From a virus: a stretch of DNA of 58,136 nucleotides. A program made the position numbers and the translations under genes. Where the stretch lies: positions 1-58,136 of the IMG/VR virus record IMGVR_UViG_3300022937_000026. The stretch is one strand, 5' to 3'. Every line of letters begins with the position of its first letter. The first letter of the stretch is position 1. This document shows positions 1-58,136 of the stretch, piece after piece. The notes under the pieces were generated by a model. That model searched no databases, was not told the DNA's origin, and saw only the letters and a list, made by a program, of their open reading frames with translations.

Positions 1-69
1 CAAGGGGTGCAAAGGACGATGCGTGAGCATTACAATCATATTATAAGGGCATGGCACAATGAATACTGA
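1..69 (+). CDS. possible 3' end of an upstream gene
   Basis: Reading from base 1 in frame 1, an open frame of 22 codons ends in TGA at 67-69 and overlaps the next start by a few bases, as many genes here do. The residues seen end in RAWHNEY. Frame 2 is also open as far as a TAA at 44-46, so it is not certain which frame, if either, is the real upstream gene. No function can be suggested. Confidence 0.25.
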   Translation, partial: QGVQRTMREHYNHIIRAWHNEY

Positions 70-364
70 AACTAAAACAAGCGAAATTGACACACCCGAG
101 GGACGTGAGTGGCTTCGAGGTTTATTAAAAGAACAAAATGTTCAGGTTACATTTACAAAAATAAATGGTGATGAACGTGTGATGACTTGTACATTAAAGG
201 AAGGTGTCATTCCAGCACCTGTCGCTAAAGATGAAGAAGTTAATCGCAATCGTGAAGTTAAGGATGAAGTCCAGGTAGCATGGGATGTCAATGCCAAGGG
301 ATGGCGCAGTTTCCGCTGGGCTAATGTTAAACAAGTTAATTTTAGCTTGGGGGATAATGAATAG
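59..364 (+). CDS. conserved-type hypothetical protein, 101 aa
   Basis: A small, charged soluble protein with no signal peptide or membrane segment. The start is ATG at 59, with a purine-rich AAGGG about ten bases upstream. An N-terminal region (about 1-30) rich in Glu and Thr leads into a short beta-rich core (VQVTFTKINGDERVMTCTLKEG, split here as residues 28-40 and 41-50). The C-terminal WDVNAKGWRSFRW segment resembles the end of small T4-like phage proteins that carry a short SH3-like beta fold. That fold is a guess from pattern only. The gene overlaps the next one by eight bases, which implies translational coupling. The function is unknown. Confidence 0.6.
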   Translation: MNTETKTSEIDTPEGREWLRGLLKEQNVQVTFTKINGDERVMTCTLKEGVIPAPVAKDEEVNRNREVKDEVQVAWDVNAKGWRSFRWANVKQVNFSLGDNE

Positions 365-515
365 GGTAATTGCTATTGTTGTTATTTTATTCTGTACAGG
401 TTGTTCAACAACTGTTGCAGTACTAGATGTAACAGCATCAACGGCAATTTATGCAGGTAAAACAGTAGTAAACACAATAGATGCTATTACACCTGATATA
501 GTTAATAAGGACTAA
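357..515 (+). CDS. small lipoprotein, 52 aa
   Basis: The start is taken as ATG at 357, which overlaps the upstream stop. A longer frame from 285 exists but would add a non-signal-like N-terminus. The first 15 residues are a short positively charged N-region (MNR), a hydrophobic stretch (VIAIVVILF) and a lipobox ending in Cys16 (LFCTGC), so it is predicted to be lipid-modified and anchored in a host membrane. The mature part is only about 37 residues, ends in TPDIVNKD and has no further membrane segment. It resembles very short bacterial lipoproteins of the TVVSVVD...GKTVVNTIDAI type, though this was judged by eye only. In phages, such lipoproteins can act in superinfection exclusion or lysis (rz1-like); neither role is demonstrated, and no partner rz gene is visible. 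Confidence 0.7.
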   Translation: MNRVIAIVVILFCTGCSTTVAVLDVTASTAIYAGKTVVNTIDAITPDIVNKD

Positions 516-517
516 AA

Positions 518-1078
518 ATGATCAAAAAGAAATACTATACTTGGTCTGATGTAGAAACAATGTGTATGAGCATTGTCAATCAAATGTACAAGGACAATTG
601 GCGTCCTGATTATATTGTAGGCATTACACGAGGTGGCAATGTTCCTGCTACTATTATTAGTAACATGACAGGCATTCGTTGTGAAGCACTTAAAGTTAGT
701 CTACGTGATGACAACAGCGAAAGTGAAACAAACTGCTGGATGGCAGAAGATGCCTATGGCTACGATGAACACGGTTCATATGCTCCAGAGATGGGATTCT
801 TTAAAAACAAACCAGTAGGAAAAAATATTTTAATTGTAGATGATATTAACGACACTGGTGCTACATTTAATTGGATTAAACAAGATTGGCCGAGTGGTTG
901 CTTACCTAACTCTCCTATCTGGGATCAAGTTTGGACTGACAATGTTCGTTTTGCAGTATTAACAGAAAACCTAAGCAGTAAGTTTGATGATGTGTCATAC
1001 TACTGTGACGAAGTTAACAAGGCCGAGGAAGATGTGTGGTTAGTTTATCCTTGGGAAAATGTAGGACAATATGCCTAA
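518..1078 (+). CDS. phosphoribosyltransferase-like protein
   Basis: A 186-residue protein of the type I phosphoribosyltransferase fold. The PRPP-binding signature is clear at about 105-114 (ILIVDDINDTG, with the acidic pair at 108-109). A preceding GITRGG loop at 35-40 matches the region after the first beta strand of Hpt/Gpt-like enzymes. Such enzymes join a purine or pyrimidine base to PRPP and act in nucleotide salvage. The substrate cannot be read from the sequence. The start is ATG at 518, preceded by AAGGA, two bases after the lipoprotein stop, so it probably shares a transcript with its neighbours. Salvage or modified-base metabolism would fit the QueE-like gene about 1.2 kb downstream, but that link is inference. 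Confidence 0.8.
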   Translation: MIKKKYYTWSDVETMCMSIVNQMYKDNWRPDYIVGITRGGNVPATIISNMTGIRCEALKVSLRDDNSESETNCWMAEDAYGYDEHGSYAPEMGFFKNKPVGKNILIVDDINDTGATFNWIKQDWPSGCLPNSPIWDQVWTDNVRFAVLTENLSSKFDDVSYYCDEVNKAEEDVWLVYPWENVGQYA

Positions 1079-1238
1079 GTTAACTGAAAAAGAAGTAAGA
1101 TCAGAATACAAAAATATGAGAGATAATGTTCCGGGGTTTGCAGAACTTTGGCCTGATACTGATAAACATTTTTATGAATGGTGTTCTGGTTATTTAGACT
1201 ATCAACACATTACAGAGGAGAGTACCAATGCCAACTGA
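1071..1238 (+). CDS. small hypothetical protein, 55 aa
   Basis: An open frame from ATG at 1071 to TGA at 1236-1238. It fills the 149 bases otherwise left empty between the phosphoribosyltransferase and the next gene. It overlaps both neighbours by 8 and 11 bases, the same packing seen throughout this block, and an AGGA motif lies four bases upstream of the start. The protein is acidic and aromatic-rich (PGFAELWPDTDKHFYEWCSG), with no membrane segment or known motif. The overlaps and ribosome-binding site support a real gene. The function is unknown. Confidence 0.6.
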   Translation: MPKLTEKEVRSEYKNMRDNVPGFAELWPDTDKHFYEWCSGYLDYQHITEESTNAN

Positions 1239-1458
1239 ACACGATAAAACTTGTATAGTAACCTGTACTGACAACGACAGAACAATAGAAGCAGAAGTAG
1301 ATAGATTTAATAAAGGACAGTTCGTTGATGTGTTTATGGCACAAAACAAAATTAAAATGATGTGGAATGGTAAAGTATATGTAGGAAACAAAATGGGTAT
1401 GGAGTTTACTACACCAGGTCCAAAAGAATATCAAATTAACAAAGGGAGAGGTTACTAA
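1228..1458 (+). CDS. hypothetical protein, 76 aa
   Basis: The ATG at 1228 is preceded by a strong GAGGAG ribosome-binding site, and the stop overlaps the ATG of the following HIT-family gene (TAATG). The product is small, soluble and lysine-rich. Its predicted beta strands (TCIVTCTDNDRTIEAEVDRF, then IKMMWNGKVYVGNKMG) suggest a compact beta fold. No catalytic or DNA-binding motif is visible. Tight overlap with the HIT gene suggests coupled translation. The function is unknown. Confidence 0.65.
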   Translation: MPTEHDKTCIVTCTDNDRTIEAEVDRFNKGQFVDVFMAQNKIKMMWNGKVYVGNKMGMEFTTPGPKEYQINKGRGY

Positions 1459-1859
1459 TGGAATTCAAGGATATACCTTGGACTGACGTTTTAGTCGACA
1501 CCAGAGAGTTTACTGTTTTTAAGGACGGCTTTCCTGTCACGGAAGGACACGTTCTTTTTGTACCCAAAATAGAAGATTGGGAACACCTTGCTAAATGCTA
1601 CAAGGCTGCATATGCATGGGGTTACGATTGGGTTCAAAAAGGCTATTGCGATTCTTACAACATCGGTCAAAATGTTGGAGAAGCAGCAGGGCAAACTGTA
1701 ATGTGGCCGCACGTACATCTTATTCCAAGACGCAAGGGCGATATGGAAGATCCGAGAGGTGGAGTGAGACACGTTATACCAGACAAAGGCAACTATCGTA
1801 AAACTGATACTCAGAGGTATTACGAACATCTTGCCGACCAACAACGATTCGATTTTTGA
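1458..1859 (+). CDS. HIT-family protein
   Basis: A 133-residue protein with the length and layout of a histidine-triad (HIT) hydrolase. The signature region is at 79-90, QTVMWPHVHLIP, followed by RRKGD and a DPRGGVR segment that is usual in phage and bacterial HIT proteins. HIT enzymes hydrolyse or transfer nucleotide phosphates (Ap4A hydrolases, nucleoside phosphoramidases) through the central His. His85 and His87 are present, but the first His of the HxHxH triad is replaced by Trp83-Pro84. Galactose-1-phosphate uridylyltransferases also depart from the triad, so activity is still possible. The start overlaps the upstream stop. Confidence 0.8.
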   Translation: MEFKDIPWTDVLVDTREFTVFKDGFPVTEGHVLFVPKIEDWEHLAKCYKAAYAWGYDWVQKGYCDSYNIGQNVGEAAGQTVMWPHVHLIPRRKGDMEDPRGGVRHVIPDKGNYRKTDTQRYYEHLADQQRFDF

Positions 1860-1870
1860 AAGGAGAAATC

Positions 1871-2077
1871 ATGGCCGATTTAAGAGAAGCGATCAAAAGT
1901 GCAGTAATTGAACACGCAAAAGGACACATCGAAAAGCATAGAATGAACGTAGAAATTCTTATGCAAAATACAGCAGGTGTAGCAGAACATCCAGATACTT
2001 TGGAAACTATTGAAAAAGAATTGCGTATTATTGCAGACTACGATGATCAATTAGAAGTTTTGAAAAAGTACTTTTAA
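1871..2077 (+). CDS. conserved phage hypothetical protein, 68 aa
   Basis: The start is chosen at ATG 1871 because a strong AAAGGAG lies just before it; a longer frame begins inside the HIT gene. The protein is almost wholly alpha-helical and charged (MADLREAIKSAVIEHAKGHI, then a Leu/Ile-spaced helix to the C-terminus) and likely forms a short coiled-coil or helical hairpin. Proteins with this opening are familiar from marine T4-like phages, from memory, and have no known function. The next gene starts two bases after its stop. Confidence 0.7.
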   Translation: MADLREAIKSAVIEHAKGHIEKHRMNVEILMQNTAGVAEHPDTLETIEKELRIIADYDDQLEVLKKYF

Positions 2078-2078
2078 T

Positions 2079-2297
2079 ATGACAGAGAAAACAAGATCAT
2101 ATCAAGTCCAAGTTGATTATGATTCCGAATACCAAGAATATGTTCTTCCACTGCCGGACGGTATGCTGGAAGAACTTGGATGGGAAATTGGAGATGAGTT
2201 ACTTTGGATTGATAATAAAGACGGAACCTTTTCAATAAAAAAGGTTGACATAGACCAGGAAGAAGCGTATAATAATGACAATGAAGATAGCAACTGA
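2079..2297 (+). CDS. AbrB/MazE-like small protein
   Basis: A 72-residue protein. Residues 20-55 read as a swapped-hairpin AbrB/MazE-type domain: a strand, then LPLPDGMLEELGWEIGDEL (Pro, Leu-rich helix, Gly-Trp, Gly-Asp), then a closing strand DGTFSIKKV. Proteins with this fold bind DNA as dimers and serve as transition-state regulators or antitoxins. No toxin gene is adjacent, so a regulatory or host-takeover role is more likely than an antitoxin role, but this is inference. The acidic tail (EEAYNNDNEDSN) overlaps the start of the QueE-like gene by 23 bases. Confidence 0.6.
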   Translation: MTEKTRSYQVQVDYDSEYQEYVLPLPDGMLEELGWEIGDELLWIDNKDGTFSIKKVDIDQEEAYNNDNEDSN

Positions 2298-3192
2298 AAA
2301 GAAATATTATTATAGCGAAATCTTTCACAGCATTCAAGGTGAAGGACATTATACAGGTGTACCTACTGCATGGATCAGATTCTTTCTATGTAATTTACAA
2401 TGCAATGGTTTTGGACAAATAGATCCTACAAATCCAGATACATATGAATTACCGTTTGAAGATTTTGATACTAGTACTGTTACTCGTGTAGAAGATTTGC
2501 CTGTATGGGAAAAAGGTTGTGATAGTTCTTACACATGGAGCAAGAAATTTAAACACTTAATGGGTCAAAAGACTGCTGTTGAACTTGCACATGATATTAT
2601 TAATGTATTAAAAACAGATTCTAATCCAGAAGGTTTGTTTTTGCATCCAGTAACAAAACAGAGACAACACTTCTGTGTTACTGGTGGTGAACCTTTAATG
2701 AAACACGCACAAGAAGCATTTATTGGTATTATGCGTGAGTTTGAACGTTTAGGTAATTTGCCTGCAAGTGTTACATTTGAAACAAATGGCACACAGCCAC
2801 TTACACAAGAATTTATTGATTATTGGATGAATGAAGCATCGGGTATCGAATTATTTTTTAGTGTATCGCCTAAACTTTGGTCAGTTGCAGGTGAAACTGC
2901 AAAAAAAGCAATTAAGCCTGAAACAGTAGCACAATATAGAAATTTATCTAAAAACGGACAGTTAAAATTTGTAGTAGGCAGCGAACAAAAACAATGGAAT
3001 GAGATGGAAGAAGTCATTTCACAATTCAAAGAACAAATGGTTGATTATCCTATTTGGGTTATGCCCGTTGGTGCTAGAGAAGAAGAACAAACTGCAACAG
3101 CAGGTGCTGTTGCTAAAATGGCATTTCAAAGAGGTTATAATGTAGCCGCAAGGGTACACGTATACTTGTTTGGTAATGCTATTGGAACATAA
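2275..3192 (+). CDS. queE: QueE-like radical SAM enzyme (7-carboxy-7-deazaguanine synthase)
   Basis: A 305-residue protein with QueE hallmarks. FHSIQGEG at 17-24 is the usual N-terminal signature, a Cys39-x3-Cys43 pair follows, and TGGEP lies at 136-140. QueE makes 7-carboxy-7-deazaguanine, the precursor of preQ0, queuosine and deazaguanine DNA bases. The third cluster Cys does not follow Cys43 after two residues. Instead a CDSSYTW block, which matches the CDTPYTW that normally follows the third Cys, begins at Cys82. A segment of 38 residues therefore splits the iron-sulfur motif. No other deazaguanine gene is in the window. The start could also be ATG 2281. The gene overlaps the AbrB-like gene. 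Confidence 0.8.
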   Translation: MTMKIATEKKYYYSEIFHSIQGEGHYTGVPTAWIRFFLCNLQCNGFGQIDPTNPDTYELPFEDFDTSTVTRVEDLPVWEKGCDSSYTWSKKFKHLMGQKTAVELAHDIINVLKTDSNPEGLFLHPVTKQRQHFCVTGGEPLMKHAQEAFIGIMREFERLGNLPASVTFETNGTQPLTQEFIDYWMNEASGIELFFSVSPKLWSVAGETAKKAIKPETVAQYRNLSKNGQLKFVVGSEQKQWNEMEEVISQFKEQMVDYPIWVMPVGAREEEQTATAGAVAKMAFQRGYNVAARVHVYLFGNAIGT

Positions 3193-3201
3193 GGAATAAC
3201 T

Positions 3202-3573
3202 ATGGACTTTATTAAAAAACTTTTTGCTAAGAAAGAACAAGAAGAACCTAAAGCCACTACAACTGAAAAGCCTAAAAAACAACTTAGCGATAAGGAAAAG
3301 GCAACAGTTAAAAAAGAACCTTGGGTTGGTGTTTTAAGTACTCATGTTAACAAAGAAAATGTCCGAAATGGCTTTTTTGAGCTTGACTGGAATGAGTATT
3401 TTATAGTACAATTAAAGGAACAAGGATACGGAGTTGATGGAGACAAGGATGAGGAAGTTGTCGATCGTTGGTTCCGTGAACTTTGTGCAAACGTTGTAGT
3501 TGATGGTGACTACGGAGGACCACTTGACACTGGTAGCATAGATGCCAGTGCTGTTAAAAGAGATAATGAGTAA
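3202..3573 (+). CDS. conserved phage hypothetical protein, 123 aa
   Basis: The start is ATG at 3202, after AAGGAATAAC. The first 45 residues are very Lys/Glu-rich and probably disordered. From about 48 a compact domain follows (WVGVLSTHVN, NGFFELDWNEYFIVQLKEQG, DEEVVDRWFRELC) that reads like a conserved small protein of marine T4-like phages. No enzymatic motif is visible. The gene overlaps the exonuclease gene by eight bases, so it is probably cotranslated with it. The function is unknown. Confidence 0.65.
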   Translation: MDFIKKLFAKKEQEEPKATTTEKPKKQLSDKEKATVKKEPWVGVLSTHVNKENVRNGFFELDWNEYFIVQLKEQGYGVDGDKDEEVVDRWFRELCANVVVDGDYGGPLDTGSIDASAVKRDNE

Positions 3574-4561
3574 AATGTGTCATATAATAGTAGATACGGC
3601 AAATACATTCTTTCGTGCGAGACACGCAATAAATGGTGATGCAGATATTAAGTTAGGTATGGCTTTTCATATCACACTTAATAGCATTAAGAAGGCATGG
3701 CAAGACTTTAACGGTACACACGTTGTATTCTGTTTAGAAGGTCGCAGTTGGCGTAAAGACTATTATGAACCATATAAGCGTAATAGACAAGAAGCACGTG
3801 ATGCACTGAATGAAAAACAGCAAGAAGAAGAAACAGTATTTTGGGAAGCATTTGACACGTTTAAAGACTTTGTAACTACAAAGACAAACTGTACTGTTCT
3901 ACAACACCCACAACTAGAAGCAGATGATTTGATTGCAGGTTGGATACAGAATCATCCTGATAGTGAACACGTTATTATTTCTACAGATACAGACTTTCAA
4001 CAGTTAATTGCTCCTAATGTTAAACTGTATAATGGTGTACAAGAAATAACAACTACACACGAAGGTTTCTTTGATAAGAAGGGCGAGTTAGTAATAGATA
4101 AGAAAACAAAAGAAGTTAAGGCTGCTCCAGACCCACAATGGTTGTTATTTGAAAAATGTATGCGTGGAGACACAAGTGACAATGTCTTTAGTGCGTATCC
4201 TGGAGTACGTAGAAAAGGTACAAAGAATAAGGTTGGTCTTGTAGAAGCATTTGATGATAGAACAACTAAAGGATACAACTGGAACAATCTTATGTTACAG
4301 CGTTGGGTAGATCACAACGGTCAAGAACATCGTGTTCTTGAAGACTATGAACGTAATAAAGTTCTAATTGATCTTACAGCTCAACCAGATGACATTAGAT
4401 CTATTATAAATGATGTTGTTGGCAATGCTAAAACTGCTGACAAAGATGTTGGACAGGTTGGTATTAGGCTTATGAAATTTTGTAATCTATACGATCTTAA
4501 AAAGATTTCAGATCAAGCACAAGCATATGCCGAACCATTGAATGCGAGGTATACCATATGA
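3566..4561 (+). CDS. rnh: T4 RNase H-like 5'-3' exonuclease (FEN-1 family)
   Basis: About 331 residues, close to T4 RNase H (305). The acidic metal-binding clusters of the flap endonuclease family are all visible: VDTANTFFRARH near the N-terminus (Asp10), LEADDLIAGW in the middle, STDTDFQQLI soon after, and GDTSDNVF beyond that. The enzyme removes RNA primers and 5' flaps during lagging-strand synthesis. The start at 3566 is chosen for the usual short overlap with the upstream stop; a longer form from 3542 or a shorter one from 3575 is possible. The stop forms an ATGA overlap with the next gene. Confidence 0.88.
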   Translation: MSKMCHIIVDTANTFFRARHAINGDADIKLGMAFHITLNSIKKAWQDFNGTHVVFCLEGRSWRKDYYEPYKRNRQEARDALNEKQQEEETVFWEAFDTFKDFVTTKTNCTVLQHPQLEADDLIAGWIQNHPDSEHVIISTDTDFQQLIAPNVKLYNGVQEITTTHEGFFDKKGELVIDKKTKEVKAAPDPQWLLFEKCMRGDTSDNVFSAYPGVRRKGTKNKVGLVEAFDDRTTKGYNWNNLMLQRWVDHNGQEHRVLEDYERNKVLIDLTAQPDDIRSIINDVVGNAKTADKDVGQVGIRLMKFCNLYDLKKISDQAQAYAEPLNARYTI

Positions 4562-5034
4562 CAGTAATTCAGGCTAAGCCTATAATTGATAATAAGTTTT
4601 GGATCGTTGAACAAGAAGGCGAGAGAGTCGGAACACTTCGTAAGAACGAAGAAAATATTTTTGTCTTTAGCAATCGAGACGGTGTGCTTACATTTAGAAA
4701 CAAAGAAAAAGTAAAAGAACAGTTTGGTCCTGATTTCTTTGTTGCTAAAATTGTAAGAGAAGCCGATGATGCTAAACCTAATGAGATTCACGGCTTCAAT
4801 ACAAGTACAAAGCCGCACAACGCTATGTATGATATACAGCGTAAACTTCCTTTGTTTACTAAGAGCAAAGAATCTAAAAGTTTATATTGTGCAGGATATT
4901 ATGTAATTCGATTTGATAAAGGTTGGGTAAAAAGTTTTTGTCCTAAACTTATTACTCTACAACGATACGAGTATAAAGGACCTTTTAAAACTGAACTAGA
5001 AATGAAGCAGGTATTGTCAAATGTCAACAAGTAG
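4558..5034 (+). CDS. conserved phage hypothetical protein, 158 aa
   Basis: The start at 4558 forms an ATGA overlap with the exonuclease stop, and GAGG lies upstream. The protein reads as two small beta-rich modules. The first (about 1-60) has FWIVEQEGERVGTLRKNEEN and a following FRNKEKVKEQFG, which resembles a Klotho-like small beta barrel only loosely. The second (about 85-150) has NAMYDIQRKLPLFTKSKESK and YYVIRFDKGWVKSFCPKL. No catalytic motif is seen. Sequences of this shape recur in marine T4-like phages near replication genes, from memory. The function is unknown. Confidence 0.65.
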   Translation: MTVIQAKPIIDNKFWIVEQEGERVGTLRKNEENIFVFSNRDGVLTFRNKEKVKEQFGPDFFVAKIVREADDAKPNEIHGFNTSTKPHNAMYDIQRKLPLFTKSKESKSLYCAGYYVIRFDKGWVKSFCPKLITLQRYEYKGPFKTELEMKQVLSNVNK

Positions 5035-5269
5035 CATACCTACTACATTACCTACTGTAGAAAAACTCATACAGCGTACTAGAACTGCTGAAAGAAGCCA
5101 GCAGAAAGAAATTAGAATTACTATAGAAGAAGCAAAAGATTTAACAGCAGAACTAGCATTGCTAACCAGCAAATTAGGCACTACTATAGGCGAAATACAC
5201 AACTTTTTAAAGCAGATTAAACAAGAAGCAACAGAAGTTGATGTTAAATTTGATGGAGGTTCCTTCTAA
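5021..5269 (+). CDS. small helical hypothetical protein, 82 aa
   Basis: A short, mostly helical protein. Residues 12-70 have heptad-like spacing of Leu/Ile with many Glu/Lys (TRTAERSQQKEIRITIEEAK, LTAELALLTSKLGTTIGEIH), so a coiled coil is likely. The C-terminus, VDVKFDGGSF, could be a docking tail. It overlaps the preceding gene by 14 bases and is followed by a late promoter box. The function is unknown. Confidence 0.6.
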   Translation: MSTSSIPTTLPTVEKLIQRTRTAERSQQKEIRITIEEAKDLTAELALLTSKLGTTIGEIHNFLKQIKQEATEVDVKFDGGSF

Positions 5270-5274
5270 AAAAG

Positions 5275-5282
5275 GATAAATA
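5275..5282 (+). promoter_or_regulatory. T4-type late promoter box
   Basis: GATAAATA matches seven of eight positions of the T4 late -10 box TATAAATA. It sits 31 bases before the ATG at 5314, leaving room for a short leader with an AGGA motif. gp55 encoded at 53239-54084 would be the sigma factor for it. Confidence 0.55.
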
Positions 5283-5313
5283 TATACGTAGTTAACTAGG
5301 AATTAATACGTAT

Positions 5314-5598
5314 ATGAGTAGACCGAAACCAAAAATTATTCTCGAACACACAAATCGAGAAACATATAAAGTAGAACAAGTACTTGAGAGCGAAGCCATA
5401 TGGGCAGTTTTTTATATGGACAAACCGTTTAACCTAAAGAGCGGAAGTGCAGTTGCTAGTTATCCAGGACCAAAATATAAAAAGGTTTCTTTCAGCAATC
5501 CGGGTCATGCGAGAAACTTAGCAAAGAAATTGAATAGGCTTTTTAATTGTAATGATTTCGCAGTTTTCAGATTATCAACAGGAGAAAGAGAATCTTAA
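5314..5598 (+). CDS. conserved phage hypothetical protein, 94 aa
   Basis: The ATG at 5314 is 31 bases beyond a late promoter box, so this may be a late gene in an otherwise early-looking block. The sequence is basic and contains an IWAVFYMDKPFNLKSG stretch, then SYPGPKYKKVSFSNPGHARN, then a helix rich in Leu/Lys. This pattern recurs among marine T4-like phages and has no known activity. No signal or membrane segment is seen. The next frame begins 47 bases before its stop. Confidence 0.65.
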   Translation: MSRPKPKIILEHTNRETYKVEQVLESEAIWAVFYMDKPFNLKSGSAVASYPGPKYKKVSFSNPGHARNLAKKLNRLFNCNDFAVFRLSTGERES

Positions 5599-5998
5599 AG
5601 AGGATGAAAAATCTCAATTTACTAAGATTTTCTTAAAAGCAGCCGAACAAGATATAAACGATGAAATTCTAAAATCGAGAAGAATCTTATGGTGGTATAA
5701 TGTACGCCAAAAAGATTCCGGAGGTTTACGATTAACAACTGAAGGTATAGACTTCATAACCAAAGAAGCCGAAATAAAAACATATAAAATAGACTTTCCA
5801 AAAGGTCTTTCCATTACACCACAGATACTTTTGTGGCTTGACAATTTCATAGAATCACCTTATTATATTACTAAGAAGTCAATTACTGTTTTAAAAGAAA
5901 GGGCAGCATTTGAACTATACTTGTTTTCGGGCGATGTTAAAAAGATGGGATACAACAAAGCACTGTCTAAAAGACTCAGCCAGAATGACGAAGAGTAA
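5552..5998 (+). CDS. conserved phage hypothetical protein, 148 aa
   Basis: The ATG at 5552 gives an unusually long overlap (47 bases) with the upstream gene. The purine-rich GGAGAAAGAG lies inside the frame, so the true start may be a later non-ATG codon. The protein has a charged helical N-terminus, a GGLRLTTEGIDFI segment, a beta stretch IKTYKIDFPKGLSITPQ and a FIESPYYITKKSITVLKERA block near the C-terminus. That last block reads like a conserved family of marine T4-like phages. No active-site motif is visible. The function is unknown. Confidence 0.65.
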   Translation: MISQFSDYQQEKENLKEDEKSQFTKIFLKAAEQDINDEILKSRRILWWYNVRQKDSGGLRLTTEGIDFITKEAEIKTYKIDFPKGLSITPQILLWLDNFIESPYYITKKSITVLKERAAFELYLFSGDVKKMGYNKALSKRLSQNDEE

Positions 5999-6009
5999 TA
6001 GTAGCAGTT

Positions 6010-6017
6010 AATAAATA
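6010..6017 (+). promoter_or_regulatory. late promoter-like box close to a start codon
   Basis: AATAAATA matches seven of eight positions of the T4 late box. It ends only seven bases before the ATG at 6025, so a transcript begun at the usual distance would start at or next to that ATG and be leaderless. It may also be a chance match in A+T-rich DNA. Confidence 0.35.
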
Positions 6018-6024
6018 TTTTACA

Positions 6025-6297
6025 ATGATTGAATTAAACCCTTTAGATGTATTGAACATTAGACGTCTTAAAATAATGCCTCCGCATTTTTCAAAGACAA
6101 AAGTGAGCAATACTGATAGAATTAATCCTGATCTTGCAGTTTGGATAAATTCAAAACTTAAAGGCCGATACAGTATTTTTTCCTATCCAAATTTAGATAG
6201 TGAAGAAAAACAAAAAAATTCCACATATGTGGGATTTGAAGATGAAAAAGAGCTAACATATTTTATGTTGGCTTGCCCATACTTAAGGAGAAACTAA
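6025..6297 (+). CDS. hypothetical protein, 90 aa
   Basis: A small basic protein (INPLDVLNIRRLKIMPPHFS, later DLAVWINSKLKGRYSI and ELTYFMLACPYLRRN). The alternation of hydrophobic and charged residues suggests a compact alpha/beta fold without membrane segments. There is no ribosome-binding site ahead of ATG 6025; a later ATG at 6076 also lacks one. Its stop abuts the ATG of the next gene. The function is unknown. Confidence 0.6.
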   Translation: MIELNPLDVLNIRRLKIMPPHFSKTKVSNTDRINPDLAVWINSKLKGRYSIFSYPNLDSEEKQKNSTYVGFEDEKELTYFMLACPYLRRN

Positions 6298-6609
6298 ATG
6301 ACAGAAGAAACAACACAGGCTATGGCTGAAAACACTGAGCCAAAAGCTGAAGCAGTACCAAATACTGCTACAGGAACACCTGCGCCAGAAAGCGGGCCAG
6401 TTCCAACACCAGAAGAAAAGCCTGCTAATCCTGACTTAAATGTTAGTGATTTAAATGCAGTGAAAAGTATTATTGACATTGCTACGCAGCGTGGAGCGTT
6501 TAAAGCAACTGAACTAGAAGCAGTTGGTAGAACATATAACAAACTTACAGCATTTCTAGATCATGTTACTAAACAACAACAAGCACAGCAAGGACAAAAC
6601 AATGGCTAA
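6298..6609 (+). CDS. conserved phage hypothetical protein with disordered N-terminus, 103 aa
   Basis: Preceded by an excellent AAGGAG. The first 48 residues are Pro/Glu/Thr/Ala-rich and almost certainly disordered. Residues 50-90 form a helical domain (SDLNAVKSIIDIATQRGAFK, then ELEAVGRTYNKLTAFLDHVT) that reads like a protein common in T4-like cyanophages, from memory. A Gln-rich tail ends the protein. The fold suggests a small protein-interaction module. The function is unknown. It overlaps the next gene by eight bases. Confidence 0.65.
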   Translation: MTEETTQAMAENTEPKAEAVPNTATGTPAPESGPVPTPEEKPANPDLNVSDLNAVKSIIDIATQRGAFKATELEAVGRTYNKLTAFLDHVTKQQQAQQGQNNG

Positions 6610-7237
6610 AGAACTAAAACACGTAGGTAAACTAAAAAATACAGGAGTCAAGGTAGCAGTTGTATTTAGAACTGTACCAGGTGAATCAGATCAAGCATTG
6701 GTGCTTCCTACAGCACAACTGCCCGATTCATATCACGACTCATTAATGAACTTACTTGAAACAACAGCAGCACAAGATGCTTTCGAACTAGGTGAAGCTA
6801 TGTTTAGAAATCAATTTCCAAATGGTACTAATATGCTAACACAAGTTCAAGCAGATGGAAGATTGCAAAAAGTTTCAACTTCAGATGTGTTAATGACACC
6901 AACACCAGTAACAGAAATTCAACTTTCAGAACTAAACACTTTGATTGCTGAACAAAAAGGTGTACAGGTTGATCAATTGTATACATTTGTTAGTGGAGCT
7001 CCGGGCGCAGATGCAACAGCACCTAAAGCGCCGGCAACAGAAACATTACCTAGTAATGAACCAGTAGCAGCATCTACAGATGGTGTTCTTTCTGATGAAG
7101 ATCTTGCAAAATCTTTACGCAGTCAAGCAGATGCTATGTTTAAAGAAGCACAGCGTTTACGTAAAGAAGCAGAAGATCTAGTTCCGACTAAAAAGAAAGC
7201 ACCCGCTAAGAAGTCAGAAGTAGCGGAAAGTGCATAA
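6602..7237 (+). CDS. conserved phage hypothetical protein, 211 aa
   Basis: The start at ATG 6602, with AGGA just upstream, is preferred over a frame beginning at 6563. Residues 1-130 form a globular domain (MAKELKHVGKLKNTGVKVAV, VFRTVPGESDQALVLPTAQL, LGEAMFRNQFPNGTNML) that resembles a protein conserved in marine T4-like phages. Residues 140-165 are a Pro/Ala-rich linker. The C-terminus is a charged helix (ADAMFKEAQRLRKEAEDL) ending in a Lys-rich tail that could contact nucleic acid. The location before the terminator and the lack of enzymatic motifs leave the role open; a virion or scaffold role is possible. Confidence 0.65.
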   Translation: MAKELKHVGKLKNTGVKVAVVFRTVPGESDQALVLPTAQLPDSYHDSLMNLLETTAAQDAFELGEAMFRNQFPNGTNMLTQVQADGRLQKVSTSDVLMTPTPVTEIQLSELNTLIAEQKGVQVDQLYTFVSGAPGADATAPKAPATETLPSNEPVAASTDGVLSDEDLAKSLRSQADAMFKEAQRLRKEAEDLVPTKKKAPAKKSEVAESA

Positions 7238-7535
7238 GAAATTTTTCAAGCCACCGAAAAATTTAATTAAAGAATGGCCGGAGGTATTCGACGACTTATA
7301 TATGAATACCATGCCTGTGGCCTATCTGGAGGCTCTTCTTTTGGAATTTGATGACGGTCGCGTATGGGAGATCGACATCAAAAACCAATTAAAAGATAGC
7401 AGTTCAGATGAAATAGCAAAGAAGCTGCTTGATACACTAACTGAGTTTAAAGAAACAATTAAAAAGATAGACTTTAAATTTGATGTTAACCTGTTAAAAG
7501 CAGATATCAAAAGACGTACAGACAATCTGTTATAG
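7230..7535 (+). CDS. conserved phage hypothetical protein, 101 aa, GTG start
   Basis: Begins with GTG at 7230, overlapping the upstream stop. The segment HKKFFKPPKNLIKEWPEVFD at the very N-terminus makes the GTG start convincing. The rest is YMNTMPVAYLEALLLEFDDG, then a Lys/Asp-rich helix. It reads like a small conserved protein of marine T4-like phages. The gene is last in the plus-strand run and is followed eleven bases later by a strong terminator. The function is unknown. Confidence 0.7.
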   Translation: MHKKFFKPPKNLIKEWPEVFDDLYMNTMPVAYLEALLLEFDDGRVWEIDIKNQLKDSSSDEIAKKLLDTLTEFKETIKKIDFKFDVNLLKADIKRRTDNLL

Positions 7536-7545
7536 TTTCCAAAAT

Positions 7546-7576
7546 AATAAGGGCTGCAAGGCCCTTATTTCTTTTT
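7546..7576 (+). terminator. rho-independent terminator, probably bidirectional
   Basis: A perfect 9-bp stem (AATAAGGGC / GCCCTTATT) with a 6-base loop is followed by TCTTTTT. On the opposite strand the stem is followed by ATTATTTT, so it could also stop the minus-strand transcript that converges from 7673. Confidence 0.85.
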
Positions 7577-7580
7577 AAAA

Positions 7581-7697
7581 GCATTTAAACGCCTTTATAT
7601 GCGCATATAATTAAGTAGGGTAAACATACTAGCGAAGTACGCAAACACCGCTGTATGACGCTTAAAATGCGTTTAAGACGCCTTTATTTGGGTATAT
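7581..7697. repeat. imperfect 29-bp direct repeat with a perfect palindrome
   Basis: 7581-7609 and 7669-7697 are imperfect copies of the same sequence (GCATTTAAACGCCTTTATAT and GCGTTTAAGACGCCTTTATT at their starts). The first copy contains the perfect 16-bp palindrome TTATATGCGCATATAA at 7595-7610. The second copy runs into the 3' end of the minus-strand SGNH-like gene. The segment between convergent genes holds no open frame of note. Confidence 0.55.
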
Positions 7698-8446
7698 ATG
7701 AGCTGTGCGTTAGCTTTATTTGATTCTAAACCGCAATGTGCTAAATCTCTTGCAGTATTGGTAAATTCCAATTTATCTACACCAATATATTCACTTGTAT
7801 CATGGAACCAAGTAGCGTAATAGGTACGTGTGTCTTTCCAAAGATGCTTTACCTGTTCGCAGTTTAATAAAGAACGCACAACAGGATTTTCACTATGTTG
7901 CATATATCCAACATATCCATCTTCCAAAGACCATAAGCCGTGCATTTCGGGTTGATTATTTTGGAAACAAACCATTCTATTTAAGTTTGAATAAATGTTA
8001 ACAACTGCATACGGTGTAGGATAATTTCTTTTTAATAAAAAATTATTGTACAAATTAAAATCTAATCCAGATCCTGGAACTCCTAAATTAACCACAGGCC
8101 TTCCAGATAGTTGTTCTAAATAATAACTTATAGTTTCATCGTCAGCAACTCCAACTCCAGCTACCATTGAACACCCAAACAATACTATTGCTTCTTTCCA
8201 ATTAACCTTATCAAATTCATATGTACGATATCCTCTCGAATTAACGGCGTAATAAATTTCTTTGTTTCTATAATGCCAATCGTCAGGCATTTTCTTTAAC
8301 AGTCTTTTAAAACTTTTAGGATTATCAGATCCTGCAAAATAACCATAAGGTTCATGTGTTAGCCAATGTACTTTAAATAGATCTTCCATTGAAAAGTATT
8401 CAGGCAAGGTAACTGCATTGTCGTTTAAAAAATCTACAGGTATCAT
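7673..8446 (-). CDS. SGNH/GDSL-hydrolase-like protein
   Basis: A 257-residue protein with SGNH-like features. A hydrophobic strand leads to Gly91-Cys-Ser93 (IVLFGCSMVAGVGV), in the position of the nucleophile-bearing block I, and NLGVPGSG follows at 120-127 like the block II/III glycine turn. SGNH proteins remove or add acyl groups on glycans and lipids. The usual C-terminal Asp-x-x-His is not obvious, so this copy may be non-catalytic or partial. The start forms an ATGA overlap with the upstream gene, tying it to the cassette. It is the last gene of the operon. The target may be virion or cell-surface sugar, by inference. Confidence 0.65.
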   Translation of the reverse strand: MIPVDFLNDNAVTLPEYFSMEDLFKVHWLTHEPYGYFAGSDNPKSFKRLLKKMPDDWHYRNKEIYYAVNSRGYRTYEFDKVNWKEAIVLFGCSMVAGVGVADDETISYYLEQLSGRPVVNLGVPGSGLDFNLYNNFLLKRNYPTPYAVVNIYSNLNRMVCFQNNQPEMHGLWSLEDGYVGYMQHSENPVVRSLLNCEQVKHLWKDTRTYYATWFHDTSEYIGVDKLEFTNTARDLAHCGLESNKANAQLIYTQIKAS

Positions 8447-9465
8447 TTATCTTTCTCTAAGTGTTCAAACAACCTTGCTGCAAAATATTGATGTGCTTTA
8501 GCACTAGGATGGCAGCATTTAGTAAACCAGTTGTTTGGTGTTCCTTTATTTTGAAACTCCCACATACCAGTGTTAGGATTGATTCCTTCTTTTGCTAAAC
8601 ACATTTGAGCAAAAGACTTTTGTCCGTCAGGATAAAACATTTTATCCCAAGGCCATTTTCTTATTAAACCGTCTGTGTGAGCAATCTGATCTCTATCTTG
8701 GAGTTCTCCAATGTCTTTAATTTCACACTCCATTGTTCTCCATATCTGTTTGTGCAATGCACTTTTAAAATTATCAACAGTATACATATGACCTTCAAAT
8801 GCAGGCGTAATTACTAATTTTGCATTGTGTAGTTTACACCATGTTTGTAACTCAATTACATTTGATAATTGTTCTAATATAACAAACTTATCTGAATACA
8901 GTGCTTCTGCATAACCTTTCCATAAAGTCTTTCTAGGTCCGGATTGACAATCATCTGGATGAGGCCACATAGTTTGAAACATTCCATGTCCGTCAAAATT
9001 GTCTGAAATAAAATCAAATCTTTCTGGACCACTTGGCATATAGATTACTATAATTTCATCTAATGATTCCCAATCAAATTGTGTGTATAAAGAAAGACAT
9101 TTAATAGTTGCTCTATTACCTCTACCCGCCATTCCGAAATTAATACAGGTATATTCTGATTTATAATAGAGCCTTGCTAAAATATTACCAAACGCATTAC
9201 TAAAATGCATTCTAGACCAGTCAATGGTTTTGTCAGGATTAACAGAAAGCATATTTTTATACTTGAGTAAAAGTCTTGCTCTACCTTTCTTATCAATGCG
9301 AGGAGTCATAGGCTTTCCTAATCTATCCATGCTCCATTCCATTGACTCATATAAATCTTGATCTACAGCACCTTGACCTTCTACAAAAGAACAACCTAAA
9401 GTTATTATTGCTTTCTTGGTTCTTCTAAGATCTGCTAATGCTTCTTTTACCTGCCAATAAAACAT
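8443..9465 (-). CDS. SGNH-hydrolase-like protein
   Basis: 340 residues, with a very good AGGAGG ribosome-binding site. Block I is AIITLGCSFVEGQG (nucleophile candidate Ser26), then INFGMAGRGN carries the glycine turn, and CCHPSAKAH (319-325) near the C-terminus supplies a likely catalytic His325 followed by a helix, as in block V. It is longer than most single-domain SGNH enzymes because of an insertion between blocks. It would act as an esterase or acyltransferase on carbohydrate. It is related in pattern to the gene just downstream, and the pair may act on the same glycan. Confidence 0.7.
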   Translation of the reverse strand: MFYWQVKEALADLRRTKKAIITLGCSFVEGQGAVDQDLYESMEWSMDRLGKPMTPRIDKKGRARLLLKYKNMLSVNPDKTIDWSRMHFSNAFGNILARLYYKSEYTCINFGMAGRGNRATIKCLSLYTQFDWESLDEIIVIYMPSGPERFDFISDNFDGHGMFQTMWPHPDDCQSGPRKTLWKGYAEALYSDKFVILEQLSNVIELQTWCKLHNAKLVITPAFEGHMYTVDNFKSALHKQIWRTMECEIKDIGELQDRDQIAHTDGLIRKWPWDKMFYPDGQKSFAQMCLAKEGINPNTGMWEFQNKGTPNNWFTKCCHPSAKAHQYFAARLFEHLEKDK

Positions 9466-9466
9466 T

Positions 9467-10777
9467 TTATCCTCCTACGTACTCTTGTATTTTTAAAACA
9501 GAAGAAGGAAGAACTCTTGTTGTGTTAGCCTTCAGAGTTTCAAAATTGTGTTCTAATATATCTTGCATTGAAGCATACCAATCTAATTTTTGTTTTTCTG
9601 ACATTGATTTTATTTTTAACAAATTGTCAATAATCGCTTGGTATCGTTCCCAAGTATTCATACTATCATATGATTCGTCTATAAATCCTTCAAACGTTTT
9701 ATATCCTAGTTCTTTTAAGTATGTTAAACTATTCTTATTGCCGCACATAATAAAAGGATGTCTTGCTGCAATTGGCTTAAAAGATTTCTCACTTATAAAA
9801 CAAGTGTTTTCTGCATATGACGCTTCACTTACTACACTTACCCAACTATCGCGAGTTTCTTGATGATATAAATCTCGTTCGTATTGACCTCCTAACGGGC
9901 CTTCGAACTCTCCTTTCATAAAATCATTTAAACCTTTTCTCGGATACATTGGTAATATTTTCAACAACTCTTGTTGTTCTTCTGGACTAATACTCTTTCC
10001 TTCATAAAACGAATTACCAAATGTGTTCATGCTGTTAAGTCCGTCATCTAAAAGATTATTTTTATACAGATAATAGAACATCCATATGCGATGCGGTCTT
10101 GCACGTTTCTGAAAGCAGTTATACAAATGTATTTTATTTTGAGATTTGTATGTTAAATGATCCTTTAATGTGGGCAATACACTTACTTGCTTTTGTGCAG
10201 AATCATAAATTAATTCTTCAAACTGTATATGTGGTACAACAAACAATTTAGTTTGTATGTTTTTGTTAGAACAATATGCTTCGTATTGTTTTTCTACTGA
10301 AAGATTGCCTGTAACGTAAATTACTCTATCAGGACTAACATCATATTTGTTACAACAGTCGTGAAACCAATCAAACAACCAATCAGTGTGATATCCTTCA
10401 TGAGACTGATCTAATAACAAATATGCTCGACGTTTTCGAAGTGCTCCTAACATTTTAGGATTGATATGTGCAAAAACCGACTTTCTTTTTTGTGCATACG
10501 GATCGTATACTTTTCCTAGATCAGTATATCCTGTCCAGTCCCAAGGAGAATGTGTTACTCCGCTAGGTATAATAAAATTCTTATATAATTTTCTATTTTT
10601 AAAATCATCTATTACTAAAGTTGTAGGATCATAATTTTCAAACTTTGTATTAAGAGTTTTAAATCTTGATAGCATTGCTAACATAGGACTTTGCGTAAAT
10701 CTTTTAATACCTGATGAATTTACTTCCGGTCCCCAAATACCTAGTTTACCAGAAACTCTATTAACAATAAAAATCAT
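9467..10777 (-). CDS. putative glycosyltransferase (GT-B-like)
   Basis: 436 residues. The C-terminal third holds the most telling segment: SWVSVVSEASYAENTCFISE, then KSFKPIAARHPFIMCGNKNS and LKELGYKTF. The order (Glu after a strand, a Glu-Lys-Ser/Thr-Phe-Lys-Pro turn, then a His-Pro-Phe-Ile strand) is that of nucleotide-sugar-binding sites in GT-B enzymes such as fucosyltransferase-like and exostosin-like phage proteins. The N-terminal half has no clear signature. The donor sugar is unknown; the neighbouring RmlB-like gene suggests a 6-deoxyhexose. It overlaps the oxygenase gene by four bases. Confidence 0.6.
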   Translation of the reverse strand: MIFIVNRVSGKLGIWGPEVNSSGIKRFTQSPMLAMLSRFKTLNTKFENYDPTTLVIDDFKNRKLYKNFIIPSGVTHSPWDWTGYTDLGKVYDPYAQKRKSVFAHINPKMLGALRKRRAYLLLDQSHEGYHTDWLFDWFHDCCNKYDVSPDRVIYVTGNLSVEKQYEAYCSNKNIQTKLFVVPHIQFEELIYDSAQKQVSVLPTLKDHLTYKSQNKIHLYNCFQKRARPHRIWMFYYLYKNNLLDDGLNSMNTFGNSFYEGKSISPEEQQELLKILPMYPRKGLNDFMKGEFEGPLGGQYERDLYHQETRDSWVSVVSEASYAENTCFISEKSFKPIAARHPFIMCGNKNSLTYLKELGYKTFEGFIDESYDSMNTWERYQAIIDNLLKIKSMSEKQKLDWYASMQDILEHNFETLKANTTRVLPSSVLKIQEYVGG

Positions 10778-11541
10778 TTTCTATCCCAATCGTCAACATC
10801 TGTACTCTTGATCTGACTTCTTCTTTTAATCAAATCTAAAATTTCTTGATTACCTTGTTGTTCTTGAGTAGGTGCAAACAATGCTCTCATTCTACTATCA
10901 TTGTTGCCAGGAGCAGTAAGATAATAAACAGCAATACTATTCCTAGTAAATTTAGATTGTACTTCTGTTGCTAGTCCGTGCCAACTATTCATAGTAGTAT
11001 CAAAGAAAATAGCCCTGTTAAACAATGGTGCAATTGTTTTGTTTAAACTTGTAGGTTTGTTATTGTCACTATTCCACAATCCAAAATCTCCACCCCACGA
11101 CTCTTTCCAGCCAGGAGTAAGATATAACAGTAAATTATATTTTCTTTGCAATCCAAGTTTAGGATGTATGTTATAATCTAAATGCGGATTTAACTTTCCT
11201 TTGTTAGGATGTATATGCCAGCCACCGCCATGAAGTCCTGGATCAGAAAATAATACATCTTCAGTTAGTTTAGAAATTAAATCTACAAAGTATGTAGAGT
11301 TTAGAAAACTAATCAGTCGATATGTATTTGCTGGAAATCTATCCCATACATTACAAGTTTTTTTAAGTTCGATAGCATTATCATAATTTCCGTTATATGC
11401 ATCTGAAGTATATTCTGGAAATTCTTTAGCCACTAACTCTGCAAATTCAGGTAGTAAAAAATTATCTATCACACAATGAGGATAAGGATCTGCTTTTTTA
11501 AAATCTGTAAATGAACGAGTTATGTTTTCAAAATTTATCAT
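10774..11541 (-). CDS. 2OG-Fe(II) oxygenase
   Basis: 255 residues from the ATG at 11541, chosen because it forms an ATGA overlap with the upstream stop; a start four codons earlier is possible. The metal and cosubstrate ligands are clear: His120-x-Asp122 (NPHLDYN), distal His188 (SWHGL) and Arg200 for 2-oxoglutarate (FTRNSIAVYYL). A GGWHIHPNKGKLNPHLDYN block matches the prolyl-hydroxylase-like family. It would hydroxylate a protein side chain or a small molecule. In this cassette, hydroxylation to create a glycosylation site on a fibre protein is plausible but unproven. Confidence 0.85.
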   Translation of the reverse strand: MINFENITRSFTDFKKADPYPHCVIDNFLLPEFAELVAKEFPEYTSDAYNGNYDNAIELKKTCNVWDRFPANTYRLISFLNSTYFVDLISKLTEDVLFSDPGLHGGGWHIHPNKGKLNPHLDYNIHPKLGLQRKYNLLLYLTPGWKESWGGDFGLWNSDNNKPTSLNKTIAPLFNRAIFFDTTMNSWHGLATEVQSKFTRNSIAVYYLTAPGNNDSRMRALFAPTQEQQGNQEILDLIKRRSQIKSTDVDDWDRK

Positions 11542-12563
11542 ACTACCAGCCATCTGTCATTTTTCAATGACCAATGTACAACTTCCTCTAACTTATCATA
11601 AACTGAACTAGGTGTCCAGCCCATATCTGCCATCTTCGATCCATCAAGTGCATATCTTAAATCATGGCCAGGTCTTGAACTATGGAAATCTACCATTTCG
11701 TAATTTAAAGGCTTATGTTGAACATCAGCAATAAACTGTGCTAGTTCAAGATTGTTAATTTCTGCACTTCCTACAATATTAAACTTCTGACACTTAGCAC
11801 CTGTTTCGTCCGGCTCTAATTTACTTAGATCGTAATTGTATAAAAACATTAATGCATCAGCAACATCTTTTGCATGGATATAATGCCTTGATCCTGCAAC
11901 TGTTTTGGCTGCGTTAGAATGTACAGTAACCTTTTCATTATCTCTAACTTTTTTAATACACATAGGAATATATTTTTCAGCATTTTGTCTTTCACCAAAT
12001 ACATTCATAGTATGTGTAATAATGCTAGGTAATCCGTATGTGTTTTCATAAGCAACTACAAGTTCTTCTGCACCTGCTTTAGAAGCACTATATGGATTGG
12101 TGCTGTTATAACGATCATTCTCTTTATATTTTACATTTCCAGGTGCAGGCCCAAATATTTCATCTGTACTGAAATAAGCAAACATATCTAAACTGTCTAA
12201 ATTACGAGCATAATCTAATAAGTTTGTTGTGCCTACAACATTGTCTAACACAAATTCCATTGGATACGAAATACTTCTGTCAACATGAGATCCTGCTGCT
12301 AGGTGTGCAATTAAATCAACTTTGCCTATCATAGATCTAATTTGAGGATTTAGTTCTGCTTTTAAATCATGATGTACTATTCTTACACGTTTACGTTCTG
12401 ATTCCGGATACGTCATCATAACTTCGTGTAATCTATTTAGATTACCGCTGTAGTCTAATCTGTCTAGAGTAACTATACGCCAATCTGTTTCTTTTAAAAT
12501 TTTGTCAACTAGATGATGTGCTATGAAACCTGCACCACCTGTAACTAATACTGTTTTACTCAT
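11538..12563 (-). CDS. rmlB: NDP-sugar 4,6-dehydratase (RmlB-like)
   Basis: 341 residues, an extended short-chain dehydrogenase. The NAD-binding TGGAGFIAHH is at 8-17, LDRLDYSGNL matches the second strand of dTDP-glucose 4,6-dehydratase, the active-site Thr133-Asp134-Glu135 is in FSTDEIFG, and Tyr158-x3-Lys162 is in PYSASK. It would convert dTDP-glucose, or a related NDP-hexose, to the 4-keto-6-deoxy sugar. No RmlA, RmlC or RmlD gene is seen beside it, so the phage probably uses host precursors or makes only the keto sugar. Coupled to the oxygenase by an ATGA overlap. Confidence 0.88.
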   Translation of the reverse strand: MSKTVLVTGGAGFIAHHLVDKILKETDWRIVTLDRLDYSGNLNRLHEVMMTYPESERKRVRIVHHDLKAELNPQIRSMIGKVDLIAHLAAGSHVDRSISYPMEFVLDNVVGTTNLLDYARNLDSLDMFAYFSTDEIFGPAPGNVKYKENDRYNSTNPYSASKAGAEELVVAYENTYGLPSIITHTMNVFGERQNAEKYIPMCIKKVRDNEKVTVHSNAAKTVAGSRHYIHAKDVADALMFLYNYDLSKLEPDETGAKCQKFNIVGSAEINNLELAQFIADVQHKPLNYEMVDFHSSRPGHDLRYALDGSKMADMGWTPSSVYDKLEEVVHWSLKNDRWLVV

Positions 12564-13929
12564 TTGCTATATCCTGTGTTAAATTATAGAAGCCTAACAA
12601 CTCTGGAAATGTTTCTTTAAAACTTGTTCCTCTTCTCTTGTCATATTCGTTAAACCAATTGTAAAAATCTTTTCTACCTTCAATTAGTCTTTCATCTGAA
12701 TAATTTGTTGCTGCCATATAATCTACAACACGTCTAAACTTTTCATACTCTAGTATGCTAAATTTATGTCTGTCCATATCATCTAAGTTTGCAGCGATAA
12801 ACTGTAGATGTTGTTTCATGTATGGTACGAATTCTTCTTTTGGTAGTATATTCATATCATACTGTAAAGGTTCTTTAAGATATGGTGTATCAAAACGTAT
12901 ACGTTGCCATTTAGTTTGATCATTGCTATTATATTTTACACGCCATTCTAAAACTTTTTCTAAAAACTTATTAAAATTAGTAACGGTTAAAATATTAAAT
13001 GTTACCATAAATGTAAGTGGAAGATTCGTTTTTGTCATGTATGTGTCAAAGTTCTTTTCCCATACAGTTAAATCTAATCCAGTTCTGATGTATTCAGCTT
13101 GTGGTCCCCAGGTATCCATACTAGTAAAAACTTTAAAATCTTTAATGCAGCCTTTTTCTAATAGACTGTTTACTTTATCAGTGAACCTTTCAATTAAAAT
13201 AGGCTTAACACCAAAGTTACTATTAATGTTAAGTTCTAACCATGGGCAAGGATTCTTTTCAAGTTCATCAAACATACGCCATGTACTTTGTTGAAGTAAA
13301 GGCTCACCGCCTGTTATTCTTAAAATTGTTAAAGTCTTACGTACTTCAGGCCACCATTGCCACCATGCCTTTACATAAGGATTATTTTCTTCTTCATAAA
13401 TTGTAAACCAATCGATATCATTTCTATGATTTTTAACCATAGTATACGGACCGTGATCTCTTATTTCTTTATGATACGAACTAGAATGTTTAGGATGACA
13501 ATAGCCGCATTTAAAATTACATTCATTACCGAATGATATTTCTATGTACTGCGGATTAACATCTCCAAGAGGGTTATTTTTAATTGCCTCAAATCTTTCT
13601 TTAGTATAGATACTAGCATTTCTTTCTTTCCTGTCAGATATATAGTCTTTGCCCATGCATTCAATATTCCAACAATATTGGCATCCGCTAGGCTTCTCTC
13701 CGGAAATCATTTGTTGTCTTTCTGCTTTTTTTTGAGGAGTATTATGCAGCAGACTTGGATTTTCTTCAAGTCCACCTAGCGGAATCTTGTGAGGAGCGGG
13801 ATGATAACAACTATGTGTTTCGCCTGTTTGCATATAGATAGTCGTATGGTGCCATTTCGCTAAACAAAAAGTAGGCGATATTTCATCCATCATAGGTTCA
13901 AAACTTTGTATACGTTCTTTATCTTTCAT
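12556..13929 (-). CDS. radical SAM protein with N-terminal twitch/SPASM-like domain
   Basis: 457 residues from ATG 13929, supported by AGGAAAGG just upstream; a longer frame exists. A core radical SAM cluster Cys137-x3-Cys141-x2-Cys144 (ECNFKCGYC) is followed by RITGGEPLLQ. Before it lies a cysteine-rich auxiliary segment at 21-91 (FCLAKW, CYHP, GCQYCWNIEC) resembling the half-SPASM or twitch domain that normally comes after the radical SAM core. This order matches the N-terminal-twitch class. Enzymes with auxiliary clusters often modify peptides or sugars. It lies between a dehydratase and glycosyltransferases, so a sugar or protein target in the same pathway is likely. Confidence 0.8.
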   Translation of the reverse strand: MKDKERIQSFEPMMDEISPTFCLAKWHHTTIYMQTGETHSCYHPAPHKIPLGGLEENPSLLHNTPQKKAERQQMISGEKPSGCQYCWNIECMGKDYISDRKERNASIYTKERFEAIKNNPLGDVNPQYIEISFGNECNFKCGYCHPKHSSSYHKEIRDHGPYTMVKNHRNDIDWFTIYEEENNPYVKAWWQWWPEVRKTLTILRITGGEPLLQQSTWRMFDELEKNPCPWLELNINSNFGVKPILIERFTDKVNSLLEKGCIKDFKVFTSMDTWGPQAEYIRTGLDLTVWEKNFDTYMTKTNLPLTFMVTFNILTVTNFNKFLEKVLEWRVKYNSNDQTKWQRIRFDTPYLKEPLQYDMNILPKEEFVPYMKQHLQFIAANLDDMDRHKFSILEYEKFRRVVDYMAATNYSDERLIEGRKDFYNWFNEYDKRRGTSFKETFPELLGFYNLTQDIANE

Positions 13930-14968
13930 TGAACCTTTCCTGTAACCATTCAAAATCATTAATCTTTTTAAGAGCTTCTACATTTGTACTATTTTCTACA
14001 CCGTATTTTCTTCCAGCTCTTGCACCTTGTATAGCATAGTCGCCAAAGTCTCTTTCTCTACCATATGTAGAGCACCATCTAGACAACCTCATATCTGTTT
14101 CGTCATCATTTTGTCCTTTGATAGTTCGACTTCCTAACTTACAACATTCTCTAAAAGCACTTTTCCATGTACTAAAAGGATCTGTATTAAAAGCAGTGAT
14201 GTTGCTTACCTGTTCCATTACTCTAAAACTGTCAGATATGCTTGTTGTCATATCAGGGCTATTTGTATCCATATCAATGGTCATTTGTCTTGGAAACAAT
14301 TTTACTCCACCATATCCGTACTCTAAATCAGTAATCGGATTTTTGCTACGCCATACATATACACTTTTTCTTGCGTTGAAATCGTAATAAGGTATTTGCA
14401 TATTAAAATTAAAATCGGAAAGCAATTGTGCATCTGCATCTACAATATAAAACATTTCTGTAGAACATAACATTGCTGCTTCTTTGTGTGCATTGTGTAT
14501 TCCTTTAATATCTTTAATCCATTTAGCGTGTGGTGCTTTTTCTAAAAGTTTTTTATAATTTTCTTCTGCACTAGATTCATGATAAGAAATAAATGCTACA
14601 TCATATTGTTTAGGTTGACTTGCTATAATGTCTACTTCTTTTTTATTTGTAAAAAATCTATAATCCCATTCTCTTTGTAATACTTTTGAGTTTTTAGGAA
14701 AGATACACGGACCGTCAAAGAAATTTCCGTTTTTAAAAACATGAATGTATGCTTCGTCCCACTTAGGTATTTTATAATCTAAATCAAAATCATCAGCAAT
14801 ATCTAAGTGATCCCAGATAACCCAAAAATGTTTTGTTAAAGATTTTTTCGATACTGTTTCAAAAGAATTACAGTTCTCTACTTTCTGAGCATTAGAAAAC
14901 CTTTGCTGGAATTCAATCCATACATCGTTATCTATCATACCACTGCTGACAAAAAATATATCATACAT
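13919..14968 (-). CDS. GT-A-like glycosyltransferase-family protein
   Basis: 349 residues, in two parts. Residues 1-120 have no clear signature. From 121 on it aligns by eye with the neighbouring gene 14961-15866: DVAFISYHESSAEENYKKLL, HNAHKEAA, then a nucleotide-sugar DxD motif (Asp177-Ala-Asp179 in FYIVDADAQL), YGYGGVKLFP, and FSTWKSAFRECCKLG. The pattern is that of family 2 or similar GT-A transferases, so it is probably metal-dependent. It likely arose by duplication with its neighbour. It overlaps the radical SAM gene by eleven bases and the upstream gene by eight. Confidence 0.65.
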   Translation of the reverse strand: MYDIFFVSSGMIDNDVWIEFQQRFSNAQKVENCNSFETVSKKSLTKHFWVIWDHLDIADDFDLDYKIPKWDEAYIHVFKNGNFFDGPCIFPKNSKVLQREWDYRFFTNKKEVDIIASQPKQYDVAFISYHESSAEENYKKLLEKAPHAKWIKDIKGIHNAHKEAAMLCSTEMFYIVDADAQLLSDFNFNMQIPYYDFNARKSVYVWRSKNPITDLEYGYGGVKLFPRQMTIDMDTNSPDMTTSISDSFRVMEQVSNITAFNTDPFSTWKSAFRECCKLGSRTIKGQNDDETDMRLSRWCSTYGRERDFGDYAIQGARAGRKYGVENSTNVEALKKINDFEWLQERFNER

Positions 14969-15866
14969 ATTCTTTACTATAATAGGTTGTACCCATGTTT
15001 AACGATTCTTCATATAACGAAACAAGGTATTCACTTTCAGGTGGATCAAAAGTGGGCCAGTTGAATCCCAGTTTATTTTTAATTTCTTCGCCGAGCCATT
15101 TAGTTTTATCAACTAGCTCTATCTCATTTTGTTCGTACTGTGCAGAGTCTTTAGCATAAAGTTCTGTCAAATAATCAAAATCTCTAACTTGCACATGATC
15201 CCAATCAGTACAGTTAGTCATGTATGTTCCTAGTCTTGCACCGTATATTGCCCACAAACCATTTTCAACGTGACTGCCTACTGTTGACCACATACGTAAT
15301 CTATGTAAGTTATGCCACCATATACGTTGTGCTATTTCTTGTGGAGGAACTTTAATACCTCCATCTAGTGTCATTTTAACACCCTCTCGGAATCCTGCTC
15401 GCCATGCCATGAATGGTGTTGCATTAATAATAGTATCACTGTAGGTCTTAGGAAAATTTCTATATCCATCTTCCCAACAGAAATCAACCTGAGCTCTTTC
15501 ACTGTCTGAGTTTTCATGTGTTTTCATATTAAGCACATGGTCTTTCTTCCAAAGTTTTAAACCACCATTACCATACCGAAGTCCGTTAACATTGTTCTTA
15601 CCGCACCAACTATATGCTCGGATATTAGGATTGTCCATGTCTATTTCAATGTCAAAGAATTCCGGATAGACTATATTGTCAGCATCAACAGTTAACACCC
15701 AGTCTGTTTCGCTTTGCTCTGCTGCTGCTTTATGAGCATGGTCTGATCCTTTTACACCGTGTATTCTTTTAGCCCAAGGCACTTTATTACATAGATCAGC
15801 GTAATGCAAATCTGCATTAGGCTCATCGTAACTTAAAAAGAAAACATCAAACTCAACTACTCTCAT
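14961..15866 (-). CDS. GT-A-like glycosyltransferase-family protein
   Basis: 301 residues. FDVFFLSYDEPNADLHYADL opens a Rossmann-like half, SDHAHKAAAEQ follows, the DxD motif is Asp61-Ala-Asp63 (LTVDADNIV), and YGNGGLKLWKKD and FMAWRAGFREGVKM recur as in the downstream paralogue. It lacks the paralogue's 120-residue N-terminal part. A C-terminal segment of about 70 residues beyond the shared region ends in TTYYSKEYV. Acceptor and donor are unknown. Translational coupling on both sides (ATGA overlap with the upstream gene) places it firmly in the cassette. Confidence 0.7.
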   Translation of the reverse strand: MRVVEFDVFFLSYDEPNADLHYADLCNKVPWAKRIHGVKGSDHAHKAAAEQSETDWVLTVDADNIVYPEFFDIEIDMDNPNIRAYSWCGKNNVNGLRYGNGGLKLWKKDHVLNMKTHENSDSERAQVDFCWEDGYRNFPKTYSDTIINATPFMAWRAGFREGVKMTLDGGIKVPPQEIAQRIWWHNLHRLRMWSTVGSHVENGLWAIYGARLGTYMTNCTDWDHVQVRDFDYLTELYAKDSAQYEQNEIELVDKTKWLGEEIKNKLGFNWPTFDPPESEYLVSLYEESLNMGTTYYSKEYV

Positions 15867-16501
15867 AATATTTCCATCTCGTAATACTTTAATAAACGTC
15901 TTGTATAAATGCTAAATTTTTCTGGATACTTGATATTTTCAAAAGTAACCCCTGTCTCTATTACTTCATCTAATGTAGCATTTACAGATGTATACTGTAA
16001 ATGAGGATCATTATAAGCAGTAATCATAAAATTCATTTCTGTATCACCTGACCAAAAGATTTTTCTTTTCGCAAATGAACCGTCTATTTTCTTAGTACCG
16101 CCGTATTCTTCACTTAGCTCTACTTTCAAAGTATTATTTTTAGTATCCGCAGTAACATAAACGTCAGGTTTTTCAAACTCACTCCATCTATGTTCTACAA
16201 TTCTATGTAATACATCATCCATTGTCCAAAGATTTTTTTCTTCAACAATTTCTAAACTTCCAGATGTGCTATCAACATAACATTTAAAAATATTAACTTC
16301 ACCGCTTGTAATTCTTAAGGCAGTTTCTTCGTCAATATCTAGTTGATGCTTATATGTGTCTGTATTGATAGAATAGTCTGGACCTACGCATTGTACTTTT
16401 CCAGTTTCAGGATCATATGCCGCTACGTAATTAATTACAGGTGGCGTATAATTTTTTAACCATTCATCAAAATCTGGAAGATCGTCTCTTACTTTTTCCA
16501 T
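15863..16501 (-). CDS. hypothetical protein of the modification cassette, 212 aa
   Basis: Preceded by GGAGGAAA. The protein is acidic and beta-rich (INYVAAYDPETGKVQCVGPD, TSGEVNIFKCYVDSTSGSLE, FMITAYNDPHLQYTSVNATL) and has no transmembrane or DxD motif. It sits between the two glycosyltransferase pairs and overlaps both neighbours. It may be an accessory or substrate-presenting protein rather than an enzyme. I do not recognise the family. Confidence 0.6.
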   Translation of the reverse strand: MEKVRDDLPDFDEWLKNYTPPVINYVAAYDPETGKVQCVGPDYSINTDTYKHQLDIDEETALRITSGEVNIFKCYVDSTSGSLEIVEEKNLWTMDDVLHRIVEHRWSEFEKPDVYVTADTKNNTLKVELSEEYGGTKKIDGSFAKRKIFWSGDTEMNFMITAYNDPHLQYTSVNATLDEVIETGVTFENIKYPEKFSIYTRRLLKYYEMEIL

Positions 16502-17331
16502 GCTATTTCCTCCAAAACATTTATTGTTTCTTTTGTTATTTTATTTTTCTCAACATAATGTACTATATCAGTTTGTTGATAATTGCCTATCTTTAATTTT
16601 GCATTTTCATCAAAATAAAATCCTACATAGTCAGTAACTACATTTGCTAAATGAGGCCAGTTCTGAACATTACCTTTTAAATGTACAACACGTGGAAAGT
16701 CTAACGGATACGAAATCTCATCACTAATATCTAATATCTTTGATGCTAGTGCGAATGCTTCGTCAGTTCCTACGACTTTAGGTTTATACTTTGATAAAAA
16801 TCTATTTGAATATTCTGTAGGATTTTTAATAATGCTACGTCCAAGTTCAAAAAATTCTTTAGCAAGTTTACTATCTTTCTTAAAGAATGTATAAAAACTA
16901 TAAAGATTAGGTAATTCATTTTCAGTAAAACATTTTCTATAGAAGTTACTAGTTACAAGTTCACCTCTGTATGTGTATGCTTTGTTAGCAATGTACAGTT
17001 CTGTTTCATTGCTAATAAAATATTCAACCCAATGACTATAATCTCTAAAGAATAACATATCTGCATCTAAGCAAACTGTGTGTTCATAAGGTGTAAGTGT
17101 ATCCATATATGATCTTACGTCCCAACCTTCTGGACCGTTAAACTCGATTATTTCATCAAACACCCAATTAGAACGCTCTTCTTGAATTAAACTCTTGTCA
17201 TTAATAACTAAAGAAACATTATCATATCCCTCTTTCTGTGTATTCTTAATACTTAGAGCAAGTGCATATGCTAAATCATAATAATTAGATTCGTGTGTTT
17301 CGTTAACAAAAATCAAATAACCAAATTTCAT
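16489..17331 (-). CDS. GT8-like glycosyltransferase
   Basis: 280 residues with a GT-A layout. An N-terminal strand and helix (DLAYALALSIKNTQ) come first, the metal-binding DxD is Asp89-Ala-Asp91 (TVCLDADMLFFRD), and late in the protein HLKGNVQNW (His217, Gly220, Trp225) has the spacing of the GT8 HxxGxxKPW motif, with the Lys and Pro replaced. GT8 enzymes are retaining transferases that use UDP-sugars. It is a relative of the gene just downstream. The start has GGAG upstream and overlaps that gene's stop region. Confidence 0.75.
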   Translation of the reverse strand: MKFGYLIFVNETHESNYYDLAYALALSIKNTQKEGYDNVSLVINDKSLIQEERSNWVFDEIIEFNGPEGWDVRSYMDTLTPYEHTVCLDADMLFFRDYSHWVEYFISNETELYIANKAYTYRGELVTSNFYRKCFTENELPNLYSFYTFFKKDSKLAKEFFELGRSIIKNPTEYSNRFLSKYKPKVVGTDEAFALASKILDISDEISYPLDFPRVVHLKGNVQNWPHLANVVTDYVGFYFDENAKLKIGNYQQTDIVHYVEKNKITKETINVLEEIAWKK

Positions 17332-18185
17332 ATTAACTCCATCAACTTATCTATATTTCTTACAATAGAAGATTTATTCATAATATGAATATCTCTATTG
17401 GCAATACTTGTAGTTACAAAACCTTCTCTGTTGTTTAATAGCAGTGTTAATTTTCCCTTAGGATCAACATCAAATAATACATCTCTGTCAATTGAAGATA
17501 AAACAGATGGCAATCTATAATCATTATCTGTTTCAAACCCATACATAATGTGTCTAGCAATACTAAAACTAATATCATTTCTATATAAGCGTGGGTCAAA
17601 CCTATATAGATCTGCAAATCTTCTATAATTTACTCTTACATAGTTTACAAGATCAAAAAATGTTTTTGATTCTTCATTTTTTGTAAACATTACAGTAGTT
17701 GCCCACAATAATTTTACACCCGTATCACTAACATATCGATCAAGATAACCTATTCTATCTGATCCTTGGACATCATTATAGTCTGATGATATTAGTAAAC
17801 TACTATCTGTATCCCAATAATTGTTAAGTGTATCTGATAAAATAAAAAAATCTGTATCAATCATTAATGTTCTATCATAAGGAGTAACATCCCACACTGT
17901 TCCTCTATTTGTATTTTTAAACAATGTGGTAAATTTGTTCACGCCATCATTTAGATAACGCATTTGATCTTCATGGGGACGATCGACTGAAATTATATCG
18001 TCGAATACTTTAAGTGCGGTTTTCCAGTCATTAGATTTACGCATCCAATCAACAGTTGATGGATCAGTTACCATACTAACAGGAACTTTTAGATTTTTCT
18101 TAGCAAGACCGCCGGCAACAATTGCCATTTTAGCATAATCTAATTGCCTATTATTATGTGCATATAAGATTACACCTTTTTTCAT
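17328..18185 (-). CDS. GT-A-like glycosyltransferase (GT8-like)
   Basis: 285 residues, related in layout to the adjacent gene. KKGVILYAHNNRQLDYAKMA begins the fold, then VPVSMVTDPST and FDDIISVDRP, and a DxD at Asp110-Thr-Asp112 (LMIDTDFFILSD). The C-terminal His segment (RDIHIMNKSS) lacks the Gly and Trp of the GT8 motif seen in its relative. A separate acceptor or donor specificity is likely. An ATGA overlap joins it to the small gene upstream. An alternative is a non-catalytic partner of 16489-17331. Confidence 0.65.
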   Translation of the reverse strand: MKKGVILYAHNNRQLDYAKMAIVAGGLAKKNLKVPVSMVTDPSTVDWMRKSNDWKTALKVFDDIISVDRPHEDQMRYLNDGVNKFTTLFKNTNRGTVWDVTPYDRTLMIDTDFFILSDTLNNYWDTDSSLLISSDYNDVQGSDRIGYLDRYVSDTGVKLLWATTVMFTKNEESKTFFDLVNYVRVNYRRFADLYRFDPRLYRNDISFSIARHIMYGFETDNDYRLPSVLSSIDRDVLFDVDPKGKLTLLLNNREGFVTTSIANRDIHIMNKSSIVRNIDKLMELI

Positions 18186-18529
18186 TCTACCAACGCTTCA
18201 ACAGATCTACTCTTTTTAATTTTTTGATATTCTTCCATGTACTCAAATGTCGATTGAAAATATCTGTCAAAGATATCCTCTTTAAAAACATTCAAGTCTT
18301 CGACAATAACAGGATTGTCATTAATATCCAAAAGAACCACATTCTCTGATCTTCCTTTGTTTACTAACATTTCAACAAAAGTTAATAGAGTTCTATCAAT
18401 TTTAAAAATCCCACCATTATAACCAAAGGTTAATTTGGCATCAATTTTTTCTTTGAGTGTCTTGCGTTGAATATTAAGCGTTTGTCGATAGTTAGAGAAC
18501 TCTAACGCTTTTTTATATTCTTCTTCCAT
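18182..18529 (-). CDS. conserved phage hypothetical protein, first gene of the cassette, 115 aa
   Basis: Preceded by GAGGAG and by a late promoter box at 18557-18564. The sequence is charged and helical, with YRQTLNIQRKTLKEKIDAKL, then TFGYNGGIFKIDRTLLTFVE, and a C-terminal helix. Proteins very like this are, from memory, widespread in T4-like cyanophages near fibre genes. No motif is catalytic. Its position between the fibre genes and the glycosyltransferases makes a virion-associated or assembly role possible. The function is unknown. Confidence 0.7.
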   Translation of the reverse strand: MEEEYKKALEFSNYRQTLNIQRKTLKEKIDAKLTFGYNGGIFKIDRTLLTFVEMLVNKGRSENVVLLDINDNPVIVEDLNVFKEDIFDRYFQSTFEYMEEYQKIKKSRSVEALVE

Positions 18530-18547
18530 ATAATACTCCTCATTATA

Positions 18548-18570
18548 TACGCATATTATTTATTTGCGTA
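18548..18570. repeat. inverted repeat around a late promoter box
   Basis: TACGCA at 18548-18553 and TGCGTA at 18565-18570 form a perfect 6-bp inverted repeat with an 11-base spacer. The late promoter box 18557-18564 lies in the spacer. It could be an operator. Confidence 0.5.
18557..18564 (-). promoter_or_regulatory. T4-type late promoter box
   Basis: AATAAATA on the minus strand, 28 bases before the start of the 115-aa gene that opens the modification cassette. The leader between them carries a strong GAGGAG. This suggests late expression of the whole 7673-18529 operon. Confidence 0.65.
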
Positions 18571-18589
18571 GAGGGTGAGAAGAAAAATT

Positions 18590-19522
18590 TTATACTACCG
18601 AAATGCCGCCTACAAAGATAACAGGAGTTTCAATAGTGAAGTTTCCAGCACTTGCTGGTTGCATAGTACCAGTTGCTTCAGTAGTTTGAACAGCATATGT
18701 CACAGTTCCATCTACTGAGTCAGGGCCGCCACCTAATCCAAAGTGTCCGTCAGTCCAACGTACTTCAAACTCTAAATCTTTAGAAGTACCATTTTGGTTG
18801 TTTGAAACATCTAAACAACGTGCTTTAATAGACCAAGTATTCAAAGCATATGGACTACTTGCAACTAGATTTGCAAAAGGATTAGTGAAAGAATTGGTTA
18901 ATCTAAAAAAGTTATATCCGTCTTGTGGACTTGTACCAGATCCTGGAAAGTTTCCGCCAAATTTTTGTGTTCCTGCTGTTGACAATAATGTTGTCCAAGA
19001 ACTATTTTGATTTGTGGAACTTCCACCAGTACGTGAACTACTAAAATCAATACTGCTTCCACTGGCAAAGAAATGTCTTGCTTTTTCTGCTGTTGTAAAT
19101 GTTACTCTAACAGTAGCAACCAATCCAGTATACCATGTTGTAGTAATATTTTGTGTTCCGTGATTAACAGTTCTTGCTCTAGTCGGTGGAACTTGATTAC
19201 GTGCATTTGCTGTAATTGTTGCGTTAACTGATGCCCAATAATCTATAGGAGCATTTGAAGCGTTGTATCTAAGTCTATCACTTTCTGTTGGAGCAGTGAC
19301 ACCACTAGGTGCTGCTGCAAATATATGATCATAAGCATTTAAGATATCATATCTTAGATTAGCAAACTGTTCAACTGTAACGCTATCAGAAGTAGTAACT
19401 TGGCTGCTGTTTAATACTTGGCCATAACCGTATTGTCCAAAACCTGTTCCCATCACTGTGGCGATTTCGTTTTGGATAACGTTATAATCAGATACTCTTA
19501 CTTTTGCGTTAACACTTGCCAT
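18590..19522 (-). CDS. virion structural protein, paralogue A
   Basis: 310 residues, low in Cys and rich in Ser, Thr, Gly and Asn, typical of a phage virion protein. It shares its layout with the adjacent gene 19556-20449: an N-terminal SDYNVIQNEIATVMGTGFGQ-like helix and YGYGQ, then FTTAEKARHFFASGSSIDFS, SRTGGSS and a beta-rich C-terminal half. These shared blocks show a duplication. It is followed by the modification cassette and led by a late box at 19539-19546. A tail fibre, adhesin or head-decoration role is possible. No cleft or enzyme motif is seen. Confidence 0.65.
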   Translation of the reverse strand: MASVNAKVRVSDYNVIQNEIATVMGTGFGQYGYGQVLNSSQVTTSDSVTVEQFANLRYDILNAYDHIFAAAPSGVTAPTESDRLRYNASNAPIDYWASVNATITANARNQVPPTRARTVNHGTQNITTTWYTGLVATVRVTFTTAEKARHFFASGSSIDFSSSRTGGSSTNQNSSWTTLLSTAGTQKFGGNFPGSGTSPQDGYNFFRLTNSFTNPFANLVASSPYALNTWSIKARCLDVSNNQNGTSKDLEFEVRWTDGHFGLGGGPDSVDGTVTYAVQTTEATGTMQPASAGNFTIETPVIFVGGISVV

Positions 19523-19538
19523 GTTTATACCTCAATAA

Positions 19539-19546
19539 TATTTATC
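19539..19546 (-). promoter_or_regulatory. T4-type late promoter box
   Basis: GATAAATA on the minus strand, 17 bases before the start of paralogue A, with a GAGGT ribosome-binding site between. It separates this gene from paralogue B upstream. Confidence 0.65.
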
Positions 19547-19555
19547 GGTAACTTT

Positions 19556-20449
19556 TTAGGAAGCACTAATACTTGAAAGAGAATATGTTGGAGAAACAAT
19601 CGTATAAGGTGTTCCGGACGGTTGTAGTATAGCATTTGTCTTTAACTCTTCGATATTGATTGTTAAAGTACCGTCTACTAAATCGCCTGGTGCTGGTGGA
19701 CCTAGGTCCACGTAAGAATCATTTAACCTAATTCTAATATCTAGTTGAGTGGCTGTTCCCGTTGCGTTATCCGCTACATCAGTTTTTGCCGATAATTGAT
19801 AGTTGTTTGCAGAATATGGAGTACTGGTACTTAATACATAAAAATCTTGATATGAATTAGTTAAAGTATAATAGTTTATAACAGGATCTGTTGCCGCACC
19901 AAAGTTTTGGTTACCTGCATTATCTAGTATATTAGTCCAAGCATTGTTCTGCGGTGATGAAGTTCCACCTGATCTGCTTGTGGTAATTCTAATTTTACTT
20001 CCTGCATTAAAAAAATATCTAGCTTCTGTTGCTGTTGAAAATGTAACTGTTAATACTGCTTCAGCAAGAGTGTTCCATGAACCGGAATATGTTTCACTGT
20101 CTTTAGCAGTTGTAGTAAAATTTGCAATATCAAATCTACTAATTCTAAGATCATTAGCAACAGTCTGATAAGAATTAATCGGATCTGCTGCTCCTGCTCT
20201 AACAGGATCTGTAGTTAGTGCTATAGGAAGTGTAGGAGTTACTCCTTTTTGATGCTGGTATATTGATACTAAATCAAATCTAATTGCATCAAAGTCTGCT
20301 TTACGTGCTGTCTGGCCCGGAGTTACTTCATAACTTTCAAAAGTTTGTCCATACCCGTAAGTACCACTTCCGGGACCTAATACTTCAACTGTGTTGTTTC
20401 TTAAAGTATTTAAATCGGTTGATTTAATATCTGAGCCAGTTGTTGCCAT
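19556..20449 (-). CDS. virion structural protein, paralogue B
   Basis: 297 residues, a clear relative of 18590-19522. Matching blocks are IKSTDLNTLRNNTVEVLGPG, YGYGQTFES, FSTATEARYFFNAGSKIRIT, then SRSGGTSSPQNNAW, and a C-terminal beta-rich half. It overlaps the stop of the upstream fibre gene by a single base (TAATG), so it is probably translated with that gene. It is presumably a component of the tail or fibre complex. No known domain can be named from sequence alone. Confidence 0.65.
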   Translation of the reverse strand: MATTGSDIKSTDLNTLRNNTVEVLGPGSGTYGYGQTFESYEVTPGQTARKADFDAIRFDLVSIYQHQKGVTPTLPIALTTDPVRAGAADPINSYQTVANDLRISRFDIANFTTTAKDSETYSGSWNTLAEAVLTVTFSTATEARYFFNAGSKIRITTSRSGGTSSPQNNAWTNILDNAGNQNFGAATDPVINYYTLTNSYQDFYVLSTSTPYSANNYQLSAKTDVADNATGTATQLDIRIRLNDSYVDLGPPAPGDLVDGTLTINIEELKTNAILQPSGTPYTIVSPTYSLSSISAS

Positions 20450-22212
20450 TACAATACCACCGCTTCTATGATTTTAACATCTTCGCTCGAATTAGTTTCT
20501 AATGCTATTGCAAATACATCTGAGGATTGTCCTGATCTAATTGCAGTTCCATTAGCAGAAGCAACTAATCTATCACCTTTAGTAACAGGTCCAGTAACTT
20601 TACACGGTACTCTACCTTTCAATGCAACAAATTGCCCCTCTGCAAGTTCAGCGTTCATCATAAAAGCAGGTAGTGTTGAAATAACACCTAACGCTCTATC
20701 ACCATCTTTTGATTTTGTGACTTCTTTTGCTCCACCAACTGATACCACTGTGCCTGGTTCATACTGTGCATCAGTTAGATATTTTTCTGCAAGGTCAGCG
20801 TAACGTGCTGCTGTAGCAGTACCTTGAAATAGGTTAGCAGTTAAATCTCCAGCACCATCTCTGGCTGCAATTGAATTTGCTGTAGCTGTAGTTTTTGCTG
20901 TTCTGTAATTCGGGTCTGTATCAGTTGCAGAATTATCTATTTTAATTCTATCTGCCTTAAGAGCTGTTCCTTGGAATGTGTTTGCATAGATGTCACCTAG
21001 TGCATCTCTTACAGGAATACTTAATCCTGATCCTGGAACTGTAGTGCTAGGTTGAATACTGTTCAACGCACTTGCATTGGTTGCTGTACCAGTTAAGTTA
21101 CCTTGTACTGAACCAATTAATGTACCTTTTAGTGTAGCAGATGAATAACCAATTTCTTTAGTGCTGGCATTAACCATAATGGTTGTGTCATTTGCTAATA
21201 AGTTACCTGTATGAGCACCTGTTGAGTTACCAGTTACATTTCCAGTTAAATTAGCGTGTACTGTAGTTGCATAAATTTCTTCCCAAACTCTTGAAGAAGA
21301 ACCTAAACTGAAAACGTTCGTAGTACCTGGAATAATTCCATTTGTAGAAATATCAAAAATATTTCTTCTTGTTACGCCGTCTTCTGTAATAATAACACTA
21401 ATATCATTACCTAGTATACTTTCAATTACAATTTCGTCATCGTTTTCAATTCTAACTCTGAAATCATTATCATTACCAATTTTAATACCTGGGTCTTGGA
21501 AACTGATTTCTTGATTGAAGGTAATTGATCCTTTTTGTAAGAATTGATCTGCATCAATACCACCTAATTTTAATGAATTAGATGCTGTTCCCCAATACAC
21601 ATAATCGTCTGAGCTAACACCTGATGTATTTGTATTAACTAATGTAAATCCTTTTTTGATTGTTGAAAAACCATCAATAGGATTAACTGATGTATTTAGG
21701 TTGAATTCTGATTGTGATACAATACCAACGACTTTACCGCCGGCATTAATTTTTAATATTGAATGGTTAGCATTACCAGTATCTTTAACTACTTGAGCTA
21801 CAACACCTGATGAACCAAGATCTGGTGATGCTTCTGGTCCAACTAAAACGAACTGGGATCCGTCATAGGCATATAATTGTTTTGCAGAAGTGTCCCACCA
21901 AAAATCACCGGTTCTTAAACCTGATGGTGCAGTAGCACTAGCTTCTGCTCCGCCGGCTTTTTTCCATTTATTGCTATCGTAGAACATAAGTGCTCTGTTA
22001 GCACTATCATACCACATCTGTCCTTCAATTGCTTTAGGTGGCGGTGTAGTATTTCTAAAATTTTCTAATAAGTGTAAAAAGTTCTCATTCTGAACTTCAC
22101 CGTAACCTGCATAGTTTTTACCAACAAAACGCAGATCGGTTGTTGTATCGATAGTACCATCTTCAACCGAAGTTAAAAATGTACCGTTAAATCTGTCTAC
22201 TTGATATGCCAT
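20449..22212 (-). CDS. tail-fibre-like protein 1
   Basis: 587 residues. The first about 130 residues are the N-terminal module shared with the three fibre genes upstream (MAYQVDRF, FVGKNYAGYGEVQNENFLHL, GQMWYDSANRALMFYD, GDFWWDTSAKQLYAY, LVGPE), probably the anchor to the baseplate or fibre base. The middle is a low-complexity beta region (GNVTGNSTGAHTGNLLAND). From about 470, ADLAEKYLTDAQYEPGTVVS begins a C-terminal domain common in marine phage fibres (then FVALKGRVPCKVTGPVTKGD), which may mature the trimer or bind a receptor. The late box is at 22236-22243. Confidence 0.8.
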   Translation of the reverse strand: MAYQVDRFNGTFLTSVEDGTIDTTTDLRFVGKNYAGYGEVQNENFLHLLENFRNTTPPPKAIEGQMWYDSANRALMFYDSNKWKKAGGAEASATAPSGLRTGDFWWDTSAKQLYAYDGSQFVLVGPEASPDLGSSGVVAQVVKDTGNANHSILKINAGGKVVGIVSQSEFNLNTSVNPIDGFSTIKKGFTLVNTNTSGVSSDDYVYWGTASNSLKLGGIDADQFLQKGSITFNQEISFQDPGIKIGNDNDFRVRIENDDEIVIESILGNDISVIITEDGVTRRNIFDISTNGIIPGTTNVFSLGSSSRVWEEIYATTVHANLTGNVTGNSTGAHTGNLLANDTTIMVNASTKEIGYSSATLKGTLIGSVQGNLTGTATNASALNSIQPSTTVPGSGLSIPVRDALGDIYANTFQGTALKADRIKIDNSATDTDPNYRTAKTTATANSIAARDGAGDLTANLFQGTATAARYADLAEKYLTDAQYEPGTVVSVGGAKEVTKSKDGDRALGVISTLPAFMMNAELAEGQFVALKGRVPCKVTGPVTKGDRLVASANGTAIRSGQSSDVFAIALETNSSEDVKIIEAVVL

Positions 22213-22235
22213 ATCTTATTCCCAGTTTGCTCTTA

Positions 22236-22243
22236 TATTTATT
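22236..22243 (-). promoter_or_regulatory. T4-type late promoter box
   Basis: AATAAATA on the minus strand, 24 bases before the start of tail-fibre-like gene 1. It lies at the extreme 3' end of the upstream small gene. Confidence 0.6.
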
Positions 22244-22598
22244 CAATTATCCTTGATGCTGCGTCTTCTCGCTGTTGCTCTAATGCTGTGTATTCAGCTT
22301 CTGTAAGCGTGGTTGGAACTCCTAAATGCTTCTGTCTTATGTGACGTAGCACTTTCCAATCTGTACTGCTTAAGAATTCTCTTTCTTGCCCGTTTGCTTC
22401 AGCTGTTGCTTGTGCAGCAGAATCTGCTGCGCTGATAGGCTCTACACGTCTAGTAGTTGTATTATAGAAATGTGTTCTTGCTGTAAGAAGATCATTTTCA
22501 TTGTCTGTAATAGTTACTACTGACACTGAACTAGGAACACTTGGTTCATAATTTAAAACACTTATTACTTCGTTATTTTCTATACAAACATAATACAT
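22239..22598 (-). CDS. small fibre-assembly-like protein, 119 aa
   Basis: The start at ATG 22598 is chosen because GGAG sits at the right distance; a frame four codons longer begins with TTG. An N-terminal half, MYYVCIENNEVISVLNYEPS, is followed by a helical C-terminal half FLSSTDWKVLRHIRQKHLG, LTEAEYTALEQQREDAAS. The Ser-Thr-Asp-Trp-Lys-Val-Leu-Arg-His segment followed by EY and QR resembles phage tail-fibre assembly proteins. It sits between two fibre genes. It may be a chaperone or a small virion protein. Confidence 0.6.
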   Translation of the reverse strand: MYYVCIENNEVISVLNYEPSVPSSVSVVTITDNENDLLTARTHFYNTTTRRVEPISAADSAAQATAEANGQEREFLSSTDWKVLRHIRQKHLGVPTTLTEAEYTALEQQREDAASRIIE

Positions 22599-22600
22599 AA

Positions 22601-24850
22601 TTAACTCCAAACCGCCAAGTAGTTAGCTGCTGGCGTTGATCTTTGTTCTGTGTTCTGTACCCAAACTCTAACTCTATCAGATCGTTGTTGGTAAGTACAT
22701 CTTATACTATCATTACCGTCGACGCCGCCTGCATAATGCACCATTGCAATACTAGGTATAAATGCTATCAAATTTGACATAGTTTTTCCTGACGGCGGAA
22801 ACACATCAAAAAAGTTTCTGCTATCGTTAAAACTACCTACTTGATTAGTGAATCCTGCTGTACTGTAAACAGTGTTACCATATGTAATTGTATATGGTGC
22901 TGATTGAGAATCAACATACTGTTTAGTAGCAGCGTGTAATGAAGCAGTTGGATTTCCATCAAGTGTTAACTTGCCAGTCATTGTACTGCCTGACTTAGCG
23001 ACAGCATTTGGATCAGTAGCAGTTATAATAATATTTCCTGTTCCATCAAACGTAACACCATTAATCGTTCTAGGTGTTTCAAATGCTGTTGCAGTACTAG
23101 CATTACCGCTTAGACTTGCTGTGATTATTCCTGCTGAAAAATTACCTGAACTATCTCTAGCAACTACTTTGTCACCAACATTGCCTGTTGATGCATCAAC
23201 AGCAAGTGTACTTGCTGTAACACCATCATAATTTGCTCCTGTTAAGTAGTCGCCAACATTCATTGTAGCGAATACCATCGGTCCCCATGTAGGTGCGCCT
23301 GTGCCGCCTGATCTTAAAACATATCCTGATATACCAGGAGCCAACATTGCTGTTGTGCCTGGAGCAGTTTGATAAGCAATTGATCCTGCATTTCCTCCTG
23401 CAAGGTGTGTTGAAATTCCGGCAGTTGTTGCTGAAGTGGCATTTCCTGTTAGGTCACCGTAAAAATTATTTGCATAGGCATTATTATATTTTAATGACGA
23501 CTTTCCTAAGTCTACATCACTATCTGTAACTGGTGCTAATGATCCTCTAGATCCTAACCCAGCATCTACAGATTCTTGAGGTGATATTAATTGAAGTGAA
23601 GCATCATCTGTTGAATCATTTACTGTGATTAAAATTTTTCTTAATGCACTAATTTCAGCATCACCAGTACCTTCTAGTGTTAAGTTACTATCAAGTACTA
23701 CTGATCCTGCAACACTTAAACTTGTTAATGTGCCTAAACTCTCTAGTGCAGATGTCTTTACATTGTTTGCAAGATTAGTTCCTGTTAATGTATTTGCATC
23801 TGCTGTAATAGTAACATCTGCTGTTCCATCAAATAAAACACCATTAATGTTTCGAGGAGTAGCAAGTCTAGTTGTTGTAAGTGAATTCCCTGTTAGTTGT
23901 GCTCCTACAAATGTATTTGCTGTTACAATATCAAATGCGCTTGTTCCTGAAGATGCAGTAACATTACCTGTTACATTACCTACTAAGTTTGCTGTAATTG
24001 TTCCTGCTGCAAAATCGCCTGCGTTATTTCTTGCCACAACTTTGCCGATTGTGTTTGACGATGTTGCATCAACTGACCAAGTAGTTAAATTACTTCCGTC
24101 AAAATCAGTTCCAGAAATATAATCTCCTGATACTAATCTATTTTTTGTTTCAGCTTTAAAATCTGTATCGACACTTCCATCAAATGCTGTGCCATTTAAT
24201 AAGATAGGATGTTCTAATCTTGTCGCTTTAGCAGCAACTCCATCTAAGTCACCTTTTAATACAAAACCATAATCAGCAAGTGTAATACCTGCTTTTAGAT
24301 CTGAAAAACCTAAAGGTCTTTCTGCTGCTGCAATACTAAATGTACTCGATGAAATAATACCTACAGTAACATCATTTACTATTAATTCAATTATAGGCTG
24401 AGCTGTATTTGTTGTATCTAAAATAGATCTAGATAGTGCTCTAGTTGTTCCGAACCCGTCAACTGCTTCAGGACCTATTAATACCCATTCAACTCCGTTC
24501 CAAGTATGTAGTGTTTTACTAGAAGTCTTAAACCAAAACGCTCCTGCTGGCGGTTCCGGAGGAGGTGTTAAAGAAAGTGCAGCAGCACCAACTTCAACCC
24601 ATTTATCACCACTGTCAAAAACTTTTACTGTATTGTTTGTTGTGTCGAACCAGAGCTGTCCTTTTAGAGGAACTCTTGGAGGAGCATTGTTTGCAAAATT
24701 TTCTAATAGGAATAAAAAGTTTTCGTTCTGAGCTTCGCCATAACCGATAAAGTTTTTGCCTACCAGCGTAATACTAGAACTAGTATTAACTGTAGCATCT
24801 TCTAATACGGCAAATTCGCTTCCGTCACTTTTGTTTATTACATAAGCCAT
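22601..24850 (-). CDS. tail-fibre-like protein 2
   Basis: 749 residues. It has the shared N-terminal anchor (MAYVINKSDGSEFAVLEDAT, LVGKNFIGYGEAQNENFLFL, GQLWFDTTNNTVKVFDSG, GAFWFKTSSKTLHTWNG). The middle holds two copies of a repeat unit: GDYISGTDFDGSNLTTWSVD, KVVARNNAGDFAAGTITANL recur later as GDYLTGANYDGVTASTLAVD, KVVARDSSGNFSAGIITASL. A MTGKLTLDGNPTASLHAATK, QYVDSQ fibre element follows. The C-terminus, from about 660, is unlike that of the other three and is a candidate receptor-binding part. Confidence 0.8.
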   Translation of the reverse strand: MAYVINKSDGSEFAVLEDATVNTSSSITLVGKNFIGYGEAQNENFLFLLENFANNAPPRVPLKGQLWFDTTNNTVKVFDSGDKWVEVGAAALSLTPPPEPPAGAFWFKTSSKTLHTWNGVEWVLIGPEAVDGFGTTRALSRSILDTTNTAQPIIELIVNDVTVGIISSSTFSIAAAERPLGFSDLKAGITLADYGFVLKGDLDGVAAKATRLEHPILLNGTAFDGSVDTDFKAETKNRLVSGDYISGTDFDGSNLTTWSVDATSSNTIGKVVARNNAGDFAAGTITANLVGNVTGNVTASSGTSAFDIVTANTFVGAQLTGNSLTTTRLATPRNINGVLFDGTADVTITADANTLTGTNLANNVKTSALESLGTLTSLSVAGSVVLDSNLTLEGTGDAEISALRKILITVNDSTDDASLQLISPQESVDAGLGSRGSLAPVTDSDVDLGKSSLKYNNAYANNFYGDLTGNATSATTAGISTHLAGGNAGSIAYQTAPGTTAMLAPGISGYVLRSGGTGAPTWGPMVFATMNVGDYLTGANYDGVTASTLAVDASTGNVGDKVVARDSSGNFSAGIITASLSGNASTATAFETPRTINGVTFDGTGNIIITATDPNAVAKSGSTMTGKLTLDGNPTASLHAATKQYVDSQSAPYTITYGNTVYSTAGFTNQVGSFNDSRNFFDVFPPSGKTMSNLIAFIPSIAMVHYAGGVDGNDSIRCTYQQRSDRVRVWVQNTEQRSTPAANYLAVWS

Positions 24851-24869
24851 TTATACGCTCCTAATTCCA

Positions 24870-26738
24870 TTATGGCAACACCTGGTCTGATACGTGAGTC
24901 CATGTACCAGCTAACAATTGGAATGTCTTAACAATTCTAGTTAATGAAACATTAATAACTGGACCATCAACAGGGAACACAGCAACGTTAGTAACTGCTG
25001 GTGCAGTTCCTGAAGGTTGATTAAATGTGGCAGTTGAAATATTCAACTTGCTGTTTACATCAACTGGTTGAGCAGTATTATTAATAATTGTACAAAGTAT
25101 TCTTGCTAATGTTCCGTCTCTGTATTCTGAAGCAGGTGCAAGAGTTGCTAAAACTGTTAATCCTATATATGAATTTGGTTTACCGTCTGACAGATCCATT
25201 GCAAAAGATAATGTTCTTGTTTCGATAGTATTGTCAACGTATTCTTTTGTTGCACCATCTTGCGCATCAGTTGGATCTGCTAATCCTGTAATTTTCGGAG
25301 TTCCGATAAGTGCAATGTTTCCTGATCCATGAGGTTCTAGTTGAAGATCATAATTACTTGATATTGTAGAAATTTTATGGTTTTCAATTCTAAGTTCTGT
25401 AACAGGTGGAATTCCTGGTCCTACGTTAACAACGTTCTGAGTACCAAATGATGTAACACCTGGAATACTTGTAATTGTCGGTCCTAATGAATTAGCATTT
25501 AGTACTGTTACACCGTTAATTTTAAATTCTTTACCACTGGCTAAGTTAACGTGTTCTGAACTTGTCCATGCTTGAGGTGCAAGTGCAGGATATTCTGGAG
25601 TTCCGCCAATACCTTGATTACTCCACATCCAAACGTGATCTGATGTTCCTTTTAAAATTAGGCCACCACCGTCTGCAATTTCATCTGAGTTACTACCGCT
25701 GTCTCCTGTTTGAGCAAGAGTAATATATTTGTCTTCAATCGATAATTCAGTTTCTCTAATAACTGTGAGATCACCATCATTAACAGTAAATGTACCTCTA
25801 ACAGTAACGTCGCCTAGTATTTCCATAGCGCCGCCTACATTAATTTTGCTATCTGAGAAACTTTCGTATAAACCAATAGATCTATCAGAAGGATCAATAA
25901 CAATTGCTTGTTCCTGTGTAATACCTTTACGTACATCAATTACAATTAATTTGTCAGTTGCTGAGTTTGATATTTTTAAGTTACCAGTGTCAACTGTAAA
26001 GTTACCTTGACCGCCGCCACCGATAACAACACCTAAGTCACTTTCAACTCTAAGTGCGTTGGACAAACTGTTTGCTGTATCTTTTCTAACATAAGTTACT
26101 GCATCAATACCACCAAGTTGTTCTGAGTTTGTACAAGTTACATCAAACTTAATTCCATCTAGTGTACCTGCGTTGAAACCTGGAGTAATATCTCCGCTAA
26201 ATCCTTCAATAGAATTTTTAGGAGTAAATGTATCTTTAGAGAAAATACCTAACAATATACCGTTGTTATATAAACTTGTAATAACACGAGTTTGGTTTAA
26301 TGTATCAAGAATACTTTGTACTCTAAGTCCACTTAGGTTTTGTGACAATGAATAATCTGGACCTAATAGAATTGTGTTAGTACCGTCAAAGAAGTATAAC
26401 TGCTTATCTACATCATTAAACCACAAGTCGCCAACACCTAGCGTTGACGGTTGTGTATTAGAAATAGTTGCAGAAGATACTGGAACAAATGCTGATCCAC
26501 TATAAACTTTTAATTTTGCTTCGGTTGCATCAAACCAAATTTGTCCTCTAATAGGATGTGTAGGTGTAGATGTACCTGCAAAATTTTCTAATAGTTTAAC
26601 AAAGTTTTCATTTAATGCTTCACCAAACCCACTATAGTTTTTACCTATAAGTGTTATATCGGTAGAAATATTATCAACTTGGCCGTCTGCTACTGTTGCT
26701 ACTATTGTTCCATCTGTTTTATTAATTTGATATGCCAT
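24870..26738 (-). CDS. tail-fibre-like protein 3
   Basis: 622 residues. The shared N-terminal module is present (MAYQINKTDGTIVATVADGQ, LIGKNYSGFGEALNENFVKL, GQIWFDATEAKLKVYSG, GDLWFNDVDKQLYFF). The middle is beta-rich and includes GAMEILGDVTVRGTFTVNDG. A KITGLADPTDAQDGATKEYV, DN fibre element lies near 500, and the last about 110 residues form a compact unique domain. No enzymatic motif is seen. It is separated from fibre 2 by 19 bases and from fibre 4 by 10. Confidence 0.8.
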   Translation of the reverse strand: MAYQINKTDGTIVATVADGQVDNISTDITLIGKNYSGFGEALNENFVKLLENFAGTSTPTHPIRGQIWFDATEAKLKVYSGSAFVPVSSATISNTQPSTLGVGDLWFNDVDKQLYFFDGTNTILLGPDYSLSQNLSGLRVQSILDTLNQTRVITSLYNNGILLGIFSKDTFTPKNSIEGFSGDITPGFNAGTLDGIKFDVTCTNSEQLGGIDAVTYVRKDTANSLSNALRVESDLGVVIGGGGQGNFTVDTGNLKISNSATDKLIVIDVRKGITQEQAIVIDPSDRSIGLYESFSDSKINVGGAMEILGDVTVRGTFTVNDGDLTVIRETELSIEDKYITLAQTGDSGSNSDEIADGGGLILKGTSDHVWMWSNQGIGGTPEYPALAPQAWTSSEHVNLASGKEFKINGVTVLNANSLGPTITSIPGVTSFGTQNVVNVGPGIPPVTELRIENHKISTISSNYDLQLEPHGSGNIALIGTPKITGLADPTDAQDGATKEYVDNTIETRTLSFAMDLSDGKPNSYIGLTVLATLAPASEYRDGTLARILCTIINNTAQPVDVNSKLNISTATFNQPSGTAPAVTNVAVFPVDGPVINVSLTRIVKTFQLLAGTWTHVSDQVLP

Positions 26739-26748
26739 GCTTTTCTAC

Positions 26749-28893
26749 CTAACCTGTTGTAAACTTAGGTGGTCCTGACCTAATAATATAATTGAGTGTT
26801 AAGAACGGATTCATAATACCGACTGGTTGTCCAAGTGCGAAATCTTCGCTCGGTTTTAACACTGAACCTGATGAGTTAAAGTATTGTGCTTGGTCAACTG
26901 CTGTTGGTCCTAAACCAGATGTTGCTGGCGGAATAATAGCAGTATCGATCTTAACAGCACTATACTGAATATCGTTTTCGTTTCTCATATCGTGTTCGTG
27001 ATCTGGTAGGTTTCCAAGTGTTAATGATGTTGAACTTGCACCACTTGAACTACCTAGCGTTTGAGCTTCAACACCTTCAACTCTAGCCGGAGTTGGCTCA
27101 CCGCCACCGTTATCTACATATGCACCTGTTGTAGTCGGAACATCGATATTGTTATCCATGTTATGTCTACCAAGTGCAAAGCGACCACGAAGATCTGGAA
27201 TTCTAAATGTACCTACACCGTTTAATGTTGCTGAACCGTTATATCTTGTTCCAATAACATCGAACAAATCAGGAAACTTAGCACGTTCAACTTCACCACC
27301 GTCACACAACAAATATCCCTCAGGAACATTTGCTCCAGCGAACGGAAAAATTGTACCAATTGGTACACCTAGGTCAGCAACAAAAACATCTCTTTTTTGT
27401 TTTAACAAACCTGATGAACTTCCGGTAGCAGCACTTTCTCTAAATACCAGTATAAAATCGTCTTTATCTGAAGTGTTAGGTACAGGTTGATCTTTACCTG
27501 AAATAATATTTGCAGTTAGTTCTGTTACAAACTGTTTGTCATAACTACCTACTTGGCCGTCAAAAGTAACAGCTGGTGAAATAACGTCTCCAGTTAATCT
27601 AAAACTTGTAACATTTTTTAAGTTAGTTGCTGTGTTTGCGTTACCTGTAATGTTACCATTGATAGTACCTTCAATTTCTTCAGCAATAATCTTTTTAGCT
27701 CTAATATTAGCATATCTTTGTGTTTCAGTACCAAGATCAAATGTATCTGTAGTGTTCGGAACCACTGTTCTTGTTACTATACCACTGTTAAAATTAGTTG
27801 TTCCGCCAACAATTAAATTTTTAGCAACTGCAACACCACCTTGTGTTACAATACTACCTGTGCTTAAACTTGTTGTTTCAGAAATACTAGCAACATTAAT
27901 ACTTCCTGTAAGATTAAAATCACCATCTACATCTAATTCAACATCAGGAGAAACTTGGTTAATACCAACTTTGTTATCGATAACTCTTAATATAGTAGTA
28001 GGTACACCGTTTCTATTAGTTTGTAAGTCTACCGAACTACCAGATGATGAGTTATAAATTTTTGCCGCTGTTGAAGAAGTTTGTAAGTTAAAGTTTCCAT
28101 CAACACCAATTGCAACACCTGTGTTTGTTCTAACGTTTATTCCAAATTCAGTAGTATTAACTGTATCACTTCTAAGGAATTTACCGGCAGCAACTTCAAC
28201 TCCGCCTACGTTAAGTGCATCTGCATTAGATGCTGTACCTATTAGTTTAGGTAATAGTCCACCTTCGAATATTCCTGAAAACAATGCCGCTTCACTATCG
28301 TTAGCAGGTGTTGTTACATTTAATCCAGCTTTAATTTCATCAAAACCTTGAATATCAATTTTTGGAGTAAATGTGTCTTTTGAAATAATAATTACAGGCT
28401 GATCTGCAATATAAAAAATTAAAATATTACGTGTTACGTTATCACTATCACTAATTCTTTCGACTGCTGGTCCATATCTTAAACCGTCAATCGAACTTTC
28501 ACTTGGTCCTACAAGTAACCATCTGTTACCTGTATAAATTCTTAACTGTTGGTTTGTGGTATCAACCCATAGTTCACCAACTTTTGAATTTTCAACTGAA
28601 GGTTCAACTGGCGACTTTTGAATATTTGATGCTGCTTTCCAGTTAGTGTTGTCGAATAATTGCAAAATGCCATTAGTAGTATCGTACCATAGCTGACCTT
28701 CAACTGGATTTATTGGCTGATCGGCACTTGCAAAATTTTCTAGCAGAGCTAAAAAGTTTTCTGCAATAATTTGTCCGTATCCTGTTACGTTACGTCCAGG
28801 AAATGTTAAACTAGTGTCCTGGCTAGAGGTGTTATCGAATACTGTTATCGGTGTTTTGTTGTTTTTATCAGTAAAATTTACAATATATGGCAT
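26749..28893 (-). CDS. tail-fibre-like protein 4 with phage tail-collar domain
   Basis: 714 residues. It has the shared N-terminal anchor (MPYIVNFTDKNNKTPITVFD, FPGRNVTGYGQIIAENFLAL, GQLWYDTTNGILQLFDN, GELWVDTTNQQLRIY). From about residue 508 a tail-collar domain is clear: PIGTIFPFAGANVPEGYLLC, DGGEVERAKFPDLFDVIG, then FRIPDLRGRFALGRH. Tail-collar domains are found at the tips of T4-like short fibres (gp12) and in many distal fibre proteins that bind host surface. It is followed by fibre 3. Confidence 0.85.
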   Translation of the reverse strand: MPYIVNFTDKNNKTPITVFDNTSSQDTSLTFPGRNVTGYGQIIAENFLALLENFASADQPINPVEGQLWYDTTNGILQLFDNTNWKAASNIQKSPVEPSVENSKVGELWVDTTNQQLRIYTGNRWLLVGPSESSIDGLRYGPAVERISDSDNVTRNILIFYIADQPVIIISKDTFTPKIDIQGFDEIKAGLNVTTPANDSEAALFSGIFEGGLLPKLIGTASNADALNVGGVEVAAGKFLRSDTVNTTEFGINVRTNTGVAIGVDGNFNLQTSSTAAKIYNSSSGSSVDLQTNRNGVPTTILRVIDNKVGINQVSPDVELDVDGDFNLTGSINVASISETTSLSTGSIVTQGGVAVAKNLIVGGTTNFNSGIVTRTVVPNTTDTFDLGTETQRYANIRAKKIIAEEIEGTINGNITGNANTATNLKNVTSFRLTGDVISPAVTFDGQVGSYDKQFVTELTANIISGKDQPVPNTSDKDDFILVFRESAATGSSSGLLKQKRDVFVADLGVPIGTIFPFAGANVPEGYLLCDGGEVERAKFPDLFDVIGTRYNGSATLNGVGTFRIPDLRGRFALGRHNMDNNIDVPTTTGAYVDNGGGEPTPARVEGVEAQTLGSSSGASSTSLTLGNLPDHEHDMRNENDIQYSAVKIDTAIIPPATSGLGPTAVDQAQYFNSSGSVLKPSEDFALGQPVGIMNPFLTLNYIIRSGPPKFTTG

Positions 28894-28897
28894 TTAG

Positions 28898-29542
28898 TTA
28901 CACCTCAGAAAAACCAGTTAAACTTTGTACTCTAATAGTATAATCAATCTGTAAAAGTCTGTTTAAAGATTTCTGTACTGGATGGAAAACAACGTGTGTT
29001 AACAACTTACCGTCACCATCCGGATTATACCATTTAAGCCCTAATTCATCGAAAACAAAGTTTCCGTTCATATCCACTGAATTGTCAAACGCTTCTTGAT
29101 CGTCTGGTTCACCGTAATCTAGCAAACAACTAATCAAAATGTCGCTGTATGTTGCGCCACTTATGTGTCTAACTTCCATTTTGTTTCTTACAGGATCTGA
29201 ATTTTGAATACTATTTTGATCAACAACTTTTGTATATGTTTGATTGTATAAACTAGAGTTTGTGCCAACAGTGTTTGGAGTAAGATATGTAATTAATCCT
29301 GTAGGATCTACAGTTGTTCCACCTGAACCAAAAACCATCTGGTAGATAGTACCTCTACCCTGATTTGATAGGCTGTTAACCATAGCAATACTCATATTTT
29401 CATAATGAATAGCATTTCTTTTGTCTATGAAAACCTCTTTAGTTTCCGGATCAAATATCTTTATATGCCCTTCAAAATGAAAACCGCCACGCTCGTTTAC
29501 AGCTGGTTTGTTTTCTTTGTTATTTTCACTAGTTGTTGACAT
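28898..29542 (-). CDS. virion structural protein, 214 aa
   Basis: The start is placed at ATG 29542. A longer frame begins at 29632, and an ATG at 29563 lies too close to the late box at 29568-29575 to be translated from its transcript. A GAAGAG lies before 29542. The protein opens with an acidic, disordered stretch (MSTTSENNKENKPAVNE). It then has GGFHFEGHIKIFDPETKEVF, FGSGGTTVDPTGLITYLTPN and a C-terminal RLLQIDYTIRVQSLTGFSEV. The position between the giant baseplate gene and the fibre genes suggests a baseplate-to-fibre linker, but no family is recognised. Confidence 0.6.
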   Translation of the reverse strand: MSTTSENNKENKPAVNERGGFHFEGHIKIFDPETKEVFIDKRNAIHYENMSIAMVNSLSNQGRGTIYQMVFGSGGTTVDPTGLITYLTPNTVGTNSSLYNQTYTKVVDQNSIQNSDPVRNKMEVRHISGATYSDILISCLLDYGEPDDQEAFDNSVDMNGNFVFDELGLKWYNPDGDGKLLTHVVFHPVQKSLNRLLQIDYTIRVQSLTGFSEV

Positions 29543-29567
29543 TGTTTTCTCTTCGCTTTTCATAGTG

Positions 29568-29575
29568 TATTTATT
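29568..29575 (-). promoter_or_regulatory. T4-type late promoter box
   Basis: AATAAATA on the minus strand, 26 bases before ATG 29542, at the very end of the giant gene. It decides the start of the 214-aa structural gene. Confidence 0.65.
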
Positions 29576-32500
29576 CAGGTAAACGAGTTGTTTTCGCAGC
29601 AATGAATTTACTAATAGCAGAATCATTATCAAGCAATGTTACGCCGCTAGTAGCGGTTGTAACGCCTCTATCGTACCATGTTTTACCCAATTTCCTTATA
29701 ATTCTAATCCTTGTTCCTGCTGGTAAAGGACTTGTTAATCTTATGTATGGCGTTGTTCCGTCTACTGAGAACTCTGCCTCCAGCTTTTTATCTGCACCAG
29801 GACTTGAAACTCCTAATGATTCATCAAATACTTCCAATGAATTCTTACGTAGGCGTTTTCCGCCCGCAAATACTTCAATAGTATCACATCTGCCATAATC
29901 TTGTGGTATAGTTTCAGCATACCAATTAGAATCAGATGCCTGTATAGGAACAAATTCTAATGGTCCTATAAGCACACTACTACCATCACTTACAAAATCT
30001 GTTCTTTCTTGTGTATCATTGTAAGCAATTGCTTCCGGAGCACCAGCATCGATCACTATATCTCCACTTGAGTGTAGTTCTTTAATCGCTGTTCCAAGGG
30101 CTCCTCTTCTTAATTTTTTAAGAATATTTCCTGTTTTCTCCAGGTATTCAATTTTTTCATTGTTTATAATCACAACACCTGCAAGATTTCTCTCAACAAT
30201 CGGAGTAGCTAGTAAATGTCCGTTAGTAACTTCAATCTCAGTATCAAAATAGTTTAAATCTTTACTTAATCTAACTTCATCTTTAGATGCATATCTGTGA
30301 TATCTATAAACATTCAACATATCTTTATGAATTTCATAAGCACTAGGTAATTTAAATACATTAGTACCGAACATAACTATTTCAACTTCGTCTGAATCAG
30401 TGTTAGCAACAAATAATCTCATTACTCCTCTTGGAAGATCTACAACATAATCTACATCTTGTACTAATCGTGTTCCATTTAGATATGCCCACACATAACT
30501 AACACCTAATGGATTAGTTGGTAACTGATAAACAACTTTTCCTCCAGTGTATCTATCAGAAATAATACTCATGCTAGGATATTCACTGAACCAAGTTACA
30601 TTAATTATATCTCCTGGGTTAAGAGTAACACTACTATCGATTACGATATTATTGTTATCAACTGTGTATGTTGTTCTAAGATCATTTTCTATTTTAATCT
30701 TATCTCCTAGTGATAAAACACCAGTGTTAAATTCTAAGATTTTAGTAGTACCATTATAGATGTAATCTTCAATAAATGTTTTTCTATCTCCGTTTACAAA
30801 TACTCTGATATTATTAGTTAGAATAGCACCTGATACTTCTTCAGGATCTAAACCTAATGTAAATGCATTATTAGTTCCATCATAAACAGCATAAGTTGTA
30901 TCAACACCTTTAAGTTTTCTATTATTAACTTCTACAATCATTGAAGCAACTGAACTATCTCTAACAAGATTTACAAATCCTGTTAAATCATATGATCTAC
31001 TACTACCATCATATGCAATTTCCTGTTGATTAATACTAATAATAGGTAATCCAGAACTGTCAACATCTGATCCTGAGCCTACACAGAGAATTTTTATAGT
31101 AGATAATCTTGCAGGAGTTATTCCAAACTGTACTAAAGTTCTATTTGGAGTATCTGCAACACCTGTACTGTCAATAAATCCTATGTCTTCGAGTACTCCA
31201 TTAACGCTTACAAACACACCTGTTGTTTGAGCGAAAGAAGCATTTGTTAAGAATAAATTAGTTTCTCCATCAGCTTCAAATTCTTGGTAATCTAGAATTG
31301 ATACTCCGCCTACTCCTACTGAAATAATTTCAAGAACTTGATCCGCAGTTGGTGCTGTATCAAAAATAACTTGATTATTTTCTAAATTCACGAAGTAATC
31401 ACTAGTACTTACTTTTGCGCCACCTAAATATATTACAACTGATTTAGATTCTAGAATATTTTGTCCTATATCAAATGTAGTAGTTGTACCATCTGTGTTT
31501 ATAACTCTAGTTTTAACAGGTGCTGATCCTGTTCCTGTTGTAGTATAAACTTTAATACTTAAACTATCTAAAACTTGACCTGGAATGTTTTCTTCTGTTG
31601 CAGGAACATTTTCAGGAGATATAAATTCACCTCCTAATATAGTAATTTCTTCTACAGTCTTACCAGTAGCTGTAGAATATGCGCCATTGTTGGTTGCTAA
31701 TGTTCCGCCTGAGATTCTTGTATCTACTAGATTAGGATCAGTAATTGTAACACTACCATCTGACGACACTGGTCTAAATATTAAAATATCGCCTGCGCCT
31801 GTTTGAATATAATCACCAATCTCTACAATCTGTGTACTTCCATCACCAATAAATGTTGGCATTTGAGCGTGAGGATTAGCTACATTAGAACTATCCCAGT
31901 TCTCATCATAACTCGGATCGTCTATTCTAAGAGCTGGCGGATCTTTAACTTCTTGACTATACTGTAAATCATCAACTGTAGGAATTTGTACTTCAACAAA
32001 TCGTTTCAGATAAATGTTAATTTCTTGTCCTTGTGCAGGTACATACGGTAATGTAACAGTATTAGTACTTCCGTCACAAATTACATAATAATCTGCTGCT
32101 GCTTCGACACTATCCCAACTATCAGTAAACCAAGGTAAGGCATCCCAACCACCTGTAACATCAAATGTTGTACCTTGTACTTGAACACCACCATAATCAA
32201 TACCTGTCATTAATTGATCAAGATCAGTGCCTTTCATTCCTGCAATTGGATCGTAATACTTTTTAATTCTATTAACACTATCTAATAACTCATCATTTTT
32301 ATCGTATGTAACAACAATAGTTTCACCTAACTCAGGTGCTGTAGTGAACAATATTTTTGCTTTTAATTGAGTTACTCTATTTTCAATTTTCTTATACAAT
32401 GAAACAGAATACTCATCACCAAGTACAAGTTGTCCATTTTTAATTATTTGAATCTTAGACTTGTCAAGTGTTGAAGGATAACTTAAATCAAATGATGCAG

Positions 32501-35500
32501 TATTTCCTGGTGCAGTAAATGTTTGTGTAAAGTTAAAGGTATTGAATATTCCATCTTTAGAAATTCTGTCAAACTTAACTTTAAGATCAAACGCTCTAGC
32601 GGTTGTATTACCTAGTACTGCAACAGCAGTTGCATTATCTGTATTACTACCATTACCTCCAACAATCGATACTGTAGGAATTGTAGTATATCCCGATCCA
32701 GGATTTTCAATAGATACCGCTGAAAGTTTTCCATTAGAAATATATGCTCTAGCAGAAGCTCCAGTACCGTTTCCTTGAATTACTACGGTCGGTACACTAG
32801 TATATCCTGATCCAGGATTTGAAACTAAAATTTCTGTTATCTCATATCCTTTAGTATCTGCCCAGAACTTATAAGGATAATTTTGTAAATTATCATCTGT
32901 TTGAGTTAACGGAATAATTTTTCCTTCAACTTCATTAAAGTATGGAGGTAGATCAAAATCAGATATTGCTGTGTTTGATGTTTCTAGTTTATCGTAAATA
33001 GATTTATATTCTCTTATTGTTGTTCTAAAAGGTTTTACTTCATTAATATAATCTAGATAACTGTCAAGACTGTCATTCTTATAATTAAGTTTTTGTTTTA
33101 ATTCGCCTATCTTATAAGACGCACTTAAGAAACTAGTTTTAAATGCCCAGTCAACATAAGTTTGTTCTGTGAAAACATATTTCATCGAAACAAAGAATAA
33201 CTTATTCCATTCAATTTTATAGTCGCCTACAAAAATATCTTCCTTGACTGCTCTAAAAATATTTCTAAGCTCATTTGAAACTTCTTTATCATATGACCCT
33301 GCATCGAAACTATCAACAATATCATAACCAATACCGCTTGTATCAGTATCATATAATTTGTCACTAAATTGAATTGTGCCGTTTTCTCTGCCGACTAATA
33401 TGTAATTTTCTAAAAGAGTATTTCCGACATCATCAACTTTCTTGAATACTGCCCAGCCGCCTGCGCCATATTCTTTAATTCTTATAGTGTCGCCAATGAC
33501 AATATCAAGTGCAGGTTCTTGATACACACTTGGAATTTCTTCAACAATTCTAATTGTAGGATCATAACCTTCAGCCCACCAGTTTACTTTATCCCAATAA
33601 AGTCTTGTGTCATATGCTTGTGATGCACTTCTAAAGAATACTTTTCTTATGTCGTCCCAGGCATAGATACTCCAGAAACCATTTGAAGTTTCATCGTTTC
33701 TTACAAGTACACTAAATTGTCTAACTTTAGCAATTACAGAGCTATAAAGTTTACCGCCGTTAAGAACGTCTACTCTTGTTACACGACCTTGACTATCAAT
33801 AACTGTTTGTGCTTCTAAACCTTGGCCGTCTCCTTCAAAGTCAATGCTTGGAGCAGTTCTGTAACCAAATCCAGGTTCTATAACATCAATTGATAAAATC
33901 TCTCCATCAACAATATTAGCAGAAATTTCTGCTTGTTTGACTCTGATTGTTCCAACAGTTTCTAAATCTATATAAGTCTCAACTGCCACGTCAAATAAAT
34001 TCAATACTTCACTAGGTTGTTCATCTACTAGATTTAAGTTCTTGTATGTAATAACGTCAGCAAATGCTTCTTTAAGTAAAACTGTATTAATATTTTTAAT
34101 TACAGTTTTTAGAATCGTTTGCTTGTTAACAAACATACTCTGTCTTGGTCTAAATTTAATTCCGTATCTTTGTTTAGCTGGCAAATCTGTATCAGGAATT
34201 CTATTTCCTTGCAAATCATAACCAATCAAACTATCTAACCATTTTCTTTCTAATGAATCAGTCGGAATACTATCTTCAACATTTTCAGTTAACAGAGTAA
34301 ATTCATTATGTACTGCATTTTTAGAATCTTTATTATTGTAATATTCAATATTTAAAATTGCATAATCGTTACTTACAATATTAGTATAATTGAACAATAC
34401 AAACTTATCTGCATCAGCAAGAGCAATATAGGTTACTCCGCCTGATAACGGATTAGAAATTAAACTTGCCACACTTGATGCACTTATTGATCTTCCAACA
34501 ATATTTTTAGGTGCAATTAATTTATTTTTTACCCAGAAGTAATATAGTGTAGAAGTAGCTTCTCCTGTTTCTGGATTTAAAAGTTCTTTAACACTATAGG
34601 CTTCATTGTTCGGATATAGTGGCTGTCCTGAGATACTTGCATTCAATCCTTCATTGGTGTCTGCAACAGCAGACCATTCAGCAGGTGTTAGAGTACTTTC
34701 AACCCACTCGTAAATATCAATTGAAGATCCTGTAGCAAGTTGTCCCCAATTACTTGTTCTGTAAGCAATGTCGCCTTGCTCGTAATCTATCCACTTAGCG
34801 TTACCGATGTCCCACCAAAGTTTACCAACATTTTTAGTTGTCCAAGGTATTTGTTCATCAACAACCTGTACCTCAGGATCTCCTATTGAGTATACCGCAG
34901 GATCATAAGGTGTTTTGTATGATAATTCTTTTTCAGCTGATGCTAAAATTTTCATCTTAGCAGGATCAACAATTTCTAAATCTTGAATCTTATCATCTGA
35001 ATTATCATCATATAATGCAATTCTCTTGATTTGATTTATATCAACTGTTTCTGGTTGAGAACTTAAAATTTCAAATGGTTGAACTGTTGGATCTTTCTTG
35101 AATATTCTAACCATACCAGTTGCATCACCTTCAAATACAATTGATGATCCGGACTGTACAGGAGCAATATAGTATGGTGATCCAACAACAACTACATTAC
35201 CTGTACAACTAATACTATAACCAAAACTTTCGTTCAATGAAAGATTACTTTCTAGTTTTTCTGATAGGTAATATTTGTTTCCGCCTTTTAATTCGTAGAT
35301 ATAAACACTTCCGCTGAATCCACTATAGCTCTTAAACTTAGTAATTTTTTGATCGAAAGTAGTTTCCTCTCCATCAAAGATTGTAGGCAATACATACGGA
35401 GTATTGTTTGCACCGATTGCTAAAATGTCAGTGTGAACAGATATAGCAACATCTTGTCCAAAGAATTCATTAGGGAATGTATCAAAACTATCTAGTTTTT

Positions 35501-38500
35501 GTTTTAGTCTATATTCATTTGAACTATCTGGAACGTAATCGAATATATATGCACTACCTTGATTCTGGAAATTAACATCTGCTTTAGGACTTGTTACAAC
35601 AATTTTTTCACCTGTAGAATCAACAGCTACAGCATAACCGAATTGATCGCCCGATGAAATAATTTCTGCAACATCTAAATCACTTATATCTTGTAAACCG
35701 TCTGCTGTAAATGTTTGTGTAAGTTCAAAAAGGTTAAGATTAAAATCACGCTTGTAAACAAAAACTTTACCTGTTGATTCAGAACTACTATCACCTACGT
35801 TAACCCAAGGATAACCTGCATCTGGTTCTTCGTTATAACTCTTAATGGTACTACCGTCATCAACTGCGCTAGGACCAATGTTTTCTAATTTATGGAATTG
35901 ACCTTGATATTTTACAACGTCACCTTCGATATACTCGTAGTCTGCTCTCCAAATTCCTCTGTAGTTTGCAAAATATTGTTTGTCGCTGAACGGAGCTCCA
36001 ACAACTAATACTTCACCGGTTGAATTCATAGCCATACTGTATCCAAACTTATCTCCTTCTTGAATAAGTTCAGCTACTTGTAAAGGTGAAAGTAAACCTG
36101 CAAACAATGTACTCTTATCTTCTGCTTCTTCTAAACTAACAGATTGAGGTAAAGAGTTAGCAGTTGCCAACGAGTCTAGTCTTAGCCAGTCAACACTATC
36201 TATGTCAATAGTGCTGCCGTCGCCTTGTGTATCATTAACTGCTTGCCACAAATATCCTTGATGCCATACTATTGAACCTTTCGGATATAGTTTAGATTCA
36301 TCTTTTTCATATGCACCTACATAATTAGGATTTTCATCAAGCTCCCAGTCTTCAGTTTCTGCATTATAGGTATAAAGATATATTCTACCTTTACTGTCTA
36401 ACGAGCCAGGGGCTGATACTGCCATGTAGTAAACACCTTCGTTCTTAGCAATTGAAATTCTAGATCCGAAGTGTTCGTAATGTTCTGGTCTTGGACTAAT
36501 ATAAGAATGTGTTATGTTCCATTGGTTAGCACTGTATTCATATATTTGAATCATACCTTGCTGAGTTTTACCGTCGTCTGTACCAGTTGTTAGTGCATCA
36601 ATATTTTTTACATATTCCCATTCATCAGACTCAAAATTAATTGAGCTTCCGTCAAATGTTGTATCAGTTAATGCTTTCCAAAGTTTTCCTTCGTATAATA
36701 CAATACTGTTAGAACCATAACTAATCGAAGGATTAAAATTACCTTTGAAGTTTGATGTAACTCCACTTGCACGAGGTGAACCTATTGCAAGCCATTTATT
36801 ATCAGGACTTACTGCAAGTTCTAAACCAAAACTTCCTAGTGTAGAATCTTTAAACGTACCTTGTGGTTCAATAATTTGTTTTACATCTAGTCCTGTTGAA
36901 GTTTCAACATAAACAACAACATAACCGTCAGGTGCGACACTAGCAAGTGTCTGTTTCAGTGCATCAATATATAAAACTTTTTCACCGACTTTATTAGGTT
37001 CAACAATACCAAAATTAACAATCTGCTTGTCAGTATATGTTTTATTTTTTTCTACAACTTCCCATCTTCCGTTAGTATCTTCGTCAACAAAAAGTTTACT
37101 TGATTGAGATAAGTTAGCAACGTGTTGCGGATCAATACTATCCCAATTTTTAAATCTTGCTTCAGTAAAGAACAATGGATAATTTAGTGTGCTTGGTTCA
37201 AACACATCTGCTGTTGCTTTTTCTGTAACATTAAATGTTATAGAAAAATTATCTACTGCTGTGATTTTATGAATTCCAGAAATTTTATCGATACCTTTAA
37301 TACCAATAAATTCTCCTACTTGTTTGTTATGACGTCTTTTAAAGATAACTTTTACTGAAAGGTTATCAACTTCAACATTTATTAATTGTAAATCGTAGGC
37401 CCAGTTTGCTCTAAGAACTGTCCAACTAGGACCATCAAATGTAATCCATATATGATCATTGTTTAAAACAGCATCTACATTGATATCTGATAAATTATCT
37501 CTTGTTCTAACAGTAAAGTTTGTTTGACCAATTTTTACATACCCTGCTGTTTTAAATGGATACACTTCGTATGACGCAGGATTAATTTTTGATGTATATG
37601 GATATGGAGCATAATCAAAATTACTTTTGTTAATTCTATAAAATCTGTCTAAGAAGTTTCCTTGAGATTCTGTAATTAATACAGGCTGAGGATTAATTAC
37701 AAACTGATCTGTTTGTAATTTTATTTCAGCATGATAACTTTGATCAATGCCTCCCATTGATCCTACTTTAAATGCCCATTCCTCATCTAAAGAAATGCTA
37801 GGCTGACCACTACCATTAATTTTGTCGAACAGTTTTGTAATTGAATTTGATGTTCCTTTTTCTCTAATAAAACCTTGATAGATTTTATATTGTGTTGTAG
37901 GATCATCTGCTAATGCTTCTAAATAAGTTCTTTTCTGATAACCAATAGTATGCCTTGCTAATTCTCGTTGACTCTTACCTAAACCATCAGTATCAACATC
38001 AAAATAATCTTCAATTTGATTGATTCTATAATCAAAGTTAGGAATTAGTTGCTTAGTTGGATTTGAATCCAATACTGTCCATCTATCGAAATCAAATTTT
38101 TCTCCACTAGTATGATTAAATTTACTTGTGTAGTTTTTAGATCTATAAGCAACAATGTCACCTAGTTTATAATTTTTAAATGGTACCCATGCATCTATGT
38201 TAACATTATCAAAAATAAATCCTGGTGATGTATAATCTCCATCCCAATCGACTGTTCTAAATCCTTGAGAACGAATTCTTTCTTGACGATAGCCTGTTGG
38301 TTTATCGTAGATAATATCGTTAAACACTGTTCTATCGTTAAACACTGTAACGTGTTCTTTTAATACATAATTTACTTTAAGGTAATATATACCAACAGCA
38401 CTATTATTAATAGAAATAGTAAATGTTTGGAAATCTCGAGATACATCAATGTCTTTTACATCAATAGTAGTTCCGTCACTTGATAGAACATTGTAATCAT

Positions 38501-41500
38501 AGAAACTATCTAAAATGCTGTCAGCAACACCAACTGGAACTACTACTGTTAATTTTTGTGCTCCAGGACTTACTGTTAATAAACTACCTTCTGACCAATT
38601 TTGCATGGTCCAGAATAAGAATTCTTTAGAACTAGTTAACCAGTCTTGTATAACTTGACTTCTAGTATCATAATTATTAAACACAAATCCTTGTGAAACT
38701 AATCTTTCTTGATATCCTAAAAGAAAATCAACAACCGCTTGAGCTTCAGAATATTCAGTTCCGTAACTTAAACGTTTAATTACTGTTCTATTGAAATTTC
38801 TTCTACGCTGTGCAGTGGCTGCTCCTTCAACAGGAAGTGCAGGTAGTCTTGACCAATACTGATTTTCAAACTCTGTTGTACTTGTATGAGTTTGATTTGC
38901 TCTAAAGAAAGTGTTTCTAAATTCTACTACTGCTCCGTTATTATAAGTTTTGTTTTCTTCCCACTGAGTGAATGCAACACTTAGACCGCCAACACTTATT
39001 GTAGGATCTTTCTGATTAGGTATTGCTTGGTAATATTCAAAATACGGATTAATATCGTTGTAGCCAGATAAAGTCCATCCGTTAGATGATTTTTCAATTA
39101 TTACACCGCTATATGCGAGACTTGTAATAGGACTACTTTTTGCAAATATAATATCATAGTTCTCAGGAGGTATAAAAGTACTACTAGAAGTAGAATTAGG
39201 ATTCTTACTATCTAGCAAAAACTTCTGTTGGTCTTTGTCAACAAATCCACTTAGTCTAGCTGTTAATCTAACATTTAGGTTTTCTAATGATTCATTAGCA
39301 TCAACAACTGATGCTCCTTGTCCTTTAATGTAAGAACTAATGTAATAAGCTAAACCACTTACTTGATTTTCACCTGCAATAGGTAGTTTTAAATTATTTG
39401 TAGTTAAGAAAACATTAGATGTTTTATCTACAATTTGATCAATAATATTTCTTGTTGTTTTATCTTTATCAAAATTACTAATAATAAAGTCAAAAGGTTT
39501 AACTAAACACAAAGAAACAATAACAGCAAATGGATATTCACTGCTTGACTTCCATGCATATTCGACAGGACCTACATCACCTAGTTGGAAACTTCCTTTG
39601 TTGTTAGTTAAAGTAAAGTTTGTTGCAAGGCCACTTGTTAGAGGATCAAGTAATTCACCATCTTCATTCACAGGAATATGACTCATTATACTTGTTCTAG
39701 CATAGCGAGGATGAATTCCTTCCCTCGGTCCGTGTCTAATTATACCGTCTCTGATATCTTCCCAAAGAATCAAGTTGCCACTAGTGTACGGGGCTGATCC
39801 GTATTCATCTTCCCACCATTCAGGTTTTTCTGAAAAACCTAAACATTCCCAAGGACAACGATGAGGTCTGTCTGTATCATAGAAGTATCTATATACTCCT
39901 CGCCAGTAACCTGGTAGATTTTCTGTACCATCTGGACTTGCCATTTGGTTGTAGGTATATGTAAATGGTTCGTTATTAACAAAGAATGTGTTTAGAACAT
40001 AACCTAAGTTCGTGTTTGATACCCAGTTTAAAAATTCTTGATTTATAATATCTCTAATATTATTAATATTATATTCGCTATTTCCGTAGAAACCACCTAA
40101 TGTATTATCAATATCAAAAACAGACTCGCTATATACTTTTTTAATATTATTATAAATTCTGTATTCTAATTCTAAAATTAAGTCATCTCTATAGTCATTA
40201 TATGCTGTAATGATACTTCCGTCATGCCCTTGGATTACATTCACAGGCTCTCTGTAAGTGTCATCTAAAAACTTCATAGGTGTATAACGTTTGTATAAAC
40301 CTAATGCAGTAGGCGTTGGCGGTATGTGTGAAAAACTTGTAGAAGTATATTCACGTATTTCAATTTTATCACCTTCTACTAAATCAATTTTAATCTCGAT
40401 GAAACCAAAGTCTGAATTGAAATCGTATTCTGCTCCGTACAATAACTGTCTATTGTTTACATATGGGTATACTGCTCTTCGACTTAGTGTGTTTAAATCA
40501 AAACTTTGACTTAATGCAAATGTTTTAATACCGGTATCTTCTACTTCGTAGGTTAGTGCAGAATATGCACCTGCACCTATCATATCACTGTCTGCAAAAG
40601 GACTATCAATACTTTTTGCTTTTGACAGTTCAGTAATAATTTTATCGACCATGTCAGCAACATTATCATTAAAATCAACTTCTTCTGCTTTCAAAATAAA
40701 ATTATTTTTAAAAGTAGAATATGATTCTTTAGCAAACTTTATTGCTTTAATAATATTAAATTTCTTATCATTTAAAAGAAATACTGATGCTGGTGCTAGT
40801 CCGCTGTGCTTTAAGAATCTTTTAGAATGTTGATAATAATCGTGCTGATCTCTTAAATTACTTGAGCCTGGTATCTGTCCAGTAAATTCATCGTAAAACT
40901 CTAAACCTGTTGAGACGTGATCAACTGCTTGACCTAACGTAAAAGATTTAATTGGTTCGTTAAGTGGATTCTTTTCTAAACCTACAGGCAATTCATAATA
41001 GCCGTTGATAGGTTCGAGATCACAAATTACTTTTATTACAACAACATCTTTAGGGTTGAATGTTTTGTTAAAAATAAATCTATTACTAATTCTTTCGTAT
41101 GTTGAATTTTCTTTTTTACCATTGGTATAAAATATAATCTTTTCATTACCGGTAAAGGATCCCCAATCAACAGTTTCAAATACAACTTCGTTGGTGGTAT
41201 TAATAACTGTGTAACTATCAATGATAGGCATTATGTAATTGTTAGAAGTTTTCAACCAACCATTATCATATCTGTCGTCAATATTATAGAATCCTGTATT
41301 TAAATTAACAGTTATTGTGTTTTGTCCTTGGGTATACTGGAATGTATCAGAATCAAGATTCCAATTAAATTCAATGTCACCAACGTTATCGATATTTAGA
41401 TATGATAGTTGGAAACCCAATTCAGTATCTGTTCGACCATTACCGACTTTGTAACTTAAAAGAGGACTTCCTGTAAATGTTGAAACTGGATATGTATCTT

Positions 41501-43337
41501 TATTTCCAAAAGAAATTAAATTATTATCAACAAGATCAAATAAAGGATTTTGATTTACTGCTGTCTTTTCTTGACTCTTAACCCAGTTGGTTCCGTCAAA
41601 GTGATACATCTTGCCTGCATTGTTTTTACCTCTTCGGACTAAAACACCTTGACCTATAATACTATCACTATCACTTGTTTGTTTAAGTGTGATCTGCTTA
41701 TTGTTATTATGTGTTATAAAGTTTACTTCATAAATTTTATTGTTAGCGAGTGAATCTGTATCTGAAACTACGAGAACTCTTGCACCTTCAAATAAGAACT
41801 CACCGTCGACGTTATAACCTGTACTACCTTCAATATTAGAAAATACATCTGTGGTAAATGTATCAATATAGTCTACTGTTGCCTTTGCAACAATACCATG
41901 ATTATATAATCTTAGATTTGGTTTAAATTCAATAATAGGTCTTTTGGCACGTGAAGATTCTTCAGCTTCGAAATCAGAATTACGAAAACTATAAGAATAA
42001 TCTAAAACTGATCTATGGAACCATCTATTATATCTACTCCAAGGGTTAAAGTCTTTACTGTTTCTTGAAACAGTAATATAATCTTTAGATCCTGCATATT
42101 GAGATGCATCATCAAACGGTTGTGTATCAAACCCTTCGTTGTCAAATAATATTTCTGGAACGTTAGAAACAACTGACGGAGGAACAAGAGAATCAAATCT
42201 TGTTAAGGTTATTTCTTGACCGACTCCTTCAACTAACCAAGTAAAGTCTGCATATTGATTAGGTGCAATAACACCTCTAAAGTCAACTACAAGTCCGTTT
42301 GTAAACTCAACTCCGTTAGCACTGGTGTAAGTTTTCTTTCCTATAATTTCTTTTTCAACATCTAAAAATGTATTAGAGTCTATATCTGCAATTAAAAATG
42401 TACCTAATCTATTTGCATCAACTAATGACTGATAAAAAATTATATCCGGTGCATCCATAGGAACAGTAAATGTTAAAGTTCCTCTCTTGACGCCGTTATT
42501 TGTAACGCCGTTATTAAAATTTAATGAACTTAGCGCAGCATTAGAATCTACTAATTCCCAGTCTTGAGAATTTATATCAATACTACTTCCGTCAATAGGG
42601 CTAATCTCAGCAACTGCTGCTCTCCAAAGTTGTCCGTCAAATACAACTAGGTCCCCTAGAAAATAAGTTTTATTGGGATCAAATATTAAAGAGCCAGTGT
42701 CGTAGTTTAATCTAATAACAAATCCTTCAGACGAATATACATCGAAGTTATATGTTTGTCCTCTATATAATGTTATTGTTGGATTATTAGTTGCTCCGTC
42801 AGGAGTAAAAATCCAAGAACTTCCTACACCTTGTCTTACCTTGTATGTACTAACAACTGTTTGAGCTTGACCGCGTACATCAACTGATGGAGGGCCGTTT
42901 GGCACCCAGAAATATTCTGTATAGTTTGCAAACTTATCCCAGTCAATTGGCGGGTTCCAAGAATAGTTTTCCTGTGAAAAAGTTTTATCATCTCTTTCAA
43001 CATCGTTTCCGAAAAACTTAACAATGTTTTTTAAATCGAGATAGTCATGAAACTTTTCAATTTTCTGATCTTTTTCAACAGTAACGCCTGCCTCTAGTTG
43101 ATATCTACTTCTAAGAGTTTCATTAGTGTCTAGATAGATATCGTTTCCGCTGTAGGTTTTACCGTATCTTCTTCCAAGGTATCCTGTAATTTTATCTAGT
43201 ACACCCGGCTGTGTTAAAGGATCAAACGCACCTGTTAGGAATTTTTTATTCCCTTCGGTTTGAAAAATCTCAGGTAGGAAATCGCTTGACTTCCTAATAG
43301 GAATCCCACTGCTTGGAAAAACTTTCTTTTCACGCAT
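29571..43337 (-). CDS. giant baseplate or virion protein, 4588 aa (gp7 position)
   Basis: One uninterrupted 13.8-kb frame directly after gp6, where T4 has gp7 (about 1030 aa). The N-terminus (FPSSGIPIRKSSDFLPEIFQ, DWDKFANYTEYFWVPNGPPS) resembles large baseplate proteins of T4-like cyanophages. Six or so modules of the type KTYFLGDLVVFDGQLWRA recur near 220, 1460, 1720, 2200, 2350 and 2465 and look like chitin/carbohydrate-binding (CBM5/12-like) folds. Residues about 2150-2800 hold FG-GAP-like propeller repeats (FGYAVAVDSTGEKIVVTSP). Near 3500, NPGSGYTSVPTVVIQGNG recurs. It may combine wedge and receptor-binding roles. Overlap with the gp6 stop is one base. Confidence 0.8.
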   Translation of the reverse strand: MREKKVFPSSGIPIRKSSDFLPEIFQTEGNKKFLTGAFDPLTQPGVLDKITGYLGRRYGKTYSGNDIYLDTNETLRSRYQLEAGVTVEKDQKIEKFHDYLDLKNIVKFFGNDVERDDKTFSQENYSWNPPIDWDKFANYTEYFWVPNGPPSVDVRGQAQTVVSTYKVRQGVGSSWIFTPDGATNNPTITLYRGQTYNFDVYSSEGFVIRLNYDTGSLIFDPNKTYFLGDLVVFDGQLWRAAVAEISPIDGSSIDINSQDWELVDSNAALSSLNFNNGVTNNGVKRGTLTFTVPMDAPDIIFYQSLVDANRLGTFLIADIDSNTFLDVEKEIIGKKTYTSANGVEFTNGLVVDFRGVIAPNQYADFTWLVEGVGQEITLTRFDSLVPPSVVSNVPEILFDNEGFDTQPFDDASQYAGSKDYITVSRNSKDFNPWSRYNRWFHRSVLDYSYSFRNSDFEAEESSRAKRPIIEFKPNLRLYNHGIVAKATVDYIDTFTTDVFSNIEGSTGYNVDGEFLFEGARVLVVSDTDSLANNKIYEVNFITHNNNKQITLKQTSDSDSIIGQGVLVRRGKNNAGKMYHFDGTNWVKSQEKTAVNQNPLFDLVDNNLISFGNKDTYPVSTFTGSPLLSYKVGNGRTDTELGFQLSYLNIDNVGDIEFNWNLDSDTFQYTQGQNTITVNLNTGFYNIDDRYDNGWLKTSNNYIMPIIDSYTVINTTNEVVFETVDWGSFTGNEKIIFYTNGKKENSTYERISNRFIFNKTFNPKDVVVIKVICDLEPINGYYELPVGLEKNPLNEPIKSFTLGQAVDHVSTGLEFYDEFTGQIPGSSNLRDQHDYYQHSKRFLKHSGLAPASVFLLNDKKFNIIKAIKFAKESYSTFKNNFILKAEEVDFNDNVADMVDKIITELSKAKSIDSPFADSDMIGAGAYSALTYEVEDTGIKTFALSQSFDLNTLSRRAVYPYVNNRQLLYGAEYDFNSDFGFIEIKIDLVEGDKIEIREYTSTSFSHIPPTPTALGLYKRYTPMKFLDDTYREPVNVIQGHDGSIITAYNDYRDDLILELEYRIYNNIKKVYSESVFDIDNTLGGFYGNSEYNINNIRDIINQEFLNWVSNTNLGYVLNTFFVNNEPFTYTYNQMASPDGTENLPGYWRGVYRYFYDTDRPHRCPWECLGFSEKPEWWEDEYGSAPYTSGNLILWEDIRDGIIRHGPREGIHPRYARTSIMSHIPVNEDGELLDPLTSGLATNFTLTNNKGSFQLGDVGPVEYAWKSSSEYPFAVIVSLCLVKPFDFIISNFDKDKTTRNIIDQIVDKTSNVFLTTNNLKLPIAGENQVSGLAYYISSYIKGQGASVVDANESLENLNVRLTARLSGFVDKDQQKFLLDSKNPNSTSSSTFIPPENYDIIFAKSSPITSLAYSGVIIEKSSNGWTLSGYNDINPYFEYYQAIPNQKDPTISVGGLSVAFTQWEENKTYNNGAVVEFRNTFFRANQTHTSTTEFENQYWSRLPALPVEGAATAQRRRNFNRTVIKRLSYGTEYSEAQAVVDFLLGYQERLVSQGFVFNNYDTRSQVIQDWLTSSKEFLFWTMQNWSEGSLLTVSPGAQKLTVVVPVGVADSILDSFYDYNVLSSDGTTIDVKDIDVSRDFQTFTISINNSAVGIYYLKVNYVLKEHVTVFNDRTVFNDIIYDKPTGYRQERIRSQGFRTVDWDGDYTSPGFIFDNVNIDAWVPFKNYKLGDIVAYRSKNYTSKFNHTSGEKFDFDRWTVLDSNPTKQLIPNFDYRINQIEDYFDVDTDGLGKSQRELARHTIGYQKRTYLEALADDPTTQYKIYQGFIREKGTSNSITKLFDKINGSGQPSISLDEEWAFKVGSMGGIDQSYHAEIKLQTDQFVINPQPVLITESQGNFLDRFYRINKSNFDYAPYPYTSKINPASYEVYPFKTAGYVKIGQTNFTVRTRDNLSDINVDAVLNNDHIWITFDGPSWTVLRANWAYDLQLINVEVDNLSVKVIFKRRHNKQVGEFIGIKGIDKISGIHKITAVDNFSITFNVTEKATADVFEPSTLNYPLFFTEARFKNWDSIDPQHVANLSQSSKLFVDEDTNGRWEVVEKNKTYTDKQIVNFGIVEPNKVGEKVLYIDALKQTLASVAPDGYVVVYVETSTGLDVKQIIEPQGTFKDSTLGSFGLELAVSPDNKWLAIGSPRASGVTSNFKGNFNPSISYGSNSIVLYEGKLWKALTDTTFDGSSINFESDEWEYVKNIDALTTGTDDGKTQQGMIQIYEYSANQWNITHSYISPRPEHYEHFGSRISIAKNEGVYYMAVSAPGSLDSKGRIYLYTYNAETEDWELDENPNYVGAYEKDESKLYPKGSIVWHQGYLWQAVNDTQGDGSTIDIDSVDWLRLDSLATANSLPQSVSLEEAEDKSTLFAGLLSPLQVAELIQEGDKFGYSMAMNSTGEVLVVGAPFSDKQYFANYRGIWRADYEYIEGDVVKYQGQFHKLENIGPSAVDDGSTIKSYNEEPDAGYPWVNVGDSSSESTGKVFVYKRDFNLNLFELTQTFTADGLQDISDLDVAEIISSGDQFGYAVAVDSTGEKIVVTSPKADVNFQNQGSAYIFDYVPDSSNEYRLKQKLDSFDTFPNEFFGQDVAISVHTDILAIGANNTPYVLPTIFDGEETTFDQKITKFKSYSGFSGSVYIYELKGGNKYYLSEKLESNLSLNESFGYSISCTGNVVVVGSPYYIAPVQSGSSIVFEGDATGMVRIFKKDPTVQPFEILSSQPETVDINQIKRIALYDDNSDDKIQDLEIVDPAKMKILASAEKELSYKTPYDPAVYSIGDPEVQVVDEQIPWTTKNVGKLWWDIGNAKWIDYEQGDIAYRTSNWGQLATGSSIDIYEWVESTLTPAEWSAVADTNEGLNASISGQPLYPNNEAYSVKELLNPETGEATSTLYYFWVKNKLIAPKNIVGRSISASSVASLISNPLSGGVTYIALADADKFVLFNYTNIVSNDYAILNIEYYNNKDSKNAVHNEFTLLTENVEDSIPTDSLERKWLDSLIGYDLQGNRIPDTDLPAKQRYGIKFRPRQSMFVNKQTILKTVIKNINTVLLKEAFADVITYKNLNLVDEQPSEVLNLFDVAVETYIDLETVGTIRVKQAEISANIVDGEILSIDVIEPGFGYRTAPSIDFEGDGQGLEAQTVIDSQGRVTRVDVLNGGKLYSSVIAKVRQFSVLVRNDETSNGFWSIYAWDDIRKVFFRSASQAYDTRLYWDKVNWWAEGYDPTIRIVEEIPSVYQEPALDIVIGDTIRIKEYGAGGWAVFKKVDDVGNTLLENYILVGRENGTIQFSDKLYDTDTSGIGYDIVDSFDAGSYDKEVSNELRNIFRAVKEDIFVGDYKIEWNKLFFVSMKYVFTEQTYVDWAFKTSFLSASYKIGELKQKLNYKNDSLDSYLDYINEVKPFRTTIREYKSIYDKLETSNTAISDFDLPPYFNEVEGKIIPLTQTDDNLQNYPYKFWADTKGYEITEILVSNPGSGYTSVPTVVIQGNGTGASARAYISNGKLSAVSIENPGSGYTTIPTVSIVGGNGSNTDNATAVAVLGNTTARAFDLKVKFDRISKDGIFNTFNFTQTFTAPGNTASFDLSYPSTLDKSKIQIIKNGQLVLGDEYSVSLYKKIENRVTQLKAKILFTTAPELGETIVVTYDKNDELLDSVNRIKKYYDPIAGMKGTDLDQLMTGIDYGGVQVQGTTFDVTGGWDALPWFTDSWDSVEAAADYYVICDGSTNTVTLPYVPAQGQEINIYLKRFVEVQIPTVDDLQYSQEVKDPPALRIDDPSYDENWDSSNVANPHAQMPTFIGDGSTQIVEIGDYIQTGAGDILIFRPVSSDGSVTITDPNLVDTRISGGTLATNNGAYSTATGKTVEEITILGGEFISPENVPATEENIPGQVLDSLSIKVYTTTGTGSAPVKTRVINTDGTTTTFDIGQNILESKSVVIYLGGAKVSTSDYFVNLENNQVIFDTAPTADQVLEIISVGVGGVSILDYQEFEADGETNLFLTNASFAQTTGVFVSVNGVLEDIGFIDSTGVADTPNRTLVQFGITPARLSTIKILCVGSGSDVDSSGLPIISINQQEIAYDGSSRSYDLTGFVNLVRDSSVASMIVEVNNRKLKGVDTTYAVYDGTNNAFTLGLDPEEVSGAILTNNIRVFVNGDRKTFIEDYIYNGTTKILEFNTGVLSLGDKIKIENDLRTTYTVDNNNIVIDSSVTLNPGDIINVTWFSEYPSMSIISDRYTGGKVVYQLPTNPLGVSYVWAYLNGTRLVQDVDYVVDLPRGVMRLFVANTDSDEVEIVMFGTNVFKLPSAYEIHKDMLNVYRYHRYASKDEVRLSKDLNYFDTEIEVTNGHLLATPIVERNLAGVVIINNEKIEYLEKTGNILKKLRRGALGTAIKELHSSGDIVIDAGAPEAIAYNDTQERTDFVSDGSSVLIGPLEFVPIQASDSNWYAETIPQDYGRCDTIEVFAGGKRLRKNSLEVFDESLGVSSPGADKKLEAEFSVDGTTPYIRLTSPLPAGTRIRIIRKLGKTWYDRGVTTATSGVTLLDNDSAISKFIAAKTTRLPE

Positions 43338-46300
43338 TATGTACTACTCACCACTGAATTTGCACCAGCTCTAATTTCAGCAGCAGTAATAGAAGTTACA
43401 ATTTCTACATCATCAACTGTTGCACCGCTTACAAAAATTTCATCTGGTCTGCTTTGTATTTCAAATAAACTTCCGAAAACTTGAGACTCTTGTCTTGGTA
43501 TGATAACAAAGTTTGTAATATCTGGAGATGCAGAATTAACTACAAAAGTTGTTAGTTCGCTGAGATAAAATCTATCACCGAAGTCCCAGTTGTTAATATC
43601 AAAGAATGTATTAATTGCATTAATAATTCTAACTTTTAAATTATTATCGTTAATAACCTTGTTTGGATTTTTAACTACTTTAAAAACTGCTCTAAGTTTT
43701 TCTGTTGCAGTTCCACCAAACAAAACTTTATATTTCACAGGATGGTAAATTATTTCATCACTAATTGATTTGATAGCGTTTAGTCCTGTACCAAAACTAA
43801 TTCTTAAATCATCACTTGTTGGTTCATCCGGTGGATCGCCTACAGGATTAACCAAATAATTTCTGTATGTTGTATCATAGGCTCTAGTTAAAATATACAA
43901 ATCAATAATATTTGTAACACTAGGATCTATTCTTCTATCTTCACTAGCAGAGTGTGTATATTGGAACTTAAGATTACTTCTTCCAATAACTGCTTTGTAA
44001 GCACTTTGTAATCTAAGTGTGTTTGTTGTTCTATCAACAGACTTAACTCTATTTTCATTTATATCATAGAAGTAAATTAATTGCCCGTCATTAAAATCGT
44101 TAACATTAATCAAACTCTCTTTCTGATATATTAAAATAGTATTATTAGTATTATCTACATAATTGTATACTGATGTGCCGTATTGATCTTTTTCTTGTTT
44201 AAAGAAAAGATAATTTAATTGTAAATCTGCACCAACAATTCTTTCAAACGCTTCTGGGTCATCAATAACTCCGTCATCGTCTGAATCTTTAAATGCTAGT
44301 TTGATTGCTTTGGTGCTTTCATACCCATCATCATAAAGAATAGTATCAGTAATTTCAAAAGCATAATCATTATTAAGCATTGAAGTATTTGTATAGTCGG
44401 TATTAATACCTAATACATTTACTTGATCTTTTTCTAACAACCCTGTGACATTGTTATATGCTTTATCATTTTTATCATAGTAAAATCTATTTTGCTGTAA
44501 ACTACCAAAGATATAATCTAACTTTCTAATTCTCACAATATATTCGTCATTTTCTTTTACAAATGCCATAATCCAAGAAGCATCTAAGTTAGAACTAGTT
44601 GTGTCGCCGGATTTACCTAAACTAAATGCATCTGTTAAATTAATATTTTGACTTTGAATAATTCTCCAATTAGCTGTTACATAATCATATCTTAAACCAA
44701 AGTTTAAACTGTTTACTACTTGAGTAACTATTTCGGACTCAATACTGTTTGAAATATCTGAAACAAACTTAGGAACAATTCTTGATGCAATAGCACCTGA
44801 AGGAACATTATCACTAAATGTAATAGGACCTAATCCTGATGATAGTACACCTCTTCCTGCATTAGTGCCATCGCCTGACACACTAACTACTTTTGTCCAT
44901 AAGTAACTTGTTTGTGTAAGATCACTTGAATCTGTATCTACAAGTTTACCTAGTTTAAATGATTTTCCTGTAGGTGGAACAAATTTAATTAATGCTCCAG
45001 GAAAAACATATTTTAAGTTATTAGTCGCATATGTAGCAACTTTAAACAAACTTAAATCAATTGAGTTAATAAAGTAACCAGTAGAAACATTTGTATCATT
45101 AGTAACTTCATTCCATACTGTATTTGTTTCTGTGAAAAGAATTTTATCAAATTTTGTTAGATAAAAATTATACACGTCAGTATCAGAAAATACTTGTTCT
45201 ACATTGTTCTTGATAAAATTAACAATGTCTGTTCTACTTGTAAATTTAAAAGATAATGAACGCTCACTTTCTTCTTTGTAAATGTATCCATCATCAGCAA
45301 ACACATTTATTGAACTATACTTTCCGCTGGCATCAATAATATCAAAGTTTCTACTAATACCACTAGATGTTCTGTTTACAGATTTTATTTTTAAAATGTT
45401 TTGCGAAGTTGCTAGTGGAGCAAGATTATAATCTTCTCCTGTAATCATTCTATTCTGAGTATAGTATTGAGCAGGAGCATTCTGTCTTATTGAATCAATT
45501 GTTTCTGATGCTACAGCACTGTTTACTGTGTATTGCAATCCCATGCTAATACTAAGTGTGTGTTGCTCCCCTCTTTTGTTAATATAAGGAACACTAATAT
45601 TAATACCTTTCATTTCATTAGGTACAATAGAATATGTTAAACCATTTGAAACTCTGTAATAAGATCTAAATGATCCTTGAGGTAAGTTACCGTAGACACC
45701 GTCAGCAAAAATTAAATCAATTCTATCGCTTTCTCTTGTTGCAACAGAATAGATATCTCTTAAATTTCCTGCTACACTATTATAAGCAATATTGTTACCA
45801 ACCAAGCTCTTAACCTGTGTCCATTCTGAAACTTGTGCGCCTGCACTGTTTAATTCAAATAACCAAACGTCATCATTATTAATATTAGTACTCTCAACAC
45901 TAACACGTTCGTTTGTTGTTGGAACTGTTATATTAAAATCTGCAAGTTCTAGAGAACCTTGCTTGAACATAAAATAAAATCCTGTGTTCGGACTCGCTGG
46001 TCCTTGACCATCTTGTCTATAAACAAATCCTAGTTGGTTTCCTGGAGTTGGTGATTCTTCGTAAATTTCTTCTGAATCTTTAAACGTTGTACTAACAAGT
46101 TCAAACACCATATTTCGACCTGCAACAGATTTTGAAAAACTATACAATGGTACATCTGTTGAAAAGGTATTAAATCTATATTGTTCAGTAGGAATACTTT
46201 GTATACTTGCACTACCTTGGCTTCTGCCAAATTCTACGTTATCTGTCATTGCAGCATTTAACACTAGAATAAACTGTTCTGCCCAGTTGGTGTTTGTAGG

Positions 46301-46738
46301 ATCGTTCCATCTAATAGTTTGCTGTGCAAGATCTCTACCATTACTGTCAACGATGTTTTCAGTTGTAGTAACACTTGAAAATTTTAAAAGTCCTTTAGAA
46401 GCAACATTTCTTTTTGCATTGTAAGAAAGCATACGTGCAATACGCAACACACTTTCTTTACGTTCTGCTAGTTCAATAAAGTTTTCTCTTGAAGCGAGAT
46501 CAATTCTAAATGATAAACTTTGACCAAGGAAAGCAATTGCATCGATAAGAGCAAGATACTCTGAACTTTCAATATAATCATTGAAATCTTCTGGGTAGTT
46601 TTCTCTTAGATATGTTATGATAACTCTACGAAGATTTTCAAAATCGTAAGACTTGAAATCAGCGTTTTTGAACGTTTGATAGATTCTAGTCCAGTCTTCG
46701 TTAAGTATCAGGTTGTTTTGTCTTTCAGTGGTGCTCAT
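43337..46738 (-). CDS. 6: baseplate wedge protein gp6
   Basis: 1133 residues, longer than T4 gp6 (660). The N-terminus, NADFKSYDFENLRRVIITYL, then YIESSEYLALIDAIAFLGQS and RIDLASRENFIELAERKESV, is the hallmark of gp6/baseplate-J proteins. gp6 forms the wedge ring that drives sheath contraction. Extra length lies in the middle and C-terminal half. It is preceded by a late box at 46757-46764 and followed by the giant gp7-position gene. The neighbours gp25, gp5 and gp53 support the assignment. Confidence 0.9.
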   Translation of the reverse strand: MSTTERQNNLILNEDWTRIYQTFKNADFKSYDFENLRRVIITYLRENYPEDFNDYIESSEYLALIDAIAFLGQSLSFRIDLASRENFIELAERKESVLRIARMLSYNAKRNVASKGLLKFSSVTTTENIVDSNGRDLAQQTIRWNDPTNTNWAEQFILVLNAAMTDNVEFGRSQGSASIQSIPTEQYRFNTFSTDVPLYSFSKSVAGRNMVFELVSTTFKDSEEIYEESPTPGNQLGFVYRQDGQGPASPNTGFYFMFKQGSLELADFNITVPTTNERVSVESTNINNDDVWLFELNSAGAQVSEWTQVKSLVGNNIAYNSVAGNLRDIYSVATRESDRIDLIFADGVYGNLPQGSFRSYYRVSNGLTYSIVPNEMKGINISVPYINKRGEQHTLSISMGLQYTVNSAVASETIDSIRQNAPAQYYTQNRMITGEDYNLAPLATSQNILKIKSVNRTSSGISRNFDIIDASGKYSSINVFADDGYIYKEESERSLSFKFTSRTDIVNFIKNNVEQVFSDTDVYNFYLTKFDKILFTETNTVWNEVTNDTNVSTGYFINSIDLSLFKVATYATNNLKYVFPGALIKFVPPTGKSFKLGKLVDTDSSDLTQTSYLWTKVVSVSGDGTNAGRGVLSSGLGPITFSDNVPSGAIASRIVPKFVSDISNSIESEIVTQVVNSLNFGLRYDYVTANWRIIQSQNINLTDAFSLGKSGDTTSSNLDASWIMAFVKENDEYIVRIRKLDYIFGSLQQNRFYYDKNDKAYNNVTGLLEKDQVNVLGINTDYTNTSMLNNDYAFEITDTILYDDGYESTKAIKLAFKDSDDDGVIDDPEAFERIVGADLQLNYLFFKQEKDQYGTSVYNYVDNTNNTILIYQKESLINVNDFNDGQLIYFYDINENRVKSVDRTTNTLRLQSAYKAVIGRSNLKFQYTHSASEDRRIDPSVTNIIDLYILTRAYDTTYRNYLVNPVGDPPDEPTSDDLRISFGTGLNAIKSISDEIIYHPVKYKVLFGGTATEKLRAVFKVVKNPNKVINDNNLKVRIINAINTFFDINNWDFGDRFYLSELTTFVVNSASPDITNFVIIPRQESQVFGSLFEIQSRPDEIFVSGATVDDVEIVTSITAAEIRAGANSVVSST

Positions 46739-46756
46739 TCGCTTATTCCTATGTAA

Positions 46757-46764
46757 TATTTAGC
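46757..46764 (-). promoter_or_regulatory. T4-type late promoter box
   Basis: GCTAAATA on the minus strand, 19 bases before the gp6 start, with an AGGAA between. The match is weaker than the other boxes. Confidence 0.45.
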
Positions 46765-46780
46765 GTTTCTAATTAACTGC

Positions 46781-47218
46781 TCAGTTTATTGTCGAGTTTT
46801 CCCTGTCAAAGTTAAATGTCATTCTTTCAGAGATGTTAAACGGAATATATGTTACATCTGCTTCTATTCTCATACCAAAATCTGTACTGTCAATACTTAC
46901 TGCATTAACAAACACTCTAGGGTCATAATTTATAATAGTTTCTACGTCTTTTGCTATTGCTGTCTTAACTTCTTCTGTAAATTGTTCAAAAATCATATCC
47001 CAGATAATTGTACCGAAATCAGGATTCATCAATTTCTCACCTTTACGAATATAAAAGTGATTTATAATATCTTGTTTAACAAGATCTAGATCATACAATT
47101 TGTAGCCTTTCTTAGGTTCGCTACTACTAAAACCTTTATATGTAAAGGCTGTAGATGTTTGATCTCCTACAGATACCTTGTTAACTGCTACTCGTTGATT
47201 GTTATATAACTTTGCCAT
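46781..47218 (-). CDS. 25: baseplate wedge protein gp25
   Basis: 145 residues from ATG 47218. GGAGGAG lies upstream, and the longer frame begins within the gp5 gene. The sequence DLDLVKQDIINHFYIRKGEK, then LMNPDFGTIIWDMIFE, and a C-terminal beta strand pair is the gp25/TssE/lysozyme-like fold, with T4 gp25 at 132 residues. It joins gp6 to the sheath initiator in the baseplate. Its position between gp5 and gp6 fits. Confidence 0.92.
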   Translation of the reverse strand: MAKLYNNQRVAVNKVSVGDQTSTAFTYKGFSSSEPKKGYKLYDLDLVKQDIINHFYIRKGEKLMNPDFGTIIWDMIFEQFTEEVKTAIAKDVETIINYDPRVFVNAVSIDSTDFGMRIEADVTYIPFNISERMTFNFDRENSTIN

Positions 47219-47219
47219 C

Positions 47220-48992
47220 TTATGTTGACTCCTCCGGTGGTACATCTCTGTCTGTGTACTCAGGTGTTGTAAATTCAGGTATCAAGTTTTCGTGCTGTGC
47301 CCACGGCTCATGCATCGGAACTCTCTTCATTATAGAAGGTATTGTACCTTGTTGATATCTTTCTGCTGCCCACCCTGCTACTGTGCTAGTAACAATACTA
47401 TTGTGTGTAATTAAATCGCTGATCACAAATGCAGCCACAGCTTCGTCAGCTATCCTTGCTTCAGGACCATTCATATGAATTTCTGGAGCAGTTTCAGTAT
47501 GATTACCACCACTGTTGATATCTGTTGTTCCTCCAGCGGTAAAAGCGTTATTGCCTCCACTGTTTAAATCTAAATTACCAGATGTAGTTACAAGTGTATC
47601 TCCTGATACCTTTATCTCTAAATCATGAGGAATAACTACGCCATATCCAGTATGGAGTCTAGTACTACCTATTACACTAATATCTAAATCTCCGTCAGTT
47701 GCAATATCAGAAGCATTTTGATAATTTCTTGTTTCTATTCTACCGTTGGCGCCAATTAAAAGATTAAAATTAAATTTACTTTCAATTTGAATTCTTCCTG
47801 CTTCTATCTCTGCTTCGTCTTGTATTTTAGAAACAATATTTCCGTCATCGTCTTTTCTATGTAATGTAGTCGGTGACTGATATTCTGCTGTTGCTTTCAT
47901 GTTGATATTTCTACCAGCTTCAATATTAATATCTCTATCTGCTTTTATGTTCAGATCATTTTCTGAGTGAATACTAATACTGTCTCCGGCAAATATATCA
48001 ATCTTACCATTGCTTGTTAATTCTACCCAGGCTGTTCCTCTTGCATTACCGATGTAAATTAAATCTTCTGAATTGTGTAAAAGAATTTGATGTCCTGTTC
48101 GAGTACGTAATCTAGCATATTCATTATAAGGTATATCTGCTAAACCTTTTTCGCCTGCAAGAATATCTGCATAATCAACTCCGCCGAGTCCTGGAGATTT
48201 TTTTCTTAAGAATCTGTCATCACCGTCATCAAAAACAAGTTGTGTTCCTCCTAATCTACTAATAGGAACAGCACTAGGAGATTGAGATTCTACAGTACCT
48301 AATGTCATTCGTTTAGAACCATCACTGTAATCTAATGGTCCTGGAGTGCTAATACCAAAAACACTATTAGGAACTTGTCTACGTGCAGTAGTTGTAGTTG
48401 TTCCTCTTATATCATCTTCAAGTGTTCCTTGTTCTAAAAATCTTGCTGCAATTGGATGCACAGGTTTTTTAATTTGTTCTGGATCTTTTTCGGCTGCTTC
48501 TCTATTAAATCTTTTGTTTATTTCTCCTACAGGTAACGGCTGCTTAGTATCATAAACTTTTTTATCTGCATCTTCTAGATCAACTTGAGTGGTTCCACCA
48601 ATAGCTGGAACCATATGATTAGCGAATGACGGAGGTAAACACGCAAACCAATATCCCATTGCAGGATCGCCGTTAACAAAAACACAAAGAACAGTAACAC
48701 CAACATCTGGTGGAACAAACCACATTCCGTATGATTTCTGTGTATCGTTAAAATCTTTATTGTTATAGCCTAATCCTTCATACGGTGTGTAACCAAAGAA
48801 AGGTGAAGCATAGTTTACATTATAGGTTGTTTTTTCAGTTCCTACATCAGATCCTTGAGATCCTAACAATGTAACTGTAAGTCTACCCATAAAGGTACTA
48901 TCTAAAACATCAACAACTGTGGCTAGATAGGTTCCTGAACCGAGACCTATCTTTGCGGTTTCACTATTTGGTATACGTCTTGCTGTTGCCAT
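47220..48992 (-). CDS. 5: baseplate hub spike protein gp5 (no lysozyme domain)
   Basis: 590 residues. The N-terminal OB-fold is present (TYLATVVDVLDSTFMGRLTV, SPFFGYTPYEG, GVTVLCVFVNGDPAMGYWFA). The C-terminal half is a beta-helix of short repeats (KIDIFAGDSISIHSENDLNI, KADRDINIEAGRNINMKA), as in the gp5/VgrG needle. Between them lie about 170 residues with no lysozyme catalytic motif, so the cell-wall-cutting domain of T4 gp5 is missing, as it is in other marine T4-like phages. It forms the membrane-piercing spike. A one-base stop/start overlap joins it to the hub gene. Confidence 0.88.
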   Translation of the reverse strand: MATARRIPNSETAKIGLGSGTYLATVVDVLDSTFMGRLTVTLLGSQGSDVGTEKTTYNVNYASPFFGYTPYEGLGYNNKDFNDTQKSYGMWFVPPDVGVTVLCVFVNGDPAMGYWFACLPPSFANHMVPAIGGTTQVDLEDADKKVYDTKQPLPVGEINKRFNREAAEKDPEQIKKPVHPIAARFLEQGTLEDDIRGTTTTTARRQVPNSVFGISTPGPLDYSDGSKRMTLGTVESQSPSAVPISRLGGTQLVFDDGDDRFLRKKSPGLGGVDYADILAGEKGLADIPYNEYARLRTRTGHQILLHNSEDLIYIGNARGTAWVELTSNGKIDIFAGDSISIHSENDLNIKADRDINIEAGRNINMKATAEYQSPTTLHRKDDDGNIVSKIQDEAEIEAGRIQIESKFNFNLLIGANGRIETRNYQNASDIATDGDLDISVIGSTRLHTGYGVVIPHDLEIKVSGDTLVTTSGNLDLNSGGNNAFTAGGTTDINSGGNHTETAPEIHMNGPEARIADEAVAAFVISDLITHNSIVTSTVAGWAAERYQQGTIPSIMKRVPMHEPWAQHENLIPEFTTPEYTDRDVPPEEST

Positions 48993-51676
48993 TAGGTTTC
49001 AAAAATCCTTCTAATTGTTCCATCTGGTAGTGTTTCGTCAACAAATGGTTTAGTTTTGTCAATATTAAAGTTTACTATTGTTCCATTTGACTGTCTACGT
49101 CTTAATTGTATTTCAGGCTCAGCAGGTTTTTGAGGTCCTTTCGGTCCGGCTTTTAGTAATGATTCTGGAATTCCAAGAGAACGTGCAAGATCTTTAAATG
49201 CATCTTCGAGAGTTGCTGTATCTTGTATAACTGGTGGAGTTTCAGCTACTGTTGTTTTTGGTTTTTCTTCACCGCTAAATTTAACTTGTAGAGCATCAGC
49301 TTTACTTTGTGCAAGGAATTTCTCATCATAGTCTAGTGTTTGTCCTTGCATTCTTACACATTTAAGAACCTGAGTAAACTTATTTGATGAAATCTTATGT
49401 TCGCATCGTACAACTCTATATATTCCACTAAACGGACTTTCTTTATCGTTCTTGAATTGCATTAATCCGTCAGTGCCTATGTCTTCTGGAGTTCTCCAAC
49501 CGATATAGATATAAACATCCTGGTCTTCATAGTTTGCTGTTCCATCTTCAGTAATTTGTTCTCCAGATTTAGAAGAGAAATAATTGTTAAATCCATGATC
49601 GATCATATAATATGGATCGCCCATAATTTCTAGATCAACCATAATCAAATCTGCAGATGTTCCTTTAATAACTGCTTCGTGGAAAGACTGAGCAACTTTT
49701 TGTTTAACATCTTCATATCCAAATCCACCCTTCTTCATTTGCCATAACAAATTAGGATCTCTCTTAACTTTAGACTTAGGCAAATTACCAGCTGCTGCTT
49801 CTACAGTTGCACCTTCACCGGCGGTGGCTTTGTCAGCTTCTTTTGCGACTGTTCCTTGTTGGTTTTTCGTAACGTTTGTCTGTGATGCCCTTTCTGGACT
49901 AGGATTTGAACCTGCGTAAAAAAGATTGTTGAAATTAATTTTAAAATCTATAATATCTACATTTTGTCCTGTATAGATATACTCGTATTTCTTACAAATA
50001 TTTTTTTGTAATTCTGGATAGCCAATTGGCGCTGCCTGAGGATTACTAAACACACTGTTATGAACTTTAAAGGGATAAATTCTAAAGGTATATTTTTTAG
50101 CAAAATCACCTATAACAGGATCGTAGTCTAAAAGTTTTACCTGCACACTTACTTTAAACCATTTAACAAAACCTTCAGGTGTTAAATTTTCAGGCTTACT
50201 AACTGCATCACTACAATATGTACTTCCTAAAATAACCTGTTGAATAACATCGGTTATAGATTGTCCTTGAGTAAAATAAAATTCTCTACTTTTAGGATCA
50301 ATTGACATTTTTCCTCTATTAACTCTGCCTGTTTTTTCGTCACGAACATCTCCTTGTTTAGGGTTGATGTAGTTACCGCCATAAGTAGATGCAAAACCAA
50401 AACCTGCTTCTGAAATAGGATTTGATCCTACTTCTGTAGTAGTGGTTGCAGTTTGTCCTCCAACTGATCTGCCAGGTGGATCAGATGGATTAACTGTTGC
50501 AGTGCCTTGCTCTGTTCCTGCTTCTGGAGCAGGATCATCATATGATTCCATAGGAAATACAACTTCGTAAATATCAGGCTTACTATATTTTCCTGCTTCT
50601 ACGTTTCTTTTTTCATTATCATTTAAAACTTTAACTAAACTTTTTTCACTTTCTACTAATACTTCCTTAACAGTTCCTTTTCCGAAAGTTGCAGGCTTAA
50701 TACTGAAATTACTCCATATAGTATTAACTGTATCAGAAAACGCCTGTTCACTAAAAGGATATGCTTCAACACTATATTTGCTGCCAGATTCGTCAACTTC
50801 AAATCCTACTTTTTTAAACTTGATACAAAAGTATTTAGGTTTAACAGAACTTATTTGACTTCCGTTTTCATGCCAACCTTTAATATCTAATTTTAACAAA
50901 TAAGGTGCATCTAAATAGTTAAGATATCCTGCTTCAATCGCACCGACTTGAAGCGATTGTAACAGTAACCCCATACTGAAAGGTTCAAAAATAGTAAAAT
51001 TAAAACTAGTAGCATTTGTAATTCCTGTCTTAGGATTGGCTGCAATTACCGACTGCATTGTAAAATCATCTATATAATATTCAGGTGAGCCACTTGCAGT
51101 TTGTGTTCGGTATGCATCTCCTCTACCGCCAGAAGAAAATATTACAGAACTTTTTAGTTTGACAAAATCTTGTTGTCCCATTGCTACTCTTCCTGTAGCA
51201 ATAGTTTGTGAGCCGCTTGAAATAAAATCTAAACTATTTGTTCTATACGACGATGGGTTATTATATTGCTTAGGAGTAAGAACAACTAGTGAAAATAAAT
51301 GATTAACAGTTGCAAAATTTTCCATTGGGTTTGCAACTAACCCAGGTAAATGATGTCCTGCTCTTGTATGCTTTGAAACAGAAACAGGAACAACATCTCC
51401 TACACCGTTACTAATATTGTTTACTGCTGATTCTTCTTTTTTTCCTGTTGTTTTTTCTGCTGTGCCTTTCGATACTGTTGTACCGGCAGGAAATTGCATA
51501 ACCGGAGAACCATCTGGTTTTTTATTTAAAAATTGATCGAGTTGTTGTTCTGTTCCGAAGATACGAGTTTTTTGTCCGCGAATTTCAATATCTCTAAAAC
51601 CCTGTGTTCTATCAATATTAAAGTTTACTAGCTGACCGTTGTCTTGTATCCTTCTTTCTACAAACTCAGAAATCAT
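48992..51676 (-). CDS. putative baseplate hub protein (gp27-like position)
   Basis: 894 residues. Its location, between gp5 and gp53, and its size suggest the hub ring, where T4 has gp27. Sequence blocks include NHLFSLVVLTPKQYNNPSSY, FEPFSMGLLLQSLQVGAIEA and SQSKADALQ-like tails. The two ends carry a related motif: VNFNIDRTQGFRD at the start and VNFNIDKTKPFVD near the end, each followed by RIF. Low-complexity regions lie near 370-430 and 600-640. No lysozyme or protease motif is seen. Assignment to gp27 is by position, not by a sequence signature. Confidence 0.6.
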   Translation of the reverse strand: MISEFVERRIQDNGQLVNFNIDRTQGFRDIEIRGQKTRIFGTEQQLDQFLNKKPDGSPVMQFPAGTTVSKGTAEKTTGKKEESAVNNISNGVGDVVPVSVSKHTRAGHHLPGLVANPMENFATVNHLFSLVVLTPKQYNNPSSYRTNSLDFISSGSQTIATGRVAMGQQDFVKLKSSVIFSSGGRGDAYRTQTASGSPEYYIDDFTMQSVIAANPKTGITNATSFNFTIFEPFSMGLLLQSLQVGAIEAGYLNYLDAPYLLKLDIKGWHENGSQISSVKPKYFCIKFKKVGFEVDESGSKYSVEAYPFSEQAFSDTVNTIWSNFSIKPATFGKGTVKEVLVESEKSLVKVLNDNEKRNVEAGKYSKPDIYEVVFPMESYDDPAPEAGTEQGTATVNPSDPPGRSVGGQTATTTTEVGSNPISEAGFGFASTYGGNYINPKQGDVRDEKTGRVNRGKMSIDPKSREFYFTQGQSITDVIQQVILGSTYCSDAVSKPENLTPEGFVKWFKVSVQVKLLDYDPVIGDFAKKYTFRIYPFKVHNSVFSNPQAAPIGYPELQKNICKKYEYIYTGQNVDIIDFKINFNNLFYAGSNPSPERASQTNVTKNQQGTVAKEADKATAGEGATVEAAAGNLPKSKVKRDPNLLWQMKKGGFGYEDVKQKVAQSFHEAVIKGTSADLIMVDLEIMGDPYYMIDHGFNNYFSSKSGEQITEDGTANYEDQDVYIYIGWRTPEDIGTDGLMQFKNDKESPFSGIYRVVRCEHKISSNKFTQVLKCVRMQGQTLDYDEKFLAQSKADALQVKFSGEEKPKTTVAETPPVIQDTATLEDAFKDLARSLGIPESLLKAGPKGPQKPAEPEIQLRRRQSNGTIVNFNIDKTKPFVDETLPDGTIRRIFET

Positions 51677-51677
51677 A

Positions 51678-51977
51678 CTACACTCCTAGGAATTGCTGAA
51701 GATTAGATTTCTTAGGAATAAAAATCTTTGTTCCAACTTCAAAATCATAAATTGGATCTTTAATAACATCCATGTTTCTTTGTACAAACACCCACCATAG
51801 TGTTGCATCACCATAAATGTCATATGCTAATAAGTCTGGTCTATTCTCATATTGACCTTCAATGGTATACAAAAAATCATCTGGTTCTGAAGGAACCGGT
51901 CTGATGTTCAATAACTCAAGGTAAAGACCGTTCTGTGGTGTATAGGCATATGGAGATGTTCTTGAATAGGTTGCCAT
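51678..51977 (-). CDS. 53: baseplate wedge protein gp53
   Basis: 99 residues. ENRPDLLAYDIYGDATLWWV followed by FVQRN is the gp53 hallmark, with a LysM-like C-terminal KIFIPKKSN. T4 gp53 is 196 residues, so this is a short form. gp53 closes the wedge in baseplate assembly. It sits one base from the gp48-like gene and one base from the hub gene. Confidence 0.88.
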   Translation of the reverse strand: MATYSRTSPYAYTPQNGLYLELLNIRPVPSEPDDFLYTIEGQYENRPDLLAYDIYGDATLWWVFVQRNMDVIKDPIYDFEVGTKIFIPKKSNLQQFLGV

Positions 51978-51978
51978 A

Positions 51979-53157
51979 TTATAAGTATCCTTGGTTTGTT
52001 GGAGTTACCATTTTTCCGTTTGCAAAATTTTCTAAACTGAACTGTCTTAAATTTCTTCTGTTGTAAAGTGGTTGTACAGTAATACTAATATCGCTCTTAA
52101 TAGGAACCCAAGTTGGTTTAGAAGCGTCCATTAAGTTACATTTGATGTAGTTAACATCGGTTGGAAAATCTACACTAAAAGATTTTACCACTACAGGAAC
52201 ATTATTAAACACGCCGCCACCGTAGCCACTTAATAAACATACTATCGGTGGATTACCTGCATTTTGTCCTGTACCAAAAAACATTTTAGTAACAGTTCTA
52301 AAAAATACTGTAGACGCCAACCAGTAATGAGCTTGAACTTCATCTTCTACTGGGAACGGTCCTGAAATACTAATTTCGTCAACTTGACTGTTCTTGTAAG
52401 CCTGGAAGGGATAATTATTATGTGTTGGATCGATTTGTGTGTAATTTGCTTTTGTTGCTAGGTTAACAGTTGGAAGAATAGGAAATACTACTCCTCCTGT
52501 TGATTCAAGTACTTGAAACAAACTACTACTAAAGACACTCCAGTCTTTCAAATTAATTCTTACACGCCAGTCGTCGGCAGGTGTTGGTTGAACAGGAATT
52601 CCCGATCCTGATTGTTTAAACATTTCACCACCGGCAGGGATATTAGCACCCCTTTTTAGACTGAGTAAATTGTTAAGGACCCCTGCAGTTTTTGAAATTT
52701 GACCAGCAATATTTTGAATGCCTGTTCCTAGGCTGCCCGCACTAAGTTTGCTTACTGCTGAACTTATGTCCGCTGCTGAATTAGCAACACCGGCTGCTAC
52801 TGATGCAGCAGATTGTAGAGAATTAATTGTGTCGGCTGCATTTGAAAGTGCGCCGCCACCAACAGGACTTGATATGACATTACCCATTCCCGTAGCAACT
52901 TGGCCTGCGGCTGCTACAGAATTTAATGCTCCGTTAGCAAACTTGCCGTCAAAGCCTGCACCTTGTGCTGCTGCGGTAGCTTGGTTGAGTCCACTACCTA
53001 TTTCGCCTGACAGTCGAGATATTTTTTGGTCTAACTGTTGTTTCTTAATATCATTGGCAACTGCATCGCCTACTGCTTTTGCTTCGGTGATGGCTGTTTG
53101 TATGCCTTGTGACACGTTTGTAACAAGTTTAGCCAAAGGATTTATGTTTAATGCCAT
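51979..53157 (-). CDS. 48: tail tube cap/baseplate protein gp48-like
   Basis: 392 residues; T4 gp48 is 364. The first about 160 residues are Ala/Gly-rich and helical (many AAGQVATGMGNVISSPVGGG-like stretches), a region not seen in T4. From about 185 the tube-cap domain follows: DDWRVRINLKDW, STGGVVFPILPTVNLATKAN, THNNYPFQAYKNSQVDEISI, VNYIKCNLMD and WVPIKSDISITVQPLYNRRN. gp48 and gp54 are paralogues in T4, and gp54 is not seen here. The late box is at 53185-53192. It connects the baseplate to the tail tube. Confidence 0.82.
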   Translation of the reverse strand: MALNINPLAKLVTNVSQGIQTAITEAKAVGDAVANDIKKQQLDQKISRLSGEIGSGLNQATAAAQGAGFDGKFANGALNSVAAAGQVATGMGNVISSPVGGGALSNAADTINSLQSAASVAAGVANSAADISSAVSKLSAGSLGTGIQNIAGQISKTAGVLNNLLSLKRGANIPAGGEMFKQSGSGIPVQPTPADDWRVRINLKDWSVFSSSLFQVLESTGGVVFPILPTVNLATKANYTQIDPTHNNYPFQAYKNSQVDEISISGPFPVEDEVQAHYWLASTVFFRTVTKMFFGTGQNAGNPPIVCLLSGYGGGVFNNVPVVVKSFSVDFPTDVNYIKCNLMDASKPTWVPIKSDISITVQPLYNRRNLRQFSLENFANGKMVTPTNQGYL

Positions 53158-53184
53158 TTTGGTAAAATTTCCTTATCTTTACTC

Positions 53185-53192
53185 TATTTATT
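53185..53192 (-). promoter_or_regulatory. T4-type late promoter box
   Basis: AATAAATA on the minus strand, 28 bases before the gp48-like start, with AGGAAA between. It lies in the 81-base divergent spacer with gp55 and would drive the baseplate operon. Confidence 0.65.
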
Positions 53193-53204
53193 CTGAGAAT
53201 AATG

Positions 53205-53216
53205 TGCTATTATAAT
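53205..53216 (+). promoter_or_regulatory. candidate host-type promoter for gp55
   Basis: TGCTATTATAAT: a TATAAT at 53211-53216, or an extended TGC-TATTAT at 53205-53213. No good -35 box is seen. GGAGAAA precedes the gp55 start at 53239. gp55 would have to be made by host polymerase before the late boxes are used. Confidence 0.4.
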
Positions 53217-53238
53217 AAGTATACGGAGAAATTTCTTA

Positions 53239-54084
53239 ATGACTATAAATCGAATAAAATATCTTACAAATAAAGACCTATTAGCTGAAATTCATAGAAG
53301 TAAAAGCAGTTTTTGCTCATTCGTAGATGCTGATTACCATCAATATGACGTTATTCTACCAAGTCTTGAAAAAATTAATATTAGAACCATTGCAGAAGCA
53401 AAACGCAACCGTGCTTCACGTTTATCAAAACTAGCACACGAAGAAGCAATGGAAGCGGCTGGTAAAAAATTGCCAGCTAAACAGTTTGACATTGATTACA
53501 GAAAAATGGAAAAAGTTGATCTAGTTTTTAGAATTATGACTTTTGACCATATACCAGAAGACCACGGAAGAAAGAAAACAAAAAAGACAGTCGCAGATCG
53601 CCATGTAAAAGTAAACTTTCCACCATTCCAACATTGGAAATTTGACGAAAAGGACAACTTGGTTTGTGTTGGCAAAAGCCATTGGGAAGGCGGAATGGAA
53701 AATGGACATTTTAATCCTAAAGCAGGACAAATGACCAACGATCTTGCTAGAATGTTTATGAAATTATGTGATCGTTATGCAACACGTGGCAATGTGAGAG
53801 GATACACTTACAATGACGAAATGAAAGGACAAGCAATACTGCAACTTGCTCAAATTGGTTTACAGTTTGATGAGTCTAAAAGCAACAATCCGTTTGCTTA
53901 CTACACAGCAGCAGTTACTAATTCATTCGTGCGTATTATCAACATTGAAAAACGCAATCAAAATATTAGAGACGACATCCTCGAAATGAACGGAATGAAT
54001 CCAAGTTGGACTAGACAAAACGAAGGTCGTGATAATGGTGATACTCAGCCTAGATCTGTTTCGAAACTTTCAGAAGACGATTAG
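53239..54084 (+). CDS. 55: late transcription sigma factor gp55 with N-terminal extension
   Basis: 281 residues; T4 gp55 is 185. Residues about 185-250 match gp55: YTYNDEMKGQAILQLAQIGL, then KSNNPFAYYTAAVTNSFVRI and NIEKRNQNIRDDIL (a sigma region 2-like helix set). gp55 directs host RNA polymerase to the ATAAATA boxes found upstream of the minus-strand structural genes. Residues 1-160 form an added domain (TINRIKYLTNKDLLAEIHRS, HVKVNFPPFQHWKFDEKDN), perhaps a fused small phage protein. The C-terminus SVSKLSEDD lacks the hydrophobic clamp-binding motif of T4 gp55. Confidence 0.88.
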   Translation: MTINRIKYLTNKDLLAEIHRSKSSFCSFVDADYHQYDVILPSLEKINIRTIAEAKRNRASRLSKLAHEEAMEAAGKKLPAKQFDIDYRKMEKVDLVFRIMTFDHIPEDHGRKKTKKTVADRHVKVNFPPFQHWKFDEKDNLVCVGKSHWEGGMENGHFNPKAGQMTNDLARMFMKLCDRYATRGNVRGYTYNDEMKGQAILQLAQIGLQFDESKSNNPFAYYTAAVTNSFVRIINIEKRNQNIRDDILEMNGMNPSWTRQNEGRDNGDTQPRSVSKLSEDD

Positions 54085-54086
54085 AC

Positions 54087-54115
54087 TTGACAAATTTTTA
54101 AATCAAGCCTATAAT
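54087..54115 (+). promoter_or_regulatory. perfect sigma-70 promoter for gp47-gp46
   Basis: TTGACA at 54087-54092 and TATAAT at 54110-54115, with a 17-base spacer, are both full consensus. An AAGGAG ribosome-binding site lies just before the gp47 ATG at 54133. This would be read early by unmodified host polymerase. Confidence 0.85.
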
Positions 54116-54132
54116 ATAAGCAAGGAGATTTA

Positions 54133-55143
54133 ATGCCGTTATTTAAAAAAGCAGCCTGCTTTACTGATATTCATTTCGGAATGAAGTCGGGTAGTAGACT
54201 ACACAATATAGATTGTGAAGAATTTGTAAAATGGTTTTGCGAACAAGCAAAATCTGCTGGTGCTGAAACCTGTGTGTTTTTAGGAGACTGGCACCATAAC
54301 CGTGCGACTACCGATGTCAGCACAATGAACTATACAGTTTCAAACTTAGAAAGACTCAACGAAACATTTGAAAAAACTTATTTCATGGTTGGTAACCACG
54401 ATTTGTTTTACAAAGACAAACGTGAAATTAACTCCATTGAGTTTATGAGATTGTTTCCGAATATTATTCCTGTAACTAATCCATTCACTGAAGGCGAAGT
54501 AACTATGCTTCCCTGGTTAGTTGAAGAAGAATGGAAGACCGTTAAGAATATTAAAAGTAGATATGTGTTTGGACACTTTGAACTTCCGTATTTTAAAATG
54601 AATGCTATGGTAGAAATGCCAGATCATGGTGAACTACAGGCAGACCATTTTGTTAATCAAGAATATGTGTTCTCAGGACACTTCCATCAACGTCAAACAA
54701 AAGGCAATGTAACTTATATTGGTAATGCATTTCCGCACAACTACGCAGATGCATGGGATGATGAACGTGGCATGATGTTATTGGAATGGGGTGGAACACC
54801 TGAATACCGTACTTGGCCAGGACAACCAGTATATAGAACTTTTAGATTGAGTCAATTACTTGAAAAACCAGAACAGCATTTAAAAGAAAAAATGCATTGT
54901 CGAGTAACAATTGACATTCCAATCACGTTTGAAGAAGCAAACTTTATTAAAGAACAGTTTATTCCAGAGTACAAGTTACGTGAATTAATGTTAATTCCGG
55001 AAAAAGTAGAAGTAGATTCAAATATAGATCCAATTGATCTTTCATTCGAAAGTGTTGATACTATTGTAATGAATCAGATCGAACAGTTAGACAGCGAAAC
55101 GTATGACAAGCGTATGCTGACGGAGATTTATCGAGACCTATGA
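54133..55143 (+). CDS. 47: recombination endonuclease subunit gp47 (SbcD/Mre11-like)
   Basis: 336 residues; T4 gp47 is 339. The calcineurin-like phosphoesterase motifs are in order: FTDIHFG near the N-terminus, FLGDWHHNRAT, VGNHDLF, FGHFELP and FSGHFHQR, which hold the Asp/His metal ligands. With gp46 it resects DNA ends for recombination-dependent replication. The stop overlaps the gp46 ATG by four bases (ATGA), so translation is coupled. The perfect promoter upstream suggests early expression. Confidence 0.95.
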   Translation: MPLFKKAACFTDIHFGMKSGSRLHNIDCEEFVKWFCEQAKSAGAETCVFLGDWHHNRATTDVSTMNYTVSNLERLNETFEKTYFMVGNHDLFYKDKREINSIEFMRLFPNIIPVTNPFTEGEVTMLPWLVEEEWKTVKNIKSRYVFGHFELPYFKMNAMVEMPDHGELQADHFVNQEYVFSGHFHQRQTKGNVTYIGNAFPHNYADAWDDERGMMLLEWGGTPEYRTWPGQPVYRTFRLSQLLEKPEQHLKEKMHCRVTIDIPITFEEANFIKEQFIPEYKLRELMLIPEKVEVDSNIDPIDLSFESVDTIVMNQIEQLDSETYDKRMLTEIYRDL

Positions 55144-56918
55144 TCAAGATTAAAAATATAACAGTTAAAAACTTTATGAGTGTGGGTAATCAAACCCAAG
55201 CAATTGATTTTGATAAAGGAGAACTTACACTTGTTTTAGGTGAAAACCTAGATCTAGGCGGAGACGATAGTGGTTCTAGAAACGGCACTGGTAAAACTAC
55301 TATCGTTAACGCACTGAGTTATGCAATCTATGGTAATGCACTAACAAATATTAAACGAGATAACCTTATCAATAAAATTAATGGTAAGGGAATGTTGGTT
55401 ACTATTGACTTTGAAAAAGACGGAATTAATTATTCTATCCATAGAGGACGTAAACCTAATATTATGAAGTTTACAGTCAATGGAGAAGAAACAACTCCTA
55501 TTGATCAAGATGAAAGTCAAGGTGACAGTAGAGAAACACAAAAGGCTATTGAAGATTTATTCGGTATGAGTCATGATATGTTCAAGCATATCCTTGCTTT
55601 GAATACCTACACTGAGCCTTTTCTTTCAATGAAAAGCAATGATCAACGTGCTATTATTGAACAGTTACTTGGTATTACAATGCTTTCTGAAAAAGCAGAA
55701 GCACTAAAAGAAAAAATGCGTGAAAACAGAGATGCAATTAACGCAGAAAATACAAGAATTGAAACTGTTAAGGCTTCTAACGAAAGAATACAACAAAATA
55801 TCGAAAGTTTAGAACGTAAACAAAAACTTTGGGAAGATAATAAACAAACAACTATTATAGATCTCGAAAAAAGTATTCAATCATTAGAAAAAATTGATAT
55901 CGAAGCTGAAATTGATGCTCATAAATGCTGGGAACGTTTTAATGATAAGAAGCGTAAGAAGGAAGAAGCAGAACGTTGGATTGCTTCTATCACTGCTGAC
56001 AATCAAAAACAAGAAAAATTAATTTCTAAACTAAAAGCTGAACTAGAATCAATTGACAAACACGAGTGTTATGCTTGTGGCCAATCACTTCATGACTCTA
56101 AACAGGAAGAAATCAAGAAACAAAAAGAAGAATTGCTATACGAAGCAGCTTCACAGATTTTAACTAATCAAACACAAGAGCATGAACATTTAAATGTAAT
56201 AAAAGAAATCGGAGAACTTGAAAGTTGTCCGCATACAGAATATGATTCTGTTGAAGAAGCATACAATCACAGAAGCACAGTTGAAAGTTTGCAGAAAGAA
56301 CTAGATCAAAAACGCAAAGAAGACAATCCGTATCTAGAACAGATTGATGATTTAAAAGAAACTGCATTGCAAGAAGTTAGTTTTGACAAGTTAAATGAAC
56401 TTACAAAGGTAAAAGATCATCAAGACTTCTTATATAAACTCCTTACAAACAAGGATTCGTTTGTACGTAAAAAGATCATTGAACAGAATCTAGCATATCT
56501 AAATCAACGTCTAACTTACTATCTTTCTAAGGTAGGATTACCACATATTGTTGAGTTTCAGAACGATTTAACAGTGGTTATTACACAACTAGGACAGGAC
56601 TTAGACTTCGATAACCTCAGTAGAGGTGAACGAAATAGACTCATTTTAAGCCTAAGTTGGGCATTTAGAGATGTTTGGGAAAGTTTATATCACGGTATTA
56701 ATTTACTGTTTATTGACGAACTTGTAGACAGCGGTATGGACAGTGCAGGTGTTGAATCTAGTATTGCAATACTTAAGAAAATGACACGTGAGAGACACAA
56801 AAATGTATTCTTAATTTCACATAGAGATGATCTTGCAAGTCGTGTTAACACTGTTCTTAAGGTTATTAAAGAAAATGGGTTTACATCTTACTCAAATGAT
56901 GTAGAGATTGTACAATAA
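55140..56918 (+). CDS. 46: recombination endonuclease subunit gp46 (SbcC/Rad50-like)
   Basis: 592 residues; T4 gp46 is 560. Walker A is GSRNGTGKTT (about 45-54). Two long charged helical arms (190-440) form a coiled coil interrupted by a zinc hook CYACG (Cys310-x2-Cys313). LDFDNLSRGERNRLILSLSW is the ABC signature, and LLFIDELVDSGMD is Walker B. It powers end resection with gp47. The next gene starts five bases after its stop. Confidence 0.95.
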   Translation: MIKIKNITVKNFMSVGNQTQAIDFDKGELTLVLGENLDLGGDDSGSRNGTGKTTIVNALSYAIYGNALTNIKRDNLINKINGKGMLVTIDFEKDGINYSIHRGRKPNIMKFTVNGEETTPIDQDESQGDSRETQKAIEDLFGMSHDMFKHILALNTYTEPFLSMKSNDQRAIIEQLLGITMLSEKAEALKEKMRENRDAINAENTRIETVKASNERIQQNIESLERKQKLWEDNKQTTIIDLEKSIQSLEKIDIEAEIDAHKCWERFNDKKRKKEEAERWIASITADNQKQEKLISKLKAELESIDKHECYACGQSLHDSKQEEIKKQKEELLYEAASQILTNQTQEHEHLNVIKEIGELESCPHTEYDSVEEAYNHRSTVESLQKELDQKRKEDNPYLEQIDDLKETALQEVSFDKLNELTKVKDHQDFLYKLLTNKDSFVRKKIIEQNLAYLNQRLTYYLSKVGLPHIVEFQNDLTVVITQLGQDLDFDNLSRGERNRLILSLSWAFRDVWESLYHGINLLFIDELVDSGMDSAGVESSIAILKKMTRERHKNVFLISHRDDLASRVNTVLKVIKENGFTSYSNDVEIVQ

Positions 56919-56923
56919 TAAGT

Positions 56924-57178
56924 ATGGCAACTGATTCTCATGATAAAATGATCGAAGCGTTCCAAAACTACTTCAAGTGGCAGGAGCGTTTTGAGTACAA
57001 AGGATCAGATGAAGCTGGTATTAAAGCTCGTTTCTGGTTATCTGAAATTAGAAACTTTGCAAGTGTACGAAGAAAAGAAATACAAGACAAACGATCACAT
57101 CGAAAAGAATCCAGAAAAGGTATGGTCGGACGTCCATCGAAAATAAACAATAGTAATGGCACAGAAATCGAAGACTAA
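56924..57178 (+). CDS. conserved phage hypothetical protein, 84 aa
   Basis: Starts five bases after the gp46 stop. The first 45 residues are helical (MIEAFQNYFKWQERFEYKGS, ARFWLSEIRNFASVRRKEIQ). The rest is basic and disordered and contains GMVGRPSK, whose GRP core resembles an AT-hook. That would suit A+T-rich phage DNA but is a weak match. It overlaps the next gene by 23 bases. The function is unknown; the place suggests a role near recombination or replication. Confidence 0.65.
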   Translation: MATDSHDKMIEAFQNYFKWQERFEYKGSDEAGIKARFWLSEIRNFASVRRKEIQDKRSHRKESRKGMVGRPSKINNSNGTEIED

Positions 57179-57722
57179 AGGAAAATCATTTGAACGTGAA
57201 GTTGCTAACTTCCTCAGCGACTTGTACGAAGAGTCGTTTATCCGGGTACCGGGTAGCGGCGCATACGTTGGCGGAGCCAACGCTTCGCGCAAGGACAGCT
57301 TGTCCGAAGGACAAGTTCGCGGAGCGAAAAGCGATATTATTCCGCCTGACGGTTGGAAATACTTTAACGTTGAATGTAAAAACTATGCCGACTTTCCATT
57401 CCATCATCTGTTATGGAATAAATCAATTCCGCTGCTAGACAGCTGGATTGAACAAACCCTAGAACCTGCTGATCCAGGTGATTGCAACCTACTCGTTATG
57501 AAGTTCAATCGCAAGGGTCGTTACATAGCGTTCGAAACCAGAATTGCCGATCGAATATCGCCGGCGAGAGTATATACAAATAGGCACGTTACATACAGGC
57601 ACACCAAATCAAATACCGAATGGTTTATCACAGAATTTGACGACTTTTGGTCTCTCAACAAGGCAGCATTCAAAGAACTCTGCATCGGCGGCACTGAAAT
57701 TTTCTCCTCGCAAGGCCAATAG
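57156..57722 (+). CDS. PD-(D/E)XK nuclease-like protein (possible Holliday junction resolvase)
   Basis: 188 residues. The core restriction-nuclease-like motif is GKSFEREVANFL (Glu13), then SDIIPP (Asp60) and NVECKNYADF (Glu73-x-Lys75). A glycine turn RVPGSGAYVGG precedes. This order fits archaeal-type Holliday junction resolvases or VRR-type nucleases. Its place after gp46-gp47 favours a recombination role. The codons for residues 37-58 hold two perfect hairpins and are richer in G+C than the neighbouring genes. It overlaps the upstream gene by 23 bases and is the last protein gene seen. Confidence 0.75.
   Translation: MAQKSKTKGKSFEREVANFLSDLYEESFIRVPGSGAYVGGANASRKDSLSEGQVRGAKSDIIPPDGWKYFNVECKNYADFPFHHLLWNKSIPLLDSWIEQTLEPADPGDCNLLVMKFNRKGRYIAFETRIADRISPARVYTNRHVTYRHTKSNTEWFITEFDDFWSLNKAAFKELCIGGTEIFSSQGQ
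57266..57315 (+). repeat. two hairpins within the nuclease gene
   Basis: CGTTGGC-GGA-GCCAACG at 57266-57282 and CTTGTCC-GAA-GGACAAG at 57299-57315 are each a perfect 7-bp stem with a 3-base loop, separated by 16 bases. The frame stays open and the protein reads like a normal nuclease core. They could be structured mRNA or insertion-like elements. Confidence 0.55.
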
Positions 57723-57734
57723 GCAACTACACCG

Positions 57735-58035
57735 TTAATTAAGCCTGCACCGGCAACTGATATGGTGCCCAAAATCCGTGGTGATGTCGCACGGTAAGGA
57801 ATTCTCTGGGTAACGGCGGAGTGGCAACAGCACTATCCTTGACAGGACGACGATCGGATATGCCTACATAGAACCGGTTTGCTGTGTAATAATAAAGTAA
57901 TGAATAGGCTAAAAGAGTGGGTCATTCCCACAGGTTATGCTTGGAGATAGCATTTCAAGACATAACTGCCGTTGTACGTAAGATACTAAGACGGAATGAG
58001 TAGGTACCGGATAACCGCCTGCGCTAGGTTGTACA
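57735..58035. ncRNA. candidate structured RNA, family unknown
   Basis: A stretch of 300 bases with no convincing open frame, visibly richer in G+C than its surroundings. It holds stems at 57748-57769 (GCACC/GGTGC), 57777-57795 (CCGTG/CACGG), 57837-57848 (TCCT/AGGA), 57918-57932 (GTGGG/CCCAC), a long 13-bp stem with one bulge at 57935-57967 (GTTATG/CATAAC outer, CTTGGAG/TTTCAAG inner, 6-base loop), and 57970-57995 (CCGT/ACGG). It does not match tRNA, tmRNA, RNase P, SRP, group I or group II core motifs that I could check by eye. The strand is not certain; the stems fit the plus strand. Confidence 0.4.
57901..57951 (+). other. possible 16-aa open frame within the structured region
   Basis: ATG at 57901 to TAG at 57949-57951 encodes MNRLKEWVIPTGYAWR. 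It spans the 57918-57932 hairpin. It has no clear ribosome-binding site. It is listed as a possible leader peptide only; chance is likely. Confidence 0.2.
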
Positions 58036-58086
58036 ATATACAAAATATATTAGAATTTTGTGTAAAATATTGTAAATTATACAATC
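58030..58086. repeat. cluster of TTGTA/TACAA inverted repeats
   Basis: TTGTACAA at 58030-58037 is a perfect palindrome, and ATTGTA (58070-58075) with TACAAT (58081-58086) is a perfect 6-bp inverted repeat with a 5-base spacer. TTGTGT at 58059-58064 with TACAAT at 58081-58086, 16 bases apart, could be a weak plus-strand promoter for a gene beyond the window. The remaining bases to 58136 show nothing clear. Confidence 0.35.
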
Positions 58087-58136
58087 TTGTAGTTCTAATG
58101 CTATTGTGACTGTGCGAACTCAGATGATGTTCAAAA

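Follow-up and report, generated by a model that had tools for sequence, protein, structure and literature searches.

A fibre-linked late operon of an uncultured aquatic jumbo phage joins a constant seven-gene core to an exchangeable module of putative glycan-decoration genes

Pelagimyophages carry islands next to their fibre genes in which GT8, UDP-glucose dehydrogenase and radical SAM genes occur (PMC7029224). Clusters of epimerase, glycosyltransferase and 2OG oxygenase genes have been described in cyanophages and jumbo phages (PMC7824862), and in the moraphages, a group of large aquatic jumbo phages, four core orthogroups are putative glycosyltransferases (PMC12619734). In the account of Freeman 2023 given in PMC12619734, mycobacteriophage virion proteins carry glycans, which are read as a shield. 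Host-surface change, DNA decoration and virion decoration have all been invoked as reasons for the many transferases of large aquatic phages.

The locus analysed here lies on a metagenome contig of 58,136 nucleotides (the window, by which we mean the whole stretch of DNA); only one other contig, L001, matches it at 100%. The best matches listed for its baseplate protein gp6 are those of Phosso, SCTP-2 and Atu_ph07 (35–38% identity over 98–99%). Jumbo myoviruses alone appear among the matches listed, and the best-matching cultured phages are of 440–490 kb. A 4588-residue protein adjoins gp6 in the window and a 4449-residue counterpart occupies the equivalent place in Atu_ph07. A homologous gp6 with an adjoining giant ORF, the pairing that defines the Rak2-like/Atu_ph07-like jumbo supergroup, was found in Atu_ph07, Phosso and the window, which places the window phage in that supergroup. 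Relatives of the cassette are located on contigs of up to 186 kb, where the same gp6 is present at 50–70%, and on a 335-kb contig assigned to a bacterial MAG; gp6 at 47% is also present in that MAG. These gp6 matches, in the window and alongside its relatives, therefore identify the window as a genome fragment from an uncultured jumbo myovirus of aquatic origin, and not from the ordinary marine myovirus that had been supposed.

Twelve minus-strand ORFs fill positions 18529–7673 almost without gaps. The features, by descending coordinate, are as follows.

18590–22212, minus strand: fibre block (proteins of 310, 297 and 587 residues) directly upstream of the operon; the most likely acceptors
18557–18563, minus strand: late-promoter-like box ATAAATA upstream of the operon
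18182–18529, minus strand: core gene 1, 115 residues; helix-beta-helix structure model weakly like phage DUF4376 proteins
17328–18185, minus strand: core gene 2, putative GT-A (GT8/glycogenin-like) transferase; invariant D110xD112
16489–17331, minus strand: core gene 3, putative GT-A (GT8/glycogenin-like) transferase; invariant D89xD91
15863–16501, minus strand: core gene 4, 212 residues; two-domain beta-rich structure model
14961–15866, minus strand: core gene 5, putative GT-A transferase; invariant D61xD63
13919–14968, minus strand: core gene 6, putative GT-A transferase; invariant D177xD179
12556–13932, minus strand: core gene 7, N-twitch radical SAM enzyme (NF033640) with CxxxCxxC; annotated start 13959
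11538–12563, minus strand: module gene 1, RmlB-like NDP-sugar 4,6-dehydratase (SDR) with TDE and YxxxK
10774–11553, minus strand: module gene 2, 2OG-Fe(II) oxygenase, prolyl-hydroxylase-like; H124xD126 and H192
9467–10777, minus strand: module gene 3, GT-B-like transferase, assigned at the level of a motif
8443–9465, minus strand: module gene 4, SGNH-like protein with GCS and HPS motifs
7673–8446, minus strand: module gene 5, SGNH-like hydrolase/acyltransferase; S93, D234 and H237
7546–7569, no strand: terminator-like hairpin where the two convergent operons meet; it marks the module's far border, which is fixed

All of the ORFs in the coupled operon that the earlier note had placed after the fibre genes were found. 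The operon starts 60 nt past the last fibre-block gene, and ten of its eleven junctions overlap: five are the 4-nt ATGA start/stop overlaps noted before, five are overlaps of 8–41 nt, and the last is a 1-nt gap. The sequence upstream of 18529 is AAATAAATAATATGCG. The classical T4 late box TATAAATA has no copy within the window and was ruled out; we therefore take the shorter ATAAATA as the late-promoter-like box. This occurs seven times in the window, and in six cases a gene on its own strand starts 5–70 nt downstream of it (0.2 expected by space). Nearly all close relatives likewise have a TAAATA box ahead of core gene 1, so that the proposal of a late box of the operon's own holds in this shorter form. 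A late sigma factor is encoded in the window at 53239–54084. The operon ends at the hairpin, which faces a convergent plus-strand operon; thus the cassette is flanked on one side by the fibre block and on the other by a nuclease/QueE operon of the jumbo phage. The QueE-like gene lies at 2275–3192.

The GT-A naming of core genes 2, 3, 5 and 6 is putative. In alignments of 22–28 relatives the DxD metal motif is invariant in each of the four families, and of the four only genes 2 and 3 match glycogenin, weakly (E about 0.1). None of the four has a Pfam or NCBIfam match, nor any match among 50,697 cultured phage records. The radical SAM protein scores 313.3 bits against NF033640 over residues 28–457 (curated cut-off 170 bits) and has the cluster motif C147xxxC151xxC154; in the same cultured phage records it finds only 27% matches, in two Vibrio phages. 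Its true start is probably 13932 (Met10) and not 13959, since most relatives have an in-frame stop just upstream; the start at 13932 shrinks the overlap to 14 nt. The structure prediction for core gene 1 reached pLDDT 88. DUF4376 proteins are numerous among the viral models nearest to it, though with weak E-values; there is no PDB match, and the protein is possibly a fibre chaperone. Pfam matches of this protein such as IFN-gamma were put down to chance (1 member of 23). The protein of core gene 4 resembles uncharacterised phage proteins only.

In the module, the SDR is nearest to dTDP-glucose 4,6-dehydratases and keeps its catalytic residues (TDE at 133 and Y158SASK162); the glycine motif is GGAGFIA with the third Gly replaced. 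Its score against the RmlB equivalog TIGR01181 (239.8 bits) is below the cut-off of 365.1, thus we call it RmlB-like with the substrate not assured. The 2OG oxygenase scores 59.2 bits against PF13640 (gathering score 27) and the HxD...H iron triad is present. The closest solved structure is OGFOD1 (E 8e-9), with prolyl hydroxylases far weaker and a weak match to the cyclophane-peptide oxygenase YhhC. The GT-B and SGNH assignments are weak. No GT-B family match was found for module gene 3 in Pfam, NCBIfam or the PDB; a conserved SEKxFKxIA-like block is the sole pointer. Module gene 4 keeps the Ser (GCS) and His (HPS) motifs, while the catalytic Asp is not seen; in module gene 5 the Ser-Asp-His triad is invariant in an eight-row alignment. 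The 2OG oxygenase, N-twitch radical SAM and RmlB-like names of the earlier note thus stand, and its GT-A names reduce to DxD, its GT-B name lacks a profile and one of its two SGNH proteins lacks a visible Asp.

Using the radical SAM gene as query, 80 viral loci were collected. The seven core genes (18529–12556) recur in unchanged order behind the same fibre block on dozens of contigs, with a fibre-block homologue no more than 1.5 kb upstream of the core in 53 of the 56 testable loci; the linkage, whose loss in related phages had been named as counter-evidence, is thus kept. Genes past the radical SAM gene differ between relatives, and at least five alternative modules occur at this one site. 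Where a locus reaches from the core to the far border (27 loci), the slot holds 4.5–6.7 kb of alternative genes. Module I comprises radical SAM, GT-B-like, SGNH-like and second GT-B-like genes and a UDP-glucose/GDP-mannose dehydrogenase. Module II, the window's own, comprises the RmlB-like dehydratase, 2OG oxygenase, GT-B-like protein and two SGNH proteins. GT-B-like, SDR and 2OG genes occur in module III, and radical SAM genes alone in module IV. Module V belongs to more distant phages and has amidinotransferase-like and DegT-like genes in addition. Some of these labels come from Pfam; amidinotransferase, SGNH, methyltransferase and similar labels are putative, from reading of the sequence. 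The modules combine sugar-type and side-chain enzymes variously (UDP-glucose/GDP-mannose dehydrogenase, SDR, DegT, SGNH, GT-B-like, radical SAM and 2OG). The cassette is seven conserved core genes plus a five-gene exchangeable module, and not the single set of twelve described before. Module II is found complete and in identical gene order in the uncultured phages L084–L111, which came to light when the SDR and 2OG genes served as queries; this overturned a first-scan impression that the module was unique to one phage. Cellular homologues of the core were also sought. The genome scan returned MAG contigs carrying fibres, and most of the MAGs also hold jumbo-phage gp6, thus most MAG contigs with the core are probably misbinned phages.

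Comparison of the phages with module II indicates that the module moves. Relative to the window, L084–L093 are 31–36% identical in core genes 2 and 3 and 60–62% in the radical SAM gene; in the module they are 89–91% identical in the SDR and 42–62% in the other four genes. L096–L111 are closer in the core (64–70% in gene 3, 71–77% in radical SAM) and more distant in three module genes (SDR 80–84%, 2OG and GT-B). Module II appears at four or more separate places in the core radical SAM tree. There the twin L001 stands in for the window, as the single module II row in a clade (support 100/100) with 20 module I rows. With four module genes joined the window groups with L084, L088 and L093 (support 100/99); with four core genes joined it stands apart from them (100/100). 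Since the core and module trees conflict at full support, these phylogenies give good support to the module having passed from lineage to lineage at a fixed site. The window's fibre genes track the core lineage and not the module; the module having moved without them, fibres and module do not travel together. Co-evolution of fibre and module type was considered as a test of the acceptor and is confounded by lineage. The identity of L103 and L098 was set aside as proof of a recent swap because identity jumps from 73% to 100% within the radical SAM gene, which could have arisen by chimeric assembly.

The reading that we favour, with moderate confidence, is of an operon for late glycan decoration, half of it constant and half exchangeable, whose likeliest acceptor would be the virion fibres. 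The mixture of chemistries pointed out previously is present, and decoration of the virion or host surface is still the best reading of it; we infer the enzyme activities, step order, acceptor and benefit, taking the chemistry of the steps from family knowledge. The operon would be transcribed late in infection, together with or just after the fibre genes. The core proteins (four DxD transferases, two of them GT8-like, together with the N-twitch radical SAM enzyme and two small helpers) would act in the cytoplasm to build a conserved glycan or to prime it. The adjacent Ser/Thr-rich fibre proteins would most likely receive this glycan before the virion is assembled; Ser plus Thr content is 16–24% in the fibre proteins versus 10–14% in the cassette proteins. 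The RmlB-like enzyme would convert a host sugar nucleotide to a 4-keto-6-deoxy sugar, the GT-B-like enzyme would attach it, and the 2OG oxygenase and SGNH proteins would hydroxylate and acyl-edit the product, making the module the finishing part. Recombination at the fixed site, from the radical SAM gene to the convergent operon, would swap modules and with them the terminal structure, and the phage would probably benefit by escaping surface recognition or by tuning it. The SDR, 2OG, radical SAM and GT-A genes retain intact catalytic motifs. Hydropathy analysis found no transmembrane segments in any of the twelve cassette proteins, thus cytoplasmic action fits.

The cassette could instead remodel the host surface, altering LPS O-chain or capsule during infection such that superinfection, or re-adsorption of progeny to debris, is blocked and the module sets serotype. 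We regard this as possible though rather doubtful. It is the published reading of the comparable GT8/dehydrogenase/radical SAM islands of pelagimyophages (PMC7029224) and of the epimerase/glycosyltransferase clusters of jumbo phages and cyanophages (PMC7824862). The GT8-like type and the sugar-nucleotide enzymes fit it, and the swapping of modules resembles O-antigen locus exchange. Soluble GT8-type enzymes also build LPS, which counts against the fibre reading, as does the movement of the module without the window's fibre genes. However, the late-type box and the position behind the fibres speak for the virion, a radical SAM enzyme in the core and a 2OG oxygenase in the module are unusual for LPS, and the lack of any membrane protein among the twelve means that there is no flippase, polymerase or membrane-bound initiating transferase.

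Maturation of peptide side chains in a fibre or baseplate protein is improbable as the main job. The radical SAM and 2OG enzymes would then hydroxylate or crosslink residues for the transferases to cap. The matches of the oxygenase to OGFOD1 and, more weakly, to prolyl hydroxylases and YhhC speak for this, and Atu_ph07 and Phosso do have radical SAM-SPASM genes in the equivalent slot, adjoining a protein whose tail has conserved Cys, His and Ser. That tail is absent from the window and the marine loci, where a search for His-Xaa-Ser tails found none; six or more sugar-type enzymes dominate the cassette, and we know of no characterised substrate for the N-twitch radical SAM family. Hypermodification and glycosylation of phage DNA bases is very unlikely: phage transferases, oxygenases and radical SAM enzymes act on DNA elsewhere and the window has its QueE-like gene, but the operon is late and fibre-linked, the oxygenase profile is prolyl-hydroxylase-like and not TET/JBP-like, and SGNH and RmlB-like genes misfit a base pathway.

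Returning to decoration of the fibres, we tentatively suggest that the locus acts as a phage serotype locus, in which the constant seven-gene machinery glycosylates fibres and whole five- or six-gene modules, swapped between jumbo lineages, switch the terminal glycan. If true, this would be modular variation of the phage's own surface, comparable to bacterial O-antigen loci. A fixed fibre-linked core with a swapped finishing module is a testable handle on the role of the transferases, because a single terminal structure should be all that distinguishes phages sharing the core but not the module. Neither the four core transferases nor the GT-B-like family matched a named family, and they are therefore candidates for new enzyme families.

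The view that nothing comparable had been described is not supported: fibre-adjacent glycosyltransferase islands are already known from pelagimyophages, cyanophages and jumbo phages (PMC7029224, PMC7824862), and the exact set recurs in L084–L111. The pelagimyophage host recognition cluster is, like the cassette, hypervariable, beside tail fibres and made of GT8-type, UDP-glucose dehydrogenase and radical SAM cassettes; it belongs to T4-like SAR11 phages and is an island between VrlC and gp14 (PMC7029224). The cassette is not at that position, and has a jumbo phage host genome, other flanks, a constant seven-gene core and whole-module exchange. The polysaccharide clusters of P-SSM2, S-SM2 and S-SSM6a share an NAD-dependent epimerase/dehydratase, multiple transferases and 2OG oxygenases with the cassette (PMC7824862), and the SDRs of S-SM2 and S-SRM01 are about 70% identical to that of the window. 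The S-SM2 gene, however, is next to tRNA genes and in the company of sugar kinase and heptose genes, which the cassette lacks, and neither fibre linkage nor a radical SAM core was seen there. The moraphages, which may be relatives of the window phage, resemble it by description (aquatic, with a T4-like baseplate), whereas no module structure is described for them (PMC12619734). Mycobacteriophage glycosylation, as Freeman 2023 is cited in PMC12619734, concerns capsid and tail tube, and the analogy is functional only. Atu_ph07 (an Agrobacterium phage) and Phosso (a Sinorhizobium phage) share the slot, in the order baseplate, giant virion protein, fibre and enzyme operon; unlike the window they have radical SAM-SPASM and cupin/2OG-like genes there without annotated transferases. 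What appears to be new here is the architecture of constant core and exchangeable module, with phylogenetically supported exchange, together with core transferases that matched no named family.

Three further genes of the window lie outside the modification operon:

29571-43337, a protein of 4588 aa, adjoining the baseplate protein gene gp6
2275-3192, QueE-like radical SAM gene in the convergent operon (PHROG 2076, 190 bits)
20449-22212, fibre protein with a weak match to Peptidase_G2 (autoproteolytic chaperone) near its C-terminus

The 4588-aa protein has a counterpart of 4449 aa in Agrobacterium phage Atu_ph07. The QueE-like gene hints at deazaguanine chemistry.

In freshwater relatives (L051-L054) the module slot is occupied by a double radical SAM protein of 817 aa and by two more radical SAM genes. 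Nucleotide identity between two uncultured-phage loci, L103 (4324-11823) and L098, rises from 73% to 100% at a point inside the radical SAM gene and remains at 100% for 7.5 kb; the two loci have either recombined recently or been joined as a chimera during assembly. Contigs binned in bacterial MAGs (L169, PBPT01000016.1, 335 kb; L167, L168 and L170-L172) also carry fibre and core genes of jumbo phages. Several of the MAGs that include these contigs also contain phage gp6, and the contigs are probably misbinned phage genomes.

Two cultured jumbo phages carry, in the same post-fibre slot as the window's operon, a His-Xaa-Ser-tailed protein of 296-306 aa:

L185:11119-12009, Atu_ph07 gp170
L188:20415-21335, Sinorhizobium phage Phosso 289

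Both terminate in CH[ST]SCHASCH[NS]SRSRR, that is, three His-Xaa-Ser repeats. These may be radical-SAM-modified virion proteins, because gp170 falls within the Atu_ph07 virion-protein cluster, placed at CDS 170-215 (PMC6102473). The adjoining radical SAM-SPASM genes give weak matches to RiPP maturases, including HxsB.
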